Origin: Halichondria panicea
Taxonomy: Eukaryota; Porifera; Demospongiae; Suberitida; Halichondriidae
Length of the DNA stretch: 64,000 nt
Assembly: GCF_963675165.1 (NCBI RefSeq)
Contig: NC_087377.1
Coordinates: 9,441,122-9,505,121, forward strand
Reading direction: 5' to 3'
How positions within the stretch are numbered: the first letter of the stretch is position 1; every line of letters starts with the position of its first letter. The notes below the pieces were generated by a model that worked only from the letters and a program-made list of their open reading frames with translations, searched no databases and was not told where the DNA came from. The translations under genes were made by a program, and so were the position numbers. Shown one piece after another: positions 1 through 64,000 of this stretch.

Positions 1-1366
1 AATAGGGAAATTAGTCTGGTACTGACACAGGGTAGCATTGCAGTTGCCTGTGAGAACCACTGGTGGACCACCGATGGTTCGTACAGAGTAAGTAACTGCA
101 GGAGACAAACCAGGAGCAACCCCGACAGGACTCTGCATGTGCGGCATGGTAATAATTATACTGAAGAATGCTACCAAGTTAGAGAGATACTTACCACTGT
201 TGGGAACGTGACAGTGATAGAGTCGAGGCGGTCACCAGAATACACTGCCAGCACACTGACATCACCAGCAGGAGGGGGAGATGGTTCTATTGAGAAATGT
301 ATATGAGTCACATTGCCTATAGCTCTTACTCACCCATTAAGTTTAGCATTACAGGAGCGCTGAAGCTTCCAGTCTGACCACCACACAAGTCAGAGTTGGC
401 CCTGACCATAACTGAGCAGCTCTGTGGAGCAATCCAACCAGAGCATATTCCTGACGTGTTGGAACTGACTGAACAAGAGCCTCCACAGTCAGAGACGACA
501 TCATATGAGAAGGAGGTTCCACAGTTGCTGGTTGGCTCCGTCCAAGTTATAGAGAATGTGGACACACCAACCTCTGTCACTATCACATTAGTGGGGGGTG
601 GGGGTGAACCTGTGGGGGGTTAAAGGTCAGTAGACCGTTGTCACACTATGATGCTGCTTACCTGCTACTCGCAATGAATCAGTACCAATCAGAGTAGAGA
701 TATCTCTTGTACATACAACAGTTTGTCCATCCATGTTGACACTGATATTAACTGACAGTTGTGATGTGTAGCAAGTTCCTGCTCCACTAGTGTCCACTGA
801 AGTACCATTACCGATAATAGCTCCACTTGTACAATCTCCATTAGCAATCCCTCCAGAGTACAGAGAATGAAGTAATTGTATCAAATTGGTTGGGGGACAG
901 TCAAAGGCAGTTCCTAACCACACTGTAACAGCTCCACCGACCACAGTACATGTGTAGGTCTCCACATCACCAGGGCAGAAACACTGTCTTCCATTGGGAA
1001 GAGTGGGGGGGGACTAAGATGTCAGTGGCTCCATCACCTAGATTTACAGTGACAGTAGCTTGTATCACAGTATATGCCATGTTAGCACTTAAATAGGGTC
1101 CTATTACAGCAGAAACTATTCTACTTCTTCTTTGAAATAATGGGGGCCCATACGTTTTCGAATGCAGTACACAAAAAAGGAGTTTATTTGTTTTAAAATA
1201 CAATTCATGTTCTGTAAGTATTGCTGCGATAAACATCATAGGTATAGATGATCATGCAGATATAATTATGACGTACGAAACTTGAACACAAGTTAAAACA
1301 TGGAGTCAAGTCCAAGCTTACCTGACTTAAGCAGAGTCCCTAACAGTATTAAGCAGGTAACAACGA
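1..1366 (-). CDS. Gene C: Ig/FN3-type receptor-like protein, 3' part beyond window edge
   Basis: Unnamed member of the local receptor family, read right to left. Exons by splice signals and phase: about 1318-1366 (hydrophobic signal-peptide exon, IVVTCLILLGTLL), an Ig-like domain exon from about 1065 to 662 (CPGDVETYTC opens the first Ig cysteine, VVCTRD the second), 334-609 (FN3-like, with VSTFSITWTEP), 195-286 and 1-132 (a second FN3-like domain split by a phase-0 intron, with VTYSVRTIGG). The domain-joining introns are phase 1, as in genes A and A'. I did not find the first coding exon; in gene A it is only 21 nt. Oddity: a run of eight C (minus strand, near 1005-1012) shifts frame inside the Ig exon. 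Seven C would keep VNLGDG joined to CPGDVETYTC, so this is either an assembly error or a real break. The transmembrane part and tail lie outside the window. Confidence 0.68.
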
Positions 1367-1767
1367 TCTGTGAATTGACAAGAGTGAGTCGAGTAGATCT
1401 CAAGCACTGACATTATTTAATACTTCTACCAGCTATAGATTGAGATACAAGGTTACTATTTATTGGCCAGGTACTGAGGTAGTAGTGGCCTTTACCTTTG
1501 CTCTCATTGCGACATTTAGATCTAACATAGGGCCAGGCAAAGTAAGTTACTGTACTGTACCAGCTAGTATAGTGTACTATACTACTACTGGACTGGACTT
1601 TGACCTGACTATTGCAACACCATTTACATTCCTTTCCCTCATAACAAAACCATGACAAATGATTGTAAACAATGATTATGAAACATAAACACATACCACA
1701 TGTACTTGTACTAGTACCTCGTAGCTACATTACAAAAACACCTATGACTGTTGTTTATAGGCTTAAA
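1367..1767. other. Upstream region of gene C, no recognised gene
   Basis: Should hold the first exon and promoter of gene C. Two small ORFs overlap here on opposite strands, with no recognisable domain. I see no clear TATA box or other site. Confidence 0.3.
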
Positions 1768-2076
1768 CCAAGAGTTCATTAGGAAGAGTACGCAACTCCA
1801 ATAGACTGTACACAAAAAGCATTCCTCCAATCTTACGTCACAGATACTGGCTGTAGTAACCGCAACTAGCAGGAAAGGCAATGAATAAAATTAGTAACTA
1901 TGTTATTCACTACTGGCAGTTGTAAATGGTGATAATTATCACAATCATCACTATGTTATTCATTGCAAGTTTGATTTCACAGTTTATACAATAGCATGTG
2001 GTTGTGACGTAAGATTGGAGAAACGCCCCCTTCGGTTTTTAAGTGGAGTTGCGTACTCTTCCTAATGAACTCTTGG
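1768..2076. mobile_element. Non-autonomous inverted-repeat element (MITE)
   Basis: Terminal inverted repeats of about 33 bp begin CCAAGAGTTCATTAGG and end with its complement. The flanks carry a direct repeat of GCTTAAAC, an 8-bp target duplication if the termini are taken as CAAGAG/CTCTTG. The interior is AT-rich with no ORF. The terminal CCAAGAGTT is shared with the larger foldback element at 49.7-50.9 kb, so they are probably one family. Confidence 0.75.
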
Positions 2077-3340
2077 CTTAAACGTATACGCCAAATTGCA
2101 AAAAACACAGGAAATGTTATTATAACAATGGAGAGGGTTGCTTAGAATATGAAGCAATGAATCTAAATTATGGTTATTATGCTGGCCAAAAAGGTGATAA
2201 CTAAGATTACTACGCAACCGATAGTGCCCCATGCAAGATACCCTAACAATAAAAGTGCACAAGACAGCAATCACAACAGCTAGTGGTATAATTATGAATA
2301 TCATAATAATTATTTTATGGCTTTTAATTCCCATTCACATTTCCTCCAGATTCATTCTAAGGATGACAAAATCTTCAAAATTTATGTGACAAAAAAAGGA
2401 TCAATGATTAAAGGTAAATGTGTCAGAGGGAAGTAGGCGATACTAATTCACACAGACGAAGTTGTAACTGCTTCTGACTACTACAAATTACATGTACCTT
2501 TGCAAAGGTACATGTAATTGGTGGTTCCTCATCTCTGATGTGACATGTGTAGCTCAAAGAAGCTGGAGTACAGCATTTTCGTGGTATGGCAAGATGTGTG
2601 GCACACTAGAATTGACTTAGGTAACATTCATGTAGACTGCTACAGCTGCTAGGATCAATGAAGTGCAAGTAAGTGTACTTACCTTCTGGGTCAACTGGAG
2701 GATTTTTCTGATACCGAGTAAGGTCATATATCTGATAGCACATGCATTGTCTTCTTAATTGAAGTTACTCAAGACGTTAGACAATTAATGCTTGAAGAAA
2801 GGGTCACATTTTTGCTGATTTGGCTGATTCGCAAAGATTTTTTAACCGCAAAATATTCTAGTAATACGGTATGTACTATAATTATACAGTAATAATTATA
2901 CTGAGTTGGATGACGTCCGTGTTGTTCCGTGTTGTACAGACTCGATCAACACGTAGGTACAATTCTAACAAATGAGTAACTCACCAGACTGCTGTATATA
3001 CCTAACCCTAAGGTGTAAAAGGAGCCAATAGATTGAGACACAAGAAATTGGGCTTGGAGCCAGCCATTTTTGAAAGATTACGTTACAGTTAACTTGAAAT
3101 TTTGGTGGCTTAAGTTTATTTTAAGTGACAACCAGAACTGGATATAATTATATGGTAGCAGAACGTTAGAGAGTACGAAAGCTAATCAGAAGTGATAATG
3201 CGAGCATGAGTGTGAGAATCACTGTTATAGCCCTAGGGCTCCAATAGAGTTGAGATTATCATGATTAGGTTATACAGTCCCTATTATAAGAGTGAATCAA
3301 CGGGAAAAAATTAATAAGTGAAAAGTTTAATTTAATAAGT
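2077..3340. other. AT-rich stretch without a recognised gene
   Basis: No convincing coding exon. A minus-strand 90-codon ORF (2062-2334) starts hydrophobic but has no splice context or family resemblance. A perfect palindrome lies at 2486-2519. Confidence 0.4.
2486..2519. repeat. Perfect 34-bp palindrome
   Basis: Two 17-nt arms with no spacer, centred on TTTGCAAA, starting AATTACATGTACC. It would form a perfect hairpin or cruciform. It may be a collapsed MITE. Confidence 0.85.
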
Positions 3341-4195
3341 TATAGTTATAACACGGGCACGAGGGATGTATGGAATATATTGCACTGAAGCACGAGGGCG
3401 CCAGCCCCGAGGGCTGAGTGCAATATATGCCATGCAGCCCGAGTGCACGTGTTATAACTAGTTTATATCCCGAGGGCATAGCAACATAACACTGTCCTAG
3501 TAACACAATATAAACAGCACAAAAAAAGACAGAGACAACTCTAGACACAGCTCCATCTCTTCTCTCTTCTAGACGCCAGTATCTGCAGCGTATAAGATTG
3601 GCATGACCGACGAATGGCTTGACACAAAATTGTTGGAGTTTCAACTGAAATCTGCAAAACAGCCCCACCCCACTTCTGGTGCTGCAAAACAGCCCCGCCC
3701 CACTTACTGCTGCAAAGAAACAGCCCCACCCCACTACTCAGTGAATACATGGTATTAGCTGCTGGTCTACGCTCGGCCTCATAACCAAGCCAAGAAAGCT
3801 CGCTTCTACACTGCTGCAAAACAGCTCATGCCCCAGCAAAAAGAGCCACTTCTAGTGCTACGGTGAAGCAGAATTGACATGCATCACGATGTCGAGGACT
3901 AGGTCGATCTAGGAACACAGAATCTTCCACAAAATGAATCTTGGACAATTTTAAAACCTGCATGGTTGCAAGAAGAAACTCCAGCAGTGCTGAACATTCA
4001 TTCCTGCATGGCTGGACATACTTTGATACTTGTTATTTCTCATGCGTATTAATTTAATTTTAATTTAATTGTCTGTCAATTGCCAGAGGGGCGTTTTGAG
4101 GTCAGTGCAATATGACTTTCAGCAGTGCAATATGCTTTATATTGCACTTGGCAACAACGTAGCAACGGGATATAAGCTGACTTAACTAACACAAG
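3340..4195. repeat. Repeat cluster: short inverted repeat and C-rich tandem repeat
   Basis: Around 3344-3457 an inverted repeat runs from TTATAACACG to CGTGTTATAA. At 3660-3740 a short imperfect tandem repeat of about 30 bp, CAGCCCCACCCCACT-like, occurs three times. The phrase AGTGCAATAT recurs in both orientations at 3378, 3417 and 4095-4150, and TATATCCCG/CGGGATATA at 3465 and 4157. The overlapping minus-strand ORFs (3327-3819) are by-products of the C-rich repeat. Confidence 0.55.
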
Positions 4196-5060
4196 TGGGC
4201 TAAAAGTGATGGTATAATTTATCTTAAGGAACTCGGCAAAATGACCCTGTAAGATAGCGAGATGGGGTGCCTAATCTTAATCACATGCTGATTAAGATTA
4301 GGCCTCAGAAAAGAGAGGGTGTCGACTGTTTACCAAAAACATAGCTTCCACCAAAGGCCTGTGAGGCTGAAGCATTGTAGATGAGGCCTGCCCAGTGCAT
4401 GGTTGTATCTCAACCCATGTTATTAACATGATCAAGGACAATTAAATGACCGCGGTAAATCTGATCGTGATAATGTAGCGCAATCAATAGCCAATTAATT
4501 GTTGGCAAGTAACGAATGCCCCACTGTCTCAAGATAGAAATTGAAATCGTGGTGAAGATGCCACGTAAAAATTGTAAGACAAAGAGACCTCGTTGAGCTT
4601 TACTGGAGGCTTATATAATTATTGCAAATTATCGATGATCTGGCTTAAGAGTAAACAGACAACAATTTATACGTAGCTGATATAATACTATAAATTATTT
4701 TGTGACTGTGTAGCTGGAGTTTTGGATAGGGATTGGTGGATTATGCTCGAGATATTGCTATTCTTTTATGCTCAAGTTAACAGCCTATTATTCTTTTCAA
4801 ATTGCCTATTATTCCCACATTATTCCTCCAGACCCCGTGTCGTTGCACAAGTAACATCAAACTATTATAAATAATGCATGGCCACATGACTCTATCTCTA
4901 TAACACTATATAATATAGAATGCCAAGGAGATAAGTAGTCTGTATAGCCACCAGTATACTTCCGTCAGGCCTATAAACAATTCGTACTGACCTGTATTCA
5001 AAACCTGCCTATTATTCTTACCAGCATAATCTACCGTGGCCAAACCCTAGTTTTGGAGAA
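4196..5060. other. Non-coding stretch with small hairpins
   Basis: At 4270-4302 a hairpin with 14-nt arms (CCTAATCTTAATCA and its complement) encloses five bases. At about 4735-5035 a loose inverted repeat (GGATTATGCT/AGCATAATCT) with repeated CCTATTATTC is probably a decayed MITE. No gene seen. Confidence 0.45.
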
Positions 5061-5920
5061 TGCAGAACATGGATGTCCAGGCACTACTGGTAGTTTAGCA
5101 GGTAATTTTCGTGGGGTAAAAAATTCTACTTTGATGTAAGTCCTAATATTGAAAGTGAGCCTCACTACTTTCATCCATTGGGCTAAATTGTATTGTGTCC
5201 ATTGTCTTCACATGCGCACTTTATACACCACCATCTAGAATTTCTAACTCTTCTGAGCTATCGAGTTATCCTTGATATTAATAATTTAACACTATTCCCT
5301 TGCACACTGTTAAAACAGGGGCGTAAACAATTCAGGGAGGGTGTAAACAAAATTTAGCTCCCTCAAAATTACTGCAATACAGGGGGGTAAAGAAAAAATT
5401 TAGATGTCTCATAATACCCGCTTGTACCCTAAGTCTTATATTGAAGTGAATAATAATAGTGAGCACGGGGTGTAAATAATCTCACGTACTGCACGTGTAT
5501 ATACTGTTTTCTGACTCGTAAGTTTTCTAGTTCTGCATGGTCGGTGTCTTTTTCAGTTTGACTTGAAGAGAGTGCTTCCCTGTAGTCCGGAACATAATGA
5601 ATTACTTTTGCGGTGACATTGATTATAAGCTCTCAGTACAGCTCAGACTAGTATAGCAGCTAGTATAGCAGCTAGTATATCATACATCATCAGAAAATAC
5701 GGAGGGGGCGTATTTTTGGGCAGGTACGGTAATTTTATTGTAGGATACATGAATATACACTGTAAAAATTGATACGTGATTATCCCACAATTTATGAATT
5801 AATGGTTACTACACTGTAAAACTGGATTTCACACACTACGTATGTACTTATAACAACACAATTACAAGAACTGTACAGGGCAGATCGTTGAATATACAGA
5901 GGACTCTTGCTAATCTAATA
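5060..5920. other. Non-coding stretch with a dispersed repeat
   Basis: Positions about 5240-5360 resemble 60460-60560 (shared AACAATTCAGGGAGGG and flanking text), showing a dispersed repeat. At 5101-5130 is a fragment of the GGTAATTTTCGTGGGG element family, also at 13.5 kb. No coding exon seen. Confidence 0.4.
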
Positions 5921-5929
5921 TAGAAAAAC

Positions 5930-6455
5930 ATTTGCAATGTGAAAAATTGCTAGGATTGGCCAGGGGAACCACAAAAAAGCGTGGAAACAAGAAATCCGAC
6001 GAGAGCATAACTCCAATCCGTTACAACGTCAATCACATGTACTGGTAGTTTTCCATGTTTTCCCGGCCAATATAATATAAATACGCAATTTTTACTGGTG
6101 GGTGATGACCAATCCTTTTATTACATCCATTTTGGAATGTGCGGGCATATAATCATGATGATTTGTGATGAATTAATTGATGTTCCTAATACATGCAGTG
6201 TTGAGCACAGGTACACACAGTCCATATCCATGCGTAGTAACATGCACGGACCGTACTGGTGACCTGCATGCATGGAATGATGTGGTGGATGGAAGCTGGT
6301 AGATGGATCTGGAACACAGTCTATATACTATGTATTGTACATGTTCATGACGTTGTAACGGATTGGAGTTATGCTCTCGTCGGATTTCTTGTTTCCACGC
6401 TTTTTTGTGGTTCCCCTGGCCAATCCTAGCAATTTTTCACAATTCCCTTTCTTTT
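5930..6455. mobile_element. Foldback MITE with arms of about 110 bp
   Basis: The left arm (about 5933-6050) and right arm (about 6349-6455) are near-perfect inverted repeats; both contain TTGCTAGGATTGGCCAGG or its complement and GGATTGGAGTTATGC. The centre is unrelated. A shorter relative sits in an intron of gene A at about 29535-29745 and a fragment near 21720-21770. The plus-strand ORF at 6371-6556 is the right arm read through. Confidence 0.75.
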
Positions 6456-6639
6456 TCAGTACAAGTGGAACGTCAAGAGGTAGTACAGCAGTTCAAGAAG
6501 AGAAGAGAGGACTAATCAGATATCTTCTAGAATATCTCTGGACTAGTAATGAATAATATTGCTTGAAATGTTGAATTTGTGAATCAGTATTAATTAATTA
6601 AATGACAGCCATTTTAAGAGCATGATATCTAGCCAGTGC

Positions 6640-7020
6640 ATATAGCATGCTTGCCAGAGAAAGGGAGCTAGAGCTGAACAGTGTGAAGAAAAGCAACACC
6701 TCAGGCTCTGGAAAAGTCTGCATTCGAACTCATCACCCAGTGATTTTAGGCGCACCGTTTCTTAACCACGCCTATCTATTTTGGCCACAACGCAATTGCT
6801 GAGTCATTAAAGATGGCGGAATTGTCTAGGTAAGAGAAATAGAGACTGAGAGGTCATCTGCCTCGTGGAAGCAATCGCAAATCTGAAGAAGCGCTTTGTA
6901 ATCCAGGTTGTAGTCGTTTGGAAACCCTGTGCAGAATGTCCTGGAGAGGGCTGTACTTGGAGTAAATGCTGGGCAAGAAACTTACTTACTTACTCACTCA
7001 CTTACTTAGTCAGTCAGACA
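6640..7020. mobile_element. Probable tRNA-derived SINE remnants with CTTA tail
   Basis: On the minus strand around 6775-6700 is a tRNA-like head: a box-A-like GTGGTTAAGAAACGGTG and a box-B-like GAGTTCGAATGC, separated as in a tRNA-Leu/Ser-like gene, but with no clean acceptor stem. On the plus strand a unique block ends at 6970-7005 in a (CTTA)n tail after GGGCAAGAAA. They may be one or two retroposons. Confidence 0.4.
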
Positions 7021-7209
7021 ACGAGCGGTGAAACGTCGAAATAGTGCAATTTTTAAAATGACAATATTCATACATTTAATAAACTATCTGTCTATTCAGT
7101 TTCTTGATGTGGCCTTTCCCTGCAGAGATAGAACAGTTTGAACACGAGTCAAAATAAATGAAATATTGCTAAACACGGGCAAATCCACTGCCAATCCTAT
7201 GTAAAACCT

Positions 7210-7346
7210 ACTGGTTTTACTAATACCGTAAATTGATGTAATTACAGCGCCAGAAAAAATTAATTCCACTTCTGAGCGGCACATCTTTAGAACACAAAAA
7301 ATTGCGTTCAGCCCAAGCTGGCGCCTAAATTATGGTGGCGCTTATG
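7210..7346. repeat. Short dispersed hairpin repeat, copy 1
   Basis: Contains GCGCCAGAAAAAATTAATTC and, about 110 bp later, CCTAAATTATGGTGGCGC; the same pair of blocks flanks a second copy at about 10730-10846. Both copies sit just outside the RecQ-carrying element at 7361-10537. No coding capacity. Confidence 0.6.
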
Positions 7347-7509
7347 TTCTACAGCTAGTATAGCCTCAATCCCAGGCCGATCCGTCTCTAATTGAACACT
7401 AGGTCACCTCCTCGGCCTGGTATTGATTGTATCTGGGCGTGCATCTGGGCGTGACTTCGTTATTATTATTAAGTCCATGTGGTCAAATGAAAATTGAATA
7501 AAATTAATG

Positions 7510-7940
7510 ATGGCTTCTAAGTTTGTTCTTTGTAGGTTATGTTGCAGCACTGATGCCACACAAAACAGAAGATATAAACATTAATTTTGTTCAGCAGTAA
7601 GGCTCTCAAAGAAGATATTCCAGGGAGGCTCAGTCTTGCATTGGATCTGCCTGTTAGTGATTCAGATGGCCTGTCAAAGATTGTCTGTCTTTCTTGTATC
7701 AAGAAGATAGAGTCCATAGAGGCGTTCAGGCTCCTGGCCAGACATAGCTACCAGAAACAAGTGTCCAAAGAGCAGCTCCCTAGTAGTCCAGTAAGATCAG
7801 CCCCTAAGAAAAGGACTAAGGACACGAGTGGTTCCGACGCATCTTCTTTCACTGTGAGCTCGCGTCCATCAGCAAAGAGGAGTACCATCGGGGTTCGAGG
7901 AAAAAGGCTTACTTTTACTCCTGCACAAAGAAATTTTTAA
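7510..7940 (+). pseudogene. ZAD-like zinc-finger fragment in transposon copy 1
   Basis: Begins MASKFVLCRLC, then about 45 residues later IVCLSCIKKIESIEAF. The two CxxC pairs with intervening helical text fit a zinc-finger-associated domain (ZAD), a protein-interaction module of insect zinc-finger proteins also found in transposon proteins. A basic, serine-rich tail follows. Compared with the copy at 44593, this copy has a 5-nt insertion after about codon 20 that breaks frame. The copy at 44593 lacks the second CxxC through a 7-nt deletion, so neither is intact. The ZAD assignment comes from cysteine spacing only. Confidence 0.5.
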
Positions 7941-8009
7941 TGTGATAGTGTTGTTGTAAATAAAATTATTTTTTTAGCTCACATTGATGGTCCACATAAT
8001 GCCAGTGCC

Positions 8010-8715
8010 TCGACATCATCTGCAATCGCTGTGGAGCTAGAGGGTAGGTCAGAAACTATCCAGTTTGCAGCCAACATTGGAGCACCAGGAGGGGCAAATG
8101 CTCTAAGCTCACCTAGGTGTGCATAGGCAGGACGAAAGTCAGAGCTCCTACAGAACATACATAATAATCACAACAGGAGTTATTAATAACTTACCACTTG
8201 TAAACACAGTGTGCTTCGTCCATAGCTATTGCCACTACCGGTAAAGAGGAATTGAGTGGAGGCTCTAGTAATAGCATCCTCAACGATAGTCTTCAACAAC
8301 AGCCTCTGGGGCAGTGAACAGCAGACGGTACTTTCAATCCGACACATCTTTGTTAGTGGCAACAAGACTTCTGTCGATTCCCTTATTACTACTGAGGATG
8401 GCAGCAGAAGCACCTCTAGTGTTCAGACTCCTGACCTGGTCAGTCATGAAAGACACAAGGGGAGAGATGACAAGAACTACACTTCTGGCGACAAGAGGCC
8501 CCTTAGTCCTACCAAGCTTGTAGTCCATCAAGAAGGGTAGCAATTGATAGCACAGAGACTTGCCATACCCAGTTGGGAACCACACAAAAACGTCCCTTCC
8601 TTCTGACAGGAGCTTGAGAGTACGGACCTGCTGTTGAGGATCAGTCCTTCTTGCTTCACACAAGACAGTGCATATGCTAATGCTTCTTGGATATCAAAAG
8701 ACGTTGAAATTGCCA
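8010..8715 (-). pseudogene. RecQ-like helicase fragment in transposon copy 1
   Basis: Reading leftward: MAISTSFDIQEALAYAL, then a frame break, then FPTGYGKSLCYQLLPF (motif I, Walker A), VLVISPLVSFMTDQV (motif Ia), LFTAPEAVVED, and further text matching the copy at 45.19-45.86 kb, where VDEAHCVYKW (motif II, DEAH) is intact. This is the N-terminal half of a RecQ-type SF2 helicase; motifs IV-VI, RQC and HRDC are missing. At least one frameshift lies before motif I. It is probably cargo or a remnant of the element's own replication gene, not a host gene. Confidence 0.7.
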
Positions 8716-8803
8716 TAGTATAGTAGCTAGCTAGCTTTACGGAGCTATTTATGAGATTACAATTACTTTTACGGAGTAGGTGCTCATACATACACCATTA
8801 GTG

Positions 8804-10373
8804 TTAGTCTCATGAATCAGCCGCCGTTCTTTTGGAACCACCGTCTGAGCACTCTTGTCATCGTTTTATGTGCCAAGACGGAATTCCGTCTTGACCAATC
8901 AAATTGCAGAACTCCAGTCAGGTGATGAACTTGGAGGCAGCAAAGAACTGCACTTTGCTCAACGCATTTGGATAATCATTACGCATGCATTACGCATGGT
9001 AAATACTTCATACATAGAAGCTGCTACGAAGCATAAGCAAGGCAAGCAGGGGTCCTTGGTAGCCTCGATCCCAGGCCGAGTTTTCGCTTTTATAACGGTT
9101 AGGCGAACAACTGGGCCTGGTACTAGTTGTCTGCGCATGCGTCAAATTTTCATTGTATATTTGTGGTCGGCAAAAATATTTAATAAATCAATAATGGAAA
9201 TTTGTACACAGAAAATGCACAGAGTGAGTACACAAAAGATGCACATAGGGAGCTGCTTCACAAAGGCCTGGGGAGTTGCCAGTTGTGCTGCAGCACAATT
9301 ACAGTGACCCAGGGCAACTTCAGGATGATTGAATGCCTTCAAATTACGTTTCAAAAAGATTTAGCAGGCTGCTGGACTTCTCTGATTCTAGGCCCCAACT
9401 CGTAACTCATTGCTTGAGAAAACGTAGATTCTCTTGATGTCTCTGAGCTACCCAGCAACGCTCGAATGAGCAGGTCATACTCCAGTCCTGTGTCTGTGAG
9501 TATAGGACAATATTAAAAGAAACCAAAGACGGTTAAACCCTTACCTCAAACTGTCCAGTCTCGTCCGTTAGTATAGCCAAGAGGAGCACTGTTGGGATAG
9601 CTGGATATTAGCCATTGCTCCTGTACAGAGAAGTAGACATTTTAAATACGTGTAGATCTATACATATTAAATTTCTCGGTTATAGTGTCATTGTCGACGA
9701 GCTGATGATGGCAGCACCAAGTTCTCTAGCTCACACTCTTCACTTGATTCACCATATTAATGATGAAACTATAGTCTACCTACATTCTTGCCAAACATGA
9801 ACAAGACTTGATAGCATAGCCGGCCATAGGGCCCACACAAAAATATCTGACCTTAACAAGCTTGACAAAGCTTTATACCTCTTCCCTTGTTGTTCAGTCT
9901 TCAGAATAAGCTTCAGAGAAGAGAGAAGCTTCAGCTAAGAGCCATTCCAATCTATTCCAATAATGATAAAACGGGAACTGACTTCTAGTACACGATAGTA
10001 CACGAATATAAATGTCACGAAAGTGAACGAGAATATCCATTCGTCAGAATCTGACAAACGACTGACGCATGCGCAGACAACTAGTACCAGGCCCAGTTGT
10101 TCGCCTAACCGTTATAAAAGCGAAAACTCGGCCTGGGATCGAGGCTAGGGTCCTTGGGCACAGATTAGCACCACAGCAAAACACAAGTGGAGAGAGATGC
10201 CTTCGCTTGGCGATTTGTATAACAATTAGGAAATATGTGTGGGCGTAAGATCACGATTTAATTACATTCCATTGGTTTTGTGAGCAATCAACATTCCATT
10301 TTGAAATGACTTCATGACAAGAGTGGTGCTCAGACGGTGGTTCCAAAAGAACGGCGGCTGATTCATGAGACTA
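8804..10373. mobile_element. 8-bp-TSD MITE nested in RecQ element copy 1
   Basis: Termini TAGTCTCATGAATCAGCC and complement; subterminal GTTCTTTTGGAACC palindrome. The target duplication CATTAGTG lies at 8796-8803 and 10374-10381; the sister element at 45885-45900 shows the unoccupied site. The full-length shorter copy is 39104-39571. The ORF beginning MSSFYVPRRN occurs in both copies because it lies in the conserved element end. Superfamily undetermined (hAT, Merlin, P and KDZ elements all make 8-bp duplications). Confidence 0.85.
9059..10148. mobile_element. TAGCCTCGAT-ended element nested inside the MITE
   Basis: Terminal inverted repeats of about 85 bp begin TAGCCTCGATCCCAGGCCGA and run into GAACAACTGGGCCTGG. 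The target duplication GGTCCTTG lies at 9051-9058 and 10149-10156; the MITE copy at 39340-39360 has the empty site. Its ends match the RecQ elements but the interior has no recognised gene. It contains a short internal repeat (ACACA-AAATGCACAG-like) near 9205-9250. Confidence 0.85.
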
Positions 10374-10537
10374 CATTAGTGTTAAGTCGCTCAGGAATTC
10401 GCTCTTTTTTAGCGAATACCTGAGCGAGGTGGAGCCAATAAGAGCACGCCCAGATACACGCCCAGATACAATCAATACCAGGCCGAGGAGGCGACCTAGC
10501 GTTCAATTAGAGACGGATCGGCCTGGGATCGAGGCTA

Positions 10538-11008
10538 CAGCTATAGTATAGAATTTGTAGAGAAAATGGGCGTGGTCTAGCTCAGTTTCACTTGCTAGCT
10601 GCATCGTTGAGAGCTGAGTGACTTGTGAATAACATTCAGTGACTGTAGCTATGGGTTAGACAACTGTTTAGAAGTGAAGGAAGTCAAAGATGCAGGATGA
10701 TTGTCTTGATGTCTCAAACAAGCCTTTTTATAAGCGCCAGAAAAAATAATTCCAGCAACGGTTGGTGCTTTTTTAGGACCTAAAAAATTATGCTGATGCT
10801 GACGTGGCGCTTAAATTATGGTGGCGCTGTAATTACATCAATTACAGTAGCAACTTTCTATTAACCATTTTTGCTATGCAAGAGACGGAAACATGACAAA
10901 CTGCCTTCAGTGTGAGTTTTTTTATGTAGACTAGCCAGAGCAAAGCGAGGTTTGTAGAAACAGATTTGTGTTAATAATAGCTTAGCTTGCTCAGCACTAT
11001 TCTAAATC
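10538..11008. other. Non-coding stretch with hairpin repeat copy 2
   Basis: About 10730-10846 repeats the GCGCCAGAAAAAAT/TTATGGTGGCGC blocks seen at 7210-7346. No gene seen. Confidence 0.5.
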
Positions 11009-11145
11009 AGTTATAGGCCTCGTCCAACGGTCACTATGGAGTTTTGAGGCCCTTAGTAGCACCCTCGCTACGCTCGAGATGCTACAGCCTCGGGCCTTCG
11101 GGTCTCAAAACCCCATAGAGACCTTGGACTCAGCCTATAACTATT
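11009..11145. mobile_element. Short inverted-repeat element
   Basis: GTTATAGGCCTCGTCCAACG at the left and its diverged complement at the right enclose a GC-rich centre. Within the arms GGAGTTTTGAGGCCC pairs with GGGTCTCAAAACCCC. About 135 bp, no ORF. Confidence 0.65.
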
Positions 11146-11660
11146 ATTTATTAAGCAGCCCTGGTTTTGTCAGTCTTAGAGAATTATTCAGACCCTGCTC
11201 AATATAGAGCTCTAAAGGGGAGCAGAACTCTCAATCAGGGTTTCATTTAAGATAAATGTTTTGAGGGAAAGAACTTTGCACGCGATATATAGCGCGCCGC
11301 AAAATTGTGGTGGCCATGCCCACTTCGTTGACAAATTATATGCATTATAATAGTGCAGTATTGCAGTAGAGTCTACTTTTGTAGTTACAGGTTACAGGTT
11401 ACATGTACATAGTCGGGTTAATAATTATTGTGAAAATATTTAGCTCTGTAAAAGTCTCATGTATACATAGCAAATTGATGGTGTCATTATTCCACAAAAT
11501 GTTGGGGGGGGGGGGGGGTTCACCCCCTACCCCTACTAGATGAAACTCTGTCCACTAAAAGTAAGAATGAACTACTAATTACGGTCATGCTTTGTATGAT
11601 TGTACAAATAAAGGATTATGTAGGTGCAATTGAGCTACTCTTATAGAGCCAGACAAGGCC
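11146..11660. other. Non-coding stretch with a poly-G run
   Basis: A run of more than ten G at about 11503-11518 is a likely assembly or length-polymorphism site. Nothing else recognised. Confidence 0.4.
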
Positions 11661-11689
11661 AAACGTTGTGTACTATTACGTTGTGTTGA

Positions 11690-12880
11690 CTCAACCTTCC
11701 TTGATGCACTCAGCAAGAAGTTCCATCTGCTCCTGGAATTCCACCCAATGGCTGTCCTCTCCACATCAGTTGTTGACATGGCAAATTTTGATCTTAAGAG
11801 GAAGGACGGGATGTAAGTCATGCACAGACATTTACATTTTGCATAGTGTATATAATATACAAAGGACCAATCACTAACAGCCAAGCAGCTGATTACGAAG
11901 CCCGTGTTTCGACAGCAGTACCTCAGCTGTATTCAATGCTTGCCTGATCCCTTCAAAATGAATGTACTTTAGGACGTTTTGGATGAGGGTCTGAGCTTGA
12001 GCAAGCTGAAGGACAAGGCTTCAGCATACTGCTCCATCAAGGAAGTGAAGAAAGCATTTTGCCGGTAATATAATTATTATGTCAATGAATTATTATCAGA
12101 CCAGCTAATATAAGTTAAGTTTGCTTAATTCTCTGTATGATTATATAGGATCACCAGTACAACGCGGAGTGAGGCTACACGCCGATTTCCTGAACATATA
12201 CGTTATCAGATTGAACACCTGGACTCCTTTTCCAAACTTGTAAAGGGGAAAAATACTTTTGGCCTTCACAGCCTGCTGCGAAGGTGCTCTCCAAGCAGAG
12301 CAAAACAAAGACGAAAAGTGTCTCGATGTCTTCACAAAGCACGTCTCTTTGAAGGAGATTACTGGAATGTGTAGGACATCTGTTTGAAGTACAAGACGTA
12401 TATTACGGGTCTACTCTTTTCATTGCCCACATTCCAATGGTGAATTATATACATAGCACTGTTAGAATTGTTATAATGCTTGCAGGAATGGTCTATAAAG
12501 AACCTTGTGTTCACGTGCAAACAAGTCAACACCATCCCAGAGAAGACCATGCCAATGTACAATATTGTGCTTATTGGCAATCTTGAGCAACAACCATTGC
12601 TTACTGTCATGCTGAGTGAGCTCTATGACCGTGTCAGTGCATGTGTGCTATTGGCATACCCAACACCCCATCACCAAGAGTAAGCAGATGCACATCACTC
12701 CTGCACTTGCGCAGTAATTTGTATTTATTAAAACTGTATTCTTTTCCGTAGGATTTTCCAAAGCACTGGGGTCTGTTGTGGTCGGCCATTACTCAATTAA
12801 TGGGAGTTTGTTGAACAAGCACTTCAACCGGCAAGGAGGACAAACAAACCTCTTCAATGCCGACAAGAACGACTAATCTA
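11690..12880 (+). pseudogene. Remnant of an unrecognised multi-exon gene
   Basis: Several plus-strand blocks look protein-coding, with splice-like borders. About 11955-12068 reads DVLDEGLSLSKLKDKASAYC and ends KKAFCR before a gtaata-like donor. About 12150-12360 contains RFPEHIRYQIEHLDSF. About 12486-12678 contains EWSIKNLVFTCKQVNTIPEK and MLSELYDRVSACVLLAYP. About 12752-12877 contains VVVGHYSINGSLLNKHF and ends NADKND-stop. The last blocks do not join in one phase with the visible splice sites, so the gene is probably broken. I do not recognise the family. It lies between transposons and could itself be mobile-element derived. Confidence 0.35.
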
Positions 12881-12916
12881 CAAATGAGCCAAGTCAAGTC
12901 CCTCTTAGACTGGTAC

Positions 12917-13315
12917 TGTATATCTTCTAATTTATCGGACACTTCTAATTACCCCGGACACTCTTTTGGGCAATTTTTGCTGTTCTAATACAACGGATAC
13001 TCCAGTGCTTTAATATTACATTCGTTCTAAATATCCGGACAATATACCTTGAAAAGTTGAGTTACATTCATAGACGGCAAGTAAGACTTAGAGTGCTGCA
13101 GTTAGATAGCTTTGAGTAGCTTTAGATAGCTAGTGCAACTATTCAGTCGCACACTGTTCTATTAAACTTAGCTAGCTCGCATGCAGCTGCATACTTGTTC
13201 TAATTATTCCGGACACTTCGCATGCTCTATAAAAATCTGTTCCAATTATACCCAGACAATTTCCAAAATAATTATTTTTTGCTGTCCGATAAATTAAAAG
13301 ATATACGGTATGTTA
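12917..13315 (+). mobile_element. MITE with TATCTTCTAATTTATCGGAC ends, copy 1
   Basis: The left end reads GTATATCTTCTAATTTATCG and the right end its complement. The interior carries several further CCGGACA words. A reverse-oriented copy is at 14083-14435, alignable over its length. No ORF. Confidence 0.75.
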
Positions 13316-13529
13316 TTAATTCAACAACATGTCACGTACATTCATAGCTGGCCATAACAATAATTATTGTGCTTTTTTTTATCTGAGCATAATTATCATA
13401 CTACGTGTGTAAAACACCACAAGTCGTGTACATCTCAGTAGCTCTACAAGGACTAACCACTGAAGTACATATATACAATGTATATACACCGTTAATTATA
13501 ACCGTGAGTTTTGAGTGTGGTTATATAAG

Positions 13530-13735
13530 CGTCTATAACTTCATTTTTCGTGGGGTAAAATATTCGTTATTTTCGTGGGCAAACTGACCTACACAAAATT
13601 TTTCCCAACAAAAACATAGGCGTGGCTTACGCATGGGCAATGCAGTCAAACGATATTTTACTCACGAAAATCACCGTGTTCGACATGAACGAATTTTTTA
13701 CCCCATAAAAATTACCCGCTATACGGTACCTGGCT
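13530..13735. mobile_element. MITE with GGTAATTTTCGTGGGGTAA ends
   Basis: TTTTTCGTGGGGTAAAATATTCG at the left pairs with CGAATTTTTTACCCCATAAA at the right, ending in CCGCTATACGGTA. Fragments of the family appear at about 5101, 21125-21285 and 63925-64000. Confidence 0.65.
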
Positions 13736-13797
13736 TTGTAGTGTACAACTATGCACTTTCCATATAATAATGATCATAGCCACTTATGAAACGTGAT

Positions 13798-14070
13798 ACA
13801 GTAGAACCTCGATTATCCGGCTTGGCAGTTTTCTTGTTATCAGATCAGAAAATGGGCGTGTCCCTCAAACGCGCATGCGCGTTGCAGCTGTTACCATGGA
13901 TACATGCCTGCTTATCTTCTGCGCATGCGCATACAACCATGTGGCACTGCTGTTTATCAATAAAGTGGGTGGATCAAGGCGTGGTTTATCTATTTGATTA
14001 TCCGGCATATTCACTTATCCGGCCTGCTTCTGGAACCAAGGTGTCCGGATAATCGAGGTTCTACTGTACT
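13798..14070. mobile_element. pogo/Tc1-type MITE with CAGTAGAACCTCGATTATCC ends
   Basis: Near-perfect terminal inverted repeats ACAGTAGAACCTCGATTATC and complement, flanked by TA, as expected for the Tc1/mariner superfamily. About 270 bp, GC-rich interior with GCGCATGCGC words. A diverged copy forms the outermost layer of the nest inside intron 3 of gene A' (from 41487). Confidence 0.75.
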
Positions 14071-14082
14071 TTCTCTTACCGT

Positions 14083-14437
14083 ATATCTTCTAATTTATCG
14101 GACAGCAAAAAATAATTATTTTGGAAATTGTCCGGGTATAATTGGAACAGATTTTTATAGAGCATGCAAAGTGTCCGGAATAATTATAACAGTGTCCGAC
14201 TGAATAGTTGCACTAGCTATCTAAAACTAGCTACTCAAAGCTATCTACCTGCAGCACTCTAAGTCTTACTTGCCGTCTAGTACGTGAATGTAACTCAACT
14301 TTTAAAGGTATTGTCCGGATATTTAGTAATATTAAAGCACTGGAGTGGTGTCCGTTGTATTAGAACAACGAAAATTGCCCAAAAAAGTGTTCGGGGTAAT
14401 TAGAAGTGTCTGATAAAATTAGAAGATATACGGTATG
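14083..14437 (-). mobile_element. MITE with TATCTTCTAATTTATCGGAC ends, copy 2 (inverted)
   Basis: Reverse-complement relative of 12917-13315, with matching interior words such as GCACTCTAAGTCTTACTTGC and CAATTCTCATC-free spacing. Ends read TACCGTATATCTTC and GAAGATATACGGTA. Confidence 0.75.
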
Positions 14438-15340
14438 TGCACTCCTGTAATAAGCCCATGTGTACTAAATGGGATCACCATACATTGATAATTAATAACA
14501 CTATATACATGCAGTCATGTATATGAATACTCCCTTCCTATAGAAGCCTAGATCCCAGGACTTGCAAAGCTGAAAATTGGAAAGACAAATGACTTATTTA
14601 TCATAAAATATCCAGCGCTATAAGTTCATTCATGCATGCCCACACATGAATGGCAGTAGCCACATCCAATATGGCTTTCACTTTCTTGTTGTTGCTGTTT
14701 AATTGCATCTCATGGTTTCTGTTTTGGGCCTAATATACGCATGCACTTCGTTGTGTTGTTGATGTAACATTTTGTGTTCACGGTACATGCACAATACACC
14801 TAAATTTTAGAAGCACATACATGGCTGTACATGAAAGCAACAAGTGCTCCTAAATTTAGGAGCACATGCACTCTGTATAATTATTGCTTCTAGTATTAAT
14901 TTGCGAACATCTACATGCACTTATTTAGGTAACTGTGCAGTTCCTGCTCTGACAACAAAGAGAGACGTCGTGGTCATCAAGAAAGACCTAATGCAGGTTA
15001 GGGTTGACCTAATGGAAAAACTCACATGCTCTAAACATCTAGACTAAAGAGTACTGAAAACGTTGCCTAACATAATTATAAGTGTATTATTTAACTCCTA
15101 ACTTTAGTATCATTGTTGTCAGCAAATACTCTTTCATCAAACTGAGCAATATCTTCTTGATTACATAATGGTGAAACAGTGATAAGGAAATTTGAATGGG
15201 ATCAATTTAGCATACGATTAATAAATTCAACGATTTAGGATAAGTATGCCTTGGAGTAACTACGGTAGCGGAGGATATATGGGGTGCATATCCTTCTCTT
15301 GGGTGTGGCATATCTGAGTTATACCACGTGATCACAGTAC
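14438..15340. other. Non-coding stretch, no recognised gene
   Basis: Contains a perfect 22-bp palindrome at 14844-14865 (GTGCTCCTAAA and complement) and a near copy of one arm at 14805. No convincing exon. Confidence 0.4.
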
Positions 15341-15350
15341 TATAAAAGGA
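15341..15350 (+). promoter_or_regulatory. TATA-box-like element upstream of a small ORF
   Basis: CTATAAAAGG lies about 50 bp before the ATG of the 43-residue ORF at 15392, next to CCACGTGATCAC. Its position suits a TATA-type promoter, but nothing shows transcription. Confidence 0.3.
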
Positions 15351-15391
15351 ACCTCCCTAGCAACAATTCAATCCGCAAAAAGAGTAAAACT

Positions 15392-15523
15392 ATGCTGGAT
15401 TTTGCAGCCATCAAAGAGCTAGTTGAGCAACATGTTGACTCCTACAGATGCTCAAGAGCTTCCTTGGTCCAAGCGTTGACCATTCGACGTCCCTCACTGG
15501 AGTTGCAAGCTCTTCTTGGATAA
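15392..15523 (+). CDS. Small ORF of unknown function (43 aa)
   Basis: Begins MLDFAAIKELVEQHVDSYRC and ends ALLG-stop, with clean codons, no homopolymer and a TATA-like box at suitable distance. It could be a short protein, the 5' exon of a lost gene, or part of a mobile element. No domain recognised. Confidence 0.28.
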   Translation: MLDFAAIKELVEQHVDSYRCSRASLVQALTIRRPSLELQALLG

Positions 15524-16600
15524 AATGTGTCTAAACCACGCCCATGGATCTTGTTGGAGAGCAGCTTCCGTGTTTCTGCCGTCGCTTTGAGTCATAGTAC
15601 CGTCAAGCATGGCTCTTTTCTCTTTGCTTACTTTCTTGAACAAATGGCTTGAAAACTGTGCATGCCTGAGGCTGTATGATTATTTATCCTACAGTTGTTG
15701 ACCAATGAGTGGTGACGTAGGTGTGGTATAAATTATAGAAAATTTCCTTTCGAGAGACTTGAAACTTTTAAAAGATAGTGTTTATATGCATAATTTTTAT
15801 GGTTTATATTATCTTTGGGCATTACCAGATAGCGCGAAATTTTTAATAGACTTAATTTTTGTAGAATTGCCTCTCTTTGAATAAATTTTGTGCTATACGG
15901 TATGTCAATGCACGTTGCATACACCGTTAGCTATGTTTGTGGAAAAGTTTTCATGACGACTAACTTTCAAAAACAGCGAAAATTATCAACAATGTTGTGC
16001 TATACGATATTGAGATAGTAGTGTGGGGCAAATGTTAAAAAATGAAAATGACAGCGAGAAATCATCAGGCACATTTTTGGGTGAGATCTAGAATTATAAA
16101 ATATTCTGACATAATGGGCACCTTTATGAGAGTAACATACAGGCAGGTTTTGGAAACACAAGTCAGTACTATCCTATACGGCCAAATTATTATCTTAATT
16201 CCATATCTTACGATGGTACACAACCTGGCTGCTAATGCGACCATGCATGCATATATAATCTCCCCACGACAATTAAATTTTAACACCTCTTTAACTATGG
16301 TCGTACAGATTGCAGTAGATGATTGCGATCTATAGGTAATGCGTCATATCCTACGCGAGGATATTACTATCTTTTGGCAGTACCGGTCTAAGCGGATGTC
16401 ACGTGCCCATTTATCTCTGTCATGCTAGAGGTTGGGGTCACGTGACTGCGGTTAGGTTTTGGGGGAGTACTGAGAGAGGGGCCCCTGCGATTAGCATTAA
16501 GCACGTAAGTGTTGGGGGCCCTCATTCAGCCCCAAGGAATAGAAATAGGTAGTGTACTCCCCAAAACTAGGAAAATACCTGGGTACGACACCGAAAAGGG
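15524..16600. other. Non-coding stretch with a MITE-like end
   Basis: About 15720-15905 ends GTGCTATACGGTATG and has AAATTTTT-type words typical of the local CGTATAGC element family. ORFs occur on both strands at 16042-16335 with no domain or splice support. Confidence 0.35.
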
Positions 16601-16868
16601 GGGTTACAATGGCGGGTCCTGTTAGGGAACACATGTATATATATAGACTGCATACTGAGTAATAATCCCTGTTGAGGGGTAGCCATGTCGAGGCGCAGGT
16701 CCTGTTAAGGGAACACATGTAGGCTGCATACTGAGCATTGAGTAATAATCCCCATTGAGGGGTATGCCATGTCGAGGCGCGGGTCCTGTTAAGGGAACAC
16801 ATGTAGGCTGCATACTGAGCATTGAGTAATAATCCCTGTTGAGGGGTAGCCATGTCGAGGCAGAATGT
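16600..16868. repeat. Tandem repeat, 87-bp unit, three copies
   Basis: GGGTCCTGTTAAGGGAACAC recurs at about 16614, 16701 and 16787; each unit continues through GTAATAATCCC and GGTAGCCATGTCGAGG. Because 87 is a multiple of three, two antisense frames stay open through the array. Confidence 0.85.
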
Positions 16869-16989
16869 GGGTATGCGTATTTTAGGTTGCCGATATGGCT
16901 CAACACCCGGAGGTGGAATTATTTATCTACAATAAAATATATAGCTTACACACAAACCGTCTATACATAAACCGTCATAACAAATAATG

Positions 16990-19470
16990 GAAGTCGTGTA
17001 TATACAAAATATAAGTGCACGAAGTTGTGAAGAGTCGGCAAATGTGGGAAGAACATACCGGCAGTACGGACTGAGTCGACGGGGAGAATCGCATGGTATT
17101 CACGGGGAGAAGATTGTTGTACTGCTAGCATGCCATGGAGTGTGGGTGTAACGCTGGCAAGGCTGGGCTGTTTGTTTCGGAGACTAGCACCCAGACCAGT
17201 ATAGTCTTGCACTGATGTGTATAGAGGGCCAGCAGTCGACGGTCATGATTGTGACTCTAATGGACAATTGAGGGGGTACACTGCATGGTCGCCCGGACGT
17301 TCAGCCAAAGCGTGGTCAGAATAACTATTAGTATTAGCAGCAGGTTCGTGCGACCGGTGGTGAAACCTGAGGGAAAGCACCCGAGATCCAGAGGATTGCC
17401 CTGTAGTGGGCTGAGAATAGTGCATGCTACAGTGCAAATCAGTAGAAAATGTTGACCCTTTGTGATCCAACTATATACTTGCGTCCTGGCAAGGATCGTG
17501 TGGTAATAATGCGGATTCTATTGTTGCGAATTGATCAACCCTCGTGATACTCGCAAAACATTTCCTATCTGCCACTGGCATACTGTTGATTATTGTTGCT
17601 GGCAGGATGTGGCCGTGAGTCCTAACCGAGACTGCTAAACACTTGTAGTAATAATAATAATAATCATAAGCTGTGTGACCAGAGCTACGCCTGAAACCGT
17701 CAGGTTGATTGTAGGTAGTGCGGCCTGGGTGGGCTCTGTGGAGATTCAGAAGAATGAGGTGCTTATAAGCGAGTCTGCCTCCATTGTGTGGCAGGGTTAG
17801 TATGAGAGGCGGCGCTGCCGATGAACGCATGCGTTTTGAGTGGGAGAGCTATTATTGTTGCTGGCGGGGGTGTGGCCTGGGGTCGTGCTGATCTATGCGC
17901 AGGCCGAGGCGGGGCTCTGCGGAGATTTACGACAAGCAGTAATACAGGCAATGACTTTACTGACTGCGATGGTGCTAAGCAGGTATAACTAATGAGCACT
18001 GTGCTTCTGACTCTGCGCAATGAGCCGCCACGAGCGGGGCTGGCTGTCAGGTTGATTGGTTGATTGTAAGTGCATGTCTTCGCAGGGGACTGGGACTGGT
18101 GGGCAAAGAATGTTTGAGTTTACATGTACCGCGGTGCCGGCTGTAGAAAACACTTGCCGCAGAGCAGGTGCTTCGGATGGCGTGTGGGAGAGGGGCTGTG
18201 TGGGATTTCAACTGGGCGGTCAGGTTGACTGTAAGTGCGCCTCGGAGCGGGAGTTCATGCCTTCTGACGTGGGCAGGGGCATGAGTTTACATGTACCGCG
18301 GTCTGACTAGCGACTGAGATCGAAGAAATGAGTATGATGTGGGTCAAAGTATGATTCTGTGCTGTTAGCGGAGCCTTGAGTGGGCTCTGAGTTCTGCGCC
18401 CTGGGCGGGGCTCTCAACATTTGTGAGGGTTGAGTTTGCGGTGCCTGTAGAAAATACTTCACAGGGCACCTGTAAGCAGCGGCCTGTGGACCCCCCTAGC
18501 GGAGAACCTGTTGATGGCTGGTATGAAATGAAAAGCTGTGAGAGAGGCCTTAGGTGGGGCTCTGCGGGTTAACAGACAAGTTTTAATTAATGTAAAGTAT
18601 GATTCTGTGCTGAGATTGGTCTACTGTAGAGGGCTCGGCAGTCTAACTAGTGCAGAGGCCAGGCTAGTATAAACATTGTTGTGACTGACTGGGCGAGCGG
18701 TCCGTGAAAGAGGGGGCTCTGCGGATGGGTGCTGAGTAACAGTCTGGCGCTGGGTTTAATTAATGAATACAAAATATGACTAGGTGGGCAGGCCTGGCCC
18801 GCTTCTACTGCGCCCACTGAGATTGAAAAAGGCGGTGTGGGTGGGCAATTCCTGGGCGGGGCTATGTGGCCTGAGTTCGAGAAACTGAGATAGAGAATAC
18901 CCAGCTTAAAAGCAACTTTGGGCTGTGTGGCCTGAGCTAAGCTTTAATTAACGCCAAGTATAATATTATGTGTAGCCTGAACGATAGTACGTATGGGCCT
19001 GAGCAACACAGATATTAAAAAACACATGGTGTGGGTAGCATGTAGACAGAAACAATATGGTGTAGACTGTGATAATCAGAAGGGTGTTGGGTTTTTGTCC
19101 AAAATACCCAGCCCAAGATCCAACGTGAGATTAGAACAAGGCACTGTAGAGTTCAGCGTCGGGGTAACTCAAGGTCGGGCCGGCGTGGTTGTCCAAGCTG
19201 TGTGTATAGGGCGAGCCCCGGGTGGGGCTTCCAACGGTGCATAGGCGAGCCATGGGGTTGGAAATGTTGTCCGACTCAATAGCCAGCGTGAGATTGAAGC
19301 TAATACGGTGGGTCTGGTAATCAACTCGGGGCACTGAAATCTAACCTCAATACCAATCAAGGACGGCCTGAGCAACGTGGGTGGGTGGGGCCGTTGAAGT
19401 AGTGAATAGTGTGGGGGCGGGGTTGCCCAAGCTATGTGTATAGACAAACCGGCTTCCAACAGCGGGCGAG
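16990..19470. repeat. G/T-rich degenerate repeat tract
   Basis: GC content and strand bias change abruptly from the AT-rich surroundings. The plus strand is rich in GGGCGGGGCTCTG, GTGGGCAGG and GTCAGGTTGATTGTAAG words at irregular spacing (for instance near 18050 and 18215). No splice-consistent gene. ORFs on both strands are explained by low stop frequency. Confidence 0.6.
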
Positions 19471-19472
19471 CC

Positions 19473-20165
19473 ATGCTGCAGCTGTGTCTTACCCGAATTT
19501 AGCACAGAAAACTGTTTGGTGAGGAGGTTGCCCAGGCTGTGTGTGGGCGAGCCCTGGGTGGGGCTTCCAACAGCTGTGTGGATGGGCTGCATCGCGTGGG
19601 TGGGAGGCTGCTGTGTGGGTAGGTTGCATCCCTGTGCAGCTAGCAGCTGTGTCTTACCCAACTGTTTGGTGAGGGGGTTGTGTGTGGGCGAGCCCACTGT
19701 GTGGGTAGGCTGCATCCCTGTGCAGCGTGGGTGGGTGGGGCTACGTTGAAGTGAGGTTGCCCAAGCTGTGTCTTACCCGAATTAGCACAGAAAAACTGTT
19801 TGGTGAGGGGGTTGCCCAGGTTGTGTGTGGGCGAGCCCTGGGCGGGGCTTCCAACAGCTGTGTGGGTGGGCTGCATCCCTGTGCAGCGGGTGGGTGGGGC
19901 TACATTGAAATGAGGTTGCCCAAGCTGTGCCAGCTGTGTCTTACCCGAATTAGTACAGAAAACCTGTTTGGTGAGGCGGTTGCCCAGGTTGTGTGTGGGC
20001 GAGCCCTGGGCGGGGCTTCCAACAGCTGTGTGCATTCTACGTTGGGGTTGCCCTTTTCTTGCAGCTGTTTCTTACCCACAGAAAAACCTTTTTGGTGCCC
20101 AGGCTGTGTGGGCAAGCCCTGGGCATCAATCTGGCACAGGTTTTGTGCTTTAAATTTTTGTCAGT
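19473..20165. repeat. Tandem repeat array, unit about 125-170 bp
   Basis: CTGTGTCTTACCC starts successive units near 19485, 19650, 19770, 19935 and, diverged, 20060. Each continues with CTGTTTGGTGAGG, GTTGCCCAGG and GGGGCTTCCAACAGCTGTGT. GGGTGGGTGGGG runs recur. Unit length varies by internal deletion. Confidence 0.75.
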
Positions 20166-22265
20166 TGCAGAAAATATGACTGGAGGTGTAAGGCCTGATT
20201 ATCGGCTTATATAGTAAGAAACAGAACTGGGATAGAAAGCTCCAGGTCAGTGCCACAGTGTTTTACTAACTCATTCATATGCCCCTCCCTCCCCACATAC
20301 ACAGTCATACTATTAGATCTTCATCGTACTATCAGTATGCTGGAAGAAATTTATGAAGCTGAAGAAGGAAGAGTTGATTGACTATTTTGGGCTACATATT
20401 AAAAAACGAAATGAAAGACTTTGTTACATGCAAAAGACCTGTACGGTTGTATAGCACCAGCTCTACCTCATGCAGTAGCAGCAGTTAGCAGTTCATTATG
20501 CAGCTTATTATGGCAGTTTATATGACTTGTGAAATGTTGATAATTTATTAAAATTTGGTATTAATAAAATGTCGTACAGAACATGTTACAGAGAATATTG
20601 ATAATGGCTACAGTACTATCAGTCTATCTATGTTATCTAGTTCTTGTGCATACAAGCCCAGAGCTTGTATCAAATGTGAGAATGGACATGAACACAAGCA
20701 GTATTGTCTAAGTATTAAAGTGTTGTTTCTGAGCTTCTCTCTTTCTTGTTGACTTTGAGAATCCCTCTCAGTATTTAACATGAGGCAGATTCTTGGGATG
20801 TCAACTTGCATCTGTCATCAATGACTTCTTTCAGAGTTAATAATGACTTGTTCTCTCTGTTATTTTTATTGCCATAGTTTGGAGGCAACAAAAGTAGAGG
20901 CAAAGTGATGCATTCCAATGACGTAGCGTGTCACGGATAGCTTCAAATTTTCTACCGTTGCCAATCCTTCCCTTCCTATATCTTTGGTTTAACTACATTA
21001 AACTACATCCAAATACTAAAAATCCTAAAAGCAAACTGTATAAATAATTGAAACAGTACATGCACATGCATGCATGACTGTGCAAAATGAGTTTCATTAT
21101 AATTATTGAGGCTATACTGTATAATTATAGTGGGTAATTTTCGTTGGTGTAAATTTATTGTATGAACTTCTGAATTAAATTCATACAGCTCAGGATAGTG
21201 ACGTTGAATCTATTGCGGTAGATTAATTTTGTGGTTTGAATTCATAATTATGATGCTACAATACTACCATACGAAAATAACCAGCGGTATAGAAATTATG
21301 TTGTAATTTGGGAAACCACACCCATAAATGTCACTTCCGGCTGTATTATGTGTACAAAATTTGAAATCAACTGCTTGAATTGAAGAAAAGCGAGTTGATA
21401 TACAATTCTGAGTGAAGTTTTGTAAAGTTCTGATGTAGGTTATAATACATACTCATGAAAGTTATACGTGGAAAAGGCCCGGCCAGAATAGTGAGGGCTC
21501 CAGGTGGGTATATAATTATTATTATAATTGTAAGTTATGTTATTAAAGTAGCTGATTCTATGGTGCACTTGTACAGCTTTGTGTGTGTTTACTGCATGTG
21601 TGCACTAGCTCATTATTCAATGATAAATGTTGGGTTGCAGGTGTAAGTTGTTCACAAAAGTGCATACTTAAATTGTTGTGATGAAACTTACTACTTAGTA
21701 GACTATAGTGTACTAGCTGTACATGTTCATGACGTTGTTAACAAATTAAAGTTATGCTCTCTCGTCATTAATTTTAGTGAGGATGACTATAATTAGGTCC
21801 TAGCCATTAATTTTTGCTCAACATAGTTAGGCTTGAGCAATTAATTAAGCAACTTGGGGAGTAATTTCACCACAATCGTAATTTATTTGTTTTAAAAGTA
21901 CGCAGGAGTCATAAAAACTATTCACTCGATCAACTTTCAGTCAGCGATAAGAATTTAGGGACTACGAATTGTATACAAGTTTGCTTGAAGTTTGAAAGGA
22001 ATTTGGGCCAAAATGAAGAGAAATTTAGAGCCTAAAGATAATTATTGTACCTGCATGCTGTCAATAAGTATTTTCTTAACTTACTTTATAACAATAATCA
22101 TATCACTTGAAAAGCCTACATAGCTGTGCAAATAATTTATACTGTAGACACTAGGCAGATGATCGATACTAAAGTTTCAGTTTTCAGTGTTTTGGAATTT
22201 GTGTAAGCATTGGATTGACTGTACATGTTTTGATTTCTTTACAAGCGTTTTTCACTTTAGCAGAA
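20166..22265. other. Non-coding AT-rich stretch
   Basis: About 21125-21285 is a decayed inverted-repeat element (GGTAATTTTCG/CGAAAATAACC). About 21720-21770 matches one arm of the foldback MITE at 5.9-6.5 kb. No gene seen. Confidence 0.4.
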
Positions 22266-22267
22266 TG

Positions 22268-22577
22268 ATAGGTACCATAAGACCTCGATTTAAGGCGACC
22301 CTCCAAATATGCGACACCCAGGAGCTTCAGCAATTTTCTGAGCTCTAAAAGTAGCGACAACTGCGTTGATAATTATTTTTTAATGTCGCGTTCTAAATAG
22401 AGGTAAATGTAGCCACTCCCTAGCCCACTGGAAAATCAGTGTTTTTAAGTGGCCTGAAATCGAGGCAAGTAGACTCTGTAAAGTTACCTCCAATTAATTT
22501 TTCAACCTCCAAAAGATGCGACCTCTGGCTTTGTAATTATTAAAAAGTGTCGCTTTAAATCGAGATCTTACGGTATG
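22268..22577. mobile_element. MITE with CCTCGATTTAAGGCGACC ends
   Basis: The left end ACCATAAGACCTCGATTTAA pairs with the right end TTAAATCGAGATCTTACGGT. The interior repeats ATGCGACACC and TGCGACCTC. A decayed copy lies at 32278-32600, directly upstream of gene A. Confidence 0.7.
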
Positions 22578-22867
22578 CACATCAATCTATCTGGAAAGTA
22601 CTGAGATAGTGATGTGGAGGGAATGTTGAACAAATTAAACTGACAGGGACAAAATCTGAAATCTGTCTCATGCACTGAAACAGTATATCTCACCTCTGAA
22701 TTAACAAAAATCTCACCTCAATCCTCATAATTATCTCCATTGCATGGCTCTGCATGGCTAGGTTTTTCCTTTTTACCATGATCACGACGAAAGCTGGTTA
22801 GGTTGTTTTTTTCCTCCCATGATCAACCTGAGCCAGTATCAGTGTGTACATGCATGTAAAGTTGCAT

Positions 22868-23757
22868 ATGGTGAGCCTTTTGTTTCAAAATGGCGATACA
22901 AAACACCATGTGTTGGTGTCCCAAAAATCAACTCGATTTGTTTTATCAACTCGACTTTATCTGGTAGGGATGGACTCGATTTTATCCATTTCATCTGGTA
23001 AGGATCGACTCGATGTGTTTTATCAACTCGATTTCTTCTGATGGAGAGGATCGACTCGATTCCAGGCCGCTAGGGGAAAAGGCGAGTTTCGAGGGCGGCT
23101 TGATATCGAGGCTATCTATCCGTACTCTTGCAACAAAGGCGCTAGCGCTAGGCTCAGACAAGGCACTGAGACTCTTGAGGCCACAGGCAGGCCTACAGCA
23201 GGTCAGAGTAGATGACCTTCCAGGCACGCCTGCAGAAGGTCACAGCAGCTTACTTGTGCTGGATCACAGTAAATTAAATCACTAAATGCTTGTCTACTTG
23301 ACTCTTGAGTTCATGAAACATAGCAAGTAGCTGCTGTGTGATCTCAAGCTCAGAAGGTCCCCATCTGAGCTACTCTGAGCTGTTGTAGGCGTGCCTGTGG
23401 CCTCAAGAGTCTCAGTGCCTTGTCTGAGCCTAGCGCCTTCGTTGCACATCAGAGTACAGCGCCTACAGCCATATCAGGCCACCCTCGATACTTGCCTTTT
23501 CCCCCAGCCACCTGGAATCTAGTCGCTCCTTACCAGAAGAGTCGCTAAATCGAGTTGATAAAACACATTGAGTCGATCCTTACCAGATGAAGTAGATAAA
23601 ATCGAGTTGTTAAAACACATAGAGTCGATCCCTACCAGATGAAGTTGATAAAATCGAGTTGATATAACACATCGAGTCGATTTATCCTTCCAGTTTGGGA
23701 CACCAACACATGGTATTTTGTATCGCCATTTTGAAACAAAAGGCTCACCATAGTTGC
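22868..23757. mobile_element. Foldback element with arms of about 400 bp
   Basis: TATGGTGAGCCTTTTGTTTC begins the left arm and its complement ends the right arm; GTTGCA flanks both sides. Each arm holds a run of AACTCGATTTTATC-like units of about 45 bp. The centre is a second inverted repeat (CAAGGCACTGAGACTCTTGA and complement). ORFs at 22819-23285 and 23519-23779 are arm read-throughs. Confidence 0.75.
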
Positions 23758-24285
23758 ATACAGGTGAATTAATTACCATAATTATACTACATGTACTCCA
23801 TATAAATTATAGTGTACATACTGAAGTGCATGCTGGTGCTCAATTGGAGCATCTAGCAATGTGGCTCTTTACCATTTACAATATCTGAATACAATAATTT
23901 GACTTTTGACTTTGAATGATCTTTACCTAATAATAATATGTGGTAGATTATAACCCAACCCAACCCAGCATGCCATGATTCACAAAAGTTGACACTCCAT
24001 AAAATTTGACGCCTACAATCATCTACTCTGCATGAAGGTATATACAAAAAGACTCGTACTAGTGATGAGAGGTTACAAAGGAGGGTTAGGAGTGACTAGT
24101 GATGAGAGGTTATAAAGGAGGTTGGAGGTGACTGTGCTCACGCGTGTTATTAATTATAGTTAATTTCAGGTGTCAGCATATCGTGCCTATTATAAAATCA
24201 TACAAATGTGCAAACTAGCTACACTACAAAACCTAACATTTAAGTCTAGCAATACAGAGTACTTTTTTTGTTTGTCAATGTTCTG
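23758..24285. other. Non-coding stretch with a 40-bp direct repeat
   Basis: GACTAGTGATGAGAGGTTA recurs 40 bp apart within 24050-24125. Otherwise nothing recognised. Confidence 0.5.
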
Positions 24286-24423
24286 TTAAGAGATGTTGCT
24301 GTGCTCCACGTTGGAATACTCCACTGGATGTTCCACTGGATATCCCCCGGGTTGTTGGGGTGCCTGTTTACCACTCCCTGGCTTTGGGGGTTCGCTGCTC
24401 AGATCAATCTCGACATAGGTCAG
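24286..24423 (-). CDS. Isolated terminal exon encoding a tyrosine-motif cytoplasmic tail
   Basis: A clean minus-strand exon: acceptor ...ccactttag, then LTYVEIDLSSEPPKPG, a proline/glutamine stretch, HPVEYSNVEHSNIS and TAA. LTYVEI and VEYSNV both match the ITIM consensus (I/V/L/S)xYxx(I/V/L). It is 45 residues and enters in phase 0. The nearest upstream coding DNA on this strand is the end of gene A, 4.5 kb away. Exon 11 of gene A also ends in phase 0, so this could be an alternative last exon of gene A. Otherwise it is the relic of a vanished gene. I found no transmembrane exon between them. Confidence 0.55.
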   Translation of the reverse strand: MTYVEIDLSSEPPKPGSGKQAPQQPGGYPVEHPVEYSNVEHSNIS

Positions 24424-27400
24424 CTAAAGTGGTGAATGTGTGTGTGTGCATAGGCAATAGTTTATACAACTGCATAAACAACATTAGCAAATCCATTAAC
24501 CCAACTATTGCATGTGAAAGTCTAGAAATTGGATACCAGCTATGCATAACTATAGCTATTTCAAGCGTGGTCATTTACTATAGTATAAACTAAAGTTTAA
24601 TGGTAGCTGTATTGTTATAATGTCATGCAGAATGAATGTTATTATGATCAGACATAATAACAGAAATTTGTTTACCATACAATGGACATCTGCTAAGCAA
24701 ACTTGAATGTTAGCTTTCAGTAAAGAAATAAACATAAGGCCACACTAAATCACTTGTGTTTGTTTACCCCGCATATACCTAGCTACTTTTTATGGTAGGG
24801 ATCACCAGGCTTAACAATTAAGAATAATCATCTCATGACGGCATGTAGAATACACCTGGCATGAGAAACAAGTGATCTATAGTTTGTGTGGCCTAGGCAT
24901 AATTATAGACGGTCAGTCTATAATTAGTCTATAAATAAAAATTATTACTCTGTTTAGGCAAAATTAATGTTTTCATAGCTGTAGGTACGTGATCACCCAA
25001 CAGATTAAGAAAAGGAAAGGGATTGAAAACGACAGCAGATAACGGGCCAAACGTATATGTATATAGACTTCACGCTTGTGGTTAGAAGTCCTTTGGTCTC
25101 AATCCGCGTTTCGCTTTTTAATGTGGTGTCTGTAATGGTGTCTGTAAAAGCGTTTAACTCAGCTGCTCAAAAACTCTGCTATAAGAGACGACCATTCATG
25201 CAGGCATGCGGGTATTTTTTATAAACAGTCTTTACCAGTGCGTTGTGTTGTTATTGGGGGAAATTTCGAGGTAAGCTGCCTCTTACATATGTTTTTGTCT
25301 TGATTTCATGTAATTTTCTACTTTTAACAGCCATGCTATTAACCTTAACCGTTCATGCATCAAGAAGCTTTCATTAGCACTAAATCTATTTTCCTACTTA
25401 TCAGACATGAACTGGTAATAATTATATACTTTAGTTGGATTAGGATTGGCTTGCAGAAAAGGCTCCCTCTGGATCTCACCCAAGACACAAGACACAGTAA
25501 TTTTGTTTTTTGGGAGTTTTGCCCTGATTTGCATACAAAGGTCCTCCCCTCCATAACTGTCTATACAGCATCTCAAACAACACTACTCGCCCTCACAAAC
25601 ACTACTGTATCGTACTTGTTAGTCTTACAACTTCTACTATTTTCTTTGTGCCTAGAACACAGCCTCGATTAAACCACGGGGAAACACGGATTGTACTACG
25701 AGGTAGCCTCATTTCCAATATGATCACCCTGAGGAAGCTGGTTCACAACAGCTGGGTGTAGGGGGGTCATGCGAACTTGAAGGTCTGGGGATAGTGAAAC
25801 ACACTAATGAATCACTGTACATTCTGTGGGCAGCAGTTAACAGTGCTAATCATAGAAATACGCGGCCTTGTCTAAATTTAGAATATGCTTGCCACAAATG
25901 GTGCAATCTGATTGGTCACTGAGAGGTTCATTCAGGGACGGAGCCAGAATTTATAGAAGGGTGCTCTCAAGGTCGACAGGCACATAGTGCCTTGAAATCC
26001 CTGGCGTGCAGCGCCAACAAATTTTGGACCGGAAGCCACACCTCCGGATTTATTGGTAATAGGGTAAAAGGGGGTATAATGATTGAGACATCTAAATGTT
26101 TCTGACCCCCTGTCTTGAGGGAGCTACATGTAAATAGCCTGTTCACTAACTACTATGGTCAATAGGATTTGCGCGTAAGCTTTTAGTGTTCAAAGTGGTT
26201 CGGGTATTACGAGACACCATTGCAATTTAACACTAATTGGCTAGTCTAGAACTTTTTTGTATTAAAATATTATTATATAGTTTATTCAAAACACTTGAGT
26301 TATTCCTGTTTTAACAGCTGTCTAGTAAATTTGTACTACAAAACATTATTTTGGTACCCACTCACTTAATACAATTAAATTCTGTGCTTATACTAACTAT
26401 TGCAGTATCTCGTCAAAACAAGCCACCTAGAGAGGTACACAACATGAATACACTTACACTGGACTACTGAGTTTAAAACTATCATTGCTACCTGCTACAT
26501 TAAGACAGGAGCCAAGAAACAAGGGAAGTGCACTGTAACAACTCAAAATTTGTGATCAGGCCTTTGGGTCAGAGACTTTGAACTCAACCTAAACAACTAA
26601 AAATACATCATAATATAAAGTACATTTGCAACACTGACATACACTGTACGTATATGATTGTAACTGGATATGTACTATGGATGGCATGCAGTACACGTTG
26701 TTGATACAAGTTAAAGTGCTTAGGTAACTGATGACCCATGATTAACAATTGCACAATTCATAACATAAAAACTAGTACAGGCACATAATTTTACCTAAAG
26801 TGGGTGTGTATCAAGTTAAGGCATCCTACAGTGGTCTATACACATGGTGTCCAACAGTTGGCAAGTGAACACTAATAGTCATGCACCTTTTAGTATTTAA
26901 AGTGTGTTAGATCATGCATTGTGTTAGATCATGCATAGTTATGAGTTTGATGATTCAATGCATGGCTCTATACGCTAACTTTCACTATCTATAGTACCGA
27001 AAAACAGAAAGTATAAATATCACTTTCTTCTGAAATTAAGATCAGATCGAGGCTAGTTATGACAACTGCAATTCACAGTGCATATACACTATCAAGGAAA
27101 CGCTCAATCGTGTTTTCTTAAATCTACTCCTAAATACACAAATATATTGGGGTGGATCTACATATGTACAAATAAAGCTGTTTACATGACAACAAACAGC
27201 AAAACGGAGGCATTCTCGGTAACAAGGCCAAGCTGGACAAACAAACTCAAATACCCTCCAACCTAATGCAACAAGAGAGCTGCAGACAACACAATATCAG
27301 CAATCAATACAGTACAATCTACATGCAATGAATAGAGGAACTCTCTGACAGCCAAACTAAGACTACGGCAACACAAAAGTGCTATAATCTGACTAAAATG

Positions 27401-28946
27401 TCTTACTATTGCTAACGTGATATTCAAAAACACTACCTCCAATTAACTAAGGCAATAGATACACACTCACACACAAGAATGGAATTTATATATACAATTG
27501 CATGGCAGGTGAGTAAGCACATAATTGTATGACAATAAGTTAATTGTATTAAGGTCTGCTTGGGCAATTCACTCAATGGTAATCACATGTACAATTACTC
27601 AATTCACACAATTCACAGTGGTGTTGCTAAACAAGAAAACAGCTGCATTCAATAGCAGGAAAGTGAAAGTGATTCTAGTAAAACTGTTAGTGATATTGAA
27701 TCCCCTCAGGATCCACAAAAACGAAAACACAAATTAACATTAGAGGTCAAGACAAAAACCAGTCATTAGATTGATAATTCAGTGAAAGTGGCAAGTGCAT
27801 AATGCATAGGGAAGAGTTGTACTGATTATTCAGAACCAGTTATAATTATATAGTTATATCACACTGGCTAGGAAGTCTGTGCTGCATGTGCTGATATGTT
27901 TTCCCAGCCCACAGGCAATCACAAATAATAAGCTGATTGAATAAAAACTACCAAATATTTACCACTTTCCTGCAAAGCTTCCCTTCCTTCCTAAACACAA
28001 CATGCACATTGAATGTGGGAGAAAAGATAAGGTCACCGATAATATGCGTACATGAATACTGTTACATGCCAATACACAGCAATGTGTTTAGTAAGGCTTC
28101 TGCTGATGGTGCTTGATTATAGAGGAACAGTTCATGCTGCTGTACAACACAGCTGGCTCAACGTACACCACACATAGCACTCACTAGTATAATATTATAT
28201 TTGAATTCTTAAGTTTTACACTAATTATACACCTCATCCCATAAGTTGACACCAGAGGAGGTCCGACATGCGTGCACGAATGACTTCAAGTTTAGTGCAT
28301 TGATGTCATTGCGGTCACGTGATAACGTCCACGCCAAATACTGACTAAACAGAGAAAACTACTCTATCCAATTTTGCTACACAATACAAAGGATACAGGA
28401 AACTCATTAGATCGATCAATTCTGTGAAAATGGAAGTAGCACAATGCATGGGGAGAGTTGGAAAGAGTTGTATGACAGGGAATTACCTACTAGGAACCAA
28501 GCAGTTCCTATAATTATACCACAATGACTATAAATGGCTGGGCATGACATTTTTCCGCAAACAGGCAGTCACATGCATATAATTATTATAACCTAAATGA
28601 AGCCTTGCATTGTGAAGGAAGAGCCAATTTCGCTGAGTACTATAGCCAGCATGCATGTGACTGCCTCTGGTAACATTCAGACAATATTCGATCTGTTGCA
28701 ACTAGATGGGGCGTGGCTACGTTGCAACACCATACTTCTGCACGCAAAAAAACGGTACGGTATAAAAATAGTATCATGATAGCGAAATATTTCTAAAACG
28801 GTACGCTGGTTAACATACTACGCACGTACTACGTACACTTTTTACTGACCATAAATGACATACAATGTACACTACATAAAATAGTACTAGACAAGACCTC
28901 TTCCACTCACCCCCTCGCTGGCTGGTGGAACCACGTCCGGCTCTCC
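24424..28946. other. Long gene-poor stretch downstream of gene A
   Basis: No further exon on either strand that I can support. About 27770-27990 and 28380-28600 are diverged direct repeats sharing AATGCATRGGRAGAGTTG and a CAGGCARTCACA-type block. TGGATCTCACCCAAGACACA (25470) recurs at 59751. The 105-codon plus-strand ORF at 25355-25672 matches nothing I recognise. Confidence 0.4.
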
Positions 28947-31900
28947 TTATTTCTTGGAGGACCTCTTGGGCTTGTCCACGACAGTATAGATGACTCCAGA
29001 GGCAGTGGTCTCATGCTCAATTGTGTTGGGATCCTGGACAAAACAGTAGTGCAATAAAAAGCAGTCAGAGTAATATCAAAAGTTCATCCACTCCTGGTAA
29101 TTCATACCCAAGGCAGTATTCTCAAATGGTTTATCAAACAACCCTGTAATTGACTTATACCTGGAGTTTAAACTTGCAGTGAGTGCATGTACTTTACACA
29201 TACCTGATACAGAGCTTCTGGTGGAGTTGGCTTTGGTTTCTTGTTCTTCTTGCCCTTTCTATCGACCATGGCGTACTGGTCCTCAGTGCCTGGGGCTGAC
29301 TGGTGCTCAATGGATTTGGGGTCAGCATACAGGGAGTCAGCGGGAGGTAGGGGAGATGAGGTGCTTTCACTGTAGCAATCAAAGAACATTAATACATTCT
29401 GGTATAGGATAGGGTTAGAAGTACCGGCCAGAGCGGAACCCCAATATGCCACAACTCTTTAAACAGACATACACAGCTCACGTTAGTTTTTCAGCATTTC
29501 TTGGCTTTAACTTGCGATCCGAATCTAAAGCATAATTATAATCAAAACTAAAAAACATTTGCAATGTGAACGTTGCTAGGATTGCCAGGAAAAGAAAAGC
29601 GCGAAAAAGCGAAGAAACAAGAAATTCGGCGAGTGCATAACTCCAATCCGTTACAACTTCATTCACATGTACTGTTTCAATTTTTTGTTCGTTTTGTGCT
29701 TTTCCTGGCCAATCCTTCAGTAATTTTTATCATAATATAATTATAGTGAATTTTTTGCAAGATGTTTTACACACACAACTGCACTGTCAATCTTATGTAC
29801 AACCTACTGGTTGTACTAATTAAGTTGTGACTTACAGGGAAATTGCACAAGGAAAAGAACTAAACACAAGCAAAATGTTGTAATTGCAGATTATTATATG
29901 AAAGCATAATTATTTTACTACTCAAAAACGCAGCTCCTTTTACCTTGTTTGCAGTAACAAATGTAGAAGAGTATCCCAACACCGAAACAGAACAAGAACC
30001 CAAGGAGAACCACAGTCAAAATTGCCCAAAATTTCTCTGTAATGAAATTGAAATAGAAATCTTTCATCAATTCACTTACTTTCTGCGAGTCCGTTGAGAA
30101 GAGAGGTCAAGTATCGAGCTGTCAGCAATCCACAGACAATCCCAATTGCACAAGCCAGTGCCAGTATTACAAGAATGATCACCACAATCAGCCAAACAGA
30201 AACTGAAACAACTCAATCGTTATTATGACTACACGTTCATGCAAAGACAGCAACTTTGTAGTATAATAATTTATGTATACGCGTGACTTACATGTGCATG
30301 ATCTCAATCCAGTTGGTTCCCAAGTTCCATCAATGCAAGTGATTTGAGGCGAACCAATCAAATCATAGATAACCGAGGTACAGCTCAGAGTAGCAGTTGT
30401 GAGATGAGACACGTTACCGTTAGTTACATCTCCATTCAGCTGCATGGACAATCCACTGGCCATAAATAAAGAGAGGGCACTCATAGGGCATGCGTTAAAG
30501 TTGACATTGCTCTGAGTATCAACTATGGTTCCATCATACACGAGATTTGCGCGATAGCACAGATTAGTGGATGACGTGACAGGTACACAAGTCGACTGTG
30601 ACGTCAGTTGTACATTGGAGGTGCTGAAATCTGATGGACGCAAGTCTCGACATACACCAGATCCTTGTTCAAACTGGATGCTAAAGTCTTCATTTCGCTC
30701 AGAGGCACAGTTTTGACCAAGAGAGAATGTGAGGCAATTCATATTTTGTAGCGTACTGTCATCAATTACAAGCGCTCGAACTATACGATACAGTACAGGT
30801 ATAATGTAACAAAGCTCTCATCACAACAAATGGCATTTAGATCTTACCCATAATTTCAGCAGATACTTCACTGCTTGAATTTGCCGCATTCATGACAGTT
30901 ACAGTGAAAGTATACACATCATTCTCCACTGTGTTTGCGAGATGGTACATGTAGGATGAATCAGGAACAAACTCTGCATTCCCACTACGGCCACCAGCTG
31001 AAGTGAAAGTTATGTTTGGTGTATCAATTAGGGGCGGAGTCAACTGAACTGCTGAGTCACTGCTTCTCTGAACCTGTAATGTATGAATAATTATAATTAT
31101 ACAAGAGATCATTCACTTACTCCCTCCATCACACTCCATGATCCACTGATAGGTAGTGATGAATTGGAACAGTCAACGAATCCAGTCAACTGAGTCAGTA
31201 CAGGGGCTGAAAAATTAGCAATTGTATAATTATACAAACTCTGCATGGTGTTACTCACTTGTTATGTTGAAAATCACAGGAAAATCAATGCTACTACTGT
31301 TCAACACTCCTGGACACACAGCACTGGTAGCCACCACTCTGACTGTGTGAGACTCGGTGTAGCTTAATCCAGTCATAGTGATGCTGTTGTCAGTTACTTT
31401 CACTGAGCCACTGCCTTCAACCACACTGCCAAAAAATGTCACCCCTGTACCAAATGTCCCGTTACTGCTGACCAAAAGTGTGAATTGTCCAGTAGACTCA
31501 TCAACCACTGAGTATTCCATTTGATCAACAGTTGGAGTGGAAGGACCTGTATTATATACTATAGTTAAAGGCAAATAAGAAATTAATCGTATACACTGTG
31601 TTGATAACAGATTGCATGTACACGCAATTAGAGTGCTTGTACATGCATGCACGTGTGCAAGCAGCCACCTCACCTATATTAATTTGAATAGTCAAGTTCC
31701 TAACTTGAAGGTCGGGTGTACTAGACGCTCCAGCAAAACAAGTCACTACAGCACCATCCAGCGACTCAGTGATTAATAATTCAATAGTGGACCTCCTTGT
31801 TTGCTCAGTGCGTGAGCTGATCATACTAACAGTGAATGATCCACATAAACCTTCGCTATTTGGGGAGGCTGTGTGAGTGATAACAGTATCGCAGTCCATT

Positions 31901-32248
31901 GGTAGAGGAGGAGTGACCCTCCAACGAGTCAGGTCGACCCCATCATGAGAACAGGTGAGGCTGACGGTAGTGTTTGGACACACTTGGAGGAACTGATCAG
32001 TCACATTGCCACCACCGCTACTGACTTCTAAACTGCTTGCAGCCTCTAATTGTCACAAGTATTAACACAAGATTAATTAACTCCAGCATATTTATAGCTT
32101 GGTGATATAATATACTTACTACTGTACTATACTTACCTGTGCCTTTTTGATGAAGGCCTAACAGCAGGGCCAAGAAAACCTGCAAAACGAGCAAAGTCTT
32201 TGAAATGTAAAGTTTATGTAAACTTACATATACAGAGACAGAGCTCAT
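28947..32248 (-). CDS. Gene A: Ig/FN3/sushi receptor with two hydrophobic exons and tyrosine-rich tail
   Basis: Complete 12-exon model, 678 residues, all junctions in phase. Exons: 32228-32248, 32137-32179, 31674-32045, 31259-31546, 31121-31206, 30848-31073, 30292-30780, 30080-30202, 29944-30036, 29482-29524, 29204-29369, 28947-29033. Signal peptide from MSSVSVY plus VFLALLLG; Ig-like domain (VSLTCSH, LTRWRV, VVTCFAG); two FN3-like domains; a sushi-like module (ATLSC, ITCIDGTW); hydrophobic exon 8 (LIVVIILVILALA); hydrophobic exon 9 (FWAILTVVLLGFLFCF); then a tail with SLYADP, DQYAMV and GVIYTVV. The last fits an ITIM. It should be a plasma-membrane receptor with tyrosine-based signalling; ligand unknown. 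Exons 8 and 9 are both phase 1-1, so they could be alternatives. The intron before exon 10 holds a MITE copy (about 29535-29745). Confidence 0.85.
29535..29745. mobile_element. MITE copy in an intron of gene A
   Basis: Arms GCTAGGATTGCCAGGAAAAG and TTTTCCTGGCCAATCC flank a centre with CTCCAATCCGTTACAAC. Shortened relative of the foldback element at 5930-6455. It lies between exons 9 and 10 of gene A. Confidence 0.7.
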
Positions 32249-32277
32249 TCTCTTTCACTCACTGAGTTTCAGCAGAT

Positions 32278-32600
32278 TGACGCTCCAAATATGCGACACC
32301 CTCTCTTTTCCAATATTCTGACCTCTAAAAATAGCGACTGCAGCGTTCACAATTATTTTTTTATGTCGCGTCCTAAATAGAGGTCAAACCACAGCCTCGA
32401 TTCCAGGCCGCAAGAAACAATGTAATTTAAGCGGCCTATAATCGAGGACAGTAGAATCACCTCCAATTAGATGCGACCCTCTAAATATGCGACACCAGGA
32501 CTTCAACATAATTTTTCCAGGACTTCAACATAATTTTTCAACCTCCAAAGAAACGACCTCTGGCTTTGAAAGTGTCGCTATAAGCACTACTATCTATGCT
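32278..32600. mobile_element. Decayed MITE immediately upstream of gene A
   Basis: Shares ATATGCGACACC, TTTTTTATGTCGCG and CCTCTAAATA words with 22268-22577. It contains GCCTCGATTCCAGGCCGC, the end of the TAGCCTCGAT family. It starts about 30 bp before the gene A start codon and is absent upstream of A', so the two promoters differ. Confidence 0.6.
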
Positions 32601-33283
32601 TTATGTACGGTACATACAAAAATATACTATTCAGCCAAGTCAAAAGCCTGCAAGCGATTTTAGCACTCCATACTCTACTAGAGTAATTTACCAATGACCG
32701 GACACTAGCGGTTTTCGTACACTCTATCTCGATCTCGTGACCATCAAGATTCTACAGTGATTGTAGGGTATGTAAATGTAGCTACTGTATGTGCCTTGCT
32801 GCACAACCAACTATCAAGTCTCAATCGTGCTTGCTCTAGACATGCCAGCTCAAAATAAACGACATTCGGAACACACCATGATCGTACAACTCTAGCTGTC
32901 TTCGGACGGGGCTTTTTGTATAGCGCTAGCTAGGGCTTATCTAAGCTACTATGTATGGATAGAAAGACCAGGCCTTGGGCTGCAAGCACAAACAAAATCC
33001 AGCTCTCAACTCCTTCTAGTTTTGTCAAAAAAGCTGATACAAAATGCTAGGTATGCTTTTTACATTGCGGACACGTCCTCCTATCGAATGCCATTTTCCT
33101 GTCATGCGCAGTTTATACCACATGGCAAGGAGAGAGCAAGGAGTCGCCATTTAGTTTACAGTACAGATCAGCAACCATTTAATTACAGATCAGCATCTGT
33201 AAGTTAAATTACATTTTCAGCCATTTCTCTAACTGTTAATTGTGTGTTAATTGTTTGCAGGTGTGGAATGTATCCACTGTTAG

Positions 33284-34602
33284 AATAGGATCATAAGATC
33301 TTCAAAATCTGCTCATGTGGGCTCTCCCCAACCATCACAGCCTGTGAGGCCAGAAAAATATAAGAAATGGACCCAAGAACGGCTGAAGTTAGCATACGAT
33401 GCTGTTTTGAATGAAGAGTTAATAAGTATTCGCGAGGCAGCTGATGCGTTTGATGTTCCCAAGTCTACTCTTCATGACAGAGTATCCGGCAGAGTTCCGT
33501 TTGGTAAACTTAGTGGTTCTGTAAGATATTTGTCCGATGCGGAGGAAATGAATTTAATAAAGTTTATTAAACAGTCTGCCAAAATTGGTGCAGCTAAATC
33601 TAAGGCTGATGTCATTTCTATAGTACAGCGAGTGGTTGATGCAAAAGACATGAAAGTTAAAGTCACCAGTGGATGGTGGGAGTCCTTTAAAAGACGGCAT
33701 AAAAACGAAGTGTCTCTGCGTAAGGCTGAGCCGATCTCCTATGCCAGACTTGTTGCCAATAATCCGGATATTATCAATAATTACTTTGATTATTTGGAAG
33801 ATACTCTGCAGGAAAATGACCTTTTGGACAAGCCATGCCAAATTTTCAACTTTGATGAATCGGGATTTGCTTTGTCTCCTGCACCACCCAAAGTAGTGGC
33901 TGTGAAAGGTGCCAAGCATCCGTACACTGTCAACTCAGGGACAAACGCTCAGATCACAGTCTTGAGTTGTTGCTCGGCCGGTGGTACTAATATCCCTCCT
34001 CTGATTGTTTTGGCTACAAAAACTCTAAACCCTAAAATGGCAATTGGAGAGGTCCCTGGCACTGTATATAGCTCTTCTGATAATGGATGGATGACAACAG
34101 GGATATTGGACGAGTGGTTTGCCCAACACTTTTTGTTATATGCTCCTCCGGTTCGCCCTCTGCTTTTGCTCATGGATGGCCATTCTTCTCATTTTGGTCC
34201 TGCCTTTATTGAAACAGCTGTAGCCAATGACGTGATAGTGTTTTGTCTCCCTCCCAATACAACTCACTTTCTGCAACCACTGGATAATGGTCCATTTGGC
34301 CCACTATATAAAGAGGTACTGGAGGCAAGAATGCCATTCATTCTGCAACAGTAATCCAGGGAGAGTGGTAACGAAGCTACAATTCAACCAGCTTTTCAGC
34401 AGGGCATGGAGCCAGGGAATGACTATGCAGAACATTGCTGCAGGATTTCAACACGCTGGTGTCTATCCGTTCCGACGTCCAGAGGAAGAAGATTCCTCTA
34501 TACAGCGTTCCTCCTTAGCCAACAGTACCAACATTAGGTACCTGCCTTTTCATACTCCAAAACAGCGCAGAAGAATTAGACCATCTCATACTATTGTCAC
34601 TG
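33284..34602 (+). pseudogene. pogo/Tigger-like transposase (DDE_1), one frameshift
   Basis: Psq/CENP-B-type helix-turn-helix near the start (KWTQERLKLAYDAVL, then REAADAFDVPKSTLHDRV), a second DNA-binding block (WWESFKRRHK), and the catalytic core with FNFDESGF, LLLMDGHSSHFGP and PLDNGPFGPLYK giving the three acidic positions (D, D, D). Frame is lost near 34350, where LQQ runs into a stop. The adjacent frame continues NPGRVVTKLQFNQLFSRAW and GFQHAGVYPFRRP, the usual end of the family's core, to a donor at 34602. No ATG opens the frame at its 5' end; it is open from 33284, so the start probably lies in an earlier exon. Downstream exons add a repeated RGR segment and a PHD finger. Confidence 0.85.
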
Positions 34603-34649
34603 GTAAGAAATCTATATAGTGTAGCATTGCATTTACTGTGTCCTCTTAG

Positions 34650-34951
34650 TTGGCGAGGGCAGACGTGGTCGTACCACTGCCAGAGGAGGACTCCAGTCAG
34701 ATGATGAGTGTAAGAATATCTGAGTGTGTGTGTGTAGCATTGTATTCACTGTGTCTCCTTGTACACTAGTTGGCGAGGGCAGACGTGGTCGTACCACTGC
34801 CAGAGGAGGACTCCAGTCAGATGATGAGTGTAAGAATATCTGAGTGTGTGTGTGTGTAGCATTGTATTCACTGTGTCTCCTTGTACACTAGTTGGCGAGG
34901 GCAGGCGTGGTCGTACCACTGCCAGAGGAGGACTCCAGCCAGATGATGAGA
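34650..34951 (+). repeat. Triplicated 60-nt exon in the transposase gene
   Basis: Exons 34650-34709, 34770-34829 and 34892-34951 each encode GEGRRGRTTARGGLQSDDE, with the same phase (1-1) and near-identical introns, so the unit is about 120 bp. The GRRGR core is AT-hook-like. All copies can be spliced in or skipped without changing frame. Confidence 0.8.
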
Positions 34952-35029
34952 GTAAGAAATCTCTTGAGTGTTTATGTTTAGCAAGTTTTTTAATGCATGT
35001 ACTCTTCGTTTGTTAGCTATTGAACCGTT

Positions 35030-36520
35030 GCACATCAGTAATCAAGCTACTACTCAGGATTGTGTTGGTTAGTATATGTGGTAATATTGGTTTGTGAGTA
35101 TTCAGCTCTAGCGCATGTCTAGAATTACTGCATGTAATTTTTTTATTCATGCACACAGCTATACAAATGAAGAAATCTCGAGTTTGTTTAAATGCTCCGC
35201 GTTCTATAATCTTAAAAATTCTAGGGAATAGCTCATCAAGCTACAAGCCGCCCTCTGTAAAGAAGACTCTTCAGCTTAAAGATGTGCTTGTGACAGGTTC
35301 TGCTCGGAGAAAAGAATTGAAGGAAAAGCAGGTGATAAAAGATGCAAAAGCCAAAAAAAGCAGAAAAAGATGAGCTTAAGAAGCAGAAGTTATTGAAGAC
35401 CACAATTTCAGCTAGTCAAGCCAGTAAGTGTGTATGTTGCATGCTTCTTACATTCATCGTTATAATATATGTACAGTTACACTTAAAAAAGCTATACTTG
35501 ATATTTCATAACAATTTTAAAGGTACAATAATCTCGTTTTGATTGTCACTTACACATGCAATGTAACCTATACGTAGGTTCCCAACCATCTCAACCCAAA
35601 GGTTCCAAACCCAAGAAGGCAACTAAGAAAGGTACTAGTCTAATGTACAGTATACTAACAAATAATTATGCATGGGAGCAGTACGTTTTCTTCCCCTCAG
35701 CAGCTGCAGATGTAATACAGACATGTAGGTCACATTCAGTCAAAATTTAGGGGGTATACCTGTAACTTACGATGATTGATAGATAGCCACAGTTCGTAAC
35801 GCTCATCACGGTCACAGATATCATACCCTTCTTCGAATCTGATTTCAAACTTCTTACTTTCTTGCTCCGTGAATTTTTCATTAGACAACAATACTTGACC
35901 ATAAGGTATTTATAGAGAGAAAACACTTACCACAAGAATCAACACCAGGCTGAGTACGACTAGACCTACATGTTTGGTCAATGACACCTTTGCGGGCACC
36001 ACCTAAAATGACAAAACTTGGTTGTAGTTACATGTGCATAGTACACCAGTAATGGTGCATGTGTTAATATTATACACTATACTGTTCATTGTTATAATTA
36101 TGTGCATGCTGCCATTATACCTAATTCTACAGATCTAGATGCTACGTCACAAGAGCGAGACAAATGTAAGTTGTCGCAACTTCCAATAATTCCATGCATA
36201 CGTACCTATACGTAGGTTCCCAACCATCTCAACCCAAAGGTTCCAAACCCAAGAAGGCAACTAAGAGAGGTGCCGGTGGTACGTACGTGTACGTAGAGCT
36301 ATGCATATAGCTATGTTTATTGATATACGTGTATATGCAAAATGCATATATTATGTAAGCAGTGGGCTCTATTAGAAGTCATGGTGTATATCACATTCAT
36401 GCAAGCAGATTATTATAATAGTGTTTTAAATCTTTGCCTTTCCACTGGCACAGATGCTGCAGTACCGAAAGGCTCTGTTGGGAATCCAGATGCTGCAGTA
36501 CCGAAAGGCTCTGTTGGGAA
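35030..36520 (+). CDS. Basic linker exons of the transposase gene, some duplicated
   Basis: Short lysine-rich exons between the core and the PHD finger: about 35155-35380 (KKSRVCLNAPRS, then KELKEKQVIKDAKAKKS), 35579-35631 and 36216-36270 (both SQPSQPKGSKPKKATK, duplicates 640 bp apart), and about 36454-36522 (DAAVPKGSVGNP twice in tandem). The exon near 35380 shows a frame change, so the chain is probably not fully functional. The repetitive, lysine-rich character suggests a flexible nucleic-acid-binding linker. Confidence 0.5.
35771..36002 (-). CDS. Minus-strand coding-like segment inside the pogo-like element
   Basis: Two minus-strand blocks have splice signals. 35931-36002 (acceptor ...cattttag, donor gtaagtg) reads GGARKGVIDQTCRSSRTQPG. 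35771-35893 reads SNEKFTEQESKKFEIRFEEG followed by YDICDRDERYELWLSINH and a gtaagt donor. The second resembles a short conserved segment (RYEEGYDL...RYxxWL) that I associate with predicted proteins of invertebrate transposons; that is memory, not a search. It may be a second element gene or a nested relic. Confidence 0.45.
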
Positions 36521-36613
36521 TCGTAAGTTGCTCATTAATTTTGTGTTTAACAAGTAAACTGTTTCTGTTTCTGTATGCACATTGATAACCATCTTCTACA
36601 TTTTGTTTCCTAG

Positions 36614-36740
36614 TCCTCAGTCAAGGAAATGGGTGAAGTGCGATTCCTGTAACGAATGGTACCACTGTTTGTGTGCGAAAATTAGCAGCAAAACAGCAGA
36701 GACAAAGTCATATGTTTTCAATTGTGTTTTATGCAAGTGA
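36614..36740 (+). CDS. Terminal PHD-finger exon of the transposase gene
   Basis: After acceptor ...ttcctag the frame reads KWVKCDSCNEWYHCLCAKIS and, after a short spacer, FNCVLCK-stop. Cys-x2-Cys, Trp-Tyr-His-x2-Cys and the final Cys-x2-Cys fit the second half of a PHD finger, a histone-tail reader. The first zinc ligands would lie in the preceding exon, which I could not fix. This suggests chromatin-guided targeting of the element. Confidence 0.65.
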
Positions 36741-37154
36741 TGATTGAGTTTTTTGTTTGTTTGATGAGAAATTTGTTGTATATTAAAGCTAAAAAGCTGG
36801 TGAAACTCCGTAATTTCCAAGTGTATAGTTGATAATGGGCGTGTCCGCAATGTAAAAAGCATACCTAGTGTTTTGTATCAAATTTTTTGACAAAAGTAGA
36901 AGAGGTTGAGAGCTGAATTTTGTTTGTGCTTGCAGCCCAAGGCCTGGCCTTTCTATCCATACATAGTAGCTTAGATAAGTCCTAGCTAGCGCTATATAAA
37001 AAGCCCCGTCCGAAGACAGCTAGAGTTGTACGATCATGGTGTGTTCCGAATGTCGTTTATTTTGAGCTGGCATGTCTAGAGCAAGCACGATTGAGACTTG
37101 ATAGTTGGTTGTGCAGCAGAGCACATACAGTAGCTACATTTTCATACCCTACAA

Positions 37155-37700
37155 CAGGGCCGTAGCCACCAACTTTAGAGTGGTCAGGTTGTTATGAAAT
37201 GGAACAAATCGGCACGCTATGCGAGCCAAATTTTTTTGTCACGCCCATTTCCGGTATCGTTGGTAACGCCCCTTCTCTACTGGCTATCTGCTGTACTAGA
37301 TTCTGTTCAGCTTTAAAGCTTAGCCCTAACACAAATGTTACAGAACACAACATCTTGATTCTTATCATGATGGAGAAACAGCAAAGTTGTAATGGCAAGA
37401 CCACAGAACTGGTTTGGACTTTCCAAATGATCGCTTGGGGAACAAAAAATGGTTAGCTGGATGGTGAGCTTGGTCTGGAAGACTTGGAAGGGATTCTCTC
37501 TCGCCATAGCAATGATAGCATGTAGACTAATAGTCTTGATCACTTATAGTTCTAGCATGCTTGCATGTTTTGCACTGCAGAAGAAGTTCACTGCATTTTT
37601 TGTCAATTATGTGTTTACTGTAGTGACGACCATTGCCTATTAACTTCGAAAAAGTGGTCCGGTTGAAACCTGACTAACCGGACTGGTGGCTACGGCCCTG
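37155..37700. mobile_element. 546-bp element nested in the right TIR of the pogo-like transposon
   Basis: Termini CAGGGCCGTAGCCACC and its complement. The left TIR shows the unbroken sequence. TACAA flanks both sides (with two extra bases at the right), suggesting a 5-bp target duplication. ORFs inside match nothing known to me. Confidence 0.8.
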
Positions 37701-38030
37701 GTTACAATCACTGTAGAATCTTGATGGTCATGAGATAGAGTGTACGAAAACCGCTAGTGTCCGATCATTGGTAAATTACTCTAGTATAATTAGAGTAAGT
37801 AACCTATCTTCGCCAGATACCTATAATCGGCGGCTATTGCTCGAAGCACAAGACGATTTTGCACAAAACTAACTACATGGACCTACAGATGGGTAAGAAA
37901 GTAACAGCTCCCAAAAATTTGGAAAGAATAACTCGCTTGCGGACGGAGTGGTGGTCATGAGAATTGAGCTGCCGAATTGATCAATTGTCGTCTGTGAGAC
38001 ATTTATCTCCGTCTTTGCACGCTTATTATT

Positions 38031-38785
38031 ATTATTATTATTATTATGTGAACTTTACAGCTATGCACAAAAGAAAGTAAGTGAAAATTATTGGGTGAGA
38101 GGAAATAGCTGACAGACTTACTCCAACATTGGAGCAGCTGATGTATATTATATAATCTATAGAGTGATAAGTATAGTTAACAGAGGATCCTATATATGAC
38201 ATTTAGAGCATGGGCAAACCATATGAAATGAACATAAGTTATTTGTGTCAAAGTTTTCTAGAAAATCTGACACTAAAAAGTCCGAAGTCTTTTTCTTGAT
38301 TGTTCCTAGAGATGAATCTAGATTTATTAAATTCGACGGCAATTTATTCCATACTTTTGCAATTCTAATGAAGTAGAAGTGTCTTGAATAGTTATTTCTA
38401 GCAAATTTAATTTGAAGGGAATGGCCTGAGCAGCCTGCCCTGGTTTTGGATGAAGTGAAAGATACTAGTTCTCTTATATCGTCCGACTGCTGCTGCATAC
38501 ATTTCACAATAAACATGATATCTTGCAGTTCAAACCATCTCATGAGGGGCAATAACTTTAATTTGCAGAGTCTTGCTTTGTAGTCTGATACATAATCATT
38601 AAGGATATATTTTGTGGCTCTGCGTTGCACTTTTTCTAGTGACTTGATATCCTTTATTAATTTAGGTCTCCACAACTGCGAGCAATATGTTAAGTGAGTT
38701 CTGACAAGAGACAGATATAATTGTTTCTGTTTCAATTAGTTGAATAGTTTGTTGGAATGATCCTTCTAATAAGATTATTAAGTAC
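38031..38785 (-). mobile_element. 5'-truncated LINE (non-LTR retrotransposon) fragment
   Basis: A minus-strand ORF (38190-38735) encodes the C-terminal end of a LINE reverse-transcriptase protein: SLVRTHLTYCSQLWRP, SLEKVQRRATKYIL, and FFIRIAKVWNKLP-like text (reads FYFIRIAKVWNKLPSNLI). The 3' tail is a (TAA)n run at about 38024-38046. It interrupts the left arm of the A/A' duplication; the right arm is unbroken near 40470. CR1/Jockey-type by its C-terminal motif. Confidence 0.8.
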
Positions 38786-39103
38786 TGAAACTACCAGCAC
38801 TAAACAACTCTAACTAGTGAGCACTACTTGCAGGCAAAGCAGCGTTAGCTGCAGATCGAGCCCCACCCAGCTAGGCATGACAAATATTTTGCAAAAAATA
38901 ATGCTGATTCAGCAACAATTGTGCACAGTCAGCAATAATTAAAGGGATTAGCCTCGATTCCAGGCCGCACTGAAGATTATGTGCATAATAATTATTATTG
39001 CTGAATCAGCATTATTTTTTGCAAAATATTCGTCATGCCTAGCTGGGTGGGGCTTAGCCTCGACTCCAGCCCCTTGAATAGTGGGGCTCGATCTGCAGCT
39101 AAC

Positions 39104-39571
39104 GTAGTCTCATGAATCAGCCGCCGTTCTTTTGGAACCACCGTCTGAGCACTCTTGTCATCGTTTTATGTGCCAAGACGGAATTCCGTCTTGACCAATC
39201 AAATTGCAGAAGTCCAGTCAGGTGATGAACTTGGAGGCAGCAAAGAACTGCACTTTGCTCAACGCATTTGGATAATCATTACGCATGCATTACGCATGGT
39301 AAACACTTCATACATAGAAGCTGCTACGAAGCATAAGCAAGGCAAGCAGGGGTCCTTGGGCACAGATTTAGCACCACAGCAAAACACAAGTAGAGAGAGA
39401 TGCCTTCGCTTGGCAATTTGTATAACAATTAGGAAATATGTGTGGGCGTAAGATCACGAATTTAATTACATTCCATTGGTTTTGTGAGCAATCAACATTC
39501 CATTTTGAAATGACTTCATGACAAGAGTGCTCAGACGGTTCCAAAAGAACGGCGGCTGATTCATGAGACTA
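39104..39571. mobile_element. 8-bp-TSD MITE, full-length copy
   Basis: Termini TAGTCTCATGAATCAGCCGC and complement. Target duplication CAGCTAAC lies at 39096-39103 and 39572-39579. It is the uninterrupted relative of 8804-10373. The ORF MSSFYVPRRN inside is not supported as a gene. Confidence 0.88.
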
Positions 39572-39579
39572 CAGCTAAC

Positions 39580-40383
39580 GTAGCCTCGGTCCCAGGCCGA
39601 TTTTTTTTTAATAGAACGAAGTTGAAAAACACGGCCTGGTATTGATTGTATCTGGGCGTGGCAGGAACAGGAAACAAAAGCAGAGATTCTTTACATTTTG
39701 TTTCCTGCTTTTTTTCTGTAATACTAAAGGTGTACGTAGAGGCATTTTACTCCCGTAAAAGTTACAGTAATTTAGCTCCGTGTCATGTTCTCAATTTATA
39801 GCTAGCTAGCTATGGCATGCAACACATTGTCTTGTTTGAAGCAAGATGGCCTCACTCTCATGGCAGAACAGGCCCAGGCTCTCAAGCTCCTGTTTGAGGG
39901 AAGGGACGTGTTTATCTGGTTCCCAACAGGGTATGGCAAGTCTCTCTGCTATATCAGTTGCTACCCTTTTTAATGGACTACAAGCTAGGTAGGACCAAGG
40001 CTCCTCCTGTTGACAAAAGTGTTGTTCTTGTTAATTGTCTCTCCCCTTGTATCTCTCATCATGAGACTCATGATTGACCAGATCAGGAGTCTAAACAATA
40101 GAGGTGTTTCTGCTGCCATCCTCAGTAGCAATAAAGGAATCGACAAAGATTTGGTTGCCACTGCCAAAGAAGTGTCTTCTGGGAAGTATTTCCTGCTGTA
40201 TACTGCCCCAGAGGCTGTTGTTGAAGACCACTGTTGGAGGATTCATTTTTTGTTGTACCACAAGTCAATTTGTTTTTATGTATTAAAAAACCACGCCCAG
40301 ATCACGCCCAAATACAATCAATACCAGGCCTAGTAGGCGACCTAGCGTTCAATTGGAGACGGATCGGCCTGGGGTCGAGGCTA
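39580..40383 (+). mobile_element. RecQ-carrying element, copy 3 (diverged, short)
   Basis: Left end TAGCCTCGGTCCCAGGCCGA, right end complement of TAGCCTCGACCCCAGG, with subterminal GGCCTGGTATTGATTG. It sits directly against the preceding MITE; CAGCTAAC occurs at 39572-39579 and again at 40384-40391. A plus-strand RecQ-like fragment starts at 39812: MACNTLSCLKQDGLTLMAEQ, then FIWFPTGYGKSLCY (motif I), frame breaks, and LLYTAPEAVVED. It diverges from copies 1 and 2 and has no ZAD part. Confidence 0.82.
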
Positions 40384-40850
40384 CAGCTAACGCTGCTTTG
40401 CCTGCAAATAGTGCTCACTAGTTAGAGTTGTGCCAAGAAGTATTGTTTAGTGCTGGTAGTTTCAGTACTTAGTAAGCGTGCAAAGACGGAGATAAATGTC
40501 TCACTGACGATAATTGATCAATTCGGCAGCTCACTTCTCATGACCACCACTCCGTCCGCAAGCGAGTTATTCTTTCCAAATTTTTGGGAGCTGTTACTTT
40601 CTTACTCATCTGTAGGTCCATGTAGTTAGTTTTGTGCAAAATCCTCTTGTGCTTTGAGCAATAGCCGCCGATTATAGGTATCTGGCGAAGATTGGTTACT
40701 TACTCTATAGTAAAATAATGATGCCAGAAGCAATGAGCGATTTTAAGCGTATTCATGAGATTATTTATTACTTGCTATACTGGGTAGATCTACATGTACA
40801 AGAGATCAATTGCAATCGTCAATCTGCTGAAACTCAGTGAGTGAAAGAGA

Positions 40851-43800
40851 ATGAGCTCTGTCTCTGTATATGTAAGTTTACATAAACTTTACATTTCAAA
40901 GACTTTGCTCGTTTTGCAGGTTTTCTTGGCCCTGCTGTTAGGCCTTCATCAAAAAGGCACAGGTAAGTATAGTACAGTAGTAAGTATATTATATCACCAA
41001 GCTATAAATATGCTGGAGTTAATTAATCTTGTGTTAATATTTGTGACAATTAGAGGCTGCAAGCAGTTTAGAAGTCAGTAGCGGTGGTGGCAATGTGACT
41101 GATCAGTTCCTCCAAGTGTGTCCAAACACTATCGTCAGCCTCACCTGTTCTCATGATGGGGTCGACCTGACTCGTTGGAGGGTCACTCCTCCTCTACCAA
41201 TGGACTGCGATACTGTTATTACTCGCACAGCCTCCCCAAATAGCGAAGGTTTATGTGGATCATTCACTATTAGTATGATCAGCTCACGCACCGAGCAAAC
41301 AAGGAGGTCTACTATTGAATTATTAATCACTGAGTCGCTGGATGGTGCTGTAGTGACTTGTTTTGCTGGAGCGTCTAGTACACCCAACCTTCAAGTTAGG
41401 AACTTGACTATTCAAATTAATATAGGTGAGGTGTACGTAAATGCATGCACATGCACTTTATTAAATTACATTTGCATGTACAATATATAGAACCTCGATT
41501 ATCCTGACAGATTAACCTGACACCTTAAGCTCCGTTTACACGAGGCCTTTAATCCGGTATCATAAAATTTTAGGCCCCCCATGAGATTGGGCCCCCCCCG
41601 GGCCTAGAATTTTAACATTTTAGGCCCCCTCTTAAAATTTTTGGCCCCCCATTAACAGCACAACAGCGGTAATATTATGTGACAGTGCATTCTCAAAATA
41701 CACCAATACAGTCTTCTATGGTCTTCACAGTCTATGCAGTGCCAGTTACTGAATGCAGCTCTCCTCACACACACACATTTCATGCATGTACAGTAGTATA
41801 TACCACTGGTCTCACAGCCATCACACTGCACCATGTCATTCTATGAATCAGGCCTCATGCAGCACGAAGCACATAGGTGCCAACTGTCCCGAATTGATCA
41901 GGACTGTCCAAGATTACCCTTGTTCTGAAAGGAAACTGCTATTGTGATTCCACCATGATACAACAGTTTCTCTCTTGACTTCTATCTGTGATTCCACATT
42001 ACTTGAGAGCTGAGCCAGTGATGCTATTGGGGCATCCCCACAACAATTTACATCTTCTATGTATAGGAAAACATGGAGGAAGATATGAATTGTTGTCTTT
42101 GCACTGAAATTGTGTGTTTTATACTTTTTTGTCCTGAAATTTGGCTGAGAAAGTAAGCACGAAGTTGCAAATAATTATGGCGATAGCTACACTGTTAAAA
42201 ATGGTGTGTTAATTAACACGCATTTAGTGTGCTCGTTGCACTGTTTAAGTTTAACACACTGAGATGTGTTGATCAACACACACTCTGGAGTGTGTTAATC
42301 AACACTGGTGGTAGTGTGCTCACATGACATGCATATAAGTGTTTACATAGCATGCACTGTATAGGTAATGTGCTCACATGACATGCATATAAGTGTTACA
42401 AGTACATCACATTGTCATAGCAACAAGAGACATTGCATTGATACAGCATACTTCAAATTAAATGATTAACAGTGAACGAAGTAAAACATCCTATGACTAA
42501 TCTATCTAAGAAAGTGTACAAAATAGTTACATCGTTTGGTACCCTCTGCATGTTTGATTTCTGCTCCCTCGCAAAGATTTGACAACATTAACAGCGCTCC
42601 ACCTATAATAGAAAATTATTATTCCTGAATAACAGAATTAATTTCTCACCTAAACAGCAGCGTTACAATCAGCTTCAGAGTGATTGACGTCCAACTTTAT
42701 GACGGACCTTTTTTCTATGTACATAAAACAAGACATGGCTGTAATTAATTAATCACTAGTTCATTCTTACCTTTTGTGCTGATGACTTGATACTTCTGCT
42801 CTCCTTTAGAGCAAAGAACAGCACGGTGTGAAGGGACTTAACTTGACAAAAACCTCATAATTATATTATCTATAGAAGATTAACATCTTTACAATTTAAA
42901 AACTCACCTAAACAGTAGCATCACAACAGCTTTAGAGTGGCTGGAAATTGACCTTCAACTTAATGCCCGTTTGTTTCTACATGAGCACAGTTATTTACCA
43001 TAATTGCAATTAATAAGTTCACTCTTACTTTATGACTTGAAAACTTCTCTTCCCCTTGAACTCTGAATGCATAGAACAGTACGGGTCTAAAGACTTCTCA
43101 AAGGATCAGGACTAGACTTGGTAGTGGACTTGATCAAAAAGAAAAGCAGCTGCTCTGAAGATTGCTACGGCAACTGCACTGCTGCGCATGCGCATTCTAT
43201 AATTAGTTTATCTGTTCTATAATTAGATAGCAGGAAAATTGATCATGTGATCCAGAGCCAGTGGCCACATGGTACAAGATGAGACAGAGAATGCAGCAGT
43301 AGTCTTTCCAGGCTGCTCTGAGAGCCAAGAGAACAGCAGGATATACTAAAGATAAGTTAAAAAGTTGATATATTCAGTATGCAAATTCTCTCAAGCCCCC
43401 ATTGTCAATTTTATACACTGGACCAAGCTATATATAATATTATATGAACTGATTTTCTCTTAGCTGGCTCCCATTTGTTATAGCAGCATTGAAATGTAGT
43501 ATTATTACACCACTGTACTCATACTCATATAATTCTCTGTGCAGGTGCAGCTGGCTGTGGTTTACTCACAAGATTAACTGCTATAGTAACTTGAAACCTT
43601 TAATATGTTTTTGTTTAATGGTTATCCATAAAAGTTTGTTGCGTAGATATTTGTTGTTATCGATTATAAGTTTTATAATTGTGACATAATCTCTGGGCTG
43701 TTTTGCCTGTACAGTGGTGTAAAAAGCATAGTGTGTATGAATTACAGTTGGGCCTAGGGTATCAGTGTGTTCCTTTACGTGAAGTGTGTGTGTTACGTTA

Positions 43801-46800
43801 CACACTACTCAGTTGGTGTGTTCTGTTAACCCACTTCGTGTGTTAGTGAACACTGGGGTGCTCATTAACACACACTGACATTCACCAATAAAATTTAGTG
43901 TGTTGATTAACACCCCGTTTTTAACAGTGTATACAACAACATCGATTGTCTTACAGGCAGATCCAACATTGCAGAGCTGCATCAAAGCTCTTATAGGTAA
44001 AGCGCATGAGTAACTTGAAAGGTAAATCTTCCTTCACTTTGATAGAATAATAATGCAAACATTTTTGCTACTTTGATACAGAGTCTTTGCATGCATGCAG
44101 TCTCTTTGATGCTTTGTCAACTAATAGAGCTAACCTTACCATATTATTATATCTCTTTGACTTCGTTCTATCGTGCAGAAAAGGATAGCAGAAGAGGGGG
44201 GCCTAGAATGTTAACAGTTTGGACCCCCTGGGGGGCCTAAACTGTTAACATTCTAGGCCCGGGGGGCCCAAAATTTTAAAATTCTAGGCCCGGGGGGGCC
44301 TAAACATGGGGGGGCCCAAAATTTTATGACACCGGGTTGGAATCCGGATTAAACCTAACCGCGTTCGTGTAAAAGGCCCTTATCCGGTTCTAATCCGGAT
44401 TAGCCAACCCACCTTTGGAGGTGGTTCAGATTGTGTCAGAAGCGGTTTAGCTGTGAGTTAGCCTCGATCCCAGGCCGATCTGTCTCTAATTGAACGCTAG
44501 GTCGCCTCCTCGGCCTGGTATTGATTGTATCTGGGCGTGACTTCGTTATTATTATTAAGTCCATGTGGTCAAATGAAAATTGAATAAAATTAATGATGGC
44601 TTCTAAGTTTGTTCTTTGTAGGTTATGTTACAGCACTGATGCCATACAAAACAGAAGATATAAACATTTGTTCAGCAGTAAGGCTCTCAAAGAAGATATT
44701 CCAGGGAGGCTCAGTCTTGCATTGGATCTGCCTGTTAGTGATTCAGATGGCCTGTCAAAGATTGTCTGTCTTTCAAGAAGATAGAGTCCATAGAGGTGTT
44801 CAGGCTCCTGGCCAGACGTAGCTACCAGAAACAAGTGTCCAAAGAGCAGCTCCCTAGTAGTCCAGTAAGATCAGCCCCTAAGAAAAGGACTAAGGACACG
44901 AGTGGTTCCGATGCATCTCCTTTCACTGTGAGCTCGCGTCCATCAGCAAAGAGGAGTACCATCGGGGTTTGAGGAAAAAGGCTTGCTTTTACTCCTGCAC
45001 AAAGTAGGAAATTTTTAATGTGACAGTGTTGTAAATAAAATTATTTTTTTAGCTCACATTGATGGTCCACATAATGCCAGTGCCTCGACATAATCTGCAA
45101 TCGCTGTGGAGCTAGAGGGTAGGTCAGAAACTATCCAGTTTGCAGCCAACATTGGAGCACCAGGAGGGGCAAATGCTCTAAGCTCACCTAGGTGTGCATA
45201 GGCAGGACGAAAGTCAGAGCTCCTACAGAACATACATAATAATCACAACGGGAGTTATTAATAACTTGCCACTTGTAAACACAGTGTGCTTCGTCCACAG
45301 CTATTGCCACTAAAGAGGAATTGAGTGGAGGCTCTAGTAATAGCATCCTCCAACGATAGTCTTCAACAACAGCCTCTGGGGCAGTGAACAGCAGACGGTA
45401 CTTTCCATCCGACACATCTTTGTTAGTGGCAACAAGACTTCTGTCGATTCCCTTATTTAATACTACTGAGGATGGCAGCAGAAACACCTCTAGTGTTTAG
45501 ACTCCTGACCTGGTCAATCATGAGAGACACAAGGGGAGAGATGACAAGAACGGACATCCACAAGAACTACACTTCTGGCGACAAGAGGACCCTTAGTCCT
45601 ACCAAGCTTGTAGTCCATCAAGAAGGGTAGCAATTGATAGCACAGAGACTTGCCATACCCAGTTGGGAACCACACAAAAACGTCCCTTCCTTCTGACAGG
45701 AGCTTGAGAGCACGGACCTGCTTTCCTTGAGGATCAGTCCTTCTTGCTTCACACAAGACAGAGCATATGCTAATGCTTCTTGGATATCAAAAGACGTTGA
45801 AATTGCCATAGTATAGTAGCTAGCTAGCTTTACGGAGCTATTCATGAGATTACAATTATTTTTACGGAGTAGGTGCTCATACATACACCATTAGTGTTAA
45901 GTCGCTCAGGAATTCGCTCTTTTTTAGCGAATACCTGAGCGAGGTGGAGCCAATAAGAGCACGCTCAGATACACGCCCAGATACAATCAATACCAGGCCG
46001 AGGAGGCGACCTAGCGTTCAATTAGAGACGGATCGGCCTGGGATCGAGGCTAGCTGTGAGTAAGCACAAATGGCTAATTCTGAGGTGTTGTACATGTTCG
46101 TGGGTGTTTCTAGAGTAAGCCTGTAGCTTCCTATCAGTCCAATGTTTACGCAAATGAAATTAATGGTCATTTTACTATGCCCACTACTCAGAAAAATCTG
46201 ACCCGGATTCGACCCGGATTAGGTGTCGTGTAAACGGGGCTTTAGTTCCAGCTGAGGCAGGCCGGATAATCGAATGGATAAACTATGTCTTGATCCACTC
46301 AAATGGGCATCTGCGCATGCGATAACATGCCTGTGTCTATGGTAATAGCTGTTAAGTGTGCATGCATGTGAGTTATCAACATAGGTGTAAATGTATTTGC
46401 CTTTAACTACAGTATACCGGCCATTTGGTTTGGCACAGATTGCTAGCTAGATGTTTACTACACAAAAAACTTACCCTGAAATGCGGCCACTCGCTATTCT
46501 GTATACCAGTTTTGGCTGCCCTAAACTAGGTTTTAATGTACGTTTAATATGGCTGTTTTGGGTGAAATTAGATTACACGGAAATAGAGAGCATAAATTCA
46601 TGCTTCATTATCCAGACAGAACCGCCAAATTAGTCATTATGTGGATACGGTATATATAAAGCTGACTGCATGTGTATTTGCATTCCAGACGTAACTGCTC
46701 AACGGTTGACTGCATGTGTATTTGCATTCCAGACGTAACTGCTCAACGGTTGCATGCAACGAAAACTATAAGCTTTTCTAGTCATGTTCTCTTGGATTTT

Positions 46801-48661
46801 GAGTGATTCGTGGATTTGCAAACTAACTTTGTTCTCCAGTTATTTACTTACAGTGAGTTGCAGTTCGCACAGTTTCTATTCACCTTATGAGTTAGCCTTG
46901 CACTCAAGCACTAGCTTTTTGTTAGCTACAAGAGTCAGAAAAGAGCTACAAAGCTGCTGCCAGAGCTATTATGAACTTTAACCTATTGCGGATACACCCT
47001 TCTTGAGATCCTGAGACAGAATACAATTTCATGCATGGGCAATAATACAATATCCTTTTGTCTCACTACTGTCACAGGCCCTCCTTCCACTCCAACTATT
47101 GACGGTATGGAGTATTCAGTGGTCGACTCACCTACCGGACAATTCAGATTCTTGGCAAGCAGTAGCGGAACATTTAGGACAGGGGTCATTATTTCTGCCA
47201 GTGTAGTCGGAGGCAGTGGCTCAGTGGTTGTTACTGACAACAATATTATTGTGATTGGACTGAGCTACACCGGGTCTCACACAGTCAGTATTGTGGCTAC
47301 CAGTGCTGTGTGTCCAGGAGTGCTGAACAGCAGCGTCACTGTTGTTTCTGTGGTGTTTAACATAAGAAGTGAGTAGAACACCAGACTGAGAGTTTGTATT
47401 CTTTACAGTAGCTAATTTTCAGCCCCTGTACTGACTCAACCCACTGGATCCGTTGACTGTTCTAATCCATCGCTGCCAATCAGTGGATCATGGAGTGTGG
47501 TGGAAGGCGTAAGGGAATGATCTCTTACAGTACATGACTGTCCAATTATGGATGTATACACATCACTCACAGGTTCAGAGCAGCAATAACTCGGCAGTTC
47601 AGTTAGCTCCTCCCCCAATTGGTACACCAACCATAACCTTTACTTCTTCAGCAAGGGGTCTCAGTGGCAGTGCAGTCTTTGTTCCTGATTCATCCTACCA
47701 GCTCACAGACACAGTGGAGAATGATGTGTTCACTTTCACTGTGACTGTGACTAATGCGGCTGGATCAAGCAGTGAAATGTCTGCTGCAGTTGAGGGTAAG
47801 CTTTTTATTTCTTCTTTTGCTGTGATGAAAACCTCTTTGATGCCCATCTTGCATACAAGCACTGTATTATTATATAGTTACCCCGTTCATCGTTGATGAG
47901 AGTACGCTGGAAACAATGAATTGCCTCACATTCTCTCTCAGTCAAAACTGTGCCTCTGAGCAGAGTGGAAACTTTGTCATCAAGTTTGAACAAAGAAATG
48001 GTGTTTGTCGAGACTTGGTTCTATCAGATTTCAGCACATCCACCATACAACTGATGCCTCAGTCGGCTTGCGCATACGTGGCTTCATCCACTAACCTGTG
48101 TTATCGTGCAACTCTGATGTATAATGGAATAATAACTGACACTCAGACTAATCTCAACTTTGCTGCGTGTCCTATAAGTGTTCTTAATTCTTTCCTGGCA
48201 GATGGTGTTTCCTACCAGCTTGACGGAGAAGTCACTAGCGGCAACGTGTCTCACCGTACAACTGCTACTTTAAGCTGTACTGAAACTTTTGCTTCAGTAT
48301 CTGGAGCAGCTGTGGTGACATGTGTTGACGGTCAGTGGAACAACATGGGCATACAGTGGTGTTCTAGATCATGTGCAGGTAAACATTACAATGTCATATT
48401 AATTTAATTATGTGCTTTTCAGAAACTACTGCCATATCTGTAATCGTGACTTTCCTGCTGACCCTGGCTCTAGGAATCTCCATTGGTGTCCTCTTTGTGT
48501 TAGCAGTGAACAAGTACAGGAAGTCTGAGAAGGTGACTCTGCAAACTGAAACTGAAATGGGACAACCACCAGTCGCAATATACGAGGACCTGGATGTCGT
48601 TAAACCTGACCCTCGTACTCAGGGAAACCTTGCTTATGGACATGTACATGCAGTTAGTTAG
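40851..48661 (+). CDS. Gene A': Ig/FN3/sushi receptor with ITIM-like tail, giant intron
   Basis: Complete 8-exon model, 591 residues, every junction in phase: 40851-40871, 40920-40962, 41054-41425, 47078-47368, 47423-47508, 47573-47795, 47878-48378, 48423-48661. Signal peptide and Ig domain are almost identical to gene A. The FN3-like and sushi-like parts are only about two-thirds identical. A single transmembrane segment (ISVIVTFLLTLALGISIGVL) is followed by KYRKSEK, AIYEDLDVVKPD and NLAYGHV. LAYGHV fits the ITIM consensus; YEDL is a YxxL motif. The tail resembles that of gene D, not A. Intron 3 is 5.65 kb against 127 bp in A, because of nested transposons. No frame breaks, so it may still work if the intron is spliced. 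Confidence 0.85.
41558..44331. mobile_element. GGCCCCCC-rich element, third layer
   Basis: TATCATAAAATTTTAGGCCC at the left pairs with GGGCCCAAAATTTTATGACA at the right, flanked by CCGG. Both ends carry further GGCCCCCC/TAGAATTTTAA units. It contains the next nested element at 42190-43929. No coding content recognised. Confidence 0.65.
42190..43929. mobile_element. TA-flanked element with CACTGTTAAAAA ends, innermost layer
   Basis: CACTGTTAAAAATGGTGTGT at the left and its near complement at the right; TA on both sides. Subterminal blocks repeat GTGTGTTAATCAACAC-type inverted words. 1740 bp with no recognised transposase, so a non-autonomous Tc1/mariner-type element. Confidence 0.78.
44593..45000 (+). 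pseudogene. ZAD-like zinc-finger fragment in transposon copy 2
   Basis: Reads ASKFVLCRLCYSTDAIQNRR through LSLALDLPVSDSDGL in one frame, including the first CxxC. A 7-nt deletion near 44775 removes the second CxxC and breaks the frame. The remaining basic serine-rich tail matches copy 1. Same caution on the ZAD assignment. Confidence 0.5.
45060..45810 (-). pseudogene. RecQ-like helicase fragment in transposon copy 2
   Basis: Reading leftward: MAISTSFDIQEALAYAL, FPTGYGKSLCYQLLPF (motif I), LFTAPEAVVEDYRW, VAIAVDEAHCVYKW (motif II). An apparent small intron follows (donor after CAAGTGG, acceptor ...tctgtag before GAGCTCTGAC), then DFRPAYAHLGELRAFAPPG and PMLAANW near motif III. An insertion around 45455 and 45550 breaks frame. 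The C-terminal half of the helicase is missing. Confidence 0.72.
46663..46752. repeat. Tandem duplication, 45-bp unit
   Basis: GACTGCATGTGTATTTGCAT occurs at 46663 and 46708, each copy continuing to GCTCAACGGTT. Two copies, nearly identical. In intron 3 of gene A', upstream of exon 4. Confidence 0.85.
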
Positions 48662-48666
48662 TTTCG

Positions 48667-48672
48667 AATAAA
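48667..48672 (+). promoter_or_regulatory. Polyadenylation signal of gene A'
   Basis: AATAAA starts a few bases after the TAG stop of gene A'. A very short 3' UTR would follow before the LTR at 48731. Confidence 0.5.
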
Positions 48673-48730
48673 ACAGTGAGTCACCGTCAGTATGTTAAAA
48701 TTTAAATATCGTTTTTAGTCATAGGACCAG

Positions 48731-49043
48731 TGTAGTAATGTGCATAGTGTTTACTTTTAGTTGTGTTAATTAACTCATGTCCTGTGGTTAACTTTATTTC
48801 CTGTATTGTACTTTTCTGTTATTGTGGTTTCTGTTCGTTAGTAGGTTCTTTCTGTATAGTTGTTCTTTGTTCCCTTTGTGCCTAGCTATAGGGGCCCGCT
48901 CCAGGTGGCTCTTTGTGTATGGGAGCCTCTGCTCCACTGCCTTTTGTCTTGTACATACTTATACCTTTGTTCTTGTACATTTTATCAGTTGTTGAATACG
49001 ATTTCACTAAACTCAAATGTCTGCATGAACCTGCGACATAACA
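48731..49043 (+). mobile_element. 5' LTR of a Ty3/gypsy-type retrotransposon
   Basis: Starts TGTAGTAATGTGC, ends GCGACATAACA (TG...CA), about 313 bp. Immediately after comes TTGGCGACGAGGATTAC, whose TGGCGACGAGGAT is a plausible tRNA primer-binding site at 49046. No 3' LTR was found in the window, so this is a remnant. It lies 70 bp downstream of the gene A' stop. Confidence 0.65.
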
Positions 49044-49088
49044 ATTGGCGACGAGGATTACAACGGCAACCAAACCAAGTACTACCCC

Positions 49089-49708
49089 ATGGCTCATCTC
49101 TCAATCGGCACTATTGGCTCCTTCCAACCCAGCACGGAGGATTGGAAAGCGTATATAGAGCGACTTCAACTCTTTTTTTGTCGCTAACGGCATTGATGAC
49201 GCAGACATACGTCGTGCAACTCTCCTCACTGTGTGCGGACCGTCAACGTATGGACTCGTCCGTGATCTACTTGCTCCCGCAGCTCCTACCGAAAAAACAT
49301 TCGAAGAACTTGTTGTTCTGGTTCAGGAACACCAGCAGCCTACACCCTCACCCATCGTCGAGAGGTACACCTTCTTTACAAGAGTACAACACTCAGGAGA
49401 AACGATCAATGACTATGTGGCCCAGCTCCGCAAGATTGCTAAACACTGCCAGTTTGGCAAAACCCTCAACGACATGCTCCGAGACCGCATTGTTTGTGGA
49501 TGTCGAGACAAGAAGCTCCAGTACAAGCTTTTGGCTGACCCTGCACTCACCTTTGACAGCGCTCTGGCTGTTGCAAAGGCATCTGAACTAGCTGATCGTG
49601 GCACCAGAAATCTCTCTGGACAGGACGCGTCTGTAAACCGTCTATTGGACAACCGTCGACGCAAGCCTCCACCCCCTCGGGAGAAACCTCCCTCAATTGG
49701 CCCAACCA
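49089..49708 (+). pseudogene. Gag-like fragment of a Ty3/gypsy-type retrotransposon
   Basis: Begins MAHLSIGTIGSFQPSTEDWK, the usual opening of gypsy-type capsid proteins, then frame breaks at a run of seven T (49173-49179). It continues TLLTVCGPSTYGLVRDLLAP, YTFFTRVQHSGETINDYVAQ and RKIAKHCQFGKTLNDMLRDR. These are the capsid helices of Ty3/gypsy Gag. The C-terminal basic, proline-rich region is cut by the foldback element at about 49707. Possible degenerate zinc-knuckle text (KCW...GNPH) resumes near 51500, after two nested insertions. No pol was seen. Confidence 0.75.
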
Positions 49709-50890
49709 AGAGTTTATGATAGAGAGAGAGTATCGAACGTAGGCATACTGTACATCAGATGTATGCGGAGAGTAACGTGACTTCCTGTATCTGTCACAAG
49801 CTTGGAATTTGCACACTGACCAATCCAAGCGTGGGTGATGTAATCTATCAACCCATCCAAGTGTGGGTGATGTAATCTACTTTCTTGATAGATTACATCA
49901 CCCACACTGGATTGGTCAGTGTGCAAATTCCAAGCTTGTGTATGGCGCGCCATGTGTTTCAATAACAATGTCTGCATATACATAGGCATGTCCTGGTGTG
50001 AATATACCGACATAGCATGCACATGCAATGATCGCCTTATGCAGTGATCATGTCTGCACATGCAACCATTAGTCTCTGCACATGCAGTGATCATGTCTGC
50101 ACATGCAACCATTAGTCTATGCACATGCAGTGATCATGTCTGCACATGCAACCATTAGTCTCTGCACATGCAGTGATCATGTCTGCCATGCAACCATTAA
50201 TCTCTGCACATGCAGTGATCATGTCTGCACATGCAACCATTAGTCTATGCACATGCAGTGATCATGTCTGCACATGCAACCATTAGTCTCTGCACATGCA
50301 GTGATCATGTCTGCACATGCAACCATTAGTCTCTGCACATGCAGTGATCATGTCTGCACATGCAACCATTAGTCTCTGCGTGTGCAGTGATCATGTCTGC
50401 ACATGCAAAATGTGTTCCAGCCGAGTACTTCAATGGCAGATTCGTCTTCATCCATGTCCATATCATCTATTATATCTATCATTAATTTTTAATACATCTT
50501 TGATACACGTGCTTTAAATAGAGCTGCGCATCAGGTCAAAGTATATGTTTCTCAATGGGACTCAGGTACACCTGTACTGTACTGCATGTGCAGAGATTAA
50601 TGGTTGCATGTGCAGACATGATCACTGCATGTGCAGACATGATCACTGCACACGCAGAGACTAATGGTTGCATGTGCAGACATGATCACTGCATAAGGCG
50701 ATCATTGCACGTGCATGCTATGTCGGTATATTCACACCAGGACACGCCTATGTATATGCAGACATTGGTATTGAAACACACGGCGCGCCATACTTGTGAC
50801 AGATACAGGAAGTCATGTTACTCTCCGCATACATCTGATGTACAGTATGCCTACGTTCGATACTCTCTCTCTATCATAAACTCTTGGCCC
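49707..50890. mobile_element. Foldback element with minisatellite, inserted in gag
   Basis: Arms of more than 300 bp: left AAGAGTTTATGATAGAGAGA..., right its complement. The gag words TTGGCCCAACCAA stand on both sides, giving a target duplication of 7-13 bp depending on where the termini are drawn. The left arm holds a secondary hairpin (GATTACATCACCCACACT) and a 43-bp minisatellite. The terminal CCAAGAGTT is shared with 1768-2076. Long arms and a 7-9-bp duplication recall MULE-type or foldback elements. Confidence 0.8.
50041..50410. repeat. Minisatellite, 43-bp unit, about 8.5 copies
   Basis: TGCAACCATTAGTC recurs at 50061, 50104, 50147, 50189, 50232, 50275, 50318 and 50361, each followed by GCACATGCAGTGATCATGTC. 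About two inverted copies lie in the opposite arm at 50585-50690. The ORFs across it are repeat artefacts. Confidence 0.9.
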
Positions 50891-50892
50891 AA

Positions 50893-51487
50893 CCAAGGGC
50901 GTATACAGAGAAGAGGGCATGCAACTCGCCCAATTCTCAGAATCATCCGACTTCGTATTGAGCTATTTTTAGAACTGCCCACAGAACGCCCACGCGTAAT
51001 CTTTGACCGCACAAGGTAAATCAAAGTCTTTTTTATATCTGTGCTAGCTAGCTAGCTCGATTGCAGCATAGTAAAACTAGTTCTCAGCAGCAGTATGGCT
51101 CGTACTAGCAGTGTCAAAGGCAAACCATCCAACAGTTGCAACTCCAACCTAGGTACAATAAACCTGTCTTCCTGAGTCTCTGGTGCTTCTTAACAATGCG
51201 CCCAGCACTTAACTTCCCGCTCGAAGGGGTTGTCTTGGACCTGGCTGGACTAGGACTGGTCATGACACTTCTCTAAAATAATACTCCACTGTTAGCTAGC
51301 TAGCTAGCAAAGGCTAGGCAGCTCTGATGTACACGCCCATAATTATAACTCCGTAAACAACACCGCCCACTTGTTGACGTCCGTATACTGGATTCTATTT
51401 TTAGCATATCCGGTCTCTGATACGAAGTCAGATGAGTACGTTGGGTACATAGTGAGTTGCATGCCCTCTTCTCTGTATACGCCCTTG
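50893..51487. mobile_element. Second inverted-repeat element next to the foldback in gag
   Basis: GGGCGTATACAGAGAAGAGG, then GCATGCAACTC, at the left and its complement at 51446-51483. CCAA/TTGG at both borders. The interior has a GCTAGCTAGCTAG run on each side (51038, 51292). No ORF with support. Confidence 0.75.
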
Positions 51488-51774
51488 GTTTGGCTAAAGT
51501 GCTGGATCGGAAACCCTCACCTCCACCGGAAATGACCAGGTGATATAGGTGAAGGTTAGGGGAATTCCCCTAAAACCGGCCCAACACAGATCACGTCTCC
51601 ATAAGGCATGCCTCGTTAAAGGCAAGCCCCGTAAAGACGGAGAGGGTGGGTGGGATGAAATCGACAGCAGTGATCGAGCCTGATCATGAAGACACGAGGT
51701 AGAAATATGATCTGCGCATGTGCAAGCGGGTGCGGTCCTCCTTATTAACTTGGTCTAACTATCATTAAACCATA
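51488..51774. other. Possible tail of the gag remnant, otherwise unrecognised
   Basis: TTTGGCTAAAGTGCTGGATC may continue gag. The rest (GGGGAATTCCCC palindrome near 51560) shows nothing I recognise. Confidence 0.3.
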
Positions 51775-51928
51775 CATAAAATCGAGTCGATAAAACACAT
51801 CGAGTCGATCCCTACCAGATGAAGTCGATAATCGATTTGATAAAACGCATCGAGTCAATTTTATCCTGACACCAACACATGGTATTTTGTATCGCCATTT
51901 TGAAACAAAAGGCTCACCATATATTATA
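51775..51928. mobile_element. Solo end of the TATGGTGAGCC foldback family
   Basis: Matches the right arm of 22868-23757: ATCGAGTCGATAAAACACAT units, then CACCAACACATGGTATTTTG and GGCTCACCATA. The other end is absent, so this is a truncated copy. Confidence 0.75.
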
Positions 51929-52940
51929 GCCCCCCATGCATGCTGTATATACAACAATTTTTGGATGGACAAACCAATGTATATCTTCATGAAAAGAAGA
52001 AGAGATAACATTTGTGTAAGCGACGAGGAACATTTGTCCCTGTATTGACGGCACCATCTAGATCCTAGAATGCTCTAACTGACCTTAATTGGGCCTAAAC
52101 TCTTTCAGATTTAAAGCCACATAATACAACAATAGATGCATGTAATAAGTCTTTCTTCTCAGTGACTTTATATAGATAAGCTAACTTTATGAAATAATTA
52201 GTAAAATTATGCACTTCCGCTTATAATTAATTGAAAACAAAATCTTCTTTGTTGCTTCCTAGATCCTTAAGGTCCTGGTATATATAAGCAGCCACAAAAC
52301 ACAACAATGATACCATAATTATACAATTGAATAGATGCAAATCATTTTAGACAGAGTATTTTATACACTTTTTCCTCTTCTATACTTCCGCTTCTATACT
52401 TTTGAGCGAAAGCAAATCATGGCGAGAGGCACTAGCACAGCGCCAGCTTGAACACTATAGTTTTATTCAGTGATTCACTTAAACAGATGTATACATGTTG
52501 CTAAATTATTAACTCTATCAGAATTCAAAGTTGCTTATACATGTAGCTAGAAAATGAATGCACATCATGTAAATGAAGCTACTTCAGTTATGAAGTTCAG
52601 TAAACAATTTATTCATACGCAGCATTCCTACATGAGTGAGGGGGGAGGGTATCCCCCCTCACTCATGTAGGGGAATATTTCCCTCTCGTAGAAATTTGTA
52701 TTCAGGTACCAGTTGTATGACTGAGTATATGCAAGGCAACCCCAGGATTCACGTATATATAGGACCACCTAATTTTCCAGGCATGCCCCTGGCTTTCCAT
52801 AGCTTGCGCGCCATGCTGATGTTACATACTAGCAGATTATCGAAATAACAGTCGACCTTTTTTTAGCAAAATTTCTCCCCTCTACTGTATGACACCACCC
52901 TGGCAGTAGTCTGTTTAATGGCATCAGGCTCTTTATAATT
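51929..52940. other. Non-coding stretch with a strong hairpin
   Basis: At 52627-52671 CTACATGAGTGAGGGGGG pairs with its exact complement across a 7-base loop. No gene recognised. Confidence 0.5.
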
Positions 52941-52944
52941 ATAT

Positions 52945-54130
52945 CACAGATGATGGTTTCGTCAGTTTGCAGAGTTATACCTTCTCAGACCTCCTAGATC
53001 CTGTACTTGTTCACTGCCAGCACAATGAGGGCATGCACCAATGGAGACTACAAGAACCAGGGTCAACAGGAAAGTCAGGACAAATGTGAGGGCAACAGCA
53101 GCTCCAGTTAAGAAAGCTTCAGTTGAGAAAGATGTTCAGTTGAGAAAGATGTCACTGTAAACAAAGCAAACACAGTTATAACTATAAATAAGTACGACAT
53201 TCATGGATGCATTAATAATTATCGATAATTAATCATGCGCATTATAATTATACAAGTTGTATGCAAACAAACAGAATTTGCGCTTGCTATTGCACGAGTG
53301 AATTGTGCATCGGGCATACTTTAATACAGTTGAATGTTGGCTAAAAATTAATATGCATTTGCTCTAAGTTGATGTAAAGAGTAGAACAAACAGACCATAA
53401 TAAGTAATCAAGCGAGCGATGCATGTGCTTACAATGTGAATGATCCTGCATGTCTCACTCACTGGAATGGACACATCCACACTGGTGTTAGTCCGCAGGA
53501 CAATCCTGATAGAATATAGGAGTACTCCGCACCTGCAATTAGTCCATGTATATTGTGAAGATAGCAGTAAGTCATCAGTGATTGGTGCAGAATCAGCAGG
53601 GATGAGGGTGGAGATGATAATGAGTTTACTGTGAGGGAAACTGACCTCAGGTATAGCATTAGAGCGATGTTTAACACATTGTATAAGCACATGCATCGCT
53701 CTGCTTGATTACTGTTTGTTTTACTCCTTACATCAACTTAGAGCAGATGTACAAGACACTCCCCTATAGTCATAGAGGTAGGTGGTCTGTTCCAACCAAT
53801 AGAGTACGTAGTTTGTGATGCGATCAGTGTTAGTCATTTGATCTCATTGCAAAACTGTCCTCTCTGCATGAGTTGTAAATATGCACATTAGAAACACATA
53901 CATTATTTTACTCCTGAACAGAGAAACGAACAGTGAAAGAGGCATAGGGTATGAAGTTGCATACCCAAGAGATCAGCAGTGAAATTGAAGAGTGTACTAT
54001 AGTTTCTCCAGGAACGTGACAACACACCCCATATGCACTGTCACCATAATTATTGAATGGCATCAAGTAGATAAGATCTACTCTAGCAACACACTGAAAC
54101 TTAATTGCTGGTCTTGCTCCAAGCACCTAA
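52945..54130 (-). pseudogene. Decayed receptor paralogue E
   Basis: Minus-strand blocks resemble gene D and A' exons. About 53440-53650 reads KLIIISTLIPADSAPITDD and then VLLYSIRIVLRTNTSVDV, aligning with IITSLTPNDTAPVVADF and YTYTVRVVRRNDMTDVV of gene D exon 8. About 52960-53150 reads AALTFVLTFLLTLVLVVSIG-like text (exact: ALTFVLTFLLTLVLVVSIG) before NKYR-like sequence, aligning with the A' transmembrane exon, but then loses frame. About 53900-54120 is a further ectodomain-like block (CHVPGETIVHSS, FTVRFSVQE). No signal peptide or tail found. It lies head-to-head with gene D, about 270 bp between them. Confidence 0.55.
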
Positions 54131-54401
54131 AATAGAGCATCACCATGGAAGTGCAGTAGAATAAAAAATGAATTTTGATGTCAAAATTACATCCTGGTCT
54201 GACTCCATTGATTCTATAGTAGAGGAAGATCTAAGCCTACATGCAGTTACAGTACACAGTACAGTGTTTTACAGAGTGGATTACTTTATTATTCTGCCAT
54301 AGCACCAGGCCCTGGTCCATGCAGGGATGATTAATTAAAAAGAGGGTAAGGATTGTAGCTGCTGTAGAATCTAGTTTTTTACCTTTTATTGTGTTTTTTA
54401 G

Positions 54402-57400
54402 ATTCTTCTGGTGGTTTTGTTCTTGTATCTTTGTTACCCAAGTGGAGCAGGTAAGCTAGATGTACATTAATTATATCTCTATAAGACATGATTTGATTGA
54501 GCCATGGCTTTGTATGTGTATTTGGCAGTACCCTTTCTTCTAGATCGTATAATTATATACGATGGAAAACAGTATGCACTACACAATCACAATCAGCTGT
54601 GATGAGCAATTATCGTTTGCAGATGCTGTTGGAAACTTGACATCCACTCCTGCATGAGTCCACCAATGGAGTATTGACAGCATGCCCAGGAGATCGTATC
54701 TCTATCACATGCACTCATAATGTTACTGCTGGCACTGGTCTTACTCATTGGGAGCTTCCTGGTGTTTCACTTTGTCTTGTTGTTCATGATGGATCTGCTG
54801 CTCCTAACTGTGCTCCATTCACGATCACAATGATCAGTGACAACTCTGGTCTTACAGTGAGCTCTACGGTTGAGATGACAGTTACTGACAGGGCACTGGA
54901 TGGTGAAAAGGTTGAGTGTAGAGCTGGTGCAAGTGTTACTAATTCTCTTTTAGTTGGATCTGTTAATATCAGTGTTCTCAGTAAGTTTATATGTGTTATT
55001 GTTGGCCAGGTAATACTGTTTTTGCAAACACAAGTACAGCTATTCCCACTCCAAGCATCACCCTGGTGGAGCAAACGTCTCAGTACATGGCAAATGTGAG
55101 CTTGTTGGTGAACAACACTCAGTGTGCTGCTACCTATGTGGTCAATGCTACTCAAGATGATAACAGTGGGTCAGTGAGTGGTGGGTCAAGCTCTACCACA
55201 CTTGTGATAGTCAATGGTCTGGATTTGTGTTGCTATAACTATAGCTTTGTAGGGTACGTCATCACGGCTGGTGGAAGTGTGGGAGATATGAGTGCACCAT
55301 GCACCTTTCAGCTTCACGGCAAACCTCTCAGGTATGTATAACCTCAATGTATGCATGTTTACACTATATCTCTGTTTAGGACTAAATGGCGGTGCTAACG
55401 TGATTACCAACTCAGAGAGGACAGTTTTGCAATGGGATCAAATGCCTAACACTGGATATCCTGATTGCATCACAAGCTACTCTATTGGTTGGAACGGAAC
55501 GACTTATAACACATCTGATACAGCTATCTCTGTGACTAGAGAACTACTGAGTGCCTCAGGGTTTCCTTTCTGTACGACCATCCATCACTGTGACACCAGT
55601 GACTCCAATGGGACTGTTAGCTGGGAGAGACTCTATATACTGCAGATGTCAGCTTAATCTCACCAGGTATAAATAAACAAATGTATAACATTATTTTTGT
55701 ATTACATTATTTCACAGATTTCGTGACACCTAATATTTCTGGTTTATACCTTTTGAATAACATCAGCAGCATGATCGTGGAAATTAATGGGACAAACGTA
55801 AAACTATCAACATCACGATCAAAAGATTCTCTGGGATGGTTCAAGTACGTAATTTCATAAAAGTGGAATAAATGTTACCCTTCATTTTTCTTCAGGGAAT
55901 ATCTCAGATTGTTAACCCCATGCACTCATATGATTGGGTACAGCCGGGCCGGCATGGCTTGTACACCTAACACAGTGTTCACTGATGACTCATTTGAAGT
56001 CACTCTTCCTGTCGATGCTGAGTTTGGAGAATCATTTACAATGTGCGTTCAACTGACCTTTGGGGACTGTATGGAAATGGCATCGAGAGATTTCACAAGT
56101 AAGTCTATCATTCTAACTCACATTTTAACTTGATGCGCATGTTGTGTTTCCACCCCAGTTCCCAGTCAAAACATCACTACACAGAATGGAGGAATAGTGT
56201 CGGGTACTAGCTTCACTGCCACCACAAACCTACCATTAACTGAGTATCAACCAGACCAGCTACAAATCATCACTTCTCTTACCCCCAATGACACTGCACC
56301 AGTTGTAGCCGACTTCCCTGCTAGCTACCAGTACACTGTGATGATCTCGGGTCTCATGCCTGGTACAAGTTACACCTACACAGTTCGTGTTGTGCGTCGC
56401 AATGACATGACAGATGTAGTGGACACTTTTGTGGCTGATTTCTTAATTGCAGCTCTCCGTAAGTTGACGAGTGGCTAATCTTGAGTAGAATTCCTAAATC
56501 AGTGAAACTAAATTATAGTTCTCAAGGCTATTATATACTTTAATAATTACTTCTCAGGCAGGCAAACAGAAAACTGTAATCATGACATTAAAACCAATTC
56601 CGCTTTAATTGATTCCACTTATTATTCTTACAGCAACAACAATGGCCCCAACTCAACCTCCAACGACGTCTCCCATCAGTGAGCAAACAACCTCATCACC
56701 AGGGACGCCTTCAGCACAGGGATGTACCGGAGGTTGCATTTCTGGAATCATCGTTGGTTTTCTGTTTGTTCTAATAGTTTTGGTCATCATTGTCATTGTT
56801 ATGTGCTACTGCAGCAAGACGAGGAGTAAGTGATTTTTCTCACTTAAAATGATGTTGGGTTAAATGACATAATTATTTTAGGAGAAATGAAGGTGTTATG
56901 GCATCAAATGGAACTACAAAGTACTAAAGTAAAACTGAAGTAAGTCGCATGCTATTAATTATTATGTGCATCAAAATTAAAAGTTGTGTTCTGAACAGTA
57001 CTTATTAGGGTTTCTTGTGAGGACACTTGGCTTTTTGATTGAAAGAAGTCAACTCATAAAATGTGTTGACTTGTTTACGTGCTTGTTGACATGATGTTAC
57101 CTTTTGTCTGCCCCTTGTCTTATGCATGAGTATATAGAATGTTTATTGGGCATGGTATATACATGTGCAAATACGTACACAAATCAACTGTGCTGTCCGT
57201 AATCGTGCACATTCTATACTTTGTTACACTACACCCCTGAATTGTATTAGACTGTGATAATTGTATTGTCAGAGAAATAGCAATATTACGTAACTATACA
57301 AATACGTTCAATATTTGTGCTGTATAAGTATACGTAATATTTACATCTGTGTTTACACTCCCTACACATGCAGTACCAACGATGAGGAGATGGATCCCAT

Positions 57401-58221
57401 GACCAACAGACCTGAATCCACTCCCACTTCTGGGACTATCGAGGTGAGTGACTTATATACCGTATATAGCGGGTGATATATATTTTGCGGTTTTCGCTGA
57501 GCCTGTAGCATGAACATTTATACCCACGAATATTAAGATTGCATGCATGCGCTAAAAGGTTGCTAGTCCCTGAATTGAAATCCTTTCTAACGGTTTTTCC
57601 GAGAAAATATATCCCCGCTTATATATATGCGGTATCTGTATAATTATAGACAAGTTTCTCAAGTTTTACTTAAAAAATGTAGACATAATTATAGAACTTG
57701 CACAGTCCACAGTACTTTAATAGTTGTGCGGTACAATTATTGACTAATATAATTGCATGTAAGAACCGGATCTTCAAGGTGAATGAGTTATCTCCATAGA
57801 CTCATGCATTTCAGAGTCTGCATGAATAATTATAATACCGAGTTTTCGTAAACTTAATAGTAATTGAACATCTATAGACTATACTTTAATATTGTATTGT
57901 TTAAATATCCATGTAATCGTTTGTCGGTATTATAGGAACACAAAATTAATATAATCCATGTCCCAATCCTTATATACGAATCACCCAAAAACCTTGATGC
58001 TGCTCAGTCTCTAAGATTTTGTAATTTTTACTTCCATGCATCAATTGGGTCCAGTATACGAAGATCCTGATGCCTTTAAAGTAGACCCCCACACTCAAGA
58101 CAATCTTGCCTATGGTCATGTTCAACAGTCAGCTCAATTGAAGGGACCGATATACGAGGACATTAAACCAGACCCCCACACCCAGGGGAACCTCGCTTAT
58201 GGACATGTGCAATTGAATTAA
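54402..58221 (+). CDS. Gene D: Ig/FN3 receptor with paired tyrosine motifs, frame-broken
   Basis: Exons by splice signals: 54402-54450 (signal peptide ILLVVLFLYLCYPSGA), 54623-54980 (Ig-like: ISITCTHN, LTHWELPG, VECRAGAS), 55010-55331, 55380-55666 (FN3-like), 55718-55844, 55896-56098, 56159-56458 (FN3-like), 56634-56825 (TTSPISEQTT stalk and transmembrane IIVGFLFVLIVLVIIVIVMC), 56882-56939, 57374-57443, last about 58036-58221. The tail has PVYEDPDAFK, NLAYGHV, PIYEDIKPD and NLAYGHV. LAYGHV fits an ITIM. Breaks: an in-frame TGA at 54655-54657 with the frame shifted by one base, a phase mismatch at the 55331/55380 junction, a frame change near 55630, and no phase-consistent acceptor for the last exon. 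No first exon found. Either a young pseudogene or sequencing errors. Confidence 0.65.
57459..57640. mobile_element. MITE in the last long intron of gene D
   Basis: ACCGTATATAGCGGGTGATA at the left and TATCCCCGCTTATATATATG with GCGGTA at the right form an imperfect inverted repeat. Member of the local CGTATAGCGGG element group. Confidence 0.55.
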
Positions 58222-60620
58222 TTTAAAACAGTGAGTCTCATTATTGTCCATTATTGTCATTTACTTCAGATGATTTTTATCACACATTTTTTAGCAGTCT
58301 GTACAATTCATGCATTCTCACTTAAAGTTTGGTGCTTGAATGAAGAGCTCAATGTCACCATAATTATTGAAACAATCCACTACGAGTTTGATTGTTAGTA
58401 TTGTATACCATAATAATAATAATATTACAGTCAAAACTACTGTATCATGTTCAGGAAAACAATTATTATAATATTATATACACTAACATGCATGCAAGTA
58501 AATCATAAACCAAGTGGCTATTTGTCCGGTAACCGGACTTCACTATATTTGTCTGGCATCCCACATCGTGCATGCGCATGACCTTTGAACTGGCCACTTA
58601 GACACATAGGTACACACAATACAACTAGATACAGTGGAACCCCTCTAACAGACACTTTTGGGAAACAATGTAATGCTGGTGGCCATTACTCAGAAGTGAC
58701 CTTTGTTGAGGGGTTGCTATACACAAACTGTTCATTTGGGATCTGGGTGCCTGAGTGGCCGTTATATCGCAGTTGGCCTTTCTTCAAGAGTGGCCATTAG
58801 GAGGGATTCACTGCGTGTATAGACACAAGCAATTAAGATACCTAGACTCTAGTAATTATTTTGTGAGATAATTAGGACACGTATGATGACTCATTGATAA
58901 ATCTGATGGTATATTAGTTGTTTAATTTGGGTCTTGGGCGTAGCTATAATATATACTATGTCAATATGATGCATGTGCCTTAGCTTATAAATTTTCTTAG
59001 GTGTACATAGTTTTATTGGACTCAAATTTCTGAATTGCAGCCCCCATTCTAACGGCATTAAATAGCAGGACAGGCTGTGCAATACTATAGCTAGCTGGCT
59101 TTCCCTGAATATATATTTTCCATTGAAAGCAATTAAGATCGTATATTAATTATGTCATGCTGAGGTTATAATTATGCTGAAAGCTAACATTCAAATTAAT
59201 TCGCTTAGCAAATGTATGAAACTTGCAAGCTTTTATAGCTATGTGTTTTCGTCAATAACAGACGCTATACTGGCCACATAATTATGTATGAAATATCTGT
59301 GGCTATACTATATACATGTACAGTAGACTCTCGCTAACTAATCCAGCTCTCTGAATTAATTAGTCACCTCGATACAGTGGAACCTCTGAATAAAGGACAG
59401 TTTGGCATGTCCTCTTTTCGGAGGTTGTCCTTTGGTGGGAGGTCCATTCAAAGTAGTTTGGGTCAGCAGTACTGGCCATGCAGTATACAGAATAGCGAGT
59501 TTTGTGCAGTACCAAACCAAATGGCTGGTATATCAAGGTAGCCGTACTTCGAAGAGCTGAAATAGCCATAAAGATAATAATGCAAAAACAAAAATAGGAG
59601 AGTATGCGCACTGAAGTAACAAAAAGTTCGAAAACAAGATTATGGGTTGGTATAGTCTTGCATGCTCAACTAGATGGGGGTGGGTGGGGCACGATCTTTA
59701 ACAGTTGGGTCCAGCACTAGGGTTGGGTCGAAAACAGCAAAAACTCCTCCTCTGGATCTCACCCAAGACACAAGACAAAGTTATTTCACATATACACGCT
59801 CTGAAGGCGGACCTATAGCTGCTGTGTTATGTCCTAAGAAAACTCTAACCAGTGTAACATGATATATTTTCGTTTACAAAGGGGCCGAACTTTTGTGTAA
59901 TCTTGCTGACACTACATGTATCTATCACTTTCACTATCATACAATTATAATCATAGTACTAGATCTAGTGCTCTACTTTTGTGTGTCTTATTGAAAAGTT
60001 CATGTCAGTATCTTTGGTTCAGACTGGAGAATCTGGGGCTATACTTTTATTGTGTCATGCAATCATGCATATCACCATGCCGCACTCTATTGACTATCGT
60101 CTAGAATCTTATTGACTATTAATTCAATGCCTAATGGCCCTATATAAACCTTTAATTAATGGACCCGCAATGTTGATTGTGCCTATTCATCCCTGATGTG
60201 CATAGGTATAGCTACACTAACATATACACAACTGCATTTGATTGTACACACAATGATTTTTTTGTCATTACATCGCTTTTACATGATTGTTGGTGTATAG
60301 CTATAGATCATATCGTACATGAATTCATTTGCTAATAATTATGTACAGTGTTTATATGGAGGAGTGAATCTATACTTCAGCTAAAATCATATTGCGCATC
60401 ATGCATGTAATCTGTGGGAAGTTAATTCAGTTATGAAATGTTCAGTAAACTATTTCTCCATCTACTCTTCTGAGCTAGAGTTATCCTAATAATTTAACAC
60501 TCTGCCTTTGCACTGTTATATAAAATAGGGACATAAACAATTCAGGGAGGGTGTAAACAAAACCCTAGCTTCTACATGTATACGGAGTAAATCTGCATGG
60601 CGCATGGGGTGACTAATCCC
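58222..60620. other. Non-coding stretch with two pogo-type element remnants
   Basis: About 58629-58812 has ACAGTGGAACCCCTCTAACA and, at the right, GGAGGGATTCACTG, a TA-flanked inverted repeat. About 59374-59400 begins ACAGTGGAACCTCTGAATAA without a clear right end. About 60460-60560 repeats 5240-5360. No gene seen. Confidence 0.5.
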
Positions 60621-60773
60621 ACGTACCACTCAACACACCACATCTGTCGATGTTCCACTGATTCCCATGTGCATTGACCCTCCCCCTGAAGTAACACAAA
60701 TGGTCCCCCAAACAGCTGTTTCAAATCCACCTGAATACATATCTGCTAGCTCAGTTGATTATTCCTCTAGCAT

Positions 60774-63590
60774 ATGGAATGTGAAGCTCTTAGCTGTGAG
60801 CCAATCCCTACTGGTTATCAACTAAAACTCCCAGAAGGATATGAGATTCAAGACTATCAACAGGAGCTTGCTGAGCCTGGGATTAGGGGTGAGAATTACC
60901 TCTTTGTAGCTCCAACTGGTAGCGGGAAAACACTTGTAACAGCTATTATTATTGCGGAGCACTGAAAAGGTACAAGCATCGGGTGATATCGCTAAAGTGG
61001 TTTTCATCACAATGTGCAAGTCTACAATCGTATGTCCAAGGGGCTCAGGTAGAATCCATTGTGGGGGACAGTATCGGCACAATAAAGGATGCACTTATCC
61101 AATGTGAAATTGTGGTTTGTACGACCAGGAAATTTCTCGATAAGCTAAATCACGACATGGTCAGATTAGCTTTACCGTCATGCAGAAGCTCAAGCCGACA
61201 AAACCGAAATTACCCTAGTCGTAATGGATGAGTGTCACCATGCATGGAAGTCATCTTTACAAGCACAGCTTATGTTCCACTACATTCGTTGCAAGCTCGA
61301 AGATCCTTCAGCACAGCTGCCGCAAATTGTTGGTCTTACAGCTTTACCTTGTGCAGGTGATAATCCAAACTTGGACACGACAAAAACAATTCTGCCTCAA
61401 CTGGAATAGTCACTGTTCAACAGAATGCAGCCGATTTGGAACAGAACCAACACTTGGCCTAAAAATTGTTTCGAATCGAAGTCAAAGTGAAACATTTGTG
61501 TGCTTGATCAAAGAAGAAATGGTTAAACTTAGGTAACATACACCTTTAAAGACTTCATCTCCCAAATGGTCTCAGAAATACGAAACTGTCGCTTGTGAAG
61601 CCAAGCAGCCACTAGAACTTATAGCAATAATCCAATGTTCAGGGATAAGATTTCTACCCTCAGACTACTGGTTTGCTATTGCCAAGCTCTGAAAATCTAT
61701 ATGGACTTAAGACAAGAAGATGCCATCAAGGTTCTAGAAGATTTCAAGGACCTACCCGATGAGGACCACAATTCAACAAATCATGTGCAAACATTTAAGA
61801 TAGGCTGGTCTCCACACCCTCACATCTCAACTGAAAACACTCCAGCCTGTAGAGAATCCACTCCTACAAAGAGCTAAAGAATGCATCAATAAGCAATTTC
61901 AAAACAACCCGAAATCACGTGGAGTATTCTTTGTACATCATGCTTATGCTGTTTGCGAATGGCTGCGGAGCCTCCAATATAATTTTTTGAAGCCAATAGT
62001 CATTACAGGACAGGGTAGCATTTAGCCTCGATTCCAGGCCGCAAAGAGAAAGGCGGCCTGGTATACTTTGTATGCGCATGCGCGAAATAATTGACAACAA
62101 TTTCATCATACAAATTGTAAAAAACGGACAAAGTTACAAAAAGGAAGAATACGTATGGCAATGTGACCACAATGGCAGCTTCAGAGACACTAGAATAATT
62201 ATGCTGCAGCAGTGTTGCTTCTTCTAGCTCTGTTTATCAAAGAGACAGTTCAAGAAGGCCTCCCAGACAGTATAGAGCTGCCAGCTAGGAAGAGTGGTTA
62301 ACTCTTTAATACATCAGTAGATCTTGAGTGAACATTAAACTTCCTGAGTGTCGAGTTAAACCCTAGTAATCATTAGCTTCTTTATCTTCATGCAGCAATG
62401 ACTTCCTGTCAAACATAAAGGCAAGATTTAGTAGCAGAAGACTTGGCTGGTCCATATTACCACAGCCTCATCAGGGGACCCACAGGAACACATCATGCCT
62501 TTCCTATAACATCTGTAGCCTTACAGTGTAGGGTGTCGTTAAGTAGAGACTTGGCTTGAAGCAATAAAGGGCGTAAGAACTCAGTCATCTTTGCACAATA
62601 CTTCTATGTAACAGACTGTAACTTCAGAATACAAATAGTATACGGTTTATTTTACTGACAGTATCCACAAATACATGCACGGATTACCCCCTTTTTGGGG
62701 TAATGTATGCGCATGCGCATACAAAGTATACCAGGCCGCCTTTCTCTTCGCGGCCTGGAATCGAGGCTATAGGTAGCAATGGAATGACACATGCAAGCTG
62801 ATCAACACGTTGCCATGGAAAATTTCTTGAGTGGAGATAGCAACATCTTAGTGGCAACTTCAGTTGCTGAAGGACTAGACGTTCCTGCGTGAAATATATT
62901 GTCATCCGATTTCAACATATCTCTAATGAAATTGCTACAGCCCAAATTCAGGGGCGAGCTCGGGCCAAAGAAAGTGAGCTGTCAAGTGATTCATCAATGC
63001 ATGAACATGAAGGAAATTCAGAATTCAGAGCGCCTCGAGCTTGTCAACAAAACAATTGGTTCCCAAAAGGCAAAATATACTCCATGAGAAGCTAAGAAAG
63101 CAACAGACACTCGTAATACGCCAAATGAAAACTTTTACGTCAGCAACGTCTGCAAAGTTGATCTGGTGATAGGGAACGAATCAAGTTGCGGTGCAGGAAG
63201 TGAAAAACAATAGCTTGCTTTGGTTCAGACATATATACAGCTGAAGGCTCATTCATCACACCACGTTGTTCCAGGTGAAGAAATAAAAGATAAACTGGTT
63301 AAGAAGCCACATCACAAGCCTGGCAAACTTGATGAATCTGTGATCAAGATCTACTGCAAAGCTTGTGATGCTGACTGGGGAATAATGTGCATTTGGCCAG
63401 TAGAAGGGTTTGTGTTTCCAGTCTTGAAATGTAAAGCTTTGTGTTCCAAAATGGAACCACAGGTCACAGTAGCTTGTTCCCTATTGCACAATGGTCCAAA
63501 GCCCCATTTGAGCCATTGCCACTTGACGTATGGATTGCTGAACATTTTCCGAGCCCCGATTCCGACACTGACTTTCTGATTTAATACGTA
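60774..63590 (+). pseudogene. RIG-I-like receptor (RLR) helicase pseudogene
   Basis: Family features in the right order: [25 protein letters not shown] (motif I, 60909-60932), VQGAQVESIVGDS, IVVCTTRKFLDKL, MDECHHAWKS (motif II, DECH, 61224), VGLTALPCAG (motif III, normally TAS), VFFVHHAYAVCEWL (motif IV), LVATSVAEGLDVPA (motif V), AQIQGRARAKES (motif VI), and a C-terminal domain with YCKACDADWGIM, PVLKCK and WIAEHFPSPDSDTDF. It is broken by a stop after IIIAEH with loss of motif Ia, several frame changes, a TGA after motif V and a MITE at 62022-62769. RLRs sense viral double-stranded RNA in the cytosol. I saw no CARD; LGP2 also lacks one. Introns are not obvious, so it could be an old retrocopy or a decayed gene. 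Confidence 0.78.
62022..62769. mobile_element. TAGCCTCGATTCC-ended MITE splitting the RLR pseudogene
   Basis: Left TAGCCTCGATTCCAGGCCGC, right the complement, with subterminal GCGGCCTGGTATACTTTG and GCGCATGCGC. GGTAGCA flanks both sides, and the RLR text ITGQGS resumes after the insert. Same terminal family as the RecQ elements. The interior has no recognised gene. Confidence 0.85.
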
Positions 63591-64000
63591 GGCATTTAAC
63601 AGTTGCTATAGTGACAGACGATTAGTGTCTCGATCCTTTTGTTTAATAACTAGAATTTGCCTGAGTCAAGAAAATAAATCGTATTAGTGGTAGACTCTAA
63701 TATTGCACAGTTTGTGTGTTTTGTATATACATGTAATGAGATCCTTTTGTGTTCTGGGAATGGGAATGTGATATGCCGGGAAATTCCCTGGTGTTTATTC
63801 CATTAATTGGCACTGCACACACTGGAAAAAATATTGGAGTGTGTTGGGAGTATTATTATTTTTATTTTTATTTTTATTTGTTTAGACTCTATAATTTGTG
63901 TGTACATGTACCCGGGAATGTTCACTACCGTATAGCGTGAAATTTTTGAGGGGCTTAATTTTTGCGGATTTCATGGGTTAGCAATCCTACACGAAAATTA
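63591..64000. other. Non-coding right edge
   Basis: From about 63925 the sequence ACCGTATAGCGTGAAATTTT enters a CGTATAGC-type MITE that continues beyond the window. TTATTTT-type low complexity lies at 63850-63880. No gene seen. Confidence 0.45.

Follow-up and report, generated by a model that had tools for sequence, protein, structure and literature searches.

Two neighbouring receptor genes in the sponge Halichondria panicea, A and A', read from the sequence as lying head to head and pointing away from each other, raise the question of whether they are the two arms of one duplication or whether part of their likeness was acquired later by copying. All coordinates refer to the window, the whole 64,000-nucleotide stretch that was analysed. 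Gene A (also W-; 28947-32248, minus strand) was predicted from open frames, with edges placed by motif look-up with GT/AG. Its signal-peptide exons (32228-32248 and 32137-32179) and Ig exon (31674-32045) were mirrored from A' through an ungapped 617-bp match. They are followed by F1 (31259-31546) and F2 (30848-31073), both predicted from open frames with GT/AG edges, a predicted CCP-like exon (about 30292-30790, acceptor provisional), two provisional candidate TM exons (30080-30202 and 29944-30036), a predicted tail exon (29204-29369) and a predicted last exon with the stop (28947-29033). Gene A' (also W+; 40851-48661, plus strand), predicted from open frames together with a splice-site check, contains signal-peptide exons (40851-40871 and 40920-40962), an Ig exon (41054-41425), F1 (47078-47368), F2 (47573-47795), a CCP-like exon (about 47868-48379) and a TM and tail exon (about 48422-48661), all predicted; GT was present at 5 of 5 donors tested and AG at 4 of 4 acceptors. 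The intron between the Ig exon and F1 measures 5.65 kb in A' versus 0.12 kb in A. The Ig domain was V-like by profile (best E 0.00041), and structure prediction was poor, with a mean pLDDT of 45.8 for the Ig domain (four window sequences) and 28.9 for the CCP exon (two sequences).

Inverted alignment showed that the gene arms are a mosaic. The segments 31666-32282 and 40817-41433 were 98.7% identical over 617 bp, with 8 substitutions and no gap, and this block takes in the leader, the two signal-peptide exons with their introns and the Ig exon, in agreement with an earlier note that had reported inverted matches of the signal-peptide and Ig exons. The outer exons (30378-31545 and 47082-48280) were only 75.9% identical, and the fall from one value to the other occurs where the Ig exon ends.

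Between the genes lies a copy of a palindromic repeat (37789-40709) that is dispersed over the genome and would be about 850 bp long without the later insertions that split it. Its arms match in inverted orientation at 37791-38028 and 40470-40707 (96.6%) and at 38775-38863 and 40371-40475 (80%, with gaps), around a self-inverted centre at 38859-39054. All four copies fetched from elsewhere in the genome were self-inverted over 836-864 bp (87-93%); with dispersed copies self-inverted end to end, the centre has the features expected of a palindromic element, foldback or MITE-like. TA was found at or beside the repeat ends in the copies looked at, and the ends resemble, by eye only, those of the neighbouring DDE_1 transposon. 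Dating by the divergence between the repeat arms was rejected, because the left arm matches the left arm of a copy on contig C6 (99.2%) and the right arm matches the right arm of a copy on contig C14 (98.7%) better than the two match each other (96.6%). The mirror DNA between A and A' is mostly a dispersed mobile element, not a record of gene duplication, and a mirror image flanked by a gene pair can thus be a transposon. The earlier note had placed both genes on one large, datable palindrome; the inverted matches and the insertions behind that proposal are real, but arms of 75.9% versus 98.7% identity, with a dispersed repeat as their inner part, do not make up such a structure.

The insertions were located in and beside this repeat. 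The left repeat arm contains the 3' part of a LINE-like element, including a run of (TTA)n (38029-38774, minus strand); near 40470 the right arm has an uninterrupted counterpart with matching flanks on both sides, as had been proposed. The LINE label follows the look of the ORF at 38190-38735, which we take to be that of a LINE, and a Pfam search with this ORF gave no match. The right arm carries a terminal-inverted-repeat element (element 1, 39105-39571), with CAGCTAACG on both flanks and related DNA at 8805-10375, and a second element with helicase-like fragments (element 2, 39581-40383), stacked on the 9-bp target of element 1; a related copy of element 2 at 8334-8693 matches DEAD helicase (E 1.5e-9). 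On the left CGTTAGCTG occurs once (38843), versus three occurrences of CAGCTAACG on the right (39096, 39572 and 40384), so that the single left target copy reported earlier stands, but with its start at 38843 and a repeated target of 9 bp, not 8. The palindromic repeat adjoins a DNA transposon (32676-37786, plus strand), which has long terminal inverted repeats and an ORF for a DDE_1 transposase (DDE_1 E 5.8e-20, HTH_psq E 8.7e-10). A lone TA near 40710 had been taken for an empty site, but only the transposon's right-hand flank finds a match there, and the palindromic repeat itself ends at ~40707-40709. Another dispersed repeat (32279-32571; at least 63 matches, with 40 of 734 candidates scored) abuts the 98.7% block in the left arm. 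On the left, the stretch between the transposon and the block measures 393 bp (32283-32675), with this other dispersed repeat as its first part; on the right, the stretch between the palindromic repeat and the block measures 109 bp (40708-40816). The last 117 bp of the left stretch showed no similarity to the right one (score 13 against a shuffle mean of 18.8). An order can be given to the insertions only with respect to the palindromic repeat that holds them. Because they sit in or next to this repeat and not in the gene arms, the order of events in the gene duplication cannot be read from them, although the earlier note had held it to be directly readable.

Comparison with related genes separated the history of the Ig exon from that of the rest. 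The subfamily comprises ten genes, including four head-to-head pairs on one contig, W (the window pair), X, Y and Z. Within each of W, X and Y, the two Ig exons resemble each other (98.1%, 88.7% and 94.8% identity, respectively), and the CCP exons and tails resemble their same-side counterparts in the other pairs. Within-pair minus same-side identity dropped along the gene from +17.1 at the Ig exon through +4.2 at F1, -1.3 at F2 (a signal in neither direction) and -10.3 at the CCP exon to -29.0 at the tail. The Ig tree grouped W- with W+ and Y- with Y+ (100/100) and rejected side clades (p-AU 1.8e-7 and 1.6e-7); X- and X+ did not form an exclusive clade in the best tree, and such a clade was not rejected (p 0.066). 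The CCP and tail trees rejected within-pair clades in 6 of 6 cases (p ≤ 3e-5). Within W, X and Y, dS was 0.024, 0.167 and 0.043 for the Ig exon, and 0.686, 0.495 and 0.523 for the CCP exon; between same-side genes CCP dS was 0.211-0.301 (plus) and 0.309-0.476 (minus), the minus-gene values to Y- (0.475 and 0.476) being hardly under the within-pair Y value of 0.523. The Y tract stops at the Ig exon edges and the likeness in X also ends near them; in both pairs only the Ig exon is homogenised, and each gene retains its native upstream region. Recombination confined to the binding region would account for the similarity of the binding domains in W and Y, and less firmly in X (p 0.066). In pair Z, within-pair Ig identity is just 84.1%, and Z+ is closer to S1+ (99.7%) and S2+ (88.8%). 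X- and Z+ are broken genes. A candidate further pair, 8945083-/8953730+, was set aside; its plus side shows two weak F1-like remnants beside an A-type tail, and its minus Ig is fragmentary. In a related control cluster arranged in the same way, most exons are not homogenised, and layout alone therefore does not homogenise exons.

The direction of copying in W can be read from the upstream regions. The block in A (31666-32282, minus strand) has a minus-type upstream region, and that of the block in A' (40817-41433, plus strand) resembles X-, Y- and Z-, not X+ or Y+; A was thus the donor, and A' the recipient whose own sequence was later overwritten. The W tract extends beyond homology into the signal-peptide region, where no relationship to the plus-side genes is seen, and it terminates upstream within dissimilar sequence. 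When the 820-bp stretches preceding the X+ and Y+ Ig exons were compared by blastn with 38000-47500 of the window, no remnant of a plus-type signal-peptide exon was found in the right arm; E < 0.005 was reached only at ~40.9-41.1 kb, on the opposite strand, in matches read as probable exons of the minus partners contained within the queries. There was also no second, leftover A' Ig exon between 41.4 and 47.1 kb, and the block must therefore have come by replacement, not addition.

These data bear on several other explanations. A single recent inverted duplication of the whole gene, dated by arm-specific insertions, would fit inverted matches running from 30.4 to 48.3 kb around one centre and insertions with empty counterparts; it is very improbable given a centre that is dispersed and not single-copy, identity that breaks at the Ig exon end, tails unrelated within the pair but common by side across pairs, and a left repeat arm closer to the C6 arm than to its own right arm. 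Joining of two haplotypes or a fold-back read head to head during assembly would likewise yield inverted arms, and 98.7% falls within the allelic divergence of some outbred invertebrates. We regard such an artefact as highly unlikely, since the insertions differ per side, the outer exons are 75.9% identical, the tails are unrelated and three further head-to-head pairs with the same layout lie on the same contig.

Strong purifying selection, keeping a pair's Ig exons alike in place of any copying, is in line with the likeness in X and Y stopping near exon edges, but is scarcely credible when synonymous sites are equally alike (Ig dS 0.024 in W, 0.043 in Y) and Ig exons diverge freely between pairs. 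Selection on protein does not explain the W block, because its introns and leader are also 98.7% identical. A fusion, in which one rearrangement joined a new inverted copy of the A 5' end (leader, signal peptide and Ig exon) before the old A' body, would suit the passage of the W tract past homology, its upstream end in dissimilar DNA and the long Ig-F1 intron of A' (5.65 kb vs 0.12 kb). It is nevertheless unlikely: X and Y, homogenised in the Ig exon only with native upstream regions kept, indicate homology-guided copying and are left unexplained by a fusion, and the lack of a leftover A' Ig exon at 41.4-47.1 kb requires replacement.

We therefore return to copying between the partners of an old pair. 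Ig exons alike within pairs, together with CCP exons and tails alike by side, imply that the pair is old (CCP dS 0.686 within W) and that the Ig exon was homogenised later; the existence of three or more copies of the pair (W, X and Y) implies that it was duplicated as a unit. It is likely that an old divergent receptor pair was duplicated in this way, that the Ig exon was later copied within pairs and that the tails stayed side-specific, and gene conversion would most simply account for the within-pair homogenisation of the N-terminal V-like Ig exon. A divergent pair with different tails would have arisen early and been duplicated to W, X and Y, after which, inside each pair, the Ig exon of one partner would have been copied into its neighbour. 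The last copying in W would have gone from A into A', spanning 617 bp or more and replacing the native A' signal-peptide region, and copying in X and Y would have been limited to the Ig exon. Break repair templated by the inverted neighbour is a likely mechanism. Selection may have retained the copies, as both receptors would read one ligand with different outputs. The palindromic repeat between the genes has gathered further insertions. Identity between arms can thus date a conversion instead of a duplication.

The cytoplasmic tails differ, with YADP, YAMV and VIYTVV in A, and IYEDL and LAYGHV in A'; comparison of W, X and Y showed them to be side-specific across pairs and unrelated within a pair. 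Read by eye, a stretch in each W tail, LAYGHV (A') and VIYTVV (A), fits what we take to be the ITIM consensus, and no ITAM was seen in the W tails by the same reading. Opposite signalling by the W tails is not indicated, because both contain an ITIM-like stretch.

Clustered Ig-superfamily genes of an early-branching animal also form the Hydractinia Alr allorecognition complex, a likeness by description only. Highly similar N-terminal binding domains in neighbouring genes, a mark of paired receptors, are encoded by the predicted genes of W, X and Y. Primate SIGLEC11 and SIGLEC16 lie head to head, about 9 kb apart in human; repeated gene conversion has homogenised their 5' part, made up of the upstream region and the first exons with the V-set exon among them, and later exons follow paralogy (PMC5701461). 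That pair resembles A/A' in orientation, converted 5' exons and different tails, but consists of sialic-acid-binding vertebrate siglecs with shared expression and an ITIM tail versus an adaptor-coupled partner (PMC5701461); A and A' belong to an unrelated Ig/CCP-like family with several pairs in one cluster. Xenopus ceacam pairs share opposite transcriptional orientation and different tails with the sponge pairs, and their conversion does not reach beyond the ligand-binding N exon and its splice sites, a close match to Y; their tails carry ITIM versus ITAM or ITAM-like motifs, whereas both W tails are ITIM-like, with no ITAM by eye (PMC5112662). The Botryllus fuhc FF/FcoR genes are, like A/A', adjacent pairs of invertebrate Ig/sushi receptors with tyrosine-motif tails, but FF members are without known signalling domains and pair with co-receptors, and the term gene conversion is absent from the excerpted fuhc text (PMC12065747). 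The literature searched, which was largely open-access, yielded no Ig receptor pair of an invertebrate whose binding exons are matched by conversion. A cox1-like fragment on contig C1 reads with TGA as Trp; its best solved relative was 7jro, a plant chain (91.5 bits), and the bovine entry 1occ scored 76.9 bits, which, taken with the look of sponge and cnidarian cox1, suggests a non-bilaterian animal, perhaps a sponge. We suggest tentatively, as a possibility somewhat short of even, that a non-bilaterian animal evolved, independently of vertebrates, a paired immune-type receptor array of head-to-head genes, in which a conversion-matched V-like binding domain would be combined with tails of two classes opposite in effect, and which would act in allorecognition or as decoys against microbes; the W, X and Y genes are candidates for testing recognition in such animals. 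Conversion-matched binding domains with different tails are a vertebrate feature in the studies cited (PMC5701461, PMC5112662), and several such mosaic pairs in one cluster of a non-bilaterian genome would mean that the design arises independently.

The window (9441122-9505121 of NC_087377.1) belongs to an assembly of 131 Mb in 39 contigs. Self comparison confirmed the inverted matches around the head-to-head receptor genes A (left, W-) and A' (right, W+), and these fell into three classes: a 617-bp gene block (31666-32282 with 40817-41433; 98.7% identity), a central part (37791-40707) and the outer exons (30378-31545 with 47082-48280; 75.9%). Given this disparity between gene block and outer exons, and a centre made of a dispersed repeat, the earlier note's single large palindrome with A and A' as its arms was not sustained. 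In genome searches the centre (38840-39108) gave at least 85 matches (40 of 156 candidates scored) and 40470-40860 at least 41 (40 of 93 scored); 39 of the latter 41 listed, including the window's own left arm, stop at query position 236-251, i.e. near 40709. All four fetched copies were self-inverted over 836-864 bp with 87-93% identity. The dispersed matches, the shared end and the self-inverted copies together identify about 37789-40709 as a single member of a dispersed family of palindromic repeats, here carrying insertions.

These insertions are a LINE-like piece in the left arm (38029-38774) and two terminal-inverted-repeat elements in the right arm (39105-39571 and 39581-40383), stacked on the same 9-bp target, CAGCTAACG. 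The target was correctly read as single on the left, where one inverted copy lies opposite three in the right arm. The two elements are short derivatives of helicase-like and zf-AD-like element DNA common to 7361-10537, 39105-40383 and 44459-46052 (up to 99%). The order of events was only partly readable: both stacked elements can be timed against the repeat, but not against the gene duplication. What was proposed as an empty site, the TA near 40710, instead marks the edge of the repeat, and sequence comparison found no match between the right arm and the far-side flank of the DDE_1 transposon (32676-37786), which adjoins the repeat. The right terminal repeat of this transposon is interrupted by a 546-bp insert (37155-37700) with perfect 17-bp terminal inverted repeats, CAGGGCCGTAGCCACCA. 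Arm divergence was ruled out as a clock by comparing the arms of the window copy and the four fetched copies: the window's left arm shares 99.2% identity with its counterpart in the C6 copy but 96.6% with its own right arm, and for that right arm the match to its counterpart in the C14 copy is 98.7%. The arm difference therefore probably predates the landing of the window copy.

DNA and protein searches found ten genes with close Ig exons, all at 9.40-10.04 Mb of NC_087377.1. Eight form head-to-head pairs, Y (9406.7-/9407.9+ kb), W (9472.8-/9482.2+ kb, in the window), Z (9589.8-/9606.6+ kb) and X (10036.6-/10037.6+ kb); S1+ and S2+ are single. The left gene carries an A-type tail in all four pairs (56-100% to A), and the right gene of W, X and Y an A'-type tail (59-100%), to which Z+, S1+ and S2+ show shorter, partial matches (47-67%). 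Elsewhere on the contig, counting the query places, the A tail has 12 matches and the A' tail 33; both classes also lie far from genes with an Ig exon of this kind, a pattern that would fit reuse of the tails with different ectodomains. The stretch from 8.6 to 12.99 Mb, which includes window positions 326-1013 and 54641-56478, is rich in matches to Ig and tail exons (among those listed, 40 Ig, and 33 and 12 tail). A large direct duplication (9601630-9610463 / 9427108-9436000) carries Z+, which is broken, and S1+, which is open; over the genes the two copies are 95.6% identical along 3.8 kb. A near-perfect 39-bp hairpin (10037203-10037241) lies between the genes of pair X. At 5280527-5280718 a fragment of mitochondrial cox1, containing two TGA codons, has been copied into the nuclear genome; this cox1-like sequence tentatively suggests a non-bilaterian animal.

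We compared the exons within pairs and between genes of the same side. Within W/X/Y, identity was 98.1/88.7/94.8% for Ig, 79.1/80.9/88.3% for F1 and 81.5/81.6/84.9% for F2 (the exons between Ig and CCP), 71.0/71.2/75.8% for CCP and 46.5/37.3/48.5% for the tail. Same-side identity was 69.9-84.3% for Ig, 83.6-88.4% (plus) and 76.8-82.9% (minus) for CCP, and 67.4-88.1% (plus) and 67.6-87.9% (minus) for tails. The within-pair minus same-side difference accordingly ran from +17.1 (Ig) through +4.2 (F1), -1.3 (F2) and -10.3 (CCP) to -29.0 (tail), with a bootstrap range spanning zero for F2 alone. The Ig tree supported W-/W+ and Y-/Y+ (100/100) and rejected both side groupings tested (p-AU 1.8e-7 and 1.6e-7); the best tree nested the W pair within X-/X+, and an exclusive X clade was not rejected (p 0.066). 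CCP and tail trees rejected all six within-pair groupings (p 3e-5 or less). Synonymous divergence within W/X/Y was 0.686/0.495/0.523 for CCP (same-side 0.211-0.301 plus, 0.309-0.476 minus) and 0.024/0.167/0.043 for Ig, which argues against protein-level selection alone as the cause of the Ig likeness. Taken together, identities, trees and synonymous divergence indicate that the split between minus and plus sides is older than the one among W, X and Y, and that the Ig exons of one pair have a later common ancestor.

The Ig exons of a related cluster (16 exons at 12.85-12.98 Mb and four at 11.29-11.39 Mb of the same contig) served as control. Four of its five adjacent divergent pairs were only 69.9-73.7% alike, which argues that divergent layout alone does not homogenise the Ig exon; in three of these four, both members had same-side relatives at 94-99%. 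The fifth pair stood at 90.3%, and both of its members also had relatives outside the pair at 90-91%.

The exons of W- and W+ read open; stops occur in X-, Z+ and S2+. A profile of 18 Ig members retrieved V domains of antibody light chains and of TCR alpha (best E 0.00041), and Pfam ig matched three of the 18 weakly (best E 0.0054). Pfam gave a weak, below-cut-off Sushi match to the CCP exon of A' (E 0.0021), no Sushi match to that of A, none of any kind to F1 and only sub-threshold ones to F2. LAYGHV (A') and VIYTVV (A) fit the ITIM consensus. Two candidate TM exons, perhaps alternatives, follow each other in A (29943-30202).

The mosaic of within-pair Ig and same-side CCP and tails supports copying of the Ig exon between partners. 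A divergent pair would have one recognition domain in common and two outputs; break repair could use the inverted neighbour as template and so copy the Ig exon between members, and selection may retain the copy because there is an advantage in partners that recognise alike but signal differently, a reason we infer by analogy with SIGLEC11/16 and Xenopus ceacam. Within the accessible literature, our search found no invertebrate receptor pair with conversion-matched binding exons. Botryllus has adjacent Ig receptor pairs, but of another kind (PMC12065747). The evolutionary pattern itself is already known in vertebrates, the same mosaic being described for SIGLEC11/16 (PMC5701461) and Xenopus ceacam (PMC5112662).
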